Shown here piece by piece: positions 1-64,000 of a DNA stretch of 64,000 nucleotides. The notes beneath the pieces are model-generated. The model saw only the letters and a program-made list of their open reading frames with translations, searched no databases and was not told the DNA's origin. Source of the DNA: Sclerodactyla briareus (taxonomy: Eukaryota > Echinodermata > Holothuroidea > Dendrochirotida > Sclerodactylidae); NCBI GenBank assembly GCA_026419785.1, contig JAODTK010000411.1, positions 364,107 through 428,106 of the forward strand, given 5' to 3'. Made by a program: the position numbers and the translations under genes. Position 1 is the stretch's first letter. Each line of letters begins with the position of its first letter.

Positions 1-807
1 ATTGGCCAATTAATTTTAGATAGACCTTCACCATCTCCAAGATGTCATTCAACATATAATACCGGTATCAATGGTTTATTTAATATGAGTGTTGCAATCG
101 CCACTTATATCAGACATCCCATACATGCTTGATACCAATACCTCTTTCCACTTAGTTGATCCATCTACAGGATCGGGTGGATACAGGTAGCATAGGCTTG
201 AGTTATTTCAGTTAAGTGGCCAGTTTTTTGTTTTGTTTTTCAACAAAGAAAACAATTGTCATTTATTTATTTATTTGGAAGAAATTAGATTTTTTTAATA
301 TATATTTTCATTATCGAAAGTTAAGTACCTAATATAGTGCCTGAAATTCCCACAAGCCGCTCATGTCCATTCTTAAATCATACAAGCAGCCAAGCACATT
401 TCGAATTAATCAGTACCCCTATCCCCTCGGAACCCCCTCCCAAACACCCCTTCCCCTCCATGAGAAATCTCTGACTGAGCCCCTGATTAGGTGTATCCTC
501 ACAACTATTTATTCTGTTGAATATGTTTTTAGGATGTTCAGTAAACCATCCTTCTTCTGCTGCCACTACAATACCCCTACCTACCCTTCATCTACTTAGT
601 AGTAATCTGGATACCTTCACGGACACCATGCATGCCCGCCACCTGGCATGACCAGTTGGTTTAAACCCACATTCACCTAATTCTGTAAAAATCATTCTAA
701 GATTCTCAGTACCCCCCCCCCCCTTCCTCCCCATACACATACTTACTCTACCAATACCACCCTTAACTCCTCTACATTATTACTTAGAAGGCAAACAGGT
801 AGGTAGG
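1..807. other. No gene recognised
   Basis: I see no protein or RNA gene. The stretch is A/T-rich with short homopolymers, including a run of C near 712-723. Short open frames here are not supported by motifs or splice signals. Confidence 0.5.
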
Positions 808-1140
808 TTGATAATGTTTTTTAATCATATACAGCTTAGTAATCAGGCAATATTAATAATAATATCTGGTTCTTATAAAGCGCTTTCCCACGTCGAAGAC
901 ATGCTCGAAGCGCTTTACAGATATTACCCTGATCATTTAGTGACTTGTCACCACCCGTACCATATAGCACACACCTCGCGCTTGTTCTCTCCCGACGCAC
1001 CATTCCAGTAGGTCGCTTCATCGTGTCCCTGGGGACTTCCAATAGGGTTGCACTACGCCGCTCGCTACTCTTCACAAGTCACCCTCCTCACAGGTCCCAC
1101 TGTCTCCTCTGTTCGGATGCACGTTGATTGGAGTACACCT
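808..1140 (-). repeat. Dispersed repeat with AAAGCGCTTT core and TAA-rich end
   Basis: On the minus strand this sequence carries paired AAAGCGCTT motifs (around 876-886 and 908-917) and ends in a short TAA-like tail at 850-866. This arrangement is common at the 3' ends of L2/CR1-type retroposons and derived short elements in marine animals. I cannot define the 5' edge, and no open frame in it looks coding. The family assignment is an inference. Confidence 0.4.
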
Positions 1141-1836
1141 GAAGGGTAAAAGAAAGAATAATGTAGCACTTCCCCATAAATTGACAAGTATTTTGTTGAT
1201 TTACTTACATGTTGAAATTACATCAATGGTCCAAGCTTAGAATCACCACACACCAGTGCTATTCTTACCTTTCAGTTTATTTGATAGTGGGGGGGGGGGG
1301 GGGGGGGTAATGTAAATTAATTAATTAATGCACTATTCTAATGGAACAAATACCGCGCAGTGGACACCATGTCCGTTCTTCAGGGTGCATTTATGTCAGT
1401 TATTTCCCTGAAGACACTGCTTAAAACATAGTGACTTCAAGATGACACAGGCTTCAGTGTGCCTCCTTGGGTAGTTTAGCACGAGACCACCCGCACGATT
1501 CCTGTTACCAACCACCGCCGCACATACGACACCATAACTTTCACCGTCCCCTGTATCAGCACTACGTCAGATTATCAAGAAACAGATATCAACGTGGTAA
1601 CCTTGTTGCATTTCATGAAAAACATACTGTATCTTTTAAAAACATTTTTGGTTTACTGAATTTCGAGGGCTCTCATGCATATTTTTACCGCCACACCTTA
1701 AGAAACCATGACCCACTTAGACCTTATATAATGTTTCATAAAATGTTCATCCTTTGGCAAATAGTATGCCATTTACTTTGACTGTGTAATTTCATACCAG
1801 TATATAAATCAACTCTCTTTATACCAACTAAAATTG
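1141..1836. other. No gene recognised; 19-base G run
   Basis: The notable item is an uninterrupted run of G at 1289-1307 followed by an AATTAATTAATT stretch. I see no coding or RNA signal. Confidence 0.5.
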
Positions 1837-2275
1837 CTAAAAAAAACACATCTTGATTGGATATGTTTATTGTACATGAACATGCATGTGCTATATATGG
1901 GCTTCGAGTTGTAGATCACTTACCACCAAGATATTTAGAGGACAAGGTCCAGATTTTGACTTTGACAAATTTAGGCCGTTCAGATCCCAACTCTTAACAT
2001 GGCTGTACTTTTCAATCGGAACAGTTTCTCTGAGAAAAATGAAGATTTTTGTCAGTTTTTTTTTTATAATATATCTACTCACAAATTTTTTGGATGGAAT
2101 CACACCACGGGTGAATCTTCCTAAGACATGACTCATAATAATGTCAGTATAAAAAAATCACATCTTAATCGGATGATGTTTACTGTACGTTGACATACAT
2201 GTGTATATAATGTCTTCAAGTTGTAGATCACTACATGTGCTATATAATGTCTTAAAGTTGTAGATCATTATAATG
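1837..2275. repeat. Degenerate direct repeat, spacing about 310 bp
   Basis: A block starting CACATCTT at about 1848 and ending in TTGTAGATCACT at about 1920 recurs from about 2159 to 2232. The tail block (ACATGTGCTATATA then AGTTGTAGATCA) is then repeated once more at 2233-2271. The sequence between the copies is A/T-rich. No terminal inverted repeats were seen, so the nature of the repeat is unknown. Confidence 0.55.
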
Positions 2276-3329
2276 ATTTCCCTTTAATAACCACTCCTAT
2301 GTACAGACTGACAATTTATGTACTTGTCAATTGTATGACGCACCCTCTATACCCCGGACAGATGAGCCATTGTCAAATGATTAGGTGGGGCATACAATTC
2401 CGTACAGTTGACACAAACCACAGTCACATAGATGACCTTAAATTCCAGTCACGTAGATGACCTAAATTTCCTGCCAGCGTTGTCAAATATTTTCCGCATT
2501 GAAATCTGAGTAAAATGATGCACCCCAGAGTCAGTTTGGTGACTGACAGTTTAAAGAGAGTAACGCACATGTAAGTCTCTTCAGATTGGACAATAACTCA
2601 CTTCGACGGGCCACGCCCAGGAAGTTGGGGGTGAGTCATACAATTGACAAGTGCATAACACCACAGCTAGACCCGTACTACTGCCACACCAGCAGCACAC
2701 AGGGGGCTCTATGATATGGCTGTGCTGAATTACATTCTTTATGCATGATATATGCCATGGCCCTTTTAGCCAGTTTGATGTCTGGCGAGAAAAACTGCAT
2801 GACTAATTGACCTGCCCCAGCCCATAGGCCCTACACTCTGTCATGAAAACTATATGCCATTTTAGTGAGCAAACGCAGAGGCAATGATGATGTATACCGC
2901 ACCTGTACGTTCGTAACATGCTACACACAAAATGTTGTCGGAATCGGCCTAACAGTTCTAGGGATATCCTGCTAACGGGCAAGCGTGACCAGACACGCAC
3001 ACACAACGACAGTGATCACTAAGTCTCATTCTGAACTTTGTTCAGAATGCGGCGAGCAAACAAAAAACAGCCGTAAATATGGAAAATGACACTTTATTTA
3101 ACATATCCTGCATATATTTAATATCATGTGATACACAAAAAAGTAGTTTTTAGGTACCTTTATACTTCAAACTATCTAATATTATATTGGAAGCTATAGA
3201 AATGATCGATTGCCAGCCAAATGCATCCTTCACCTAAAAATGAGATTGCCAGCCCTAAAGGCTTCTTCACCTAAGAATGGAACTGATCAGAACAATTCCA
3301 AAATTTATAGGACTAAATGTTGGACTATA
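2276..3329. other. No gene recognised
   Basis: The interval holds a small direct repeat, CAGTCACATAGATGACCT / CAGTCACGTAGATGACCT (about 2421-2463). I see no coding or RNA gene. Confidence 0.45.
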
Positions 3330-3518
3330 CATAGGCGTTCAATCCATTCTTCAAAAGTGGGGGGGGGGAGGGGACGTGGCCAAAGTGGGAGGGGAAGGGG
3401 GGGACATGACCTCGCCGCCGGAAAAATTACTGTGTGAACAATGAAAGGTCAATTGGAGCAGCCTCAAAAAGTGGGGGGACACGACCCCCCCCCCGTCCCC
3501 CCAGGATTGACGCCCATG
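3330..3518. mobile_element. Short G-tract MITE with inverted ends
   Basis: The left end reads CATAGGCGTTCAATCC and the right end, reverse-complemented, reads CATGGGCGTCAATCC. The exact 5-mer CTATA flanks both sides (3325-3329 and 3519-3523) as a possible target-site duplication. The interior is G-rich on the left (3359-3403) and C-rich on the right (3482-3502), so it can fold on itself. No transposase is encoded. The superfamily is not assigned because a 5-bp duplication is not diagnostic. Confidence 0.5.
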
Positions 3519-3539
3519 CTATAAACACCAACAAAGAAC

Positions 3540-3960
3540 CAAGTTCTGTGAAAATGTGACTAAATAGAAAATTGCCTGAGTAATGCAAATTAGACACATT
3601 TACTTGACCCATTTTCTCATCCCAAATATCCTGGACCACCATTAGGCCCTCACCACATCAAGCACAATTTCACTGAGAATTCCACAAACTTATACACAAA
3701 ACTTATGCAAATTTTTGGAATATTGAATGACCTCCAGTTACCCAAAATCCACTGTCAACATTTTTGGGGGACTAATGGTAGACCATACCCACCAGTTTTC
3801 ATGAATATCTGACGAACTTTAAAATTTCGCATAAATTATACAAATCAGACACATTGAATTACGTCCGATGACCCAAAATCTATGTGAAAGCTTATCGGGA
3901 CTAAGGATAAACTATACTACACCCAGAGTTTTCGGAACCAGACATTAAAGCTTCATTGCG
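3540..3960. repeat. Dispersed repeat family R3, tandem-like units
   Basis: The block contains recurring phrases such as CAAATTAGACACATT / CAAATCAGACACATTGAA, TTGACCCATTTTCTCAT, and 'gacc-cccaaaatc' at roughly 150-bp intervals. A clear second copy lies at about 47820-48100, where TTGACCCATTTTCTCAT and GAAATTAGACACA recur in the same order. A weaker copy is at 5790-5925. No coding function is seen. Confidence 0.55.
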
Positions 3961-5454
3961 GGGTGGTCAATGGCGAGTTATATGGGTGATTTAATTTATG
4001 ACAGATACGTTATGTAGGAAGGACCTATCCGCTGTGGCTCCCTCTTCAACAGACAACCCGTCATTGCCTGGGTTGGAGAACCGGTGAATGGTGGCGTACA
4101 TGTCATAACTCGCCTTTGTAATTAGCATCTTGTTAATTTAGTTGTGAAACAATAAGTGTGACGAGGATTCCATCCCATGCTACTAACGACAGGGAGTTAA
4201 TGGAATGTTGTAGTGACTATTAGCTATAATAGTTATAACTTGGACCATTTTACTGCATCCATTATTTAATCCCCACAGAAGTTTGGCCCCTCCCCATCTC
4301 TTCAAGTGTGGTTAAAGGCCAGCCTCTTCACACGATGCCTTTTTGTCTGGAGGGCATTTCAGTTCGCTTAATAATACAGAGAATATGTCGCTGTAAGCTT
4401 GGCAATGGGAGAATCTGCTAAGATGTTTGGTGGTGAGAGATGCTTACCATGAAGGGAGGGAATGCATCTCTCACCTAATGATAGGGTTTCATTCATTTCA
4501 TAAACCAAATATTTTGTGTTGTTAAGAACGAACTTGAATCTTCATATCATTAAAATATTTTTCTTAGGTGTTTGAAAGCAGCCTGATCGAAATTCGGGGA
4601 TTTTCTCACATGGAAAGTAAATGTTACGCTGACTGTACACTGTCAGCCAAACAAAACCATGAGAGTTATGAAAACAAGGAACTAAATAGCTTTGTTGTGA
4701 TTTTCTTACATGTACTGTAAAGTAATTGAAAGACAAGCTACAATATTTTTATGGTGCGCCACAATGTTAAGTTTGTTCAGCCTTTATGTGACTCCACACC
4801 AAAGATTAAGCGTGGCATAGACTGTATGTAGGCTTTAAACTTCGTCCAATCATTTTGGACTGGTACGTGCCTCACCCTACATCTGTTTTCCACAACGGCC
4901 GTTGATGTGAGACTTATTGTGGCCAGTAAACAACCTCATGCAAGTACAAGCCTAGCCTATCAATTCACTCACAACTTCATATTCTACTACGCACATTATA
5001 ATAATATAGTCCTAAGTAAGCCTTCGCGAATGAGATTGGGCTGGATAGTGTTTAGGCCTATTTTATTCTTGCGGCGACTGTGTAACCGTAATTTGTAGAT
5101 TTGTAATGTGAATTTTTATGTCGCCTAGGGCTAGGCGGCAAGCTGAGGGCCTAAGGTTAGGCTAACCTAGGCCTAAGGTCGGAGCCTCACTTCAGCCTAC
5201 TGACGCAAACCAACCGTAATCTAACGTCTACCTCATACTATTACCGCTTCATAAGTCCGAGAACTTCGTTCTGTTGACGCGTGCGGTATTGTAACGCACA
5301 TGTCTGGTAATTCAATTCATTTCAATTGCCTTCGACTCCAGCCGCCCTGTAATACCACAAGCGCAGTCATGCATGAATAGCATGCGCCCACGTACGATGT
5401 GCGTGCAAGCCTAACCATTGTGGCAAGTCGGGGCAATTTGTGCTGTCCGACTTG
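3961..5454. other. No gene recognised; small inverted repeat
   Basis: GGCGAGTTAT (about 3973) and its complement ATAACTCGCC (about 4106-4115) form an inverted pair about 130 bp apart. Around 5128-5185 the octamer TAGGCCTA and its variants cluster. No gene is recognised. Confidence 0.4.
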
Positions 5455-5515
5455 TTGTTATCGTTGTTGTTGTTGTTATTGTTGTTGTTGTGTTATTGTT
5501 GATGTTGTTGTTTTC
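5455..5515. repeat. (TTG)n microsatellite
   Basis: Imperfect TTG repeats interrupted by TTA, TCG and GTG units. The cysteine-rich translation across it is a product of the repeat, not evidence of a gene. Confidence 0.9.
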
Positions 5516-8090
5516 GTCAATATGACCTCGGTTCATGGTTATAATGAGTCAGAACTATTCGTAATCGCCCGAAAATCCCATTTCGACCAAAATAACGCGC
5601 CTTCCCACCGAAAAAACAATATTTCAATGATTTCTTAGTCCCTGTACAATATAGCAGGTATTCCATGCGTTCAACGCCATCATGGCGGCTGTAACAAAGA
5701 TAAATTGGCGTTCCGAACCATTACCGTCGATCAGGCTACTAAACAAATAGAATTTTTTCCATCAAGCTTTGCGTTGGGTGTTGCCACCTACGGTGGATTT
5801 CCGGGAACTTTGCGTCAAGTTTCATGAAAATCAAACAACTTTAAAAAAAAATGACTGAGTCACGGAGGGTTAACCATACCCACCAAGTTTCGTGAGAATC
5901 CAACAAATTTTATAATTAATCAGTCGTAACAGCGATTAAATATGAGGTCTTTAATCTTGTTTTTGTCCGTCATAATTTGATACCCTACCTCCATCAAAGA
6001 CATAGAAAAGCACAACAGGTAAAACCAAAAATATGGAAGGAATTGTTGTTTTTCCGCCTTCCAGTTTTATGCTTGACTGTTGAGCGACAACGCTCTTGGT
6101 GCACTTGTTCTTTCGGTATTGACTCAGTTCTTTTCAGGTTGAGTTGGTTCGGGAGTCAATTAGCAAAAATGATTATAAAAGGTCTTTGTGAGTTGTGATT
6201 CAATGCACCCGGGAGGCCCGAGGGAGCTCTCTTTACAAAACTTTCCTATATGGTGGCATAGTTACAGGCTCCAGCGTTCTCCTGCGGTGTAATTAGGTAT
6301 ATTGTCAAGTTTTAATGAATGAGGTCTTACCCGTGTATGCATTGGTTTAGGCCGAGTCCAGTGGCTCCAGGGTTGGCCTGTAATGCCCACTCTTGGGTCT
6401 ACTGACTCTATTTTTCATATAGCTTTTGTTATTTCTGTTTTTTGATATAATATATCTCATCCACTAAGAGGTGTATGTGTTCTACCTAAAATAAAAAAGT
6501 GGAGGTGTTTTGGAACACAAAATAGATGAGAAATCAACAACAACAACAACAACAACAAACACGCAATTCGATACAGATGTGCATGGGCGGCCTTCCTAAT
6601 GGGGCGCAATGAGGGGGGGTGATTTTGGAACAATAATTTTAGTTTGATGTCTGTGCATCACGTAATACTGACTACGTGCTCGAAACACGCAGTAATCATT
6701 GTGGGATAAATAACAGAACCTTTTGAAGATCGGACAGAGAAAAAGATTTACCAATATGGGAGGGTCACGGAGGCCAGTCATAAGGGCCACTTCTCTTGGG
6801 TTCGACCTCAACCTCGAAACTCAGAATACGCAGAACGCACTATCTTAAATCTTGATTTCGCGGTATGTTAAAACCTTAAAGGCTGTCATGGATCAAGAGG
6901 TTGCACCCAAATTGGTATCCCGGTTTCGATCAGCTGGCTCGTAGTTGTTATTGTGTATTGACGCAATGGAATGGAAGCTATTTCCAAGTGACCCGAATTA
7001 ACTTGATTATTTTGACGATTGATCTGATAGTACTGGGAAAAGATCTCTTGACGTTTAGTATAATCGTTTATAAAAATCGTCAGGGCAGAACAACTAAATA
7101 AAAGACTGATTTTTACCAAGATGGTGAACCAAACTTTACAGAATTAGCAGCCTCAGCTACAGGCTTGAGTAAGACGGCAACCTCCTTTACGGCGAAAAAA
7201 GAGATGGTCCTAAATTGGGAATAAGAAGAGTCCAATAAGTATGTCAATGTATCAATATTGGCCTGACGAAGTTCACTAATTAGCTTGAGCACATATCTTT
7301 TCGGGTAGGCGTTAGGATGTGCCTTAATCCAGAAGGGAAGAACTGCTCGATTGCGCCATATTTTTAACGTCGCAATAGGCAGAGAAAGACATAACCCTTT
7401 GAGGTTTCGAGTAGAGATGGATATGCATGAGCATAGTGTAGTGTTTTACCCTATATGACCTTGGAATCGGGCATCACAGGGGTAAACTAATGTTCATGTT
7501 ATCAGTATTTGCTTTACGTTAGATATTCATCCATGACCACCTCAATGCCGTTTAAATCGATGACCCGGATCCGTGGCCGTAGACATCCACTGTCATAGCA
7601 AATGTAGTGAAGGGTAGTGGGCTGGGCGCTACCTCAATTTCGCTGGTTTATACAGTAAAAACATTCTGTCAATTGGAAACACTCTTTACACAAATGTCGG
7701 CATGCGAATGAGTTGGTACTGTACTCTATTATTCTCCCTATTTTCTGTATCGTCTCTCATCTGTTCTTGTATTAAACATAGTATCTGTTCAGTTTGTTTA
7801 TTTCTACTCTTGTTCAACTAAACGTGTATTACTCGACTCTGACGATTGGGATATTTCCAGATTCTGAAAAATTCGTGAACTAGGCAATCTTTGTGGAATA
7901 CAATTTAAGTTCATTATTTCTAATAACACAACTGTTCGTAAACTAATGAATCGTGCAAAGATGGACATTTCTTGACCACTTGATAAATAAATATTCGGGT
8001 AGGTGTTCCCTATCTCGGAGAAAAATTCTGAATAGTGTGATTTTTTTTGTATTTCTTGAAGAAGACAGAGGAATCTATGCAGCCATGGTA
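5516..8090. other. No gene recognised; short repeats
   Basis: At 5690 there is an ATGGCGGCTGTAAC start-like context, but the frame closes after about 22 codons with no donor in a useful place. 5790-5925 resembles repeat family R3. A CAA microsatellite lies at 6536-6557. I see nothing else that can be supported. Confidence 0.4.
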
Positions 8091-8098
8091 GCGCGCGC

Positions 8099-8173
<75 letters not shown>
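8091..8173. repeat. (GC)n/(GT)n microsatellite
   Basis: GCGCGCGCGCG followed by an almost pure GT array. Alternating purine-pyrimidine tracts of this kind can adopt Z-DNA. The array abuts a dispersed repeat whose other copies are also preceded by GT arrays. Confidence 0.95.
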
Positions 8174-8174
<1 letters not shown>

Positions 8175-8760
8175 CGCCCAGCTTTGTAAAATGACAACTG
8201 ACCCCCACTGGATGGATGGAGCCATAAATTCACATGCAGTGTGTTTCCCATGATGAGTACATGAACCCTATTGTTTTGGGGTCAGGTCATAGGTCATCTG
8301 AGGTTTGTGAAAAATCTTGGCTAAAAAATCTTCTGAACACATTAAGTCTGCGCCCCTTATAGATCGATGAAGCTCCATATTGGTACATGTGCTCCTCGTG
8401 ATGGAGTACTGAATCATATTTGTTTGTGGTCAGGTCCGAGTCCACCCGAGGCCAAGGCCAGAGAATCCTTGCAAATTTGAAAAATGAGGATATGCTCGGT
8501 TTGATCCAGATGGAATAAGGTGTGTGGCTTCTTATCAAGAGCAGAACATACCTGTGGTAGACAGTTGTGAAAGAGTAATATGTTGGCTTGTAAACATGTC
8601 TGCATGACAACCTGAACCCAATTCAGATAAGATGGATGAAGCTTTAGTGTGTAGCTTTCTTATTAAGAGTACAGGAACCCTATTGCTTGATCAAGATAGC
8701 GTCATTTTTCGTAGGAAATGGGAAAATTGTCAGACATGTCATATGTTGCCCATATTGAGC
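8174..8760 (+). repeat. Dispersed repeat family R1, copy 1
   Basis: The copy begins GACGCCCAGCTTTGTAAA right at the end of the GT array. It then shows the family phrases CTGGATGGATGGA, ATGATGAGTACATGAACCC, TATTGTTTTGGGGTCAGGTC and AGGTCATCTGAGG. Related units follow to about 8730 (AAGAGTACAGGAACCCTATTG). Other copies are at 18330 (minus), 20486, 30817-32760 and 38245. No transposase or RT motif was seen, so the element type is unknown. Confidence 0.7.
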
Positions 8761-9134
8761 TAGTACATTCTGCCATTCATAGTCCTTGTGGAATGGCCAT
8801 ATAGGTTGTCAGAAATGAGTCAAGGAATCACTTAGCCTTGAATGAATAATGAAGACATTTGAAGAAGTCATACAAATGAGTTATCTCAACTGTACGAGGA
8901 CTAACATAAAGTTGACGCATTCGCTGTTTTACAAACTATGTCTAATGTATAGGCAATTGCAATCATTCACCCTATCCACAGAACGTTGTGATCGAAGTTT
9001 CTACTGTAACACTCCCAACACAGCAGATCACTGTGATCACGGCGCTTTAATAATGTGTCAATTGTATTAGGGCAGAATTCCATGTGGATCTGACGCGGCA
9101 TAACATCCCACTGTCCTAAGTGTTAACCCTACGT
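8761..9134. other. No gene recognised
   Basis: Short open frames exist but show no domain, splice or repeat support. Confidence 0.4.
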
Positions 9135-9792
9135 GAGGGCAGACTGGAAGAGTGTTGTTTAATGTGATGTATCCGGTTCGCAAAGATTGTGTAGAAATAT
9201 TCTGGAGAGAAAAATATCATCGCAATAAGAAGAAACCAACACGACACAGGTAAAATAATACCGATGCGACATTGTGTCCGAATCAATGCGAATGGATTAT
9301 ATCCAATTGCTTTCTCCTAAATGCAGTTAACGTACGTATACATGAACTGCCGCTGACTGAGGGCAGACTGGAAGAGTGTTGTTTGATGTGTTGTATCCGG
9401 TTCGCAAAGATTGTGTAGAAATATTCTGGAGAGAAAAATATCATCGCAATAAGAAGAAACACAGGGAAAAATAATACCGATGCGACATTGTGTCCGAATC
9501 AATGCGAATGGATTATATCCAATTGCTTTCTCCTAAATGCAGTTAACGTACGTATACATGAACTGCCGCTGACTGAGGGCAGACTGGAAGAGTGTTCTTT
9601 AATGTGATGTATCCGGTTCGCAAAGATTGTGTAGAAATATTCTGGAGAGAAAAATATCATCGCAATAAGAAGAAACCAACACGACACAGGTAAAATAATA
9701 CCGATGCGACATGTGTCCGAATCAATGCGAATGGATTATATCCAATTGCTTTCTCCTAAATGCAGTTAACGTACGTATACATGAACTGCCGC
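9135..9792. repeat. Three-copy tandem repeat of ~216-224 bp
   Basis: Units begin GAGGGCAGACTGGAAGAGTG at 9135, 9359 and 9575 and end ...CATGAACTGCCGC. They are nearly identical and differ by a small deletion in unit 2 (the ACCAACACGAC segment is missing) and single-base changes. The near-identity implies recent or homogenised duplication. Minus-strand frames recur in each unit only because the unit recurs. Confidence 0.95.
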
Positions 9793-9834
9793 ATATTATT
9801 GGTATTTGGAGTATCATCCTACGGTTCATCTTTA

Positions 9835-10275
9835 CTTCCAAGCAAACACGGAACGTTTTCGAAACTGTTTATTATATGTTTTTTCGAAAACGTGTTTGTT
9901 GAGTACCATGAATGTTACGGAAACGTTTCCATGCCATTTAAAAAATGTTTTGGGAATATTTTAGAAACATTTCAATTTTACTTCAAATTTAGGAGTTACC
10001 ACAAAAACAGCACACCTAAGAACAAGCTTCATATACTTTGACAACACTAAACTAAACCTAAATCCGTTTTGGCGCAAATCTTTTGCCACCAAAACTCTTT
10101 TAGAGCACTTTCAGATATTGTTGGAAATGTTTTCAAAACCTTTCCTTCTTTCAAAGCGTGAACCACTTTGTGAAACACTTTGTGAAACGTTTTGGAAAAA
10201 TTCTCCTAACCTTCTTGTTACTCAACAAAAATTAGCGAAACATGTTAGAAATGTTTTTAAAACGTTTTGTGTTTG
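9835..10275. repeat. AACGTTT-motif repeat region with hairpin
   Basis: The motifs AACGTTTT, GAAACGTTT, AAATGTTTT and AAACATTTC recur on both strands through the region. A strong hairpin is formed by CAAACACG...ACGTTTTCGAA (9843-9862) pairing with TTCGAAAACGTGTTTG (9883-9898). A related motif cluster (GTAACGTTACAGTAACGTT) lies at 12783-12915. The open frames across it are simple consequences of the motif. Confidence 0.5.
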
Positions 10276-11354
10276 TAGTTTCGAATTATTCTTCTCCGGT
10301 TTCGAAAGCGATTCTTACCTTACCAATCGCAATCCCGCACTGCGCATAGGAATCCTGTCCCTAGATTTAAATCGTGTCGATATACAATATGTCAAAAAAA
10401 TAAATCGAAAAGGTAAATAATATGCAACGTATGTTTTTTGGTAATACAATTCGAGTGTGAAAAATACTTATCGATTGAAAGGAAAGGTCATTTCTTCCTG
10501 CACATTTACAGAATGAATTCCAACAGTGACTGTTTTCCAGCTCACAACAGTTGGATTCTGTTTAATGTTTTTCATAACCTTCCTGCTGAAAAAATATAGT
10601 GTCAGATCTCTGACCATTAACAGCTGACATGTAAGAAAAAATCTTATTTCTTAGACACCAGCGTGGCCAGACGTTTTTTCCTCTTTTCCCCAAACAGTGT
10701 ACATCATCAAGGTTTGTCTGTACCCACCAGCCTCAATAATTGGATCTCTTGGCACCTATCGAGACAAAAATTGAAACACTATTTTTTCGAGCTATTCGCA
10801 TTGTGTACAGTGTGTTTTCTACAGTATCATTTGTCATTTGACACCGTTGTCAAAACACGATATGCTTGGCTGCAATCATTTCAGCGTGGGTTTGAAAATA
10901 AAAAAAATTATTTAGTTATTTTTTCTGCCACTGAGCTAACTACCAGCCCGTTTGTACCCCCTTGTTCACCTTGGGTTAACGTCGCATCTTAGGCCCCATT
11001 GTAATTCCCCCCCGTTCCTTAATACTAACACCCACTAGTCATTACTGATATCAACACCTATCAAGACCGTTCTTGACTCACAGTTAATACTAATTGCTAA
11101 TTTAATTTCCAGAGTCTTTCTTTTCCTTGTTTCTGACCAAGTTATTCTATATCTAACTTAGATGGACATGAATTGATAGTTGGAAGATAGAAAACTAGGC
11201 CCCACTCTGAAAAACGCTGGGTATAAGTACCACCTGGGCAATTAGTGTACCAAGTCCGGTAAATACATTACCCACTTGAGTAAATGTTTACCCATGCTGG
11301 GTGAAACGAATTGCCCAGCTGGTATTTGTATCCAACATTCTTTAGAGTGCAGAC
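10276..11354. other. No gene recognised
   Basis: A 109-codon frame at 10663-10992 (+) has no recognisable motif and low-complexity A/T-driven composition, so I do not call it a gene. Confidence 0.4.
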
Positions 11355-12155
11355 ATTATTTGGGGTATCATTGCCTTGCACGACCCGGCGGATAATAGAC
11401 TAAGTCATGACAGTCGCGATTATCGAGACTAAAGCGCTGTTCACACTTGTGCGAATCCGATGAATTTATCGTACGATAAAGTTGAATTATATTCAACTTG
11501 TCGTCCGATAAATTTATCGTATCGTATCGTATCGCACAGGTGTGAACACTCCCATTGAAACTAACACGTGTTACTCGACCCGAGAATTTATCGTATCGTT
11601 TCGTATCGCACAAGTGTGAAAACCCTTAAAAGTTGAAATGATTTCAACTTGAAGCCACGATAAATGTATCGTATCGTCTTCGTATCGCACAGGTGTGAAC
11701 ACTCCTATTGAAAATAACACTTTTTACTCGACGTCCGATAAATTTATCGTATCGTATCCTATCGCACAAGTGTGAACAACCCTTAATTGTACACGTTGTA
11801 TATGGGCGTTATATAAACATCGTCGTGGCTTTCTTGTCAGTAATAACAGACGATACCGCTCGTCCAAATTTCGTAATCTCTGGTTAAATCCCTGCAATAT
11901 TTTCCAGTAGGCCTGTAGATTTGTCTGCTGGCTTGAATGTCAGGTTGCTGGGTTTATTTATTTATTTATATGACATTCAGGCAGTGATTCTTTTTTCTTC
12001 ACTGGATTAATTTTGTTTGAGTCGATGATTGCGATAAACTCGTATAACACACAGGAGATTATCATTTGCATAGTAATAACCATTCATTGTACTAGTTAAA
12101 GTCCATCTTCGTCGGTATCCCTTGATCACGAACCTTTATGTGATAAAACAAAAGA
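11355..12155 (+). repeat. Local segmental duplication, copy A (MITE-occupied)
   Basis: This segment matches 12234-12753 in the same order. Shared blocks include GTCATGAC, TATATGGGCGTTATATAAAC, AGATTTGTCTGCTGGCTTG, GGCAGTGATTCTTTTTTC and the GTCGGTATTCC-like end. Copy A is longer only because a 351-bp MITE (11433-11783) interrupts it. Confidence 0.85.
11433..11783. mobile_element. PIF/Harbinger-like MITE with TAA target duplication
   Basis: The terminal inverted repeats share TGTTCACACTTGTGCGA and match at 20 of the 22 outermost bases. The trinucleotide TAA flanks both ends (11430-11432 and 11784-11786), as expected for PIF/Harbinger-type 3-bp duplications. The interior repeats blocks of TTTATCGTATCGTATCG plus CGCACAGGTGTGAACACTCC. 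It also has two palindromes centred near 11480 and 11640 (AAGTTGAA...TTCAACTT), so it may be a nested or multimerised element. No coding capacity is seen. The duplicate segment at 12234 retains the unoccupied site. Confidence 0.8.
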
Positions 12156-12233
12156 GACATTATTCGATTTCCGTCAAAATAAGGTGAATAGACATAAATT
12201 GACGAGTGAAAAAATGGAAAACTCGGGCGAGAC

Positions 12234-12753
12234 TTTATCTGGGGCGATACTGTCTCGCACGATCCGACGAATGATGGGCGAAGTCATGACTTAATTGTAC
12301 ATTGACTGATTGACACATTGTACATGGGCGTTATGTGAACGTCGCCGTCGCTTCTGTACAGTAATTACCAGAACGCAACAACCGTCCGGTATTGTAAATA
12401 TTGGAACTTCTACAAATGTTTTCAGTAGGCCTATAGATTTGTCTGCTGGCTTGAATGTCAGGTTGCTGGGTTTTATTTTTTATTTATTTATTTAAAACAA
12501 AATAAAAAGTTAAAAAAAACAAAATATTATTAATTTATTTAATTTATTTATTATTTATTTATTTATTTATTTATATACATTCAGGCAGTGATTCTTTTTT
12601 CTTCACTGGATTAATTTTGTTTGAGTCGATGATTGCGATATAACTCGTATACAACACCTGAAATTTAATTTGCACTATTGCACCATAAACTATTCATGCC
12701 ACTAGTTAGCGTCCATAGTTGTCGGTATTCCTAGATCCCGAACCTTTTTTACT
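12234..12753 (+). repeat. Local segmental duplication, copy B (empty site)
   Basis: This is the partner of copy A. It reads GTCATGACTTAATTGTACATTG where copy A has the MITE, so it preserves the pre-insertion state. A T/A-rich microsatellite (12479-12584) is expanded here relative to a short TTTATTTATTTA tract in copy A. Confidence 0.85.
12479..12584. repeat. (TTTA)n-rich microsatellite
   Basis: TTTA/TTTAA units, interrupted by an A-rich segment. It is an expansion private to duplication copy B. Confidence 0.85.
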
Positions 12754-13383
12754 CTGCCCATATTCCCGCTTATTGTTTCTAGTAACGTTACAGTAACGTT
12801 TGAATAACGTTGATTTGTTCATCGTTACTGCATTTTCTACGGGTTACTGGAACCTTTCACGTCTTTTGAACGTTGTATAAGTAACCGTTCTATGCGACGA
12901 CATTCATTGGAAGGGATGTTTCACGCGACTACCGACCTAGCTGGTGTAATCACAATTGGGCGCTGAATTGCATTTCTCAGTCAAATTGTAAACCGAATTA
13001 GTTCAAATTTACCTCAATTTGAAATGTAAAATTCGAAACAATATAATATACCCACGGTGTGAATATGTGACACATTCAATGATTAGAACCCAAAATTAGA
13101 CGATTTATTACCAATCTGCGAAAAAAATGGTAAAGAATCCGTTTTCAACGGATTCGAGTAGATTTGAGTAGCCCCTATGCAGTGATAACCACTAGTTGGT
13201 GTTTTGCATAGTACCAACAAGACAAGGTGTCTATTCTTCGGAAGGAATAAATGCCGGCCCATGCAAGATGGGGAAAGTCGATTTTTTTCAAAATGGCGTC
13301 CAAAATGGCTGCCCCAGACATGGTGAGTTTAGAAAAGGCGCAGATCAGTCGAAAACCGTGAAGCGAGTTTCAAGCAAAATGTG
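12754..13383. other. No gene recognised
   Basis: Contains AACGTT motifs (12783-12915) and a short ATGGCGTCCAAAATGGC phrase (13304-13320) followed by ATG|GTGAGT (13320-13326). The phrase resembles a dispersed fragment more than a first exon, and no continuing exon was found. Confidence 0.4.
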
Positions 13384-13403
13384 ATTATTATTATTATTAT
13401 TAT
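13384..13403. repeat. (TAA)n tail of the LINE
   Basis: ATT units on the plus strand mark the 3' end of the minus-strand LINE. L2/CR1-like LINEs characteristically end in a short tandem repeat rather than poly(A). Confidence 0.8.
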
Positions 13404-16340
13404 ACATTCATACAGGGTTGAAAGACTCGGTTAGCTATAAGCTATCTTAGCCGAGACCCTGGTTACAAACGTAAAAAGTGAGAAATGAAACAGTAATAAA
13501 AGATAATTGCTTTAGAGCATTACAGAACAATTAAAAGAAACAAATACAGACACAGAATCTGAAACTAAAACATGTCAAATGATTTCTTGAATAAGACTTT
13601 TAAAACATCGACAATCTCTTGTTAAAAGACCAATCAATCCTCTGCCACTAGATAGGAGAACCTACTTTTATGGTAGGTAAGGTTTGCCCCCCCCCCCTCC
13701 TAACAAACAGGCCGTCTGATGATGAAGACCGTAGCCCATACAGGTATGGGTAAATTCAAACAACTCCCTCAGATAATCCGGGGTCACTCCATTGAGACTC
13801 TTATACAACATTTTCAATCTCTCTTCTTGAATTCTTTTGTCATTGATTGCCACTCCAGTTCATTGAATAAGCCCCTACTCCTTTGTTGGAAGTGCTCGTC
13901 CCCGATTATGACCCTTGCCCTGCATGTTTTTGCATCGCATAATCCTTTCCATATTGCTACTGTTGCAGTTTCCTCAAATGAGGCTGCAGTAATCTAGAAT
14001 TGGCAAGATATATCCTTTATAGTATAACATACATGTATCTTTATCTAAATATGACTTAATTCTCCTGAGCAATGCTATTCTACTATTGATCACTGAATAA
14101 ACATAATCAACATGGGCAATCCCAAGATAGTCGTGGGTCAATGTGTAAACAAAGCAGCTTTTCTGCTTTACAATCTGTGGGGATATATCCATTAACCTCT
14201 ACAGATAACTTCTGTTCCTTATTTAAAGTCAATAACTTCTGCTGGGATCCGATTAACTAGTTTTGGTTTTACCTGTGTTCATAACCATCTGATTACCTTC
14301 ACACACTGTGCTAACGTGAGCATACTACCGTAATTTTTCCGTTTAATCTTTCAAATTCTCATGTTCCTCAATAGAAATGGTATCATCCGCATACATATAG
14401 TGTTTCATGATGGTCCATTCATTATTACATTTAGAAATAATAATGGCCCTAGAATCGACCCCTGTGGTACTGCACACACCCAACGTTGGTTTTGCTGCTA
14501 AAGGACACCGTTAATTTGGGTGGCATTGTGTTCTACCGAGTATATACTGAAACCATTCCAGTGATGAGTTAGAGACTCCATATAACCGTAACTTCTTAAA
14601 TTGAAGTGGTGATTAACCAGGTCGAAGGCTTTCCTCAGATCAAGGAAAACTGCGCCTTACAAATCAACCCATATCAATTGCTTTCTAACCACTTGTTAGT
14701 AATTTTTTAGTGAAGCCGTTTCACACGAGTGCCTTTTTCTAAAACCTGACTGGGCTCACTTTAAGTAGCTTGTGTTCATTTAGGTACTTAAATAGAGCAT
14801 TATGCACGTGCTTTTCTATAATTTGGACAACACTGGATTGTATCCAAATTGTCTGTAGTTTAGCGTTTCAAAGGCAGACCACTTTTAAATATCGGTTACA
14901 ACTTTTCCACTTTTTTCAGCTACTTGGAAAAATCCGCTCTCTATACTTAAATTTTATAATTAATTGTGATACTCCGCGGAGAATAACGTCAAGAACTGCG
15001 TTGTTTAATAATCGAGCACTTATTCCATCCATCCCCTGTTGATTTTCTGGAATCAATTACTTCAGAAATTTTGATACAAAATTACATAAACCTCGGGTAT
15101 ATCAAAACATTCCGCAACTCGGGAACATGCATCGAAACATACTGTATTAAATCATTAGAATTAAAAACATCTTCACCTGGTCTTTTATTCATGTTACATA
15201 TTGCTGATGATTACTCATATTGCAATATTCTCATTTCCCTCTATTTCATTATTGTTTACCTAATAATTGAACATTACGGAGGAGCTGCCATATACTTGGG
15301 TTGCTTTGTTTTCCAGTGATCGCATCATGAAAATATTTCCTCTTTGCATTTCAAATAAGACACGTTACTCTATTCCGCGCCTGTCGGTACGTATGCACCC
15401 TAAACGCAGGCCTTATTCCGTTTTTTTATTTGCTTCAGTGATTACATCGTTAAACCAAGTCGCTGAAACTTGCGTTTTTGACATGTTTTTCTTTGGATGG
15501 AGCGTGCTTGTTCAATACATTCATAAAAATCATTCCCAGTGTTCCTAGGGTTTCATTTGCTTGGTTGTCTGTTTTCAAAAATTCCCTTATTTAATTGCTG
15601 TGCTTAATCTTGTTTGAATTCACACTTCTATTTTGTCTGTTTTTCTATAAACTATTTTAATCGATTTGTCGTTTCATGTTATTGGTTTCCAGGTAAAAAA
15701 TAGTGGAGAGTGATCCCTAATTTGCAATGTCGGACACCTAAGTTGCTGACACTCGTTCGTTGGTAAGTGTATAGATGGATCTAATTAATGTAGAAGTGGG
15801 TCATTATCGTGTTTGCGAATTTGCTACTTTGTTAGCCTTGCGAATTCAGACCCTTGTAAAAATTTTTCGTTTGCCCCATCAAGCAAATTTATGTGAAATC
15901 TCCAATCGTTATGATATCAAAATTTGACTGTCGGTTGCATCGCCATCATGTCGTGAAAATGCCATTGGCCCTTTTTTTGGCTTTAGAATCTCGGTGGGCG
16001 ATACAGAACACATAGTGAGAACATGAGTGAAATTGCCGGAGGAAGTGAAGGAACTTCAATCCATAATGCTTCTATATCAATACTTTCAAGGTCATTTCTC
16101 CTTACACATGTGTATTGTTTTCTTCATATATAGCTATACACTCCATGTTTCCCCGCCCTGTCTTTACGAAATATATTGTAGCCTGTTATATTGACCTCGT
16201 GATCGGCGAAAGAGTTGTTTAAAAAGTTTCATTTTTAGCCCAAATATAATGAAAGTTAGGCCATTCCGTATACCATGCCTGTATTTCTTCTACTTTATTA
16301 TAAAGGTGATTTATTTTGAGAAAACCAATTGTCCAATTCA
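13384..16340 (-). mobile_element. L2-type LINE, endonuclease and reverse transcriptase remnant
   Basis: Read on the minus strand, this is a broken ORF2 of a non-LTR retrotransposon. The endonuclease part is recognisable near 16300 (NINHLYNK-like), 16150-16220 (NSFADHEVN, FRKDRAGKHG) and 15760-15990. The RT follows with GMDGISARLLKN near 15010-15045, ILEKHVHNALF near 14780-14830, LRKAFDLVNHH near 14610-14650, VPQGSILGPLLF near 14440-14480 and the catalytic YADD near 14380-14397. Next come SRIALLRRIKSYLDKDT near 14040-14090 and LNGVTPDYLRELF near 13770-13800. The 3' end is a (TAA)n tail (13384-13403 on the plus strand reads as ATT repeats). Many frameshifts and stops make it non-functional. Motif order and tail suggest the L2 clade; a phylogeny could move it to a relative such as Crack or Daphne. 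Confidence 0.88.
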
Positions 16341-16533
16341 GGTCACTTTGGGCCTTACTTCGGTATCCTGCTTAACTGCTTAGGCATTCTCATGTCTTCT
16401 TCTAGGTACCTTTGCTCAGTGTGGTGTGTGGGGGGGGGGGTCGGGGCATATTGCAAAGGGCCGTATCATCGTTTAGGAAATTGGATGAATGGTGTCTACA
16501 TCATCAAAAGCCGTAAAATTGGAATAGTTTAAC

Positions 16534-16760
16534 TTGAAAACATTTATGGTGGAGTTCAAAATGCTTACGGCGCTGTCTCATGGGCCGGAGTTTTCGGTGG
16601 CGGCAGTACATTGTTTGGCCCCTGTTGCCACACAGTCTTCACACACGCGAGTCGATCGCAGAGCCAGTGGTGTGGTTGTGTCACCACAGTGTAGCATCCT
16701 CCTTTCAGAGTACGAATTTTGCCTCGGAATGCGTGATGACGGGGCTATCATAGCTTTCCG
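16534..16760 (+). CDS. Candidate exon, unknown, phase-2 donor
   Basis: An open frame of about 75 codons runs into a good splice donor, GCTTTCCG|GTGAGC, in phase 2. Internal CACACAG (about 16636) and CACCACAG (about 16690) could serve as acceptors. The last part reads SPQCSILLSEY and GAIIAFR, with two cysteines, but I do not recognise a domain. The donor phase matches the donors of the Ig-region exons at 19.5 and 43.4 kb and the acceptor of the exon at 23.0 kb. It could therefore be an upstream exon of the same plus-strand gene. That link is an inference from phase and position only; the ATG at 16534 may be meaningless. Confidence 0.25.
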
Positions 16761-17033
16761 GTGAGCGGGGTGAGTGCCCTCATACGTCGTTGTATGGGAG
16801 ATAGTCATGGCTGCGGTTTGCGTGGGGCGTGCCTATGTGGCTTAGTCCGTGGGTAGATTTCTGTCGTGGATTGTGGGCGTCGTTGTTTTCCGTGGTACTC
16901 TGTGATGGGTAGAGGCTGGGGATTCCAGAGAGTCGATCAATTCAAGCGTCAGTGCCTTTGCTGCTGAGAGGACAACGTCAAGGAAGAGACGTTTGTCGAG
17001 TCATCGTCTGCGTAATTTGAACGAATCTGTGTT

Positions 17034-17150
17034 GCGCGCGCGTGTGTGTGGTGTATGTAATGATGGTGTGAACGGTGTGTGGTGTGTTGTGTGTGTGTGT
17101 GTTGTGTGTGTGTGTGTTTATGTGTGTGGTGTGTGTGTGGGTTTGTTTGT
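17034..17150. repeat. (GT)n microsatellite, imperfect
   Basis: GCGCGCG followed by interrupted GT repeats. The open frame through it is repeat-derived. Confidence 0.9.
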
Positions 17151-17582
17151 ATTCAAATCGTTGTTAGAACGGTTTTTTGCTCTCTGTGAGTTCATCAGTA
17201 CCGAGGCGTGTTATCCATACAATCCAAAATGCACATTGCTTACAGAATACCAGAGTGCTGACACTCAAAAAAGTGAGCTAGGCGTAATGAGAGATATTGA
17301 ATAGGCCTAAACAATCCACAGCCGTTATACAGGAGTATTCGAACAAACGCGAGTGAAGGTAGCTTATAGGACCACTTCGAAATACAGCATGAAAGATGTT
17401 TTTGTTTCATTATGGTTGAGAAAACCTTGGCCGTTTTTGTACCGAGGCATGAGAATGGCATGCCTCCAATACCGTTTCAACTAAAAATAAGGGAACATAT
17501 GTGTCAATGGGCTTCGGTACAGGATTGATAGAAGGGGAAGAAAAGTGCTTCTGCCTGAAACCAGTAATACGGCCGCCAGTGC

Positions 17583-17692
17583 TAGATAGAAAGCTGGATA
17601 GATAGATAGCTCGATAGATAGATGATAGATGATAGATAGATAGATAGTAGATAGATAGATAAGATTAGGTAGACAGGACAGGGACAGATAGC

Positions 17693-17748
<56 letters not shown>

Positions 17749-17749
17749 G

Positions 17750-17788
<39 letters not shown>

Positions 17789-17808
17789 AGATAGATAGAT
17801 AGATAGAC
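17583..17808. repeat. (GATA)n microsatellite
   Basis: A long GATA/TAGA array with a non-repeat interruption near 17660-17688. The tyrosine/leucine/serine-rich minus-strand frame across it is an artefact of the repeat. A second GATA array lies at 47401-47487. Confidence 0.95.
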
Positions 17809-18329
17809 AACTTAGCGTTAGCGCAACTCTTCAACGCTTTATGTCGCCCTAGTAAAATCTGGGATGAGTTCGAAAAAGTAGGCATCACTGCATATATGTG
17901 CCCTCCATTTTGCTGGTTACACACGAAAATACCGTTAGTCGATTACACGAAAAGGGTGGGTGGGGACGGAAACGGGATACCGACAAATAGATAGTGATGC
18001 CGAAGTCACCGAGCTTTTTGATATTTTACTAGCTTTGTCGTATTTGTACTAAACTCAGTCAATGTGGACTGTTCTGTTGTTAGTCCTAAACAACATGAAG
18101 GTCATTTTCAAGAACACAGAAGATCAAATTTGTATAATTTATGCGATTCTTCAAACGTAAATAATCAAAACTCGGAGAATGTGGACTACGGTTGTCCCGA
18201 ACAACAGTTAGAGCACTCAAACGTCACCGGAAGTCAAATGGACATCATTTATGTGCTCTCTCTAAACGAGGTCATGTACTTATTGAAAGAGAGCTGCATG
18301 CCATATCCTAACTTGACGGATCAAACATT
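17809..18329. other. No gene recognised
   Basis: An 89-codon frame (18064-18333, +) has no recognised motif. It contains the short related phrases GTGGACTGTTCTGTTGTT and GTGGACTACGGTTGTCCC, suggesting an internal repeat. Confidence 0.35.
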
Positions 18330-18745
18330 CTAGACTCATCTTGTTTAACAAGGTTTTCAGACGTTGGCCTCCTTCGATCTCAATTGACCTTCGTCTGACC
18401 CCAAAACAAATGGGATCATGACTGTATACTCGTTATGGGGAACCTACATTCAAAGTATGAGATTCATACAACCAGGTGGGTCGGTTACCCATGTTACCAG
18501 CCGAAATTCTGCCGAATATCAATTTTGTACTGCAAATTACTCCAGGAATCACCACAAACAATAGAGTTCTTGTACTTCGTACGAGGAAGATATCTACACA
18601 AATGTGGCTGATCGGCTACGAATTCTAGGAATTACCGTTAACAAGGCTCTCAGACCTTAACCTCTCCGACCTCCGATCTTTAACCTGACATCAAAACGAT
18701 AGGGATCGTGCACCTAATATGGGGAACCCACATACCAGCAACAAC
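18330..18745 (-). repeat. Dispersed repeat family R1, copy 2 (inverted)
   Basis: The reverse complement shows the R1 phrases: CCCCATAACGAGTATACAGTC at the start and TTTTGGGGTCAGACGAAGGTC at 18386-18406. A second unit runs to the (CAA)n tract at 18738-18752. Homology is clear by eye but degenerate. Confidence 0.55.
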
Positions 18746-19509
18746 AACAACAAGCTAAAATCAGCCAAAATATCAAACACTTCCCCTTTTTCCATACTTC
18801 AACCTGGTCAAAAGCATAAAGGATGAAGCGTTAAAGATTATCGCGCTAACGCCTAAAGTTTTCCGGCGGCGCGGAACGCGACGGCGGCGGCGGTCACACA
18901 CCCAAAACCATAATATCCCCGGACACTTCCAGTGTCGCGAGGATATAATTAGCCCACGAACTTCTGTCACAAGACTGGCAGTGTTTGTGAGCTGGTTACA
19001 AATGCAGACCGGAAGCAAAAATTCCAATGTTGCTCCTTAAGATAGCGTGGAAAAACATTCCTCTTTGCGCAACTTCCATGAGTTCAGTTAGGGTTATGCA
19101 GGCTTTATTGACTTTGTTGCTTAGAGATATTTCAATAACTGAGAGCTGCGCGCTGTGCACCTGTCACGTGTACCTAACAACCTTTCTCAACCCCGGTCTG
19201 AGAGTGAAGTGAATTGTGTTTTCCTCCATGTTTCACTGGTGGTGCGGGGGTGAGCGTGGTCTCTTGGACTCTATACCCTGTATGGATTGCATGAGCAGCC
19301 CAAGGTGAATCTGTTGGGTTCTCAAGTGTTATGAACTGAAAAAAAGAACAGTATCCGGTGGATTGAATCATGGACAAAGCCATTGAGTCGGTTCAAGGTG
19401 TTGAGTCTTCCTGTACATCAGCAGTGTTTTGGGGCTCAGGTTTCTGGTGGGAACAAGGATTCGTCAAGTTACTAGGTAATAGCGTTTGGCCGTTATATTA
19501 TGTGTGCAG
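18746..19509. other. No gene recognised; G+C-rich spot
   Basis: 18850-18898 is G+C-rich with CGG repeats. An open stretch at 19400-19486, ending near CTAG|GTAATAG (19482), could be an exon fragment (tryptophan-rich WGSGFWW) upstream of the exon at 19510, but I cannot support it. Confidence 0.3.
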
Positions 19510-19754
19510 ATATTTTCCAAGTGTTTGGATCCAGTGCTTCCAGTCGTGCTCAATCCGAGTGAGGCAATGAACGCTTACTGTGGGTTTGAGACAATGTGGC
19601 GATTTCGCCATGAGTACTTCTATTCGCCGAGTCATTGGTTACCTTTGACAGGACCCCAGGGAGTTCGGGCAGTGGAGATTGCCAGTTGTTGGATTCGCGA
19701 CCTTCCTTCTCGATTGAAGATTAAGGCGCGAATCTTGGTGAACATGCTGCCCAT
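19510..19754 (+). CDS. Candidate Tie/TEK-like Ig-region exon (paralogue A)
   Basis: The exon is bounded by GTGTGCAG|A (acceptor, phase 0) and CCCAT|GTGAGT (donor, phase 2) and is open throughout, about 81 codons. Its first eight codons read I-F-S-K-C-L-D-P. They align codon for codon with the exon starts at 34.8 kb (S-E-K-V-A-D-P) and 43.4 kb (E-S-E-K-V-(S)-D-P), and the following [VIL]-V-L segment is also shared. The C-terminal half (PLTGPQGVRAVEIAS) looks like the F-G strand region of an Ig domain, but the usual cysteine is not clear. The phase-2 donor fits the phase-2 acceptor of the exon at 23.0 kb. Receptor identity rests on the downstream exons. The main alternative is a pseudogene fragment. 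Confidence 0.42.
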
Positions 19755-20485
19755 GTGAGTTTTGTCAGCCGGTTGCCATGCACATGGTATCAAGTCATTC
19801 TTACCACAATATACTGAAAAAAGCGACATACCCAGGTTAGTAACCCGAAAACGTCATGTTGTGAAAGTTGTAAGGACCTGAATTAAAATTTGGTGATTAT
19901 TTTTATAATTATTGGAAATAGGTATAGGCCACATTATATTAGTAGCGCTAACATATCTCAATGCTATCAATTTACTCCGTTTTATAGTAACAGGTTAGAA
20001 AGAAGCGAGCTGCTTATTACACAAACCGTGATGAGGTTTTCCGTCTTGTGTTTAAGCCCTGGTGGTGATACCCAGACAATGGAGGAAAACTATAAATAAT
20101 GCTCTTCTGCAATCCATTCCAGTGATTTACAGAAATAAATCAATACTGGAGTCGATGTAACGGTCTGCTCAGCGAATAAGACGTGTCACTTTTACTGTAA
20201 TAAATACAATAATATGAACGCCTTATGTTCTATATTGCCGCAAGTTGTTCGGGTTAACAGGCTGTGGACTGTTTCGTTTAGCCGGGATGTAGGCCGGAAC
20301 GTATACGGAACATGACTAGAGATCGATACACCCAGTATTGACCGAAACTTGATTAATGACATCTAGTAGAGAGTCAGCCATGATGTTCGACGACCCATTC
20401 TTGGACTGCCGACCTCGGTCAAGTTCGACCAGTAGAAGTTGGTACAACTGTTGATCCTTTGACAAATGTCAGTAGGTAGGTAAGT
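19755..20485. other. No gene recognised
   Basis: Putative intron if the neighbouring exons belong to one gene. No repeat or RNA gene recognised. Confidence 0.35.
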
Positions 20486-20745
20486 GTTGGTATGTGTGTG
20501 TATGGGATTACCTGGCTATACACTCGACCCCACTTGGCATGGATAAAGCTCACACTTGGTTGTGGTTCCCTCGTGATGAGCGCATGAACCACATTGTAAA
20601 TCACCGGTCATACGAGGTCACTAGAGGTCAAGAGTCTGAAAACCTTGAATTGTGGTTCGATTCAAGTTGAAATTTAGAGTACAGCTTTCTAGGGGAGTCC
20701 AGGAACCCTATTGTCTTTGGTCGGGATCAGCGGACGTTGTTAATC
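20486..20745 (+). repeat. Dispersed repeat family R1, copy 3
   Basis: GGTATGTGTGTGTATG precedes CACTCGACCCCACTTGGCAT. Then come GCTCACACTTGG, CCCTCGTGATGAGCGCATGAACC, TCACTAGAGGTCAAGAGTCTG and AGGAACCCTATTGTCTTTGG, the same order as in the 8.2, 30.8 and 38.2 kb copies. Confidence 0.7.
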
Positions 20746-20968
20746 AAGAATAGAAATTTGGAAAATCAATATTTTGATGGAGGGTCTACGTCCTGTGAGG
20801 ATAGGGATGAGAAAGTGGGCAGGGAAATCATGTTAATACATTCATCGAATATTCCTTTACACCATACTCAGTTCTGGCAGAAGTGCCAACTGCCTTCACC
20901 GTTAACGAGTTCTTTCGTGGTATCTAATGCCAGGCGATAGAGGGCAAAGGACCGGTTACATATAAGCC

Positions 20969-21232
20969 ATCAAGGCAGGCTTTGGGAAGGAGAATAGAGA
21001 CCGAGGTCACCAGGGAGGGCTACAGAGCTCTGTCGTCAAGGAGGGGCCCCTGATTGTCTGGGTTGGCAGCCATAGGGAGGTCAAGGCAACCCAGCTGTTC
21101 CCCGGGACCCGAGTTGGCCGATACACCGGAACTCACCTCAGATACGGGGGGCTCTCAGCTGAAAAGGGTTACCCCTTCGTCAGGCCTAAAGCAAAGTATA
21201 GGTTCGTCCGTATTCGTCGGAACAAATTATAG
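20969..21232 (+). CDS. Open stretch of unknown function, no ATG
   Basis: One frame is open for about 88 codons from 20969 to the TAG ending at 21232. It has a balanced, charged composition and segments such as GPLIVWVGSHREVKATQLF and TGTHLRYGGLSAEKGYPF. There is no start codon in the open part, so it would have to be an internal or terminal exon. I recognise no family. It could equally be a fragment of a mobile-element protein or chance in a locally G+C-rich segment. Confidence 0.2.
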   Translation: MKAGFGKENRDRGHQGGLQSSVVKEGPLIVWVGSHREVKATQLFPGTRVGRYTGTHLRYGGLSAEKGYPFVRPKAKYRFVRIRRNKL

Positions 21233-22345
21233 ACCAAGTGGATTTAGCAAGTGTACCGTGTTCACACTTGTAGTCGATTCCTGTTCTTGATTTTCTTTCG
21301 GGCCCCGTAGGCTGATTGTGTTTCATCAAGATTATTATGTTCAAGCTCTCGAAAAAAATACACAAATTCATAGGTGACTGTTTCATAACTATAGATGAAT
21401 CTGATTTAATCTAAGGATTTCGATGAAAAATTGATAATTGAGTAAAATTTACAATTATTATGTAAATTCTTACACACTATACTTATGTAAGAAAAAAAAA
21501 TCACTCAAGCGTTATATTACTTGTCCGTCACGTGAGTGCTGGTATAAGTTTCCACTGACCAAAATCTCCCTTTGCAAGGGGAAACTCGCGAGCCACAATT
21601 GATAAGAGACATGGACAAAGCATGAATACTTTGACTGCGTCCTTATTGTGTCTCTATATCATTATTGTGCTGGAACGACAGAAAGCTTGGGCTGAGTTAT
21701 ATTCTATGCCGCTTCAGGGGACCATTAAAAGCCAATGGTCTCGTGTTACGAATGGACTTGATTTGGTTTTTCTATTTATTACATTATTGTAGCCAAACCT
21801 CCAGACCGAATTTCGACCCATGGCAAGAACCGCCCGAAATGATGATGAGACATGATTAGTTGTCCGCTAAATTCGTTGTGTGACATCACGGGGGGAAACC
21901 GGGGAAATACTTGTAAATGCAAGTCAATGCAAAACATAAAACATAGAACCCTTTACAACGAACTACGATGGAATCCAAATGACCCTTTCACAAAATCTTT
22001 CACAGATATTAGTTGAATAATACTTTTTTTTTCTAAGCTAATACCTATTTTGTCCCTCAGTATTCGAGTGCAACAATGCAGCATTCACTGTGTCCGAGTC
22101 TATGGGCGATCTTCCCCCCCCCACCCCGGGAAGATGAGCTTCCCCAAAATTCCCAAAACGTAAAATGGGTAAACTCAACAAGACAATTCTAGTAGCTCCA
22201 GATTTCTTTGGGGGTGGGGATTTGTTAGATGTCCTTCGCTTGTGCTGGTTGAAGGGAAGTGTCACATCATTTGGTTTTGATTCTTGTAAAGCGAATTAAA
22301 CATTTTTGATTTTGCGCTATAAAACCATCTGTGTAGTAAACAATT
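21233..22345. other. No gene recognised
   Basis: Near 22104-22125 an ATGGGCGATCTTCCCCC sequence resembles one end of the G-tract MITE at 3330, but no partner end was found. Confidence 0.35.
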
Positions 22346-22354
22346 AAAAAAAAA

Positions 22355-22392
<38 letters not shown>

Positions 22393-22449
22393 TAATAATA
22401 ATAATAATTAATAATATTATAATATAATAATAATAATATAATTAATAAT
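22346..22449. repeat. (AAT)n microsatellite
   Basis: TAA/AAT units with TA interruptions, preceded by a short poly(A). Confidence 0.95.
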
Positions 22450-23002
22450 GACCATTCGCCTTTAAAAGTGGTAATTTATCCAGGCATTAGAGGTCCGCGC
22501 AGTTGGTATTGTATTGTGGAAATCTAAGTTCTGGTCAATAGCAGATAGGTGTCAACTTCTGAAAAGAAGGTATCGAGATTGTTAGTGCATTTTTTGTTGT
22601 GCATTCTTATCGAACTGAACTAGGCTTGTCAATATCAACGTCTCTTTCGGAGATATGGTGTAAGTCTCATTTGTTATCCGAATCATCCTACTTGTCGCCG
22701 TTTTCTACTCAATTCTAGTGAGTATCATGCCCAGCTATCTTGACAATACGCCTTCCTGATAAAGTGAAGCGAACGCAAGTCTTTGAAAAAAACACTTTCT
22801 TCAAGCTAACTAGAACCTGTTCTTTTTTTTTAACTTTGTGCTTTCTTCGGGTTTTTTTTTTTTTGGTCCACTTGCCCAAGACTAAATTGTATTGATAATA
22901 ATTCTCACTGTTATTGTCATTATTTATTCTTCTGTTTTCTATCATGGAACAGAACTGTTGAATACCCTGGTATCTACACAGTCACGATCCACCCCACCCC
23001 AG

Positions 23003-23213
23003 GACTCGACAAAACTCGCTGAACCAGTCACGATCGGAGTCGGATGGACCCCGGAATGTCCGAAGTTTATCTGGTGCAAGGGTAGGCGTCGCTATGCAAC
23101 GTGGGAGCCCGCGTTTTACCCTTAAAAGCACGGAGGACGCCGGTCTGTACTCGATCTCTCGCCCAGGCAGGGGCAAGAGGGGATTGGCTGCTCAATTCTT
23201 GTCATTGCTGCCA
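23003..23213 (+). CDS. Candidate Tie/TEK-like Ig C-terminal exon
   Basis: One frame is open for the whole interval. The acceptor CCACCCCAG|G (or CTACACAG|T at 22982) is phase 2 in either case; the donor is TTGCTGCCA|GTAAGT. The exon encodes GVAMQRGSPRFTLKSTEDAG followed by LYSI. The D-A-G-x-Y pattern is the Ig F-strand signature, and DAG[LV]YS is exactly the form in the first Ig region of Tie receptors, where the usual cysteine is absent. The segment after it (GLAAQFLSLLP) corresponds in position to the hydrophobic G strand before the EGF modules. The 23.0 kb exon therefore sits where a Tie-like gene would have it, just upstream of the EGF exon at 24.6 kb. The donor phase (0) does not match the phase-1 EGF acceptor, which suggests a small indel or a different exact boundary. 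Confidence 0.55.
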
Positions 23214-23877
23214 GTAAGTTCGAAAGCTATCATACCATGCCTGTAAAATCGCAAGATATGATATATATAACTAATTGCATACACCGTCTAGGATCTTATG
23301 CAAAAAACGACAAAGCGAATGTAGCCCGGACGGGAAGTTTGTGAGCATAAACTATCCAAGGCTGTATGAGGAGTTTTGCTTTTTTTGAAACCCTGATTTT
23401 ACAGGACGACCGAACTCATATATATTGGCAAAAAATTATCCTGTCATAACCCTCCCACCTCCCCGCCTATCGTTCGGTGGTTTGAGAAAATACAAACAAA
23501 GACAACAAATGTCCGCATTTACTTTGCAATTCTGGGTCGAATGATGTCACTTTGACAATAACGGACTGTTAGGATCGTTAGAAACCGAAAATCGTCATCA
23601 TTGTTTGACCAAGAACAGTAATACAACAAAAACTAAACAAAGAGAGATCGATTTGTACAACATGACATGTATGTAGTTTCTTGAGAGACAATGAAATGTC
23701 TTTCTAAATTAATATACTACAAAATAATTCAGGAGTAAAGCCTGGTAGCTCAGTCGTTTGTTTTTTTTCTTTCCAGGGCCCGGCAATATCTTCATTATAG
23801 TCATTTCTCTACAGTAGCGCAGGGAGCGGATCAATCAGGCAACGGGGGAATGCCGCCCCCGGCAAGAAAAGAAAAAA

Positions 23878-24331
23878 AAAAACAGTTAAATACTTTTTTT
23901 TCGTCCCCATGCACAGTCACATTGAAAAGTGAAAAATGCTTTTTTCGCTATACAGTACCTCGCACACAAGAAAAATCCAGAACATAAATGAGATGGCTGA
24001 GATCCCAATATAATACTATATAATACTATAGCAAGCAGTTTCGATGCACATCAGGCGACCTCGGGGGTCATTTTCTGTGTTTTAAGGGGGATTTAATTTT
24101 AGACGTTCACTTATCGAACTTGCCAGAAAAAACCGGTCAAATGCAGTTGTTCGTCCTCACAATTACATTGAGAAGTGACAAATGCTTTTCTGTTAGATCG
24201 TATCACTCATACAAAACAAAACAACCCCAGAACATACGAGATGACCTGAGATCGCGATATAAATAAAGCTATAGTATAAGGTTTCGATGCACATTTTCGT
24301 GGGCTTTTAAGGGGAATTCTATACGTTTTAA
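23878..24331. repeat. Two-copy tandem duplication, ~250 bp period
   Basis: Units start near 23881 (AACAGTTAAATAC) and 24131 (AACCGGTCAAATGC). They share CACATTGAAAAGTGAAAAATGC / TACATTGAGAAGTGACAAATGC-type blocks, CCAGAACATA, a TATAATACTATA-like tract and GTTTCGATGCACAT. They are degenerate, so the duplication is old. Confidence 0.7.
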
Positions 24332-24633
24332 ACTAGCCATGTCTGACTAACCCTACCTGAGATTACATGGCATGTGTGTAAAAAATATTCACAGGAAACG
24401 TTCCCGTTCAAGGTGAATCAACTCATGAAAAAACATCGCACATTCTCCCGCCGCTAAATTATATTGACGTCGTCATAACATCAACAAGTTGCTTTGCGAA
24501 AAGTCGCTTTGTGAGGAAAGATGAGGCGTATTCCAGCTGCCCTATCTCTCCTCGACCAAGAAGGTAGGACAAAATATTCGTTATCATTTACTTGCAGATA
24601 ATGATTTGGCGATTTTACTCTTTTTTCTCACAG

Positions 24634-24775
24634 TATGTCCAGAATTCCTTTATACTCTGGCAAGGCGTTTGTACCGATTTTGGCGGCTGTTTGAACGGCG
24701 GTGTCTTGAGGGATGAAGCTGGAATAGAGATCTGCCACTGCCCCCCTTTTTTCGCCGGACATCGTTGCGAATGTG
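24634..24775 (+). CDS. Candidate Tie/TEK-like EGF exon 1
   Basis: Bounded by TTTTTTCTCACAG|TA (acceptor, phase 1) and GAATGTG|GTAGGT (donor, phase 1), the symmetric 1-1 phase typical of EGF modules. After an opening CPEFLYTLA the frame shifts by one base near 24661-24664. It then reads VCTDFGGCLNGGV, a short D-E-A-G loop, CHCPPFFAGHRCE. Cysteine order and the CPP-F-x-G-x-x-C ending match the first EGF repeat of Tie receptors. The interval is 142 nt; removing the one extra base gives 141 nt, a whole number of codons. Translation without the frameshift stops early, so this is either a decayed exon or a sequencing error. A generic multi-EGF protein is the main alternative. Confidence 0.6.
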
Positions 24776-25968
24776 GTAGGTTCACGTTTACACGAGTGTC
24801 ACGTGGATTTTCTCCTTTGATGTGGCGATCATTTGGACTCACCCTGTTCTCCTAGAATACCTTTCAGCTCTTCGATCCGAAACTTTGACCACTATGACCA
24901 TTCCTATGACCACTTGTATTGCGGTGGTTACTGAAAATATATGGGCGATTACAAGCTGCAAATCTCACGTGGATCAATTTATTAACCTTCTTCTCTTTTC
25001 TTTTTTCGTGAAAGGATTGCAACTGAAAACCAATGTCTGGTGACTTTCTATCTTGTGGTTCCAAATATGGCAGATGCCTATATGTGTCCTAAATTGAAGA
25101 TGAATTATGATGAAACGTGTAGTCCGTGGAATAGCCTTTGTAAAAAAAAATCAGTTTATTCAAATTCCTCAAGAGTCTGATAGACACGCGAACGTACACA
25201 CGCGCATGTACTAACGGACACCTTCATGAGTGCTTCTCATAGCTGGACCAACCAGCCAGCACCCATGAGTACCCCACCGTCGATTACCTTTTTTCACTAG
25301 CTCACAAGTTTCCGTAGCAACGTCATTTGGAGGCATAGCTGAACTTGACGCCCGCACTCGCTCGGGTGTGAAACACTTCCATGATCACGCGTACCGAGAG
25401 ATTTTTTTTTTTTTTTGGGGGGGGGTTTGCAGTCGGAACTCAAGGGAAGTGCGCCATCATGAATATCCTCTTCCTTCCTATTGGCAAATAAGTAGCCTAC
25501 AATTTATGGGAACCTAGAACACAAATGCGCTTTTTTTTGCAATCTTGCTGCTAAATAACAGCTGCAAAACCTCTACTGACCTGCGTTTTTTGTGTAAAAA
25601 ATCATTGATCACTTGGTCATGGATAGGGTTTTTCCTAAAGCCTCTTTCTGGCCCCCCGCCCCCTCCCCCGTCCGGGGTACGCCACCTGTCATTATGAAAA
25701 CGAGTTTTTGTTTTTCCGTTCGATTTGATTTGATCTGATTTGATTTGATTTGATTTGGAATAATCAAACAAAATCACGAATGTCAGACACTATCGAAAGA
25801 TCGTCGTCGATTGTGTCTTTTAAAGAATGTGAATTGGGCTATACATTATCATCTTCCGTCGTTTTCAGAGATGGGTAAATACAATACAAACACCCTGGAT
25901 TCTGATAGTTTCCACGCTACCTGCATGCCTTTTGTTCTAACAAGCAAGTCTGTCCGGTTCATATACAC
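24776..25968. other. No gene recognised; putative intron
   Basis: Contains a poly(T)-poly(G) junction at 25401-25427 and TGATT repeats at 25728-25757. A GGGGTACGCCACCTG phrase near 25674-25688 resembles the end of a hAT element, but no matching start was found. Confidence 0.4.
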
Positions 25969-28632
25969 CAGGTATGGGCAACCCTCTTTTTTTTTTATCT
26001 GGGGCCAAATAGCATTTCACCTCCAGCCTGCGGGCCAGAAAGCCGAAATGCTTAATGATCCCTTGATTTTCCCTCGATATACAAGTGTTTGTCCTACTGT
26101 TTTCGTTACCAACTTTCCCAGACTCTGGTCACCTCAAATGACAAGTACCTGCATCAAAGCATCATGTATTGTTCTCATCTTGGATTCATAGCTCACCCAC
26201 ACACGTCACAACATTCATACAGACGGTACAGAGTTCGCATACAATGCCAGGTATTCCTCCGAAATCAATGATAAGAAATCAAATGTTCATGTGTCGATGA
26301 TTTCAACTGTATATTACCTGTTTACTGTATTGACTTGATACTAAAAAACAAAAAGAATACATTGTGAAGCGTTGAGTGACATTATGCATCACTGGACGGT
26401 AGGTAGTTACCTGTTGGTCCTACTGATTGTCAATGAGAAGACTGTGCTTGCATCTTGCTCGCGAGTCCAGATATATTTGGACGAGTCGATGAAAACAGTC
26501 GACCGCTCTTGTTTTGTTGCAGGTGCTGGTCTGTCAGTCGCGTTCTGTGATCTGATTTGGTAACCTTTTCATTCTGGAGAAGAACCGTTCACATTTGTAT
26601 GTGCTTCCAACTAAAAGAACAGAGCGTCCACCCAAGTCTCTTAATTTTTGGGTAACTTCTCCTCTCTGTCACACTATCTTGTAGAAATGCAGCAAGTCGT
26701 TTTCCCCCGCAATGACTTTCCCGTTGGCATACCTCGTTCTGGATTTCATCAGATCATCTCCATTTGTAATACCGCAGTCGCTTGATATCGCGCGGTGATT
26801 GACTGCCGAACATAGTGTCACTGTAACTTCCTGCTGCCAAAAGGAAATCTTGAAACGGGCAATTGCAATTCGCAATTAGGTTTTGCAACCTCCTGTTTGT
26901 ACTGTTTTGTATAGCCGTATCCAAGGTCACTCACAGTGGTTAGAGTGGGGAATGTGTTGTGTTTCCTCTCCTGATCTGGCTCTTCCCATACCTCAGTTTA
27001 TTGGCAGAACTGACGATGTGTCCGAATAGCTCGTGCACGAACTGCCCCTCTCGCGTAACTGACTGTTCAGGTCGTTCATGTGGTTTGTTACATCTACCAG
27101 AAAAGCTAAGTCCCGCAATCCAGTTCGGATCACTAATCCTCCACGTGCTCCATATCTTCCAAGAAAATTCTGATCCTCTTCACGAAGATCAAAAAGAGCC
27201 CTTTAGCGCGGCCCCGACTAGCCAACGTACTTTCGCAATGGAATGGAGGTCTTCATACTCCGAATCAACTTCCTTCTTTCAAAAATTCTTTGAATTGTCT
27301 GTGTTTCAGAGCCCCTTTCCGAATTTTGTTGACGCATGCCACAACCACTGTCATTACATGGGCCATTTCACTGATTTGGCACAGAGATGCTCTTGGATGC
27401 ATGATGCGTGATTAAAATGTTACTTTTATCTGGAATCTCGCCCAAGAGAGCTACATATTTTCTGATACAGCCCATAGTCCTAGGAGTTCCACCACGCAGC
27501 GGCCCCTCATTCGCTACCCCGCAAGAATCCTCCACCTCAGGCCTATTTCTCAAACATCTTCAGGAGTTTCATTGAAAATGTCTTGGTCCTGTGGGTCTTG
27601 GTCTTCCATGGAATGCCATTCAATTCCTCTGTTACATTAAAGTTTGGTCTATGCCCCTGAAAAAAAATTGCAAGCTGAGCTGTGTCGCTTGCGTCGGTGG
27701 ATTCGTCCATTCCTAACGACAGGTGCACAAAATCCTTCGGCCTTTTCCTCGTATCTGCTGATCAATGTCATCATTCATTTCCTCAATTCTCCTAGCGATC
27801 GCCTTCGTGATACCTGACCTCGTTAACCTTTCTGATCAGACTGTGCTTCTTATCGAGCAGCCCCACCACGTCCACCAGACACTCCTTAACAAGTCCCCAT
27901 CGCTGAAGGGTTTCATCGTTTCGCAATTGGTCTGCGACAACGAAACGGGTTGGTTTTCTGTTATCTCGTTTGTTTGTGCCGTTGCTTCCCTAAGACATTT
28001 TCCTGTCACGCCACTTTCGCGTCAGTTTTTTCTACTTCATGTGCCTCGCTGCGTCGTCCAGATCCGCATATCTGGCATTATATCGCTCATATAATGTCGT
28101 TTAATATTGTATTCCTTTATGACTGACACGGTTTCATGGCACACCAAACAAAGTGGTACGTTTTTCAATGGCACAAAATATTGGGAGGTCCATTTCTCCT
28201 GGACAACCCGTTTCTCTGTGTCAACTTTTCTCTTTTTCGAACCATTGTGCCTTCATTTTACGGCGCTGCCGGCCTTCTGCATAACTTCGCTATCGCGGTC
28301 TCAGTTCCGCGAGACTAACTAGTTACTAGTAACCGTTTCCACATGTACGACATTAATTGTGTGATTTATTCACTTCAATTATTGATCCTCAAACTGGATT
28401 AGCGTAATAACGTATGCGTAATTTCGAATTCTGTGGAAACACAACTACATATTTGGTAGCCTGGAAATGGTTAGTGTGTAAGTTATTATCATTATAGAAG
28501 TTTTCGGGCCAAAGTTCCTCGTATATCAGCTCGCGGCCGGATACTCGTGTTCGCCGTCAACTCGTTCGCGGGCCAGAAAAAAATGATCTCGCGGCCGGAT
28601 TTGGCCCGCGGGCCGTAGGTTGCCCATGCCTG
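25969..28632 (-). mobile_element. hAT DNA transposon, 2.66 kb
   Basis: The left end CAGGTATGGGCAACC and the right end GGTTGCCCATGCCTG are inverted repeats of the CAG-type hAT terminus. Flanking 8-mers ATATACAC (25961-25968) and ATATACTA (28633-28640) agree at 6 of 8 bases, an eroded 8-bp target duplication. Just inside the ends are the GGGCCAAAT/GGCCCGCGGGCC motifs typical of this hAT group. A broken transposase occupies the minus strand. The element lies in what would be the intron between the two EGF exons. Confidence 0.88.
26360..28330 (-). pseudogene. GTF2IRD2-like hAT transposase, broken
   Basis: Minus-strand translation shows the domains of the hAT transposase that also gave rise to vertebrate GTF2IRD2, in order. 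First is a BED/C2H2-like finger near 28175-28085 (PLCLVCHETVSVIKEYNIKRH), then ARRIEEMNDDIDQQIR near 27810-27755. The first catalytic region is at 27715-27650 (MDESTDASDTAQLAIFF), then LCAKSVK near 27390-27370 and EVDSEYEDL...VRWL near 27285-27220. A segment near 27060-26985 contains GQFVHELFGHIVSS. The hAT dimerisation region near 26610-26500 reads CERFFSRMK then TRLTDQHLQ. Each block lies in a different frame and stops interrupt the gene, so it cannot make a full transposase. In life the enzyme binds the terminal repeats and cuts and pastes the element. Confidence 0.85.
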
Positions 28633-28640
28633 ATATACTA

Positions 28641-30348
28641 TCGAGCCATAGTATCGGCGATGGGTATTTTCACCACAGTGTGCCACTTTCTTCCTGACAA
28701 GGTCCACGTTGCCGGACACCGATACGTACGATTATGCAGCCTCAATGGTACCCCGGCAAAATGTCCCTGAATCCTGAACAATCCACCCCACGGACAAGGG
28801 GAGTCACCCAGTACTAGCACAGAGGTTTATGGGGATTGTAGTCCCGAGAAGGGGAAATAGGGTGGGGGGGAACTTGCAGTTAGTTCAATCTCCATCCACT
28901 AGCAGAGGACCTCATCGGTCTGCCTCAACTTTTCCAAGTAGTGCCCCTTATTTCAAGTTTCATGTTGTCAACGCAGTGGGATGGCCTAATACAATGAGAT
29001 TGAAAATCTTTGTACTCTGTACTGCATTATAAACCAAAGTATACATATCCCTAACTCATATTTCTCACCCAGAAGTAGACAGAAAAACTCTACTGAAAAA
29101 AGGGTAATGGAAAACGGCATTAATATCACCTTGTACCACAATGATACGCTCATCTTTCGACATATATTTGCACGTACAATTTTTTTTAGATCTCACCCCA
29201 TTAATGTTCTCCCCAGGCTTTGATCGAAACTGCCTAGTGGGTTTGGGGATAGGCTTCCGTGTGACTCCTTGTAGGCAGTTCTTCTTGTCATAAAAGTGCA
29301 TTACGGCATTTTATAACAGACTGTGCAACAGTTGGTTCCTGGATCCTTCTGTGCCCTGGTCAGCTTGGGCAAGCGGCCTTCGGGTCATATGAATTAGGTT
29401 TCCTTTAGCTTGTCCTGATCCTTTGTCTTGTATTTTTGTACGTTTGTATATATTTTGGATCATGGATCAATGAATAATGTAAAATGATAAAGGACAATGA
29501 TACTGCCATACCCTCAGAACATGACTCTTTTCCTTATAACATGTAATATAACATACTGGCTACGCCACTGGCTGGATGCTATACCTAGAGCAGAAATGGG
29601 ACGAATCGCACTTGTATCTTCAGGTTTAAAAATGCTGGTGACTTGCCATGATTGAGTGATTTGCTCTATTGAGTTTGTATAGTGACTTGTCTGAAATTAT
29701 TACCGTGCCCTAAAAATAAGGCTGCACCAAATAGCAAAGCGGCTGACTGTTGAGGCACTGGGGCCCAGAATTCGCTCAACACTGACCAAGACCATATTTT
29801 TTCATCGCCAGTAAGCATCAGCCTTCGACAAAAACCCACGAATTTCCACAAAATTACATCAGTAGACCCTGACATTTCAAATTCCCATAAACAACAGCAA
29901 CTAATCAGGACACGAACGCACAAACCTTGTCTTTATTATAGTAGGCTAATTTTCTCTGCAATAGCAGACAAATATTTGTGAAAGCCCAAAATATTAGTCT
30001 CATGTGTTGGTCTTGAAGCAAGATATCTCGCCATTCCTCTGATAAAGTCCACATTCTCTAATCAACACTTTTTTTTACTACAGTGACTATAGTTCCGCAT
30101 CGCTCTGTTTTTGGATTGGTAATGTATAATGCGCAATCCCCATAGTGGAGACATTTTCCAGTTCAGCGCATATGCGACACCCGACTACCAGTGATAACAA
30201 GTCACGTGGGGTATCGACCTGCAAGGAAATTCCTGTCGCATGACTGCGATTACTAATATTAACAAGCCACCGAACAGATGTTTCCATTTGGGTCACTGCC
30301 TTTTTATTCCTTGACGAAAGTCCAGGAATGCTCAGTGAGTCTGTGTGA

Positions 30349-30350
<2 letters not shown>
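28641..30350. other. No gene recognised
   Basis: An 85-codon minus frame (29666-29923) has no recognised motif. A GGCTACGCCACTGG phrase at 29559-29572 resembles a hAT end but lacks a partner and target duplication. Confidence 0.35.
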
Positions 30351-30386
<36 letters not shown>

Positions 30387-30393
30387 TGTGCGC

Positions 30394-30480
<87 letters not shown>

Positions 30481-30639
30481 TGTGTGTGTGGGTGTGTGGG
30501 TGTGGTGTGTTTGTGTGGTGTGTGTGTGGTTTGTGTGTGTGTGGGTGTGCGCGTGCGTGTGTGTGTGTGTGTTGTGTGTGTGTGTGTGTTTGTGTGTGTG
30601 TTTGTGTGTGTGTGTGTGTGGTGTGTGTAAGTGAGTGTG
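30351..30639. repeat. Long (GT)n microsatellite
   Basis: About 290 bp of GT repeats with TTTG and GG interruptions, the longest simple repeat in the window. All long frames across it (His-Thr or Cys-Val rich) are artefacts. It lies about 180 bp upstream of an R1 repeat array. Confidence 0.97.
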
Positions 30640-30816
30640 AGTGCATTCAATGCTTGGGGTGTTGATTTTGGCATAGCTGCTAACTGTGACCGGTACGCTC
30701 CCCTCCCCACGCGTACTCAGGGCTTATCGGAGCATCGTTCGTATCGCTGTATTGGGCGAGCCCACCGGCTGATAAGGTGCTGGGAGAGTGCCGCGACCCC
30801 CACGTGGTCGGCTGAA

Positions 30817-32760
30817 CCTGGCTTGTAAACACAATAACTCGACCCCATCTGGATGGATGAAGGTTCCCCATAGAGAGTACATGATCTTGATGTTTTGGCG
30901 TCAGGTCAAGAGTCATCTGAGGTCAAAAGCTTGCAAAAGTCTGAATAGCTTGTAAACACGATAAGTCCAGAATGTTTTGTCCTGCCAAGCCGAATTTGTA
31001 TGCAGTTTTTCTAATGGGGCGTACACTACCGCTATTTTTGGTAGTCAAATTGATTAAGAAAACCAAATTTTTTTAAGGGGGGGGGGGGATTGAGAAGTTG
31101 TGAAAAAAAATAATTTGGGCAATTTTTGGTTTGGATAGAGATCATACTCGGTAAGCAGCTTCCTCATGATGAGTACAAAAATATAATTGTTTTGGGATCA
31201 GGTCAAAAGGTTGTCTGAGGTCAACATAATCCAATGCCTGAAAATCCTTGTGTTCGCGATAACTTCATACATGCCGGTCCGATAAAGCTGAAGTTTTTTT
31301 TCGCAACTTTTATATGAAGAGTACATGGGCTCTATTTTTTGTGTGGCTGGAGGCCTTCCTTGGTAATTCGGCTTCATTCGAATCGAGCTCATACTTCGTA
31401 TTTGGTTTTTTCCCATATGAGTACATAATTCACTCTATATTTTTGAGTCACTCGAAGGTATCTGAGGATAAAGTCTGAAACCTTGTTAACACGATGAGTA
31501 AGAATGTTTGGTCTGATCAGGCTGTAATTTTATATAAGCTTTCTCATGAGAAGTCAAAAACCCTATTAATTTTAATGTAGACTAGGGGGTTCTTGGAAAA
31601 TAATGGAAAAAGTGTGATAATCAATATTTTTTTTGTGTGCCAAATTTTTGGCTTTTTAACACGGTAATCGCCCTCACCTGATGGTCCAAGACAGACTTGG
31701 ATGTGGGTTCCCCCTATTGTTTTACTTTGTAGCTGTTATTTCTGTGGTCATATCAAAGGTTACTTGAGGTCAACGAAGGTCAGAGTCTAAAATCCTTGTT
31801 CACACGAATGTCCGAATTCCAGGGCCCAATCATCAGAATCAATCTGCAGCTTTCTCTTGCTGGTTTAGTCTGGTATAGTCCAGCGGTCTCTCTAAGAGAT
31901 GATCAAAATGGGGAAAATTTCGATAGTTTGGTCATTTTGCTTATGGCACGATAACGCACCCTTCCTTAGATGGATCGAGCCTCATACATGGTATATGGGT
32001 TCCTCATAAATGAGTACTGATCCCCATCAATTCGGGTTAGTCAAAGTCATTTGGGGTCGACAGCGGCCGCGAGTCTAAAAACCTCGTTGACAAAATAACC
32101 AGGTCCGATCATTCCGATCAGGCTGGCATTTGACTCATAACTCTTTGATTTATCGCTCCTCTTGAAATCACAGACCCCTATTTAAATTTCTCTAAACCCG
32201 GGGGTCTGTTTGGTGAGAAATTGTAAAATTCAATTTTTTTTGGTCAATTTCGGCTACCTACCACAATAAACTCGCGGCCCCGCTTGGATTTGGATATATC
32301 TAGACATGGTATGCGGGTTGCCACAGGAGTACATGATCCTGTTGTTGTTGTTGTTGTTGTTTGCTGGTTAGCTGTTGCTTCATCAGGTCAAATGTTATTT
32401 TAAAGAGTCTGAAGACCTTTTTTAACACAGTAAGGTCAATGTTTCTGGTTCTGAATCCAGCTGAAATTTTGGGTATATAGTTGTCCACATGAGCAAATAA
32501 GAACTCTGCTGTTTTCGGTGTAGCCTTACTCCGGGGTTCGGTTTGAGTTTTTCTTTTCTTTTTAGTCTGGTCCAACATTGGTTTATTGGGTCGGGTCAAA
32601 GCTTAAGAGGAGTGGAAGTCTAAAAATTTAATTAAAACGAGGGCTTGGTCCAATTAATGGTAACTTGGTACGCAGCTTTTTTGAAGGAGGAGTATATGGG
32701 GAGTATATCCTCCAAAATGGGGAGTATATGAAGCCATTGTTGTAGAATAAACCCTGTTTT
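30817..32760 (+). repeat. Dispersed repeat family R1, array of degenerate units
   Basis: The array opens with GGCTTGTAAACACAATAACTC, then GACCCCATCTGGATGGATGA, and continues through many degenerate units. Each unit carries some of 'tcctcatgatgagtac', 'ttttggg-tcaggtca', 'tctgaggtcaa', 'gtctgaaa-cctt', 'aacacgat' and 'ctgatcaggctgaaatt'. The units are strongly diverged and interrupted by A/T and G runs (for example 31077-31089). A (TTG)n tract sits at 32341-32362. No protein domain was recognised. Confidence 0.7.
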
Positions 32761-33141
32761 CTGGGGGGGAGGGGTGAAAAAACTTATGAGAATGTTTCTA
32801 TTGGGACTAATTTTAGCTTTTGAACAAGTTCATTTACCTCGCAGCGATGGGTGGGTCTTAAACTTGGTTATGTGGCTTCGTCATAATAAATACATGAGTC
32901 GACGGTGGGTTTGGTTAGGACAAGGGAAATCACTACGCCTTCTGGCTTGGTTACGAGTCACCTCACGTGAGACAATCGAGAAAATTGCCCTATGTTTATT
33001 ACACGCCGTGGGCCGAAGGGGGGGGGGAGTATCCACCATCATCATCATGTATATAAAGGAAGCAGGTACATGCAAACTTATGTAGTTATTTTCTTTATTA
33101 TTATTATAGTTGTAAGAGATGGACTCCGTTCGAGGTCTCAG

Positions 33142-33286
33142 GTTTCTGTTGGCCGAAGAGATTCGAACCCGTTGTATGCGGGGACTTACCGGGAGGCAAT
33201 GGTCGCTGCCAAGGCTATCTGTTTTGCTTCGATGGCACTCGGGTGTAAGTGCGCTCATGGATGGCACGGGGATGCATGTGACAAAC
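33142..33286 (+). CDS. Candidate Tie/TEK-like EGF exon 2
   Basis: Bounded by GGTCTCAG|GT (acceptor, phase 1) and GACAAAC|GTAAGT (donor, phase 1). Translation gives FCWPKRFEPVVC, then GGNGRCQGYLFCFDGTR, then after a one-base frameshift near 33240 CKCAHGWHGDACDK. The cysteine spacing (C-x5-C, then C-x-C-x8-C with G-W-x-G) and the Y-x-F-C signature match the second EGF module of Tie receptors closely, and better than a generic EGF repeat. The 145 nt would be 144 without one extra base, again symmetric 1-1. The indel makes the present reading frame non-functional unless it is a sequencing error. The closest alternative is another large EGF protein. Confidence 0.65.
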
Positions 33287-33511
33287 GTAAGTAGTTAAAC
33301 GCAAAGTCCAGCCAAAAATATTTAAATGCAATATGATAGTGCATTGGAAATAGGGACAAATCAAATTTCTTGTAGTTCATAGCATGATCGGTTATAAAGT
33401 ACAAAAAAAATAAAAATTATTAAATTATCACTGCTAAGTGGCAATTTTGCCAAATGGCAAACATTGATGACGTCTATTTACCAATTTTGCAAGAGAAGAA
33501 ATATGTCTTAA
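33287..33511. other. No gene recognised; intron side of EGF exon 2
   Basis: Nothing recognised between the donor of the EGF exon and the TTAA-flanked element. Confidence 0.4.
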
Positions 33512-34083
33512 AGGACAACTGCGGGGAGTTATACAGGGGCTGGATAAAAACTGAACGCGTCAGTCCTGAAACCGGAAGTTAATAGGACTTCCGGTACAGA
33601 AGTTAGAGTCATTTGAAGTGGGTATTTGGGAAGCAGGTAGGGGCAAGATCAAAATGCATCCCATCATGCAATAATCAATGATGCTCATACTTCCACAACC
33701 CTGCAAACAATCTTGTTCTATATTATGAAACTTCAAAGATATTCACTTCGAAATGAATTTAGTCTATGGGAGAGATTACTGTAGTGGGTTGGTAGGTGTT
33801 GATGGTACTTGTGAGGAGAAAGACAACAGAGCTTCTGCTAAAGTGTTGACTTATTCACAAAATGAAACAATCAACATACATAACAGAATTTACTGTGTTT
33901 GTACGCCTGTTGTGACGTCATGCGTTATTGCGCAATGGTTCTCCCCAATTTCTCTGCTTAATGGCCCAAATTGAAAGCCCATAACTCCACAATCGTATTG
34001 AAATGGGGGGGTTTGGACCTATAAAGATACAGTTTTCATTCTCCACAATATAACCCCGGTTGTATCTAAGTCTGCAGTGTCCT
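33512..34083. mobile_element. TTAA-flanked non-autonomous DNA element
   Basis: Ends read AGGACAACTGC and, reverse-complemented, AGGACACTGC; similarity extends to about 22 bases including a shared ATAC. The tetranucleotide TTAA flanks both sides (33508-33511 and 34084-34087), as for piggyBac or Kolobok-type insertions. No transposase was recognised in the 572 bp, so it is a MITE or internally deleted copy. The superfamily is not decided between the TTAA-specific groups. Confidence 0.7.
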
Positions 34084-34810
34084 TTAACTTTCCCCTCATG
34101 ATTGGCTAGATATGACATCATTAAAAAGTTTCAAGTTTGCAAAAAATCACCAAATTATATGAAATTGGAGGGAGCATATTCTCAACCGAACATGCTCTAA
34201 ACCTGTAGAAGCAAAGTGATCTTGAATGTTTTTTTTTTTGAATGCTCTTTAAATTATCAAACACCAGGAAAAAGAGAGTATTGATTTGGTGGATTTTGCC
34301 TTTAAAACGTGATTCCTTGCAAAAAAAACGTGGAATAGGCCACCGGATTTACACGTTACTCGAAGCTCTGATAATTCGTAATAATACCAGGAGCCATGGG
34401 CATCCAGATCAATCTGAAGAAAGAAAGGAATCATAAATGTTTGACCCGTTTAACTTTGGGGCAAAACGAACCTTCCCTGGAAAATAGAAGAGTGGTATCT
34501 GTGGCGCTTGTAATTAAACTGCTGGTCTGATTCCCCCAGTAGGGGAAACGGACACTCAAAGGAAAATGGCGTATCGGGTAGTGAATTGACGAAATGAGTT
34601 TAGTCCGAGTCGATCGACTGTGATACTTTATCGAACCGGTGGCTGTTGTACTGGCAGGTGCGATGGGGAAGGGTCTGGGTCTCCACTTCTGGTTACGCTG
34701 TGATGCCGTGAAGTTTTGCATGGGTCACTGCATGGGGTTGTTTCGGGGTATTGCGATAGTCCGTCGCCCATTGTGAAAGTCACTGGGGGCATGATCTATG
34801 CTTTCCCCAG

Positions 34811-34935
34811 GTCCGAGAAAGTGGCGGATCCTGGTGCTCACTGCCTCGTTCTTTCGGGAGGACGTGAAATGGCGGCCCCGGGAGCAGGTCAGGATATGAT
34901 ACCACATGCTCGATATCATCTGAGCAAGTCGAGAA
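34811..34935 (+). CDS. Ig-region exon, paralogue C (degraded)
   Basis: The start is CTTTCCCCAG|G and the end GTCGAGAA|GTGAAT, aligning with the acceptor and donor of the exon at 43443-43572. Shared sequence includes GAGAAAGTG, GGATCCT, ACGTRAMATGG and the donor GTGARY, and the homology continues about 70 bp upstream of the acceptor. It encodes S-E-K-V-A-D-P-G-A and then L-V-L before the frame is lost relative to paralogue D. The upstream part is also open from 34716, so an intronless reading is possible. Base differences from paralogue D are numerous, so this is not a recent copy. Confidence 0.4.
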
Positions 34936-35331
34936 GTGAATGCGAGTTTTCTCGCTGGTGCCCATCCAGATCAATTCGTTCAGGGTTCCTTGATGAGCCT
35001 TATGGGATTTTGGGCAAGTAGAAATCATATCAAACAATTGTAACGTGAATGACGTTTCATCTAAATACATGCACTCCGAACCCTCGATCAATGATAGATA
35101 ATACTGACCATAATAATCCGCAATCTTGTAGTGAGTCCATTATGCATTCTCAACTAATTGCTCAACTCGATCCCTCAATATCACTTGATTGTAAATCACA
35201 GGATGGATATCCAGAGTCGGTGTGATGTCAGTGACCAAATATTGTAAATTATCCAACTCAGTCCGTCTTCGGCGTTAACAGACCGACGGATGGATGCATG
35301 GATAGATATATAGTTCAATGTATATCTGCAA

Positions 35332-35450
35332 TTTCCACAGCCTGTGCAAGGGAAGATGGGGAGTGAATGCGAACTGGAGTTGTCCGAATGGAATCTATGC
35401 GACCCTTTATCGGACCGAACGATTTTGGCGGTTTGTAATCTGGAAATTTG
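35332..35450 (+). CDS. EGF-like exon fragment (Tie-like, cysteines lost)
   Basis: Starts after TTTCCACAG. Translation reads LCKGRWGVNANWSCPNGIY then ATLYRTERFW. The frame C-x-G-x-W-G-x-N...W-S-C-P-N-G is the opening of the W-G type EGF repeats found in Tie and related receptors. Two expected cysteines are replaced (A in VNANW, L in ATLY), and a further VCNLE lies in another frame. No convincing donor was found before the TCC/TTC microsatellite starts at 35464. It is probably a decayed exon of a second Tie-like unit that begins with the 34.8 kb exon. Confidence 0.4.
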
Positions 35451-35463
35451 AAGACCGAGAGGA

Positions 35464-35640
35464 TTTCTTCTCCTCCTCCTCCTCCTACTTTTCTTCTTCT
35501 TCTTCTTCTTCTTCTTCGTCTTTGTCTTGTTCTTCGTCTTCGTCTTCTATTTCTCTTTTATGTTCTTTTTTTTTCCTTTTTCTCGGCTTCGTCTTCATCG
35601 TCGTCCTCTTCTTCTTCTTCTTCGTTCGTCTTCGTATTCA
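35464..35640. repeat. (TCC/TTC/TCG)n polypyrimidine microsatellite
   Basis: An almost pure pyrimidine strand of about 120-180 bp that could form triplex DNA. Serine- or leucine-rich frames across it are artefacts. Confidence 0.93.
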
Positions 35641-36294
35641 TGAAATTGGGCATTCATAGTTTGGTTATGTTAAGTAAACGGGGGAGGTGAGACAATGTCC
35701 CTGGAAAATTTTCAACATATATTTTTGGAGTAAAACACGATATGTTAAGCATAAACGGATCGCGTCAAAACAATAAATAGAGTTTGCTCGTATAATACAT
35801 TTAGTTATATCAACAGTTCTTGATCAGGTCACAGGTCATTCAAGGTCAACCGGAACTTGTTTTCAGTCCGAAAATAGAACATACACTACACCTCTTGCAG
35901 TCCCACAAGTTTTCAGTCTGTCACGTCTTCATATCGAGAATAGAAAACAGTAGTCAGTAATGAAAATAACTGCGGGACGTAATTAAGCGAGGGTGTGTGT
36001 TTTTGAGTGCACACAGCTATTTTGCTGACACATGTGTGAGAATGTCAACCATTGGGAAGGGATCTTGGGGGCGGATGTTTCGTTGGAATACTCACAGCAA
36101 GTTTTGTGTTTTTTCAAGTCAAAATGGTGATTATTATTCACTGAAATTATCATGGACCTATGATGGCATTATGAAAAAAAAAAAAAAGCAAAGTGATCGT
36201 TATGATCATTACCTAACATAAATTATCAAAGGTAAGGCGAAATAGGAGCTGACAGCTGGAAATTTCCGAACGAGCCATTCCCGATTTACTTGGT
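35641..36294. other. No gene recognised; R1 fragment
   Basis: 35810-35870 carries GATCAGGTCACAGGTCATTC, a fragment of repeat family R1. A poly(A) run lies at 36172-36187. Confidence 0.4.
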
Positions 36295-36435
36295 CGTGTG
36301 TGTGCGCACGTGTGTCGTGGTGTGTGTGGTGTGTGTGGTCTGTGTGTGAGTGTGTGAGTTTGTCGGGTGTGTGTGTGTGTGTGTGTGTTGTGCGTGTGTG
36401 TGCGCAGTGATGTGTTATAAGTGTGTGTGTGCGTA
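36295..36435. repeat. (GT)n microsatellite, imperfect
   Basis: GT repeats with GTGC and GTGAG interruptions, directly next to the 3' end of a minus-strand LINE. Confidence 0.9.
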
Positions 36436-36439
36436 TTTA

Positions 36440-38090
36440 GTTTAGTTTAGTGAATAAGGGTACGGAAGGACAAATCCTCATAAAACGACCCCCGAGAGCA
36501 CAACATCCCAGGAAAGAAAAATGACAAAACACTAAATGATTCGCCTGTGATTCATGAAAAATAAATCAAGACTGTTTTGAAGGCATTCACACTCTTAGAC
36601 AGAACACATTTTCAGGAAGACAATTCCACGCACTGATCACTTGTTCTCTCTGGCGAGAAGAAATATTACGAATGTCCAATCTGCAGCGCTCTGCCACGAA
36701 GCTTGAGCAGTGGCCTCTATTTGACAGTAACATGGAAAATCAAAGAAGTAGTGGCAAGGAACGGCCATCGAGTCCATGGACAAATGTGAAAACCTGAATA
36801 AGTCTACCCGAATTCGCCCTCAGCTCCATGGTCGTTTAGACCGAAGACGCCTCACAATCTTTATCGTAGGATAAAATTTTTCAGACAGTCAATCCTTCTA
36901 GTTGCCCTCGCTGAACGTTTTAAATAGCTGCTGTCTTTTGCAAAGTGGGATTCCACACTTGTACAGAAGATTCCAGGTGCGGTCTACCAGTTGCTAAACA
37001 AGCCTTACAACAATATTCTATGTATCAAGGAAACTAAAGTGAGTTGATCAAGCCAAGAATCCAATTACCTCTTCTAGCAGTTCGGCACATGCTTGGAAGG
37101 TTTCTAGAAGAATCAAAACAAACCCCAAGGTCTTTTTCTGAATCACCTCCTGAATATTTTGGCCATTTAAAATGAGGAAGCGTTGCGATGTGAAAACCAA
37201 CATGCATAAACTTTGAACTGTGAACTTTGAAAAAATTTGCCAGTCGGAAGACAATTTGGAAATTATATCCAGATCCTTTTGAACAATTTCAACATTTTCG
37301 AACGACCTACCGATACCTTGGTATCGTATGCGAACTTCTTAACCCTTAAATGAACAGAACCTTCAAGATCGCAATATACGCCAGAAAGAGTAGCGGACCG
37401 AGAACCGATCCCTGGGGAACGTCACTAGTGACCTTTTGCAAGAAAGACGACCGCCCATTAAGGACAACTTAGTTGTTTCCCTATTATGAAGCCACTCACG
37501 AATCCACTTAAGGACATTCCCCGAGCCCAAAGCTCTCCAACTTGAGAAAGAGACGCCTCAGGAGGAACCTTGTCAAAAGCTTTACTAAAGTCCAGGAAAA
37601 ATTATATAAATAGCATTGCCGTTGTCGACAGAACATGTAAGCGTCAATAAATTCCACGAGATTAGTCAACACTAGAACGATTTTTCCTAAACCCATGCTG
37701 AGAAGCCATAATCAGGACTATTGCTATTGAAATAATCAAACCATATGATCCCGAATGCTTTGATTTCCATTACCTTGCAGACAACACTCGTAAGACTGAC
37801 TGGCCTGTAATTACAAGGAAGAGAACTGTTTACCTCTCCTGAAAATAGGAGAACATTTGCTCTCCTCCAATAATACGGAACAATACCTTCTTGCAGAGTC
37901 TCTTAGTGAAAATAATAGCTTAATGGAAAGACCACTCGTCGGCCAAAGGATTTTAGTAAGAAAGGATAAAACTCCCGTCAGGACAAGGAGCTTTATAATA
38001 TTGAGCTTTGCAGTTTCTCCTTAATAAACCACAGAGCGACCACACCATATTACATACTATGAGGAGAGAAACCCCGACAACTAGTGTCAC
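36440..38090 (-). mobile_element. CR1/Jockey-like LINE remnant, reverse transcriptase
   Basis: Minus-strand translation gives non-LTR RT motifs in order: QHGFRKNRS near 37705-37680, FLDFSKAFDKVP near 37600-37560, VLKWIREW near 37515-37490, and GSVLGPLLF-like near 37420-37390. A KFADDTKV-like segment follows near 37345-37315, where the present sequence reads FAYDTKV so the catalytic aspartate is altered. Then come IQEVIQ near 37165-37145, and RRIDCLKN and the C-terminal GLND-GAEG...RVDL segment near 36905-36790. Frames change repeatedly and stops are frequent. The EN domain is absent, so the copy is 5'-truncated. The clade is an estimate from motif style. Confidence 0.85.
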
Positions 38091-38151
38091 CAAAAAATAT
38101 CCAAGTTTCATGAGTAAAACAGACGAGAAATAAATATTGTGAACTTGAGTG

Positions 38152-38244
38152 GTTGTGTGGTACGACGTGTGGGTGTTTGTGTGTGTGCGTACGTGGATGT
38201 ATGGTGTGTGTGTGATGTGTATGTTATTGACTGTGTGTGTGTGT
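38152..38244. repeat. (GT)n microsatellite, imperfect
   Basis: GTGTGTGTGT blocks that end exactly where repeat R1 begins (GACGCCGGGCTGTAAAC). Confidence 0.88.
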
Positions 38245-38470
38245 GACGCCGGGCTGTAAACATGATAACTTGACTACCCTTATGTTGATGAAGCTAATAC
38301 TTGGTATTGTTCCGATAATGAGAACTCTGACCTATTGTTTTGGGGTCAGGTCACAGATCCTTGTAAACACGATTAATTCCAGAACGCTTGGTCAAATCCA
38401 GCACACAATTTGGGTTGCATCATAGTGAACACAAGAAAACCCTATGGTTTTTCATAAATGTGGAAATGCA
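38245..38470 (+). repeat. Dispersed repeat family R1, copy 5
   Basis: Starts GACGCCGGGCTGTAAACATG immediately after the GT array, followed by GATAACTTGAC and TATTGTTTTGGGGTCAGGTC. Then come CTTGTAAACACGATTAATTCC and CCAGAACGCTTGGTC. Same order as copy 1 at 8174. Confidence 0.75.
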
Positions 38471-38602
38471 GTAGTGCCCATAATGAGCAGTAAGAATTCC
38501 GATTATTATTGTTCAATTGTGTATTTTGAATGTGAACTATATCGCTTATTCCACAACTAAACTTGAATGTGTCATAACTTAGAAAAAAAAAAATGAAGTT
38601 AA

Positions 38603-39146
38603 GCCTACCTCGCACTGTGTGGAGTCAAGGCCGCAACGCTCACGGTCACCGATTGCGGTCACCGCATGCGGAAATTTTGACCGCTCGCGAAAGCTTACTG
38701 TCGATTGCACAATCGATGTAATCTTTCGCGTGCAGTGCCGTATTTTTATAGGACACCACATGGAGAAAATCGCAGAAGAACCACACACACACAGCGATCT
38801 GTTCCAGTTCAAAGATATTGTGTGAATGCCTCTCTCAAGAACTTAAGGAAGGAAGTGAGTACACGCAAAAGCGTGAAACGGTACGACTTCCAGTCGCCCA
38901 ACTTTCAATTAAATGATTGCACTTTACAAACTACGTGGGCCTAGCGGAATCCGGAAGAAAAAAAACATTGAACTCGTTCAAAACCTTGCAATCAGGAGTC
39001 GCAAGGCCTACGGCGGGTTGGCCGCTGCTGCAGTAACCATCTTGCGGTGAGCGCCTCACACCTTGCGTTCACGCGGGACTGTCAGGCATGACCGTGGGCT
39101 GTCGCAAGCTTGCAGGGCCAAATTCCGTACAGTGTGAAGCAGAGGC
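38603..39146. mobile_element. Second TTAA-flanked element, 544 bp
   Basis: TTAA occurs on both sides (38599-38602 and 39147-39150). The inner ends read GCCTACCTCGCACTGTGTGG and, reverse-complemented, GCCTCTGCTTCACACTGTAC. Alignable inverted similarity continues inside through GGCC and CACGGTCA. The interior holds several CGGTCACCG-like inverted motifs. No transposase is recognised. The ends differ from those of the element at 33512, so the two are different families. Confidence 0.6.
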
Positions 39147-39489
39147 TTAAGATTACCGTTGCAAACATCTAAAAATTCCGCGTAATATCTATTGAGCTGA
39201 CTGCTGGAGCCAGCGACGAACAACGAAAAAGTGTTCCGCCTTCTTGCGACGGATGTGATGTTTTATGTAGCTATGCAGCTAATAGTGTATCGGAATGAGG
39301 ATAAGGGCTGTCGGAAATCTCCGTTCAAGATTGTTTTTTAAGTATCTGTGTGCATAAAATAAAATTTCCGTTTGTGTTGGTAGCAAATGGCTGATTGGTG
39401 AGAGAAAAATCGTTACTCGACTGGATTACTATACAGATCGTATACCAGTCACCACCAATCAGTCAATACAATATTAATTACGATATACT

Positions 39490-39819
39490 GTGTGTTTTTT
39501 CCGTGACTTCATACATACGGGCATTTCCCCTCGGTGTGCGGGCGATAATGCATATTTAAAGCTTCATTCGCATTTGGAATGGTCGAGAAACACGAACATC
39601 GAGATATTGAAAAGGAATGCATTCTTTGATACAGCATCTACAGAAGAACTCAGACAAAATTCACAGCCACTTCAAATCATTTCTATTTTGGTGAAAATGG
39701 TACAACTAATCCGCGAATTGCAAAAGCTGACAGGCCGTAACGACTATATTCGATCGTTCGCCACAGGACCATATTCCACGAAATTAAGAGCGCAGGACAT
39801 GAATTGGCTGAATGGCTGA
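39490..39819 (+). CDS. Hypothetical ORF, 109 codons
   Basis: Runs from ATG at 39490 (in a weak context) to TGA. The part from about residue 20 has a natural-looking helical composition (NIEILKRNAFFDTAS, VKMVQLIRELQKL) and ends GPYSTKLRAQDMNWLNG. No domain is recognised. No signal peptide or membrane segment is seen. It could be an exon or a mobile-element fragment; chance is also possible at this length. Confidence 0.25.
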   Translation: MCFFRDFIHTGISPRCAGDNAYLKLHSHLEWSRNTNIEILKRNAFFDTASTEELRQNSQPLQIISILVKMVQLIRELQKLTGRNDYIRSFATGPYSTKLRAQDMNWLNG

Positions 39820-41681
39820 ATGGAACTCTCAAGAAACAATACGAAGGCTGAACACACTGACTGATCGGCTAAGAATATTTTTTCACAAACAGAAAACTGA
39901 TAACATTTTCAACAAATTAACCGTTTAATATTTAGAAAAATGCTGACCATTCCCCTTGAGTCCTATTGAACTGGCACCTAACTATAGGCAGAAAACTAGT
40001 TGGAAGGAGAAACAGTAGAGACATTTGGGCCTCATTGTAGGGTACAGTTGAGTCCCGTCGAGTCCAGTTGTTGCCCTCATCTGGTTGTGTTTCTGAGTAT
40101 TATTGAACCAGACAGGAAGCGACCACTTCTCTAAGAACTGGAATGTATTGGGGAAAACGGTTAGGTCTTATCGGATTAAGTTGGAGTCCGTTCCGTGAGT
40201 TTCCACGGCAGGCATCAGTTAGGATTGCCAACTGGGTAGTCATCAGAAATATTATAATACGGATTGACCGATTGGAAACTCTGTTGAGACTGACATATTT
40301 TGCCATTGGTAATTTCAGATAAACCCTAGACATTGGGGTCACTCTTTTATAGGACCATTCTGAGGAACAGGATTGATTTTAGCCTGATAAGTGTAAGTTA
40401 ATCTGAGTAGAATGTAAGGTCATCAAACTGAATTGACTATTCCTAGAATTGGCAAAATTTATTTGTTAGTGATTTTCCTATTTTGGCGATCTTGATATCT
40501 ATCAGTTTCGATGTGACGTGCTTTCGACATTACGAATAAATTCGGTGAAATCATTGAGTTTCCTGTTGAAATTGGAATTACTTCTACAATGGTGACGCGA
40601 GAATGTAAACTTGTTTGAGTGAAATGGGAAGCTTCCATCAACTCGCTATGATACAACCCCCCCAAGTCAACAGTCGAAGAGACGCCATACTTGTGTGTGT
40701 AGTGCCGATGGAATGGGGCTTTCCAAACGAGAAGACTTTGTACCAAGTTTATTCTAGAATGGAACTAGAATGTTGATAACGTTTGCCCGGCAAGCACATC
40801 GAGGCCTCTTCTGAGTGATGTTCGGATTGACGGCTGATAATTGTGGGTTACTAAATCACGATCTAACAAGATTTGCATTCCCGGACGGCGACCAAGCTCG
40901 CAACTAGCATAAGCAAGCCACATATGCCCGGCCAACCTGGTAGAGCCACCCTATGCGCGAAGTAGCTGTTAAAGGCGTATTCCTATGCACGCCACTGGTC
41001 TGCCTTGAAAACAGCCCCTATTGCGCACAAGCATGCTGAAGCCGCCCCTATGGGAATGGTCGATTGATGTATGCCACAATCCAGCGTGTGTTCATTCTAG
41101 AAACAACAGCCCCAATGGTGCTGTATCTCAAACTGACACCAAATGAATCACGACAATCAAAATTATGTGTCATATGTGTGAGATCATGAAGTCCAGAAGC
41201 GCGAACCCCGGAGTTTCACAACAATTTGCCATGTTGCCGTGTCACAACTTTTGACCTTGATCTATAATGCAACATCTGTCTTAGAAGTCATTAAACATTG
41301 CTACTTAGTTAGGTCAACATCCACCGAAGAATAACTATTGTGAGAGAACAAGGCGTGGTGATCTGCCCAAATGTCTCGCACGCTTTGCAATCAGTGGTTT
41401 TCCATTAGAATGAAGCCAATGACTAGCTAACTTACCGTCGAGTTGAAGATGTAGTTGTAACAACTCTGAGAGAGAGACATTCCCACCCATTGGAAATGCC
41501 AATCGTAAAACTTGTTAAAATCTGGTCCACCTAATTAGCATATTTTATGCTGAACTTCTAGTACGTCCATGAACAGCCATCTTGATTATATGCCACAGTC
41601 AAACCACATCATTATAGCTTGAGGGTCATGGAGTAATCTTGCAAGAGGGTGAAACAATAAAATCTATGGAATAGGCAATTA
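39820..41681. other. No gene recognised
   Basis: About 1.9 kb with no recognisable protein domain, RNA gene or repeat family. Confidence 0.4.
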
Positions 41682-41869
41682 CTCATTAACAGGGGGGCGG
41701 CGGCACAGGGGGGCAAGGGGGGCGGTTGCCCCCCACCACCCCCCCCCCCCTAGGGGTTTGCGGCACGAAAAAATAAATTCGTTTGAACGCCAAGTTTTTA
41801 ACGCACTTATTTTCGTAGGGGGCGGGCGCTCGAGCGCCTGCTCTATATATGGTACTACCACTACTATCA

Positions 41870-42712
41870 AGTTTGTCCCCGGCCCCATTCGACCCACCAC
41901 ACCCCCAATCTTCGTAAAGGGGGGGGACGTTCCCCCATCAAATCCTAGTGGAAAATAAGAATTGTTGTGGTGATAGTATTGAACTCTGGTGTAAATGAAA
42001 AACCCAATTTTTCGCGCTCTCGCGCGCGTGCCGTGTGTTCTTCGTCAGTTTTCATTGAATCCGATTGAGATCCCACGCATGGATCTAACGTACCAAAAAA
42101 TCACGTGCGGATTCATACAAATCTTCGCAGATGGGGAGGTCACGTTCCCCCAATCACAAATCCTAGTTAATAGGTAAATGAAAAAACCCAAAAATCTTCC
42201 GCGTCACGCGCGCGTGCCTGTGTTGTCTTCGTCAATTTTCATTTGATAAGATTATATGCCACGCATCAATTTAATCTACCAAACATGAATTTCGGGATTC
42301 GAACAATATCTTCGTAGAGGGGGGGGGGGGGATGTTCACCAAAGACCCAAATGAAACGTTGTGGTGTTAGCTTTTAACACTTAGGTAAATCAAAAACCAA
42401 AAATTTTTGCGACCATCGCGCGCGTGGTTGTGTTTTCACTCAATTTCATTGATCCGAGTATAGCCCCCGCAGATATCTACTTGTACCGAAAAATAAAGTT
42501 TACGGATTAGAACCAAATCTTCAAGATGGGGGGGGCACGTTCAAACAATCACACTCCTGTGAAAGAAATAAAAAAAAATTGTGGGGATAGTGTTTAACAC
42601 TTATGTAAGTAAAAAAAAAAAAAAATCCGCGCGCCTTTCGCACGCGTGCTGTGTGTCGTCGTCAATTTCTTTGACCCGATTGTATGACACGCATATATCT
42701 ACTTGTACCGTT
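41870..42712 (+). repeat. Internal tandem array of the hAT element
   Basis: About four and a half units of 186-222 bp. Each has an A-rich start (AAAAACCCAAAAATTTT), a GCGCGCGTG motif (ending at 42030, 42216, 42426 and 42648), CGTCAATTTTCATT, an ATC-TAC-TGTACC block, and a CTTCG-AG followed by a G run and ACGTTC. The last unit is cut off at 42712 after CTACTTGTACCG. Confidence 0.85.
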
Positions 42713-42951
42713 GGGTGCTGTCGATGTCAGAGGGAGGCGTTCATCAGTATTCGGCTGGGGGACGCATTACGGAACCACAGTTGCATCATTTACTCCAGCG
42801 GTATTTAGTAAACACAATCGGCAGTACAAAGATCAGTACAATCTTAGACTGCCGCAGGGGCACTGTAACTGAAAGGCCTACGTACACGATCGAGTTTTGT
42901 GTGGGTATGCTATCAGTTTATGCTGCTCGTCGGGAAATTCTCCCATCATGA
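42713..42951 (+). other. Protein-like insert inside the hAT element
   Basis: Base composition changes abruptly after the tandem array. Two plus-strand frames are open. One reads EGGVHQYSAGGRITEPQLH and then YLVNTIGSTKISTILDC, the second part faintly like the end of an Ig domain (N-T-I-G-S...L-x-C). I cannot name it. It may be host sequence captured by the element, or chance. Confidence 0.25.
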
Positions 42952-43442
42952 AGTGAGGATCATTTTAAATAAAGATACCCATTATACAAAATGACAGGAC
43001 AAAAAAAGCACGTGAAGATATTTCAGTGTCGATGAAACGGCCCAGAAGGCGATCTCCTTTCATCTGGGAGCTTCAGAAGGCCAAAAATTTTCTGGTACGC
43101 TCCGCGCACAACCTGTGGTGGCGCTCCGCTTAGATAGTGTCAATCATCAAGTTCCACCCCCCCCCCCTATTGAAAACCGCGCCGCCCTGCTCATTAATCT
43201 ATGGTGATTGATGCCTAAATATGATTAGATCACCTACACCTAATTTGTTGCATTTATGTGATCAATCAGCTATAGCTGAAAACATACGAACAACATACCC
43301 ATTATTGTTGTGGTGCTTTCTGGTTCTGTTGTTGCGCGTGTGCAGTGGACATGTAAGAATCTGTCTGGGAATGGTTTCACAATAAGTCTTGGCGGTGGTT
43401 GTAAACAGTCACATGGAGCATGAATCCTTTTGCGTTCTCCAG

Positions 43443-43572
43443 GAGTCTGAGAAAGTGTTCGGATCCTAGGTGCAATGATTGTCCTGTTGGATGCGAACCA
43501 CGTAACATGGGGATCCTGGGAACATTGGTTTAACCCCTGCGTTGTATCATTACCACTTCGTGAGAAGAGTAG
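43443..43572 (+). CDS. Ig-region exon, paralogue D
   Basis: Bounded by TGCGTTCTCCAG|G and AAGAGTAG|GTGAGT (donor, phase 2). Most of it reads AMIVLLDANHVTWGSWEHWF followed by NPCVVSLPLREKS, an Ig-strand-like sequence. In position and pattern it resembles the D-A-V-I-Y...V-x-L-P segment of the first Tie Ig region. The start E-S-E-K-V aligns with paralogues A and C. Two single extra bases relative to paralogue C (in GTGTTCGG and CCTAGG) throw the first eight codons out of frame with the rest. Removing both would leave 128 nt, that is phase 0 in and phase 2 out, as in paralogue A. No following Ig or EGF exon was found downstream in the window. Confidence 0.45.
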
Positions 43573-44204
43573 GTGAGTAATCCAAGATCAAAAAACCAGG
43601 ATTCCTAGTGATGGCTTGAATGGCTTCCTGAATGTGTTGAAAAAGCTGTCATTAGAAGGAAGATCAGAAGAAAGCCTACTGGGCAGCAGAAATGATTTAT
43701 GGGTGAAATTGTGTTACCCACCATGATGGCTAATAACCAGTAGTCGTTTTTTGGGTATGGAAATGAATCATACTGATAATAATCGCGGGACAAATCAGCT
43801 AGTTACTTGAGGAATTATCTGCAGGTTTAGCTTCAAAATTTAGGCATTGTGGTTATTTTTTTATGTGTTAATACAGCTATATTCCCTCCTCATAACCATA
43901 GATGGGCTGTTGTGATACAATAGCCAGAGGTGGAGATTACAGTGGTGGAGGCTGCGCATTGGCAATGGGTGCAGCCATAAGGCAAGAGGTGACCGGGCTG
44001 GAAGCCCTGAGGCCATGGCCATCGGCTTTTGGCAAGGGCCTCTGGCCCCTAAGGTTAACTTCTTTTCAAGGCCAGTCGGAGTGGAGAAAACACTAGTTAG
44101 TGTTGCAAGTGTAATTGTACTATGGCATTTTTCTACAAAGCATGGGTCTGTGACTACTGTGGCAAGTTGTATAAAATGAAGGCTACTGCACGGGCATGCA
44201 TATT
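43573..44204. other. No gene recognised
   Basis: A 64-codon open frame at 43902-44093 (GGDYSGGGCALAMGAA) is glycine-rich and unassigned. Confidence 0.35.
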
Positions 44205-44570
44205 CCCAGCCTCATATGGGGAGAAGGGGATTGTTGTCAGGGTATCGTTTTATTGTACTTGATCCAACATTATCAGAAGGGAGGGTAACTTGTCTCATAT
44301 TCATACCAGCACATTTAAAACACAAATACTCTGAAGGGGTAGGGGAATGGGCTGGCAAGATTTTTCGGGGAGGGTCAACTCATCCCAGCCATCCCAGCCT
44401 CAGGATGGGGGAGGCGATGTTGTGAGGGTATTTTTTCTATTGTACTTGATCCAAACATTTCAGAGCGGAGGGTAAACTGTCTCATAGTAATACAAGCATT
44501 AACAACAATACTTTCTGGGTAGGGAAGTGGGTTGGCAGATTTTTGGGGGAAGGGTCACTCATATCTATAT
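44205..44570 (+). repeat. Two-copy tandem repeat, ~188 bp period
   Basis: Units begin CCCAGCCTCA at 44205 and 44393. They share GGGTAT-TTTTATTGTACTTG, ATCCAACAT, GGAGGGTAACTTGTCTCATA and GGGAAGTGGGTTGGCA-type blocks ending in AGGGTCACTCAT. Confidence 0.85.
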
Positions 44571-45779
44571 TGAGAAGTGTTCTATACGAATCCTAAATGT
44601 ATAGCGTGCCTACATATGCATAGGGAAGCAGGGGGGATGTGGCAGTGGGAAGCAGGAGGGGGGTGCTGAATTGCATTGCACTGTATATTTTACAAACACA
44701 CTCATTCTTTTTCTTAATCCATATACGATTACAATGCACTTCTTCATTCTGAGTTTCCATCCTATTAATTTTTTCAGAGGGGTGGATAGCAAATGATTTC
44801 TAATTAATTACTCTTCTCTTGATGGGTTCATACTTACGCCTTTTCTAGCGGTAGTTTGTATTATACCAGAGCCTAGAGACTACCTAAAATGACTGTTACT
44901 CTGAGATTCGAAAATCTGAAGGCTATCCCACACTTGCCTGTCCATGCTCCACACACATTGCAGTTACTGCGGCCAGCTGACAATAAACATCGCATTGGTC
45001 TTTAAGGGGGGAGCGGGTGAAAGGGATCGAAAGTTTTTTGTTTTTTTAAAAAAAATAAAAAAAATAAAAAAAATAATAATATTAATAATAAGCATATTCC
45101 TCTAAATCATCATATAAGTGTCACAATATTGCACATTTTAGGGTTGGGGGTCATCTCCTTCATGGATTAGCCGAGTGTCAATTCTCTCCCTTCCACTTTG
45201 TACACCAATGTTTTATCCTAAAAAACTAAATTTCTCTCAGGCGACCACACTATAGGCTTGCAGTAGGCAAGGGAGAGTGTTAACTCGTCACTCAACAGAC
45301 TCCTTCCAGTGGGCTACAAGCAAATCCCCAGGGCTATGTTCACAGCATCGATGTCTTTTGTTATTAATTCTGAACATGTGTCTCCAACATGTAGTTCGAG
45401 GGCAAACAAGGCACTTGAAAATTGAGTGGACTTGTGAATGGAGTTGCATAAACCTGTAATTTGGGACATCATAATTAGTGTGGTGGGAAAAATATGGGAG
45501 GGGGGGGGGGGGGGGGGGCGACCCCAGGTGTGGGTTGCAGGCTAATGGGGAAGTTTATCCCAATATGGGGAATAGAGAGTACAGTAATCAGGAAAATTGA
45601 TTGATAGGGGGGTACTAGGGGAATTTTAGGTTTTTTTAACATTTGTTAATTTGGGGAATCAGGAGAAATCCCGAATCAGTGATTCGGGAAGATTGCAGGC
45701 TGAATGAGGGAACAAGCCAGTTTGGGGAAATAAAGAGAATACAGGAAAATTTGAATTTGGAATTCAAATTTGGTGATTG
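44571..45779. other. No gene recognised; homopolymers
   Basis: Contains an A/T-rich run at 45032-45092 and a 19-base G run at 45500-45518. No gene recognised. Confidence 0.45.
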
Positions 45780-47300
45780 TGCTCCATGACCGAACATTAG
45801 CACTGAGCCGTGCTTCAAAATATGTAAAAGTATTTTTCATGTTTAACATGATGGGCCTAGACAAACATTGGACTTGAGCACAAGAAGTTCTGAACAATCT
45901 GATGACCACTAACCAAGGAGATTACATATAAGACAAATCAATTTGGAAATGAAGAGGCATTCAAGTATAAATGTGTTTAATTCCATGGATCAAAGTGGGA
46001 CCTTGGCTCACAAGTTCCTGGAACACCCCAAATGTTCGACGTTAGAACATAAGCGGTACCGAATGTCATTACGTGCACCAAAACTTGAAAGAGGAGAAGC
46101 ATTCTGCGTGATCCAATGATGGGCTCCAGGCCCACATGGGCCTTGGGTCCCAAATCCTAGGCACCATGAAGGTATGGCTCTTAGACGGTCCTTATGACCG
46201 AACATTGGCACGGTGCAACTAGATGTAGGAAAGACTATATTTTGCAGTATTCATATGATGGGCCTTGGGCACCTAAATTCCTGGACGAGCCAAAAGCCCT
46301 CTACTGAAGGCCATTAAGAAACGTTGAAGAAGACCAATTGAGGCTTGTGGGGTGTGGATGCATTTCAAGCACATTGTGTGAAAATATCATAAAAATGCGG
46401 TCCTAGGGCCCGAGTCAGACCGTGGAAAAGAAAATTTCAACCCCAAAAGTATGTGTATCAGACCATCATTATGAGCGGCCCGAAACATCGCAATGTGCAA
46501 CTGAATTTCGTAGGAGATACAAGATTTTTGCAGTATTTATGTGATTGGGCCCTGAGGCCCAAAAAGGGCCCTGGACCCCAAAATTCTGATGGGCTGTCTC
46601 CCAAGGACCAGTACATGTAACTTGAAGAAAATCAATCAAGCTGTGGGAAGGATGCATTTAAGTACATTGTGTGAAACTTCATGAAAGGGGCCGACGGCCC
46701 AAGTGGGAATTGCCAAAAATTCTGAGCACACAAGTACAGCTGTCGACCATCATTATGATGGGATGTCAGCACTGTGCACTAAAATTGTAGAAAGAAGCAT
46801 TTTGTGAAATTCCACTGATGGGCCCCAGGGCCCACACGGGCCTTGGGACCTATTCCCTGAGCACTCTGAAGCGATTGCTATTAGACCATTATGAACGAAC
46901 ATTAGCACTGTGCCACAAAATTGGTAGGATGACAAGTATTTTGCTATTTCATATAAGGGCCCCTTGGGCCCAAAGGTGCGGTCCTGAGTGAGACCAAAAT
47001 CCCGAACACCCCGGTAGTCTCTACCCAAGGACCATACATGTAAACCTAGAAGAACATTCAATGAATCGTGGGGAGGAGATTTGCATTTCAAGTAACTATT
47101 GTGTGAATTTCATAAAAAAATGGGCCCTTGGGCCCTAGTGGGGCCTTGGACCAAAAAATCCTGAAAACCCGAAGGTATGGTGTTAGACATCATTATGATG
47201 AACATCAGCACTGTGCCACAAAAATTGTAGGGGAGATACATTTTGAATTTAAACATTAAATGGCTATAGCCCCTTCATGGGCTTGACCTTGACCTTCCCA
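45780..47300 (+). repeat. Degenerate tandem array, ~140 bp monomer, dimeric order
   Basis: The phrase 'gaacattagcactgtgccacaaaattg' (whole or partial) recurs with its CACTG-like core at 45801, 46209, 46491, 46770, 46906 and 47209. These spacings are about one, two or three times 136-150 bp. A second monomer type carries 'gaaga-aatcaat..tgtgggg..gatgcatttcaagtacattgtgtgaa' at about 46325, 46622 and 47046. GGGCCC-rich palindromic blocks separate them. The array therefore looks like an eroded two-monomer higher-order repeat. It runs into a segment shared with family R4 (47250-47350) and then a GATA array. Confidence 0.7.
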
Positions 47301-47400
47301 AGGTCAAACATGTCCCAGGGTCAATGAAATTGGGTTAAGTTTGGTCCAATCCATCACAGAAGGAATGTTTGCGGAGCGAAAAAGGTAATTGTAACACACG

Positions 47401-47487
47401 GATAGGATAGATAGATAGCATGATAGATAGATAGATAGATAGATGATAGATAGATAGAGAGATAGATAGATAGATAGAGAGATAGAA
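47401..47487. repeat. (GATA)n microsatellite
   Basis: GATA/TAGA units with single-base interruptions, about 100 bp beyond the end of the degenerate tandem array. Confidence 0.93.
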
Positions 47488-47819
47488 GAGTGACATGCAG
47501 ATTCCAATAGCTCAACAGCATAGCTGGTTCGAACTAAAAATAACCGATCAGATCGAAAAGGAGAATGGAGATTCCATACTTTGAGATCACATTGGATTCC
47601 AAAGCTTAGTGAACTGATGTTCCATATGCCCCATGCAGGTGTTCACTATTCCGAAGTTGACACTCGGTGATTAGAACAAGGCGATGCCCCCAGGCTCGCC
47701 TGGTTTTTTGTTGCGCAGTCAGTGTTGAGTCAATCAGTCACCATGCAAACAATTTCCAAGGCATTCCATGTGCGGCTTTTCAGATATGCATTTGACAGAA
47801 AGATTTCGCATTTCGCATG

Positions 47820-48100
47820 TCTTGAGGACTATTTGACCATGTCTACCGAAGTAGAACAAGCTTCGTGGAAATGTGACTGAAATTGTCTGACGTGTGCAAA
47901 TGGTGAAATTAGACACAATACTCAACTTCCCTTGACCCATTTTCTCATTTTAAATCTCAGGGACCAATGGCTAGACTACACAGAAAAGTCTCATGGGATC
48001 CAACAAAGTTGAACATTTGCCATAAATGAAGCAAAGTTATAACACTGAATAAAGCCGGCGAACCTCAAAATATGCATGAAATTGTGCAAATTAGAGGTTG
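47820..48100 (+). repeat. Dispersed repeat family R3, second copy
   Basis: Shares GGAAATGTGACTGAAATTG, GAAATTAGACACA, TTGACCCATTTTCTCATTT and GGGACCAATGGCTAGAC with the copy at 3540-3660, in the same order. Confidence 0.65.
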
Positions 48101-48107
48101 CAAGACG

Positions 48108-48285
48108 TTTCGCCCATTTGCAATTTCGCCCCATACAAGTTCGCCCCATTTCATACAGTTCGCCCCCAAATAAAATTGCCCCAAACACATTCGCCTCATT
48201 ACAAGTTCGCCCCCCAAAGACAAATTCGCCCCAACTACCAGTTCGCCCCAACTACATTCGTCACTACAAGTTCGACCACTTTCCT
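48108..48285 (+). repeat. TTCGCCCC minisatellite
   Basis: About eleven imperfect units built on ACAAGTTCGCCCC or ACAATTTCGCCCC with 3-9 bp spacers (CATTTC, AACTAC, CAAAGAC). The array starts right at the end of an R3 repeat copy. Plus-strand frames read through it as F-A-P repeats, but no start codon, domain or splice signal supports translation. Confidence 0.85.
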
Positions 48286-49119
48286 CGACATAATGGCATT
48301 CTGTGATTCAGCATTCATTACCTATGGTTAGTTTCTCAGGCCAATTAGAAAATAACAAGCTGTAAGAATTCCCGGGCATAAACCTTGCGTAAATTAAGAG
48401 ATACCGAGACAGGGCCATACTGCCCCGTCTGACCAAGTACTGATTATGGTAAACTAATCCACACTGGATCCATTCCCCATTTTTGGACAGTATGATCTGT
48501 GAGAAAATGAATGAAAGCAGTATTTTGCTTCAGATATGAACAAGCACTTTCCTGAGAGATATCCTGGTGTAATTTTTGCTCTTGTCAGCAATATTTTGGA
48601 AAGAAGACATAAATTCACCCCCCCAAAAACTCCTAATGTTTTTTTTCAATGAGGACTTGCCTTTAGACTAACCTGTGTCGGTATTCTCACCCAAAATGAC
48701 CGCTATCTGCACTATAATCAATAGGGTTCTTGCAATCCCCATAAGCTACCTACCTATGTTGTCTTGATCAGACTAGCGTTCTGGACTACTCATGTGAGTG
48801 ACTGAATGCCTCTGGGCTACACCAAGTTGGCAACTTAGAACACCAGCTAAGTACCTGCTAGTGTAGTTAGAAAAGTAGTTACAGTCAGGCTATGAATGTC
48901 CTTTATTCTCAGCGTAGACCTCTATTCTTGGCTCTCAATTTTTGATACCTGACTATCGATACTAGACCTTGACCCATCCTTCAGGTTTTGAAAACTTGAA
49001 ACTTCGTGGGTTCGAAAAGTCTTCAACATATTAGAGTGGGGGAGCATTTATCCCCCACCCCCACAAGAAATATTGGGGGACATATTCGCCAGGATTGCGC
49101 CCATTATCAATGTGTACGT
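48286..49119. other. No gene recognised
   Basis: Near 49094-49105 GGATTGCGCCCA resembles one end of the G-tract MITE at 3330. The CCCCCAC/GTGGGGG foldback at 49035-49066 is also consistent, but no left end with duplication was found. Confidence 0.35.
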
Positions 49120-49452
49120 TCACTCCAACGGCACGCCTCCATGCGAGTCTGGTATATGCCCAGTTTCGTATTTAAGAACCAATGACCACTGTTGACCACT
49201 ATGGACCATATACTCTTCATTGCCAACCTCCCGGCGATTCCTTTTACATATTTCGATTGAACGCATCATGTTCACAAGGGGTGTAATACACACAGGCACA
49301 CTGAAAGGCAGTCCACACAATGTTGGTTTATACTTTTTCATTTTATACTTTGATTCGTACAGAAGCATTAAAGTTGGACGAAAATGAAGATGAGCTTCTT
49401 GTAGAGCATGAGCTCCAATTAAAATAAATATGACAAATATCGAAGTATACAC
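49120..49452 (-). CDS. Hypothetical ORF, 110 codons, one hydrophobic segment
   Basis: Minus-strand frame from ATG at 49452 to TAG near 49120. It begins with a hydrophobic stretch (SIFVIFILIGAHAL) that could be a signal or membrane segment. This is followed by a basic, cysteine-containing region (KKYKPTLCGLPFSVPVC). No family recognised. It may be an exon of a minus-strand gene with the frame at 49650-50021, but I could not place splice sites. Confidence 0.22.
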   Translation of the reverse strand: MYTSIFVIFILIGAHALQEAHLHFRPTLMLLYESKYKMKKYKPTLCGLPFSVPVCITPLVNMMRSIEICKRNRREVGNEEYMVHSGQQWSLVLKYETGHIPDSHGGVPLE

Positions 49453-49649
49453 TTTGAAAAGTTGAAGTAAATGAGGGGAGAACTATAAGCAGAAATCTAT
49501 TTTGATAGAGTCAAATTCATCATTCCTGGCATGCACTCAATGTTAAATGAAGAGCAGGGCATTATGTAAGGAAAGTTAGCAATTGATCTAGTATTCATAG
49601 CACTGCTGAAAAGCTCTAATTCTGGCTAAGAATGAGTATGAATGTTATA

Positions 49650-50021
49650 TTAATAGCGATAATTCAAAATCAGTGATAGTGGACTCGACTCTGGCTTCAA
49701 GAACCACCCCTTCAGGTTAGTGATACATTCCTCGGCTTGACCGCAAAAATCAGCAGCATCGAATGACACTCTCAAAGCATTATGGGCCATGTTTAAGTTC
49801 GACAGGACTTTACCACAGTAGGCAAGGGATACCAACATTTTGGCTCGACTAGAAACAGGTACCTTCTTAGTCCAGAGTCCAAAAAATCTCAGTTCACAAA
49901 AACTTCTCATGGGCTGAGATGAAGTAGGATTGATTATTGAAAAAGCAGGCAAACGTGGGCTATTTGGGTACAAGAGATGGTCACCTGTCTCAGCCATGCA
50001 TAACAATAATGGCACAGACAA
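49650..50021 (-). CDS. Hypothetical ORF, 123 codons
   Basis: Minus-strand frame. The best-looking part is SRAKMLVSLAYCGKVLSNLN and ALRVSFDAADFCGQAEECIT, with three cysteines and alternating hydrophobic residues. No domain is recognised, and there is no clear signal peptide or membrane segment. It could be an exon, a repeat-derived fragment or chance. Confidence 0.25.
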   Translation of the reverse strand: MSVPLLLCMAETGDHLLYPNSPRLPAFSIINPTSSQPMRSFCELRFFGLWTKKVPVSSRAKMLVSLAYCGKVLSNLNMAHNALRVSFDAADFCGQAEECITNLKGWFLKPESSPLSLILNYRY

Positions 50022-51339
50022 TAAATAGCATCAACACCAGAACAAACTTGGGAACTTCAGGTAATGGTGGATGCCGTAAACCATATCACTGACTTTAACC
50101 TGGACCTTCTGCAAAACATAAGCAAATTGTTTCCTGCAGGATTTGTAAACAGCACTTCAATCCCTGTTTACTCCCAAAAGTATATGGATTACAAAGCAGG
50201 TCTCCATTAATTTAAGACCCAAACCATACTCGTCTGACCAAGGGTGATTCAGTGAAAATGGGACCCAGGCTCCATTTTGAGCGAGATGAGAATGTTAGTA
50301 GTAGGTGTAATTTCCATTCGTATTAGACATCGTCACAGCTCATGGGCACCAAACAGCGCTCACAGCATTAACAGAGTCAGGGCCCCAGCTAAACATCACC
50401 ATGTGTCTGACTAACATGGGGTACGGTAAGTAGCCTAAAGGTCGGAATAACTATCTTTTCTTTTTTAGAGATATTAGTAGATTCACCGACCCCAAAAAAT
50501 GGTAGGAAAGAATCTTGATACTCAACCTACTGCTCCATACATAGCTCACCATATCCCAGATGAAAACACAATCAAGTTGTTGTTGTTTGGCGTAGGTTCA
50601 TCTAGAGTTCATCTTATAAAATATCGCTCATTACAGGCATTATTGGCCCTCACAGCTTGAGGTGAATTCAATGCCTCCAATTTGATAGAACCCACTTTAG
50701 TTCGCTCCTCTTCACTTGAATTGTAATTATTCCCTAACGTAGGATTCCAAAAGAGTTCCCTCTATTTTGGGCTCTGACCACACTCTGACAGGTAGGAGGT
50801 ACAGTTGTGGAGAATAGTCGAAATAGATAACTTCTTGGACATTAGTTCACACAGTAGAAATGATATAGAATAAGATATATATTTCATTTTTTGTAATTAT
50901 ATCCATGCCACACAATATTCAATCATGTCTTCTGATTGATTATAAAAAAAAAATTGCCAAGCACACAAACCCACTAGAGCTGGAAGAAGCATACTTATCC
51001 TCCAAGCATGCCTATACCCTCAGAGGGCTAACACCATGAGGTTTGTGTCAATGTGAAAGTAGGTTCAACCTCTGATGAAATATAGGTTATTACGAGCAAA
51101 ATTGAGCCTCTCATCTGTTAGTTAATCTTTTAGTTATATGCCCCAATACTTCTAGTCACATTTGCTCAATGCAGTAGTTAAAATGGCAGCTTCCGTAAAT
51201 CGGGGCCAAAACATTGCCAGGTAACCCCCCTGCGAAACAGACAAGATACAAATATTCAAAATTATATTAATTTCACACTAAGCACCAGTGGTGGTAACAC
51301 AGGGTAAAGAAGCAATCAATCGGTATGCTTCATTCGTAA
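50022..51339. other. No gene recognised
   Basis: About 1.3 kb with no recognisable gene or repeat family. Confidence 0.4.
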
Positions 51340-51842
51340 TGACCATCTCTACGAGAAGTCTACGCCCTTTATAAACACCCTGTTGCTTTGTTAATGTTCA
51401 TGCTACATACCTGATTAACATACCATGGATGTACTGAAACCCAAACATGAATGACATCTGTGTTGAGAGAGAAGGATAGATCTATTGGCACCTCATCTTC
51501 CGAGGTTACATTCCTCTCCTTATGCAATCAACTATCAGCTTCACTAATAGCAAGACATTGCCATGTGAAAACCCTTCTGAAACCGACAATGTATGAATAT
51601 CCCATTATATTCTTTCACATTAAAACTCCATGTGTGGAGAACACTATAAACAGGGACCATGCCTAGTATTGCTGGCCTTGGTTGTATACCAATCTCTACG
51701 TCTTCCATAAACACCCCGCTGCGTAGTAGAGTGTCCATTCTCAATACCTGATGGCATAGCTGAGTACTGAAACCAAACATGCAATGACATCTGTGCTGAG
51801 GATTAGACGGTATATATCTATTAGCACTTCCCACTCCGAGGC
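51340..51842. repeat. Direct duplication, ~340 bp spacing
   Basis: The block with ATAAACACCC, ATACCTGAT, GTACTGAAACCCAAACATG, AATGACATCTGTGTTGAG and 'ctattggcac' (51370-51510) recurs at 51706-51842. Minus-strand frames through both copies give related peptides (QHRCHSCLGFST and QHRCHCMFGFST). The duplication could be of an exon or just of a non-coding repeat. A 124-codon minus frame (51544-51918) spans the second copy. Confidence 0.7.
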
Positions 51843-52489
51843 TACCGATGGTTAAGCTATCAATACAATGTACAATACAAAACAAACTCTCGCCAGATCC
51901 ACTTTGAATATTTTCCAAGGTTCAACCCCGCACTGGTCTTCCGTTCTTGATACAAAGAGGAAACACTGTCTACTTCATCCTATGCCTCCCCCAGAGAGAA
52001 CATAGCAATGGGATGGAAGATGTGATTCCCGTTTTTTTTTGGGGGGTTCCCCATGTAGATCCCCATAGCTCTGTAAAAGGAAAATGCAATTGTTACAAAA
52101 AAATGTTCATGAAGTACTCATCATAGGTCACTGGAAGACATGCACCAAAGTATTTATAATCATCCAAGTTCATTTGCCACGGAAGCGTTCAATCAAAAAT
52201 ACCATTCGGGTAAGAATTCCCCTAGATGACTGCTGACCCTAGATGCAGTTGACCAATTTCTAGTAGACATCATACGCACCATGTGGTAGAGCTACAGTTG
52301 TATGCTTTGGCTACCCTCCACCCCATGATTTGTAATATACGAAACATGCTTGTTTCCTTGCTTGGAGGATTGCCATTTATTCTCACCATGGGAATCAATT
52401 CCTCACACAATAAACTTTTAGTCCTTTCAAGACTTTGTGGTGACCTCTAGGGTTACCACCCACCGGGCATTGAACATGGTGCCCCAGTT

Positions 52490-52800
52490 GGTCAACGCTC
52501 ATGAGAGAAACTTTCAACATAAGGGCCCAGTATGCCCTTCATTTCCAAGATTTCCCATGAACCAATAAATATGGTGTCCAAGTTTGAGTAGTATTTTCAC
52601 AGCTCATATGCCACTCTTTAAATCCCTGTTGGTATCAATTGTACATGATAACACGGACAATTAGATGGTAATACAAGGAAAAAGCATCTTGACATACTTT
52701 GCGTTTTTTTTTTACATAATGGTCCAATTCCCCCTTCAATGACCTCGACCTCAAATCTGGACTCTCCATAGCCACCACAACAACTAGTCCATGATAACAC
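52490..52800. repeat. Dispersed repeat family R4, copy 1
   Basis: Shares GGGCCCA-TATGCCCTT, TTCCAAGATTTCCCATGAACC, TGGTGTCCAAGTTTGA and CTTCAATGACCTCGACCT-AAATC with 54170-54470. A shorter relative is at 47250-47350. Confidence 0.6.
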
Positions 52801-52896
52801 TGACCGAAGGTATGATATTTAATTACCCTACTCAGTAGGGAGTAGTTTGCTCAAGACTGGATGACTCACTTTGCAATCCAGAAAACATCGAAGGTT

Positions 52897-52914
52897 TATA
52901 GGCTATAGCCTATA
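52897..52914. repeat. Perfect 18-bp palindrome
   Basis: TATAGGCTATAGCCTATA is its own reverse complement. It could be a dyad binding site, but nothing nearby identifies a promoter. Confidence 0.5.
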
Positions 52915-54169
52915 GCTACTACTAGAACTACTCCACCTACGGCCGACGTGACCCCGACATCGAATCTTGTAAGACTGTAAAAAGCCTTTATATGGTAGTA
53001 TGAGAGACATGCGAGGGATGACTATCGCGCAATTCAGCTCCGTTTCAACGTTTCAAACTAGCCTGTTGAAACAGGGCGTTTGCTTTGTTCACCTCGTATC
53101 AGCCTCATTCACTCATATGTGCAGGATGGACCCTTTTTAACCAATACGGTGATTTGGCTAAACAAACGCCTGTGCGACTTCGTTCTGCTCGCTGAATCAT
53201 GAGCGGAATCAGGGGCTAGTGGGCGGTGCGACGTCAACGTTGATTGCGCAATCGGCATTATTTCTTCACAAGCTACGGGAAACGACCATTGTCTGCTGGA
53301 AAATACTTTATTGATTGAATTGTCAGTATTTAGACAACCTCCAACCACAGTTTCGGCATACGTTAGCTGGATATTTCTTTTTTATTTGCCCATTTGAGGA
53401 TTATATTTTTCCGAACGTATGCGGCGATACCAAACAAGCCGCAATACGCCCTGCGCATAGCCGAAAAAAACAGTTGCTTTCGCTCTCAATTTAGGCTTCA
53501 AATGAATCAATCTGCGATATAATTCATTTTCGGTTTGTGTAAAATGTTATGAAGTCTCCTGTAGGCATTTCATGACCTATCTATTGGGCGATTTTCCGCG
53601 GAATTATTCAGGGTTGCTCACATCTATATCAACGCCCGTTGTCCTACTGATGACTGACAACTATGTCACCTGAATTGTAATAAGCAAAATCCCAATTTTC
53701 GGGATTTGTCACAACGAAGTCTGCAGCGAATGTTGGTGATATTCGACTGTGGAATATAACAAAGTGCGATAGCCCCTCTATTTTAGGACCGGCCTTCTCC
53801 ATTCGTCGCTTTAGCAGGCTACTTTCAAACCAGATGTTCATCTCCATTACGCCGTACATTGCCAATAGGCAGGGGAGTTACAGGTGAAAATTCAATTAAA
53901 CTACGATCTACACGCGGCCTGCGTGTATGTAATGCGGGCGTAATACAGTTACCATTGACAACGCTTGAGAAATGTTGTGTGTTGGCCGCCTTCAGATTAT
54001 AAAAGCAGAAAGGAAGCGTTCAATTAGATGACGGTGAGAGCTACACCACTGAGACATATGTAAAACTGGGGAGGGTTGTAATACGCAAAAAGCCAGGCGG
54101 ATTGAAAGACACAGTAGGCTTTACATTAGACTACAGTAGGAGGAACTTTTGCACCTGTTTACTCTTTCT
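52915..54169. other. No gene recognised
   Basis: Locally higher G+C around 53160-53290. No supported gene. Confidence 0.4.
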
Positions 54170-54470
54170 TCAATCATAGCTCAAACATCCCCACCCTTCA
54201 ATGACCTTGACTTAAATCCCTGTTCAGTAAGTAGCACTAGTCCATGACACACTGACCAATATGATGCGTTAATCAACTTCTATTTTTAGATTTCAGAGAA
54301 AAAGCATTTTACAGATTCAAAGATAGGGCCCATTTTGCCCTTTCCATTCCAAAGATGTCCCATGGGTCAATAACATTGTGTCCAAGTTTGAAAAAACTTC
54401 AACAAGGAACAAACATTTCATAGCCCAAGAGCAAACATTTACAGGACCAACAGACAGATGATAGGCTGAG
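54170..54470. repeat. Dispersed repeat family R4, copy 2
   Basis: Contains TTCAATGACCTTGACTTAAATCC, CATGACACACTGACCAATATG, GGGCCCATTTTGCCCTTTCC and TCCCATGGGTCAATAACATTG. It ends near AACAGACAGATGATAG, a GACA/GATA-like tail. Confidence 0.6.
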
Positions 54471-55510
54471 TGGTAGCCGCATTCACAAGAGCTAAACCAG
54501 GAAATAAGTGGTTTGAGCTAATACGCACAATGGGTCCATGTTATCATCCAGGAAACACAAATACCGAGTATGGGCTTCATTCATCCAAGGCCTATGGGCA
54601 AGTGATCCACTTACAACAGTGTTGGCAAGAAGGGAGGAAAGGGATTTCTTCTTGTAATTGCGAAATCCCTCCCCCCAAAATAGTCATGGGGCATTCCCTC
54701 CCGAAACATCTGGGTTTTGGGTTGATTGTAGTAATGTCCATGTGAGTCCTCTCTTCACTTCTAAAATCCCTCTTAAAATAAATCACAGAGAGGAAAATCC
54801 CTCCTAATCTTACGCATTGACTGGGGCGAAAGGCTGGGCAGCTGCAATGGATAATCTATGCTTGTAGACGATTCTTGGGTGTCGTATAAGATGAATCCTC
54901 CAACAATACAACTCCACCATTACTAACGATAGCATACAAGCCAGGAGCCTCCTATAGCGCAGTCGTCACTGGTAGAAACATGCTTCCTATAGAGGAGACA
55001 ATGAAAATAAAGAAAATGGGTGATGACAGTTGATTTCATATTGATACTGCTTGAGTTGGTACTGCAACCCTGAGACCATGACTGAACAAGGTCGCAACTG
55101 CTAACGAAGATGACGTTATAATATTACGAGAATTGCTGCTGTGAAGGTCCTCACCATTCATTATCACATCTTGAAACAAGGAATGATTTTCATATCACAC
55201 AGTATTAACCTGTCCTAAAATATGTAATTCTCTCGCTATAATATATAATTTTTCGCTCATTCCCATTAGAAATCACAGTGACGCAAAGTTCCAGATTGGG
55301 GCCCCATGCAGGTTTTGTTATACTTCACACAATCCCCCTACACTGTATCGTGGTTCAAGACTCCCATCCACCTGAACAAGAGAGTACGTGCAGCTGAGAA
55401 TCTGTACGTCCGTGCTTTACCCTAACACACAGCGATGAAATTTTTCACAATTCTAAGTTCCTCAACACACACGCCTGTTGTGACCTAGCCCTGGTCAATC
55501 CATTGCTAAC
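54471..55510. other. No gene recognised
   Basis: No coding, RNA or repeat assignment. A 91-codon frame at 54470-54745 has no motif. Confidence 0.4.
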
Positions 55511-55876
55511 AGAGTGGTTACACAGTTTGGTAGAGCGGCCGCTTTCCACCACACCCGGTAGGCGGGGATCGAATCCCGGGCGGTTCATACCAAAGCGTTA
55601 AAATGGGACCTGTTGCCTCTTCCGCCTTGGCGCTCAGCACTGAAGGATAGACAGGGCCAAAATGTGGGGTAGGCAATCTGTGAATTAGTTGCCGTCGGCG
55701 TGTTAGTACCCCCTCCTTCACATGAAGTAACGCAAAGGCTCCCTTGTTCCGTGGTATCCTGGTGAGTTTCGCCGCTGACAAATTCGTGCATATAGCTCGG
55801 TCCCACCCTTGCCGGGCTCGTATAGGTAGGGTCCTTTGTCCGGCAAGTGATTATTAAAAAAAAAAAAAAAAAAAAA
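55511..55876 (+). mobile_element. tRNA-derived SINE with poly(A) tail
   Basis: The head resembles a tRNA: an A-box-like ACAGTTTGGTAGAGCGG at 55520-55536 and a B-box GGATCGAATCC inside a perfect CGGGGATCGAATCCCG stem at 55563-55578. A unique body follows, including CTTCCGCCTTGGCGCTCAGC (55619-55638). The element ends in 21 A residues (55856-55876). These are the hallmarks of an RNA polymerase III-transcribed SINE. I found no clear target-site duplication, and the parent tRNA is not identified. Confidence 0.85.
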
Positions 55877-56982
55877 TCTCACCAACAACGCTCCTATACT
55901 GGATTGACCGGCCTGGTCGTAAATATGGTGATAAAGATACTATGCAACATGGTCAATTTTTTGTAACTTAGCTATGTCCTTTGGTGCAAGGCATGTACAA
56001 ACACCACTTTTGGCATCAGTCGCCCTCTATAGCTAGAAGCCATAATGTCCCCCAACCCGTGCTGGAGGGCGATTGCACCCCTTGCATTGATACTACATGA
56101 CTATACTGGCACTTTCACCACTCCGGTTGCTACCACCTAGATTTTGACTCAGCAGCTTTCTGCAATTCATAGTCGAGTACACAAACTGGTATGCTCTGAT
56201 ACAATGTTACTCTACAAATGAACTGCTTGATTTTTCCGTGTACTCGCACTGGGGACATTTTCTCGCAAATAGTTACACAGCAGTTAAATGCTGCCATGGC
56301 CTTTCCAGTCATTATAATAGCTCCATGGATGCGACCCGAAAAAATGACATCCTATCGCGCAAGAACTAATCCATCTGAAAATTATCAAAACTATATATGA
56401 CATGAATCAGTGAATCACACCCGGAAATTTGATAAGAAAAATAAATACAAAGTTCAAGGCAAATGCTTCGAGCGTATTGAAGATGTGTGTACCTAGTCAA
56501 GCTACTGACAGTATTGCGACTTGTCTAGTGCCTACACACGTCCGCCTTATGGCCGTAGAGGAAACTGCGCGACATTAAGCCTTCAAGATTTTTCGGACTA
56601 AGCTAATGGTCGAATTGATAACAAGTGGTTATCATGATTCGAGGCTGAATTGAATCTTCCTCTACTTAAATCCAGTACTCTGTGCCAAACGAATCATCAT
56701 AGCAGTTTATTTTAGTAGTTGGTTTGGTTTAGATTTGGGCATGCACTTAGATTCCCTGCCTAACCTGCACACAAATCAGTATGGCAACTAGGCTTGCCCT
56801 CACAGGAAGATGAAAGGGGGCATCGACTTATCTGCTGCAGATTGCAGCGAACGGCCTCACGCACCGATGACTCGGGGCTGCCTCTATATACACAGCACAT
56901 CACTCGCATTGTTTTCCCCCAATGTAACCTGAGGAATGCTGACAATTCTGGTAAACTACCAGGAATCTTGTCTCATTAAGTA
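55877..56982. other. No gene recognised
   Basis: No supported gene, RNA or repeat in this 1.1 kb. Confidence 0.4.
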
Positions 56983-57157
56983 CACTGTAAACAATTAACT
57001 GTAGAACTGCAGCAGAGTGCCAGTAATTTATGTAAACTGAAGAGTTCCCCAGTAAATCACTGTCAATCACACAGTTATCCCTACTTCTCAAATATTGTAC
57101 GGGAAATAACTGGCACACTGCATAAAAAGCAATTGCTACAGTCATTTTTTTACTGTG
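56983..57157. mobile_element. Mariner-like MITE, TA-flanked
   Basis: TA dinucleotides flank the element (56981-56982 and 57158-57159). The ends CACTGTAAACAATTAACTGTAG and, reverse-complemented, CACAGTAAAAAAATGACTGTAG are inverted repeats. A second inner pair (GCAGAGTGCCAGTAATTT and GCAGTGTGCCAGTTATTT) extends the foldback. The 175-bp size and lack of coding capacity fit a MITE of the Tc1/mariner group. Confidence 0.78.
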
Positions 57158-57159
57158 TA

Positions 57160-58821
57160 GGTCAGTGGCTTGTTAAGTTCAACAACAAATCAACCTGTCG
57201 GTTATAGGGATGAACTGTCGTTCATTTCTAATTACTGATAATATGTCTCAATGCTCTGTCATATACCTTTTGTCCATGGCTGTAGCTAGTGTGCTGATTA
57301 ACCTAGCCCATCTATGTGGTAACTCCACCCAAGCAGAGCCAACACAGTCCCAGCGCCCATACCAGAGCCCGCCCATATAGCAGGAATTGTCACTGGGAGC
57401 ACGGCAGCAACGCAAGACATCGCACTGAGAAAGGAAACGAAGGGAGAGACAAACAGAATGTCTACAGCATGTAACCCAACTTATAAATCATGACTGATTT
57501 TACACATATTAATCTCTTCTACGCTTGAAACTTGTTTTGGGAACATTAGTCCCTCCCTCATTGTGAGTCTACTTAAAGGGTGGTATGTTCCACTTCAATA
57601 TAATGAACATTTGATTAGTTTTTTTTTTTTTTTTTCCCACTTCTTGTCAGTTATTTGTCCCACACCTACCAACCTCTCTACCCAAACCCTAACTACCTGC
57701 CCTAACCTGCTATACCAACACATAACTCTACTTCAACCCTATGGATAACCCACATTGTATTGTTTTCACTGCAATTGACTTCCTATTATTGGTTAACAAT
57801 TATTGAATCGTGGTACTTTGCGGCATGATGGAAGTGTATTGGATTCGAGAGCAGGGTGGTGGCTACCTAATCCTGAGCGTTGTAACAGTAGCTTCATAGT
57901 AAATTCATTGTTAGCTGGAATTTTCCACAACACTAAATAATAATGGTCCCTCTTACTCAATTTTGAAATAGATGTAACTCTACTGAATGTCCGTAATCAC
58001 TAAAAAGCAGACTATGGGGGCATTCATAGGCGTACAAGGCGGGAGGGGGCATGGGGAATTCTGATTAAATAAAAAAAATTCGCGGCTGGCCTTAATTTAT
58101 CAATCAAATGCCAAAGAGTGCAAACATATTTTTTTTTTTCGCATGCGGCAGTTCTCTTCCCTCCCTGTGACTGCTGCACTTCGTCCAAACTATTACTAAC
58201 CGGTAACCAACAATCCTTACCCGGTTCCCCTAAATGGAAGGTCCCGTATGCCTATAGGAGCGTCAACATTGGGCCTCAGAATCGACCCCCCCCCCCTTCC
58301 CCCACCCCCCAGTTTCTCGATAAATCACGCCCATTTCCGATAGTACATGCCAGTAAGCATACTGTAGGTCACGTTGCCATGAATTATATCACAACATTTT
58401 CCGTAGAGAAATGGTGTACTAAAACTATCATTTTTATTGGCAACACATCTACACAAACTACTACGCTTTCGTGTCTGTAGGAGGCACCCATTTTGCTCCT
58501 ACGCAATTTCATCAAAATGAAACAATTTCAAAGGGGAGGCACAGCCTCTCCCCTTAGCTCCTCCCCTTTAATCAGTGGGGATTTCATAGTCTGTGCCCAC
58601 CCCCCCCCCCACATTCGACGAAAGGCTGCGCACGCCACTGTGTCTGTGAATGAATGCAAGTCATTATTCGCACACAGCATATCCTGAATCATACTTACAA
58701 TACACTCCTGCAGCTCATCGATTGCTTCATAGACCACCTTTTGACTCATGCGTTCAACTGGATGGTTTCAAAGACACTTGTTTGTAACCTGAAATGAGCT
58801 GTGATCAGAGTTTCTCCTGCT
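57160..58821. other. No gene recognised; possible element ends
   Basis: A T run lies at 57619-57636. ATAGGCGTACAAGG (58027-58040) and ATCACGCCCAT (58323-58333) may be the ends of another G-tract MITE, but without a clear target duplication. CTGCGCACGCCACTG (58626-58640) resembles a hAT right end with no left partner. Confidence 0.4.
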
Positions 58822-59048
58822 ACAATCTTGACCAACAATACTTTGGGACACCCCTTTTCCCCCGTTCAATGTTGGTGTATTCATATGAATATCAGAAAAC
58901 AACATTGCATGGGGAAGGTGGGGGTGGGGGCGCGGAACTGGTGATATTGATCAGGAAGTCCCTGTGATCCTGGGACTCATCAGATGAACATCCCATCGTT
59001 TTATGCAGGATATCAGGCTAAGTGTCCCAACTATTTTTTCAAGATTGT
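58822..59048. mobile_element. Inverted-repeat element family, copy 1
   Basis: Starts ACAATCTTGACCAACAATAC and then TTTGGGACA, and ends (reverse complement) ACAATCTTGAAAAAATAG and then TTGGGACA. The long inverted ends mark a 227-bp MITE-like element. The interior GATATTGATCAGGA and GATATCAGGCTAA blocks match copy 2. The flanking target duplication is unclear, perhaps 2 bp. Confidence 0.7.
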
Positions 59049-60586
59049 CTGAAAGATATGAAATTTTCAGAATTAACCCTGAAGTTTGGCCGTACCTTAT
59101 TTTTCCTAATAACAGTTCTAATGAGCTTGCCCGGACGGTTTTTCAATCACAGCTTATTTTTGGCATTCCATGAGTTCTACAAGGGTTTGTATATACCAAT
59201 TAGCCTAATTACGCCAAAGGCCAACACAATGAGCATAAGGTGTGATTATTTGGGGTGGGGACTGTTGGATTTGCTTACCTGTGGGCAAATGAGCTATACA
59301 GGCTTGGGACACTTAGATAAGCTGTTTTGGACTGAAGGTACTGTAATGACGTCTTGTTTGGGAACTAATACATGAGAATATGTATCATCCAGTATCGCCA
59401 ACTTTACAATAACCCTAACCCCCCACCCCCCACACCACAAGATTTATATTGTCAGAGGCGCGATTCATATAAACCGCCTCTGTATGTGATAGTACATTAA
59501 GTTTGATTTTGTGAATTTGGTATTGTATGTTAATGGTTTTCATTGGTAAGCAAATTTGGCGGCATATATGATCTATTCAAAGTCTTTTGGGTCCGACGGT
59601 TGCGGACATCTGTGGTCTACATATCGTCTATACCGACATCTTTGCCGGCGGAACTTACAAGAACACCCGTTATTGACTTAATTGGGAGTCATAGACTTTC
59701 GCAAAACGATTATCTTTTCTGGTTCCTTTTAAAATCAGAAGAGATTAGGGTCGTATTGAGTGATGTAGGTGAAAATTCAACGTCTAAACAAACATTTAAT
59801 TTTCAATAAAAAGGATACTATTGTTAATCATTCCCGTGGTAAGACCCGTGGGTGATACTTTTTTCCTCAACACACAAATTATGGGCAACAACCCATTGCT
59901 ATCACTGCATCTCTTTCTATGGCGCTTCGAAACTTGTGCTTTATTTTGGTTGAACTGTTAACCTCCTCGGTATTCTTCAAGTTGCAGCAAATTGACACAA
60001 TGAATCTCCTTACTCCCGTCCATTTGCCATTTCTTATTTCAAGTCACTGCTATTCATATCTGTGCTTTAATTAATAACCCGCATAACTATAAACAAAATA
60101 ATGACACGAGTTGTGCACAAATAAAACACAGTGTGCCCCGAGTTCTGCTAGCCATTGGTCATCCTCCGCAGCCTCAGTCCACCGACTTCGACCCAAACAC
60201 TTCACTTAAAAGGCTATGCACCGAATAATTTTTGTGTATTATTAAATATGACTGAATCAGGTGTTCTTTAATATTTCAATTAATATGAAGGCCACGCCAA
60301 TCCTGATCATCCAATAATGCGGCGTATTTTTATTTAAGCCCATTTTCTCAATTAGACGGTAATTGCATGCGCGAACACTTAACACAATATCCAGCCACGT
60401 TTCTTGTCATGGTCCTGTTTGGCCTTTTGTTATCCCACGAGAACGGCAATAATAATTTTCCTCGCCCTCATATTCCCCTACCCCCCCCTACCACAACAAC
60501 ACCGGCTGTTCCCTGACAAGGTTTTGAGCAAAGACACCAAAAAAAATTCTGCCAGGACGCCCATTTGTGCCGTTAGAAATTCACAG
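59049..60586. other. No supported gene
   Basis: Open frames of 117 codons (59022-59375, overlapping the element) and 88 codons (59543-59809) have no recognised domain. Neither has splice support. Confidence 0.35.
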
Positions 60587-60807
60587 ACAATCTTGAACAA
60601 AATACTTTGGGACACCCCTGTTCCCCCGTTCAATGTTGGTGAGGTCATCGGAATATCAGGAAAACAAATTGGCTGGGGAAGGGAGGGGGCAGAACCATGT
60701 GATATTGATCAGGATTCCTGTGACCTGGGACGCTTCAGATGAACATCCACAATCGTTTTTTTTGTCAGGATATCAGGCTAATGTCCCAACTATTTGTCCA
60801 AGATTGT
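60587..60807. mobile_element. Inverted-repeat element family, copy 2
   Basis: Begins ACAATCTTGAACAAAATACT and ends with the complement of ACAATCTTGGACAAATAG. It shares GGGACACCCCTGTTCCCCC, CAATGTTGGTG, GATATTGATCAGGA and AGATGAACATCC with copy 1 about 1.77 kb upstream. AG flanks both sides, a possible 2-bp duplication. Confidence 0.7.
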
Positions 60808-61945
60808 AGCTAAGCCCTTGCAAACATCGACTTCCCTATATTTTCTTTCATTTGGTGGTTACAGTGATTCCTGAGGGTTGTGACACAGTTGGGCATAGAT
60901 TGTATAAAGCAAATTAGACTGCCTTATACAATCAGATATTACTATGCCCATCAATCAAGTGTATGTACCCGCTGTCGTCTACATAGTTGTCATGACACTG
61001 ATCGCATCCACTAATGCTGCATGACCCAAACTCTCATTCCGTATTTACCTCCACATAAATTTCATGGATTCAGTTTCAGGAATACTGCTGGGCAACATTA
61101 TGGAACGTCAGACAGGGGCGGACATACACACACAGACAAAGTGATCAACAGGTGCTCTCCTTTAATCAAAGTTTGAGCAAGACCGGGAGATTACGCACCT
61201 TTGAAAGACATCTACTGAGATTTAGTAATATTAGTGGTCCTTGCACTGTGTACCAGTACAAGTGTCACTCTTTGATGACCACATGTCTCTACCTGGCTGA
61301 ATAACAATATCCTAGGAAGGAGTCAGGTAACTTCCTGGTGAAACACTCAAACTGTTCATTGGCGCATCAGGCCGAAAAAAAAACCCATTTGGATAGGCAA
61401 ATTTTCCCTCCGACAAACTGATTTCACTGGTAGGAGGCTCGCCACATCTCTCATTCTCTTTTTCCTCCTTTTTTGTGAAATAAACAGTCCATCAATGAGC
61501 TTTGGCCCCCTTTATTTTTTTCCCGGTTAGGTTAGGCTCTCAGTAGAGGCAGCTCACGGTAGCTTTAGCTTATTGCTAATCGGAGGAAACTCTTGAGATG
61601 TGCGATTCCTATAATCAATGTGGAAATTGCTTAGTAATCATTTACACAACAAAATGACATGCCACATTAGTTCTCAAGCTGCATCATTTCCACAGTAGTT
61701 GTAACTTTTCGTTGTGCAAGAAACCCAAGAAAGCCATGTCAATTGAACCAGATACAATTACCTCCAACGGACACCAGCAGTTACCCGCTGCCTTAGCGAG
61801 TGGCCACCCATGAAGCAAAATCGGGGTCAGGCACGCACCATGACGCGGCTATGTCCAGCCAGGCCAGCTGCTTCAGATTGATACCTCGGTTAGGGAGCGA
61901 CATGGTAGCCATTCCTGAACCAATCACCACGCTGTCGATGCTAGC
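60808..61945. other. No gene recognised
   Basis: No coding or repeat assignment in about 1.1 kb. Confidence 0.4.
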
Positions 61946-62437
61946 ATGCCCTTAACACAGAAACAGAAGAGAAAGAGAATACATACACTGAGTATTTGGG
62001 TATACCAACACTTACGTCTTGTCCAGGACCCTTTTAGGTTGTTTCTCTGCAATCCGTATTCAGCTCACAACGGTTTGTCCCTTTCCAATGCGCTCCATCA
62101 TAGAGTTATAAACATCCTCATCTTTTCAAACTTTTTGATGGTCAGGTCATGGAAATTAACTAAACTATTGATTAATGAACTAAACCGAATGGCAGTAACC
62201 TATGATGGAGTGCTGATTGGTGGGCGGGTATGCGATGCGCCAATAGAGTGCATTGTGCAAAGTACACAAGAATACAGGACAAAATGTACAAAATCGCTAG
62301 AGTCCACAGGATGTTCCATTAAAACAGTCATCAGTGACAATATGAATTCTCAAGAAGTGTCTAAACATTGCTGGCTGAGTGCCTTCTCAACCCAAAGAAT
62401 TCTGGTATATTCTATAAAACAGCAAAGAAGGTTATAA
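61946..62437 (+). CDS. Hypothetical ORF, 163 codons
   Basis: This is the longest open frame that is not simple repeat. It starts at an ATG with a very basic beginning (QKQKRKRIH) and ends at TAA. The middle and C-terminal parts have a natural mixed composition (LLINELNRMAVTYDGVLIGG, VCDAPIECIVQSTQEYRT). Cysteines are scattered and no domain is recognised. No poly(A) signal, splice site or homologous copy is visible. It may be a real small or partial gene, or chance. Confidence 0.3.
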   Translation: MPLTQKQKRKRIHTLSIWVYQHLRLVQDPFRLFLCNPYSAHNGLSLSNALHHRVINILIFSNFLMVRSWKLTKLLINELNRMAVTYDGVLIGGRVCDAPIECIVQSTQEYRTKCTKSLESTGCSIKTVISDNMNSQEVSKHCWLSAFSTQRILVYSIKQQRRL

Positions 62438-64000
62438 GGATGAGCAGTTCATCCACGACACATACGGAAGGAAATGAGAGGTTCCACTTTTAGAGTTAGG
62501 TCACAGACGTTTTGGAGGACGATAACATCTCAATGAAGATCAATCAACATTTGGGATTAATCAATGTTTAGAGGAAGAAAAGGTAACTGCAGTATGTCTA
62601 TATAGTGTATGATATTAAAGACGGGGGAATATCTAATTCTCTGATTTGACAGATTGAGGAGATTTTAATGATGCAATCAAGGGAACTGGCAGTAACACCC
62701 ACAACCTAAGGGTCATGTCTCTAAGGCATCAGAACACTATTAGAGAGCCAATAACACCTGACACCTAATTACCATGGGTAAACTGCGTGATGATCCGCTG
62801 GAACAGCCGGACCAATGACCAAGCGGGCAAGCAAAAGGGTAACACCGAATATTGCGATTACAGTATGATGTCACAAGCAGGGAATACCAAGGTGAATTAT
62901 TCGTGAGTTTCTGTGAATGCAAACGCATCTGATAAACTAGACTTCACCAAGAATGATTTTTCAAATTTAGGGAAACAAGGAACTTTCAGTCATACCATTT
63001 TTTTACGATTAACTTGCAAAGCAGAGGATCAAACCTATGTGAGGCCCAAGCCAGGGATGAAATCGGGATACTGTATGATGTTGTCAGCGCGAATCCTCCA
63101 CCAGAACATGGATGAGGTACGTCAAGCTGCAGTTATCTCGGTTTTAAACAGAGGAAAACGGATTGACGCGTGTCGGGATGCGGTTTTCAAAATTTGCAGA
63201 AACGAGAAAAAAACCGTATAACACTGAAAAGCCGAGTCAACCGACTCCAACGGGGCTATACCGAGTCATTTTGAAAACATCTGCACGCAATTCACACTCG
63301 GTTAGAGCCGCAGAGCCCGGGAGGGTCTTAAAACATTACAGTGTACCAATGCAAACGCACTGACGCCGCTAGTAACTCAATGAAATGGTCCTGGGGGACT
63401 GAAGTATCTGTACTTTCTTGCAGCAATAAAATCATAGTGATCTATAGAACCTATCAATTTCATATGCTGTTGTCTCTGTGACTTCTTTTAATTAACCTCG
63501 TCTATAAAGTACATCACACTCCAATTATTGTTGCTAACTTTACTCTTCCACTTTCCAGCGAGTTAAGGGAATTATATAATGGCATTTCTTGTGGTGCATG
63601 TTAGCCACGCCCATTCAGGTATGGACTGTTCCAGTTATGACAAGGTGACAAAACTCACAAGAGTGTGACGTTTGTAGAACTGTGTACTAAAGTGGACAGC
63701 TTCTCATTGGGTCAACCAACATTCATGATTCGGAATTACCTTCCGTAGATATCAATTATCAAACATGGATATAATCTACATGTAGGGACTGGTCACTGGC
63801 ACGATTCGCACCCTTATGATATCCCCACACCCCCAGGGGGGGAAAAAAATATCTTTCCCTATTTCCATGTCAAGTTTGTAAATTCTAGGTATGGAATTAT
63901 CGAAATAGAATACATCGTTGACTGAGAAACTGAAAGAGTTACACACCATTGAAAGTTGTTGAACATTAACTCTTTTCACGAAAGAATATTACGAGAGTCT
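62438..64000. other. No supported gene
   Basis: A frame at 62913-63218 is open for about 102 codons but begins with GTG rather than ATG. Its later part (EVRQAAVISVLNRGKRIDAC) looks protein-like but is unassigned. Otherwise nothing is recognised. Confidence 0.35.

Follow-up and report, generated by a model that had tools for sequence, protein, structure and literature searches.

Tie2 binds its ligand through a head of immunoglobulin (Ig) and EGF domains and signals through an intracellular tyrosine kinase. Echinoderm relatives are in print: the available text on the sea urchin SpTie1/2 presents it as an invertebrate Tie receptor tyrosine kinase and an orthologue of Tie1/Tie2 (PMC12113024), and that on the starfish Asterias rubens names a Tie-2-like receptor (TPKRT2) as a further Tie-like protein (PMC13409769). 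How Tie copies are distributed among invertebrates is relevant to the origin of the angiopoietin-Tie system of vertebrate vessels. The locus described here, in a 64-kb window (the whole stretch of Sclerodactyla briareus DNA analysed), is probably a broken member of this known family, and the available account of SpTie1/2 means that Tie is not new outside vertebrates (PMC12113024). SpTie1/2 is described there as a receptor tyrosine kinase, whereas the window shows no kinase, a comparison made by description only (PMC12113024).

The locus resembles human TIE2 (TEK; PDB 2gy5 / 4k0v) in the succession of EGF1 and EGF2, probably after the end of an Ig domain. As in TIE2, its EGF2 has eight cysteines with C-x-x-Y-x-F-C and GC-x-CA-x-GW-x-G-x-x-C, a pattern that we derived from one sequence, human TIE2, and its Ig F-strand motif contains Y-S. 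The copy in the window departs from TIE2 by a frame break in EGF2, across which alone the Tie-type pattern is present, and by a leucine in EGF1 in place of the cysteine of the TIE2 GVC; downstream, it is without an EGF3, third Ig, FN3 or kinase match above noise. We conclude that what lies on the plus strand between about 22.95 and 33.29 kb is probably the eroded middle part of a Tie-like receptor gene (Table 1). Because frames are shifted, a cysteine is lost and no downstream receptor module was found, a working receptor is most likely not made. The EGF pair is seen in the sequence itself, as are its order, strand, donor-like sites and frame break; descent from a Tie gene, the dead state of the copy and its origin by duplication or truncation are what we infer from these features.

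Table 1. Features of the window discussed in the text
Feature	Positions	Strand	Remarks
Exon-like open stretch	19510..19752	+	left limit of the finding; not counted in the gene
Ig-like C-terminal exon candidate	22953..23213	+	DAGLYS F-strand at 23136; start and whole exon uncertain
EGF1-like exon	24634..24775	+	142 nt; acceptor CTCACAG, donor GTAGGT; translation YVQNSFILWQGVCTDFGGCLNGGVLRDEAGIEICHCPPFFAGHRCEC
hAT-like DNA transposon	25969..28632	-	between EGF1 and EGF2; terminal inverted repeats CAGGTATGGGCAACC / GGTTGCCCATGCCTG
EGF2-like exon	33110..33286	+	177 nt; acceptor TTATAG, donor GTAAGT
Exon-like open stretch (LCKGRWGVNANWSCPNGIYATLYRTERFWRF)	35341..35454	+	right limit of the finding (35450); not counted in the gene

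Tie-likeness of the EGF and Ig pieces

We scanned both strands of the window with the human TIE2 ectodomain, tolerating frameshifts, and took order-2 Markov simulated windows (n = 60 and n = 200) as the null for module scores; all Tie comparisons are with this single human protein. The top two among the listed hits were EGF1 (score 80, 24667-24804, plus strand) and EGF2 (score 78, 33177-33285, plus strand, with one frameshift), and the third, at 65, fell inside the range of 20 simulated windows (maximum 69). The EGF1 module alone scores 73, against null maxima of 55 (60 windows) and 59 (200 windows), which bears out the EGF exon that the earlier note had placed at 24.6 kb. For EGF2 the corresponding null maxima are 60 and 57. 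The two modules are collinear on the plus strand, EGF1 immediately before EGF2 as in TIE2, and their pair score of 151 (73 + 78) compares with a maximum of 112 in 200 null windows. Singly and as a pair they exceed all 200 simulated windows, and a Gumbel fit to the pair score gives ~1e-7.

Of the two modules, EGF2 is the one that points to Tie on its own. Its first half (CKRW...CQGYLFCFDGT) is Tie-like in one frame and its second half (LGCKCAHGWHGDACDK) in another. Reading through the break brings the eight cysteines together, and 14/37 aligned residues are identical to human TIE2. The second EGF exon expected at 33.1 kb is thus present with its GYLFC and CKCAHGWHG strings, but these stand in different frames. 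This two-frame Tie fit was equalled by 9/4873 random upstream pieces. When the EGF2 piece was searched against the PDB, every match below E = 1 was to Tie2 (best 0.0088), the next match stood at 1.1, and Tie2 was the only EGF protein at E <= 10. Among Pfam models, EGF_Teneurin fitted the EGF2 pieces best (joined piece, E 0.0048; end piece, E 0.00033); the end piece alone also matched EGF_DL_JAG and EGF_PEAR1L more weakly. Human TIE2 EGF2 gives similarly weak Pfam matches, with EGF_DL_JAG first, and neither it nor the window EGF2 reaches the cut-offs. As a point of method, Tie EGF2 is distinctive enough to be identified in decayed sequence in which Pfam EGF models miss their cut-offs.

Half of the aligned EGF1 residues (15/30) are identical to human TIE2. 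Against the PDB, EGF1 alone found the EGF modules of factor VII and Notch best and no Tie2 at E <= 10, and it looks by itself like a generic EGF module and not a Tie-specific one. The EGF1 piece had no Pfam match; human TIE2 EGF1, in contrast, passes the EGF_2 cut-off. A best match to unrelated EGF proteins, which the earlier note had named as evidence against a Tie origin, was found for EGF1 alone (factor VII, Notch) and not for EGF2. When the two were joined, Tie2 ranked first in the PDB (E 0.0036), ahead of factor VII (0.0056). For this pair, the proposal of a Tie-like gene or remnant has support, with Tie2 as top PDB match and with the right order and strand.

The Ig piece lies 1.4 kb before EGF1, which is itself 8.3 kb from EGF2. 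Its DAGLYS, reported earlier as an Ig F-strand at 23.0 kb, was found at 23136 on the plus strand and is the sole D[AS]G[LVIMFE]Y[SA] string in the six frames of the window; 26 residues separate its D from the GTAAGT donor at 23214. Of its three frames, not one stays open all the way from the proposed acceptor to the donor. The alignment to the TIE2 Ig (Ig2) is ordinary: its score of 30 was matched by 161/2764 random window pieces, and the eight listed whole-window hits to the same TIE2 Ig stretch are all elsewhere, each scoring at least 37. Motif and place fit an Ig end directly before EGF1, but the alignment score is no higher than that of random pieces. Of the three pieces said to lie on one strand in Tie order, EGF1 and EGF2 hold up, and the Ig piece does so by motif and position only.

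Splice borders and reading frames

All three pieces are followed by donor-like sites, GTAAGT for Ig and EGF2 and GTAGGT for EGF1. Of the 13 plus-strand GTAAGT strings, one closes the Ig piece and one the EGF2 piece; an additional one lies within the EGF2 exon at 33245. The Ig donor follows a whole codon (phase 0). The length of the EGF1 exon is not a multiple of 3, and the frame that is open in it starts in phase 0 and ends in phase 1. For the EGF2 exon, phase 1 at both borders is obtained only in the frame that does not read the Tie-like first half, where five of the cysteines lie. Phase-1 borders on both EGF exons, as had been proposed, are not present in the sequence as it stands and require assumed indels. 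A single compatible chain of frames (entering in phase 0, then 1-1) runs open through the whole of both EGF exons, so a strongly diverged living gene is possible.

The Ig and EGF pieces are set apart with splice-site-like borders and are not fused, which does not match a processed (reverse-transcribed) pseudogene. With regard to an unprocessed pseudogene, the EGF2 frame break sits in an exon-intron layout (9/4873), yet one open chain remains. The indels in the EGF exons could be assembly errors. Elsewhere in the window, three 81-nt tandem copies are identical, as are two 64-nt copies, and this identity disfavours a high assembly error rate.

In our reading, the Ig-domain end, EGF1 and EGF2 each occupy an exon of their own, with recognisable splice sites and introns between them, and a hAT-like transposon has entered the EGF1-EGF2 intron. 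An intact relative would bind ligand via its Ig/EGF head and signal via the intracellular tyrosine kinase.

Downstream modules and the state of the gene

No EGF3, third Ig or FN3 match rose above noise in the 30.7 kb from EGF2 to the window end, where the best listed hits score 44, 48 and 50, respectively, against null maxima of 51, 61 and 70. The best tyrosine kinase score anywhere was 53 (minus strand), compared to a null mean of 54.4 and a maximum of 73 in 200 windows, in agreement with the earlier claim that the window holds no kinase exon. These absences apply to the window, and exons may lie further out. In a power check, diverged copies of human EGF3, scored singly, beat the null maximum in 39 or all of the 40 trials run at each of three identity settings; the check is generous, being based on model replacements in human TIE2 that spared most cysteines and on a single indel in each module except FN3, which had none. 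The EGF3-like matches in the window score 52 at 33241-33285 (the EGF2 exon itself), 52 at 3920-3980, 45 at 4389-4464 and 44 at 41447-41470, both 52s being one point over the null maximum of 51 (60 windows). We rejected that at 3920-3980, a 20-residue match with a frameshift that lies upstream of EGF1, and that at 4389-4464; by eye, neither has the EGF cysteine pattern. A general EGF profile found no further EGF module in the window (third match 27, compared to a maximum of 41 in 100 windows); it was built including the window's own two modules and is circular for those two. Pfam returned no family at E <= 1 on the plus strand from 34.0 to 64.0 kb, and just two DUF matches (E 0.37 and 0.67) when 33.29-36.29 kb was searched in shorter pieces.

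Of the two states proposed earlier, gene or remnant, the latter fits better, given the frame breaks, the lost EGF1 cysteine and the downstream modules and kinase that do not rise above noise. An alternative is a living gene of the Tie type whose introns are very long; its remaining exons would lie past the window, and its frame breaks would be sequencing errors or real divergence. The donor-like sites after all three pieces and the open chain of the EGF1 and EGF2 exons are in its favour, and the window stops 30.7 kb past EGF2, so later exons could fall outside. We nevertheless hold it to be rather unlikely, since the Tie-like first half of EGF2 lies in a frame that the open chain does not read (9/4873), the EGF1 cysteine is lost, EGF3 is not above noise within 30.7 kb and the identical repeat copies argue against many base errors. 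The same open chain could encode a living kinase-less Tie-like protein of an invertebrate, a soluble or decoy ectodomain made up of the Ig end and EGF1 followed by a heavily altered EGF2, but we give this very little credence.

Shared EGF ancestry could also account for the Tie likeness of EGF2 if the exons came from another multi-EGF gene (e.g., MEGF/PEAR1-, teneurin- or Delta-like), as the matches of EGF1 to factor VII and Notch and the EGF_Teneurin model for the EGF2 pieces might suggest. This origin is improbable, because human TIE2 EGF2 itself yields comparable weak Pfam matches and Tie2 is the sole EGF protein that the EGF2 piece recovers from the PDB at E <= 10, a partial test that covers only proteins with a PDB chain, which PEAR1 and MEGF10 may lack. 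Finally, EGF-like strings could have been picked by eye out of 64 kb by chance. Taken by itself, the Ig piece is no stronger than chance would give, and the single-module scores are modest, but a pair score above all 200 null windows and donor-like sites at the module ends make such a coincidence scarcely believable. The eroded remains of a Tie-like gene are thus our preferred reading. A dead copy would carry little weight, as the trace of a single duplication or loss that a Tie-like gene once underwent in an animal lineage; it would matter more if the same genome has an intact Tie gene and several such fragments.

Other features of the window

Three exon-like stretches were considered as Ig/EGF exons or parts of a second Tie copy and rejected; their best scores for resemblance to the Tie pieces, given in brackets, all lie below the null maxima. 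The one at 19.5 kb had no Pfam or PDB match (score 48 at 33099-33191; null maximum 57). There was likewise no Pfam match for the stretch at 35.3 kb (47 at 24636-24686; null maximum 55), which lacks a donor at its 35450 border, or for one at 34.7 kb (44 at 22894-23062; null maximum 60).

The Pfam scan of the plus strand used 10-kb stretches in three frames with stops as X. It found nothing at E <= 1 in 0-19.5 kb and a lone weak tyrosine hydroxylase match (E 0.028) in 19.4-29.4 kb; within 29.4-33.29 kb, Pfam was applied to the EGF2 pieces at its edge only. Minus-strand Pfam searches were limited to 44-54 kb (nothing found), 25.9-28.9 kb and 36.4-38.7 kb, and the TIE2 ectodomain and kinase scans cover the remainder. 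Rfam (gathering thresholds) and tRNA searches of the window found nothing. Human TIE2 EGF1-3 gave five pattern matches in viral contigs and the window EGF2 gave 60 in prokaryote contigs, none confirmed, as expected for an animal gene.

The element between EGF1 and EGF2, which we take to be a hAT transposon from its general features, is flanked by the 8-mers ATATACAC / ATATACTA, alike at 6/8 positions. Its minus strand carries a zinc-finger relic (PF18658 zf-C2H2_12, E 2.5e-5) that scores 24.3 bits against a cut-off of 27.3.

The EGF pair and its Tie signal

Both strands of the window were searched by local alignment with the human TIE2 ectodomain (723 residues, of which residues 1-520 equal PDB 4k0v_A exactly), with frameshifts allowed, stops counted and no use made of the frames read in the earlier note. 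Judged by eye, the window resembles animal DNA, with a G+C content per 2 kb of 36-45% and long simple repeats, of which 1515 bases were masked ahead of the scan; these repeats include TG/GT stretches at 30342-30643 (~300 bases) and 8101-8173 (73 bases) that produce false cysteine-rich frames. The two EGF pieces that had been named as part of a Tie/TEK-like ectodomain emerged as the top two matches in the whole window, and the third-ranked match (65) did not exceed the highest score in 20 simulated windows (69). Scored as single modules, EGF1 reached 73 and EGF2 78, compared with maxima of 59 and 57 in 200 order-2 Markov windows and of 55 and 60 in an extra 60 simulated windows. The same-strand, right-order pair within 20 kb scored 151 against a null maximum of 112 (200 order-2 Markov windows), with a Gumbel fit of about 1e-7. 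Counted from the alignments, EGF1 shares 15 of its 30 aligned residues with human TIE2 and EGF2 shares 14 of 37, in both cases over the later part of the module only.

Coordinates of the Tie-like pieces and surrounding repeats in the window
Feature	Position	Strand	Description
Ig piece (candidate)	22953-23213	+	donor-like GTAAGT at 23214
EGF1 exon	24634-24775	+	142 nt; donor-like GTAGGT at 24776
EGF1 match to TIE2	24667-24804	+	score 80, no frameshift
EGF2 exon	33110-33286	+	177 nt; donor-like GTAAGT at 33287
EGF2 match to TIE2	33177-33285	+	score 78, one frameshift
hAT-like DNA transposon	25969-28632	-	2.66 kb between EGF1 and EGF2; terminal inverted repeats
Reverse-transcriptase relic	37540-37715	-	RVT_1, weak, E 0.014, below cut-off
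Tandem repeat	9134-9792		216-base unit, three copies matching at 94% overall
Dispersed degenerate repeat around 'GATGAGTACATGAACCCTATTGTTTTGGGGTCAGGTCA'	8244-8701, 20684-20729, 31160-31353, 38308-38353		7 listed copies

PDB searches addressed whether the likeness is to Tie or to EGF modules in general. Among 177635 distinct PDB sequences, the EGF2 piece, its halves joined across a frame break with X, had four matches at E <= 10, three of them Tie2 chains (best E 0.0088) and the fourth an unrelated oxygenase (E 1.1). For the EGF1-EGF2 piece, Tie2 came first (E 0.0036) with factor VII near behind (0.0056), the latter covering EGF1 only. Factor VII and Notch led for EGF1 with the attached Ig end, and Tie2 was absent from its 40 matches at E <= 10. 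By these comparisons the Tie signal is carried by EGF2; a Tie identity suits EGF1 and the Ig piece as well, but neither is specific to it. Pfam gave only below-cut-off matches for the window EGF2, as for human TIE2 EGF2; human TIE2 EGF1 and EGF3 exceed the EGF_2 cut-off. The window EGF1 had zero Pfam matches, which is in keeping with a decayed or strongly diverged module.

Splice sites, reading frames and the Ig piece

Donor-like sites follow all three pieces and are an independent point, because the EGF matching used no splice information. The 64-kb plus strand holds 13 GTAAGT and 80 GTRRGT, and one GTAAGT (33245) falls within the EGF2 exon. The earlier note had read phase-1 borders on both EGF exons, a reading that does not hold for the sequence as it stands: the open frame enters EGF1 in phase 0, in agreement with the phase-0 Ig donor, and the two halves of EGF2 lie in different frames. 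The end of EGF2 continues the frame of EGF1, and its Tie-like first half (CQGYLFC, five of eight cysteines) sits in another. This break is probably real history, because few random window pieces do equally well: 9 of 4873 as the first half with the second half fixed, and 23 of 4873 when only the first half is compared (of 6000 pieces, 1127 were discarded owing to masked bases). We infer that an origin in exons with 1-1 phases would fit, given an indel pair in EGF2 and one indel in EGF1.

DAGLYS at 23136, which resembles DAGVYS of TIE2 Ig2, is the only string to fit D[AS]G[LVIMFE]Y[SA] across the six frames of the window. Ig domains usually carry a cysteine at a site where TIE2 Ig2 has serine, and the window motif has serine likewise. 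From the aspartate of DAGLYS to the GTAAGT donor there are 26 residues, by our own count the number that separates this aspartate from the first EGF1 cysteine in TIE2. The Ig F-strand of the earlier note stands as a unique motif but not as an alignment, its score of 30 being equalled or bettered by 161 of 2764 random window pieces (236 of 3000 were discarded owing to masked bases). The TIE2 Ig stretch scores 37 to 53 at eight other window places. The Ig piece is likely part of the Tie-like locus, as supported by context rather than proved by its sequence.

Missing modules and the state of the locus

Among the matches listed (five per module), the best one downstream of EGF2 stayed below the null maximum for EGF3 (44 versus 51), the third Ig (48 versus 61) and the FN3 repeats (50 versus 70). 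The best TIE2 kinase match scored 53 against a null mean of 54.4 and maximum of 73 (200 windows). A general EGF profile found no third module in the window, and plus-strand sequence between 34 and 64 kb gave no Pfam match at E <= 1. Elsewhere EGF3 scores 52 twice, once on the EGF2 exon and once upstream at 3920-3980, a short frameshifted stretch discarded once read. As a simple power check, human EGF3 was diverged to target identities of 30, 40 and 50%, and the copies beat the null maximum in 39/40, 40/40 and 40/40 trials, scored alone and with most cysteines kept, which is kinder than real divergence. Either the later Tie exons have been lost or were never part of the copy, or they have diverged much further or lie over 30.7 kb away. 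Between EGF2 and 35450, the right limit of the region in the earlier note, lies a 105-codon stop-free plus-strand frame (34704-35018) without a Pfam match; the longest stop-free plus-strand frame listed in 19.5-35.45 kb is 155 codons.

Read in the EGF1 frame, the GVC motif has leucine in place of its cysteine, a substitution not attributable to indel errors and a point for decay over error. Identical repeat copies elsewhere in the window (two of 64 nt, and an 81-base part shared by all three tandem units, which served as a check of sequence accuracy) also speak against error-rich sequence, although consensus calling could mask errors in repeats. The locus could still be a diverged but living gene, as the EGF1-EGF2 chain in one frame is open throughout. 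Tie receptors are already known in invertebrates: sea urchin SpTie1/2 is called an orthologue of Tie1/Tie2 (PMC12113024; also in the reference lists of PMC6494969 and PMC13409769), and PMC13409769 names a starfish Tie-2-like protein. As such proteins are in print, the best placement of the locus is within this known kind, as a broken and partial representative.

Surrounding repeats

The 2.66-kb element, by its features a hAT-like transposon, makes up about one third of the 8.3 kb separating EGF1 and EGF2. Its flanking 8-mers match imperfectly, and it carries a degraded Spin-doc-type zinc finger on the minus strand. The RVT_1 relic is likely a retrotransposon remnant outside the Tie-like stretch. 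By eye, 30.8-32.7 kb resembles a diverged array of the 'GATGAGTACATGAACCCTATTGTTTTGGGGTCAGGTCA' repeat.
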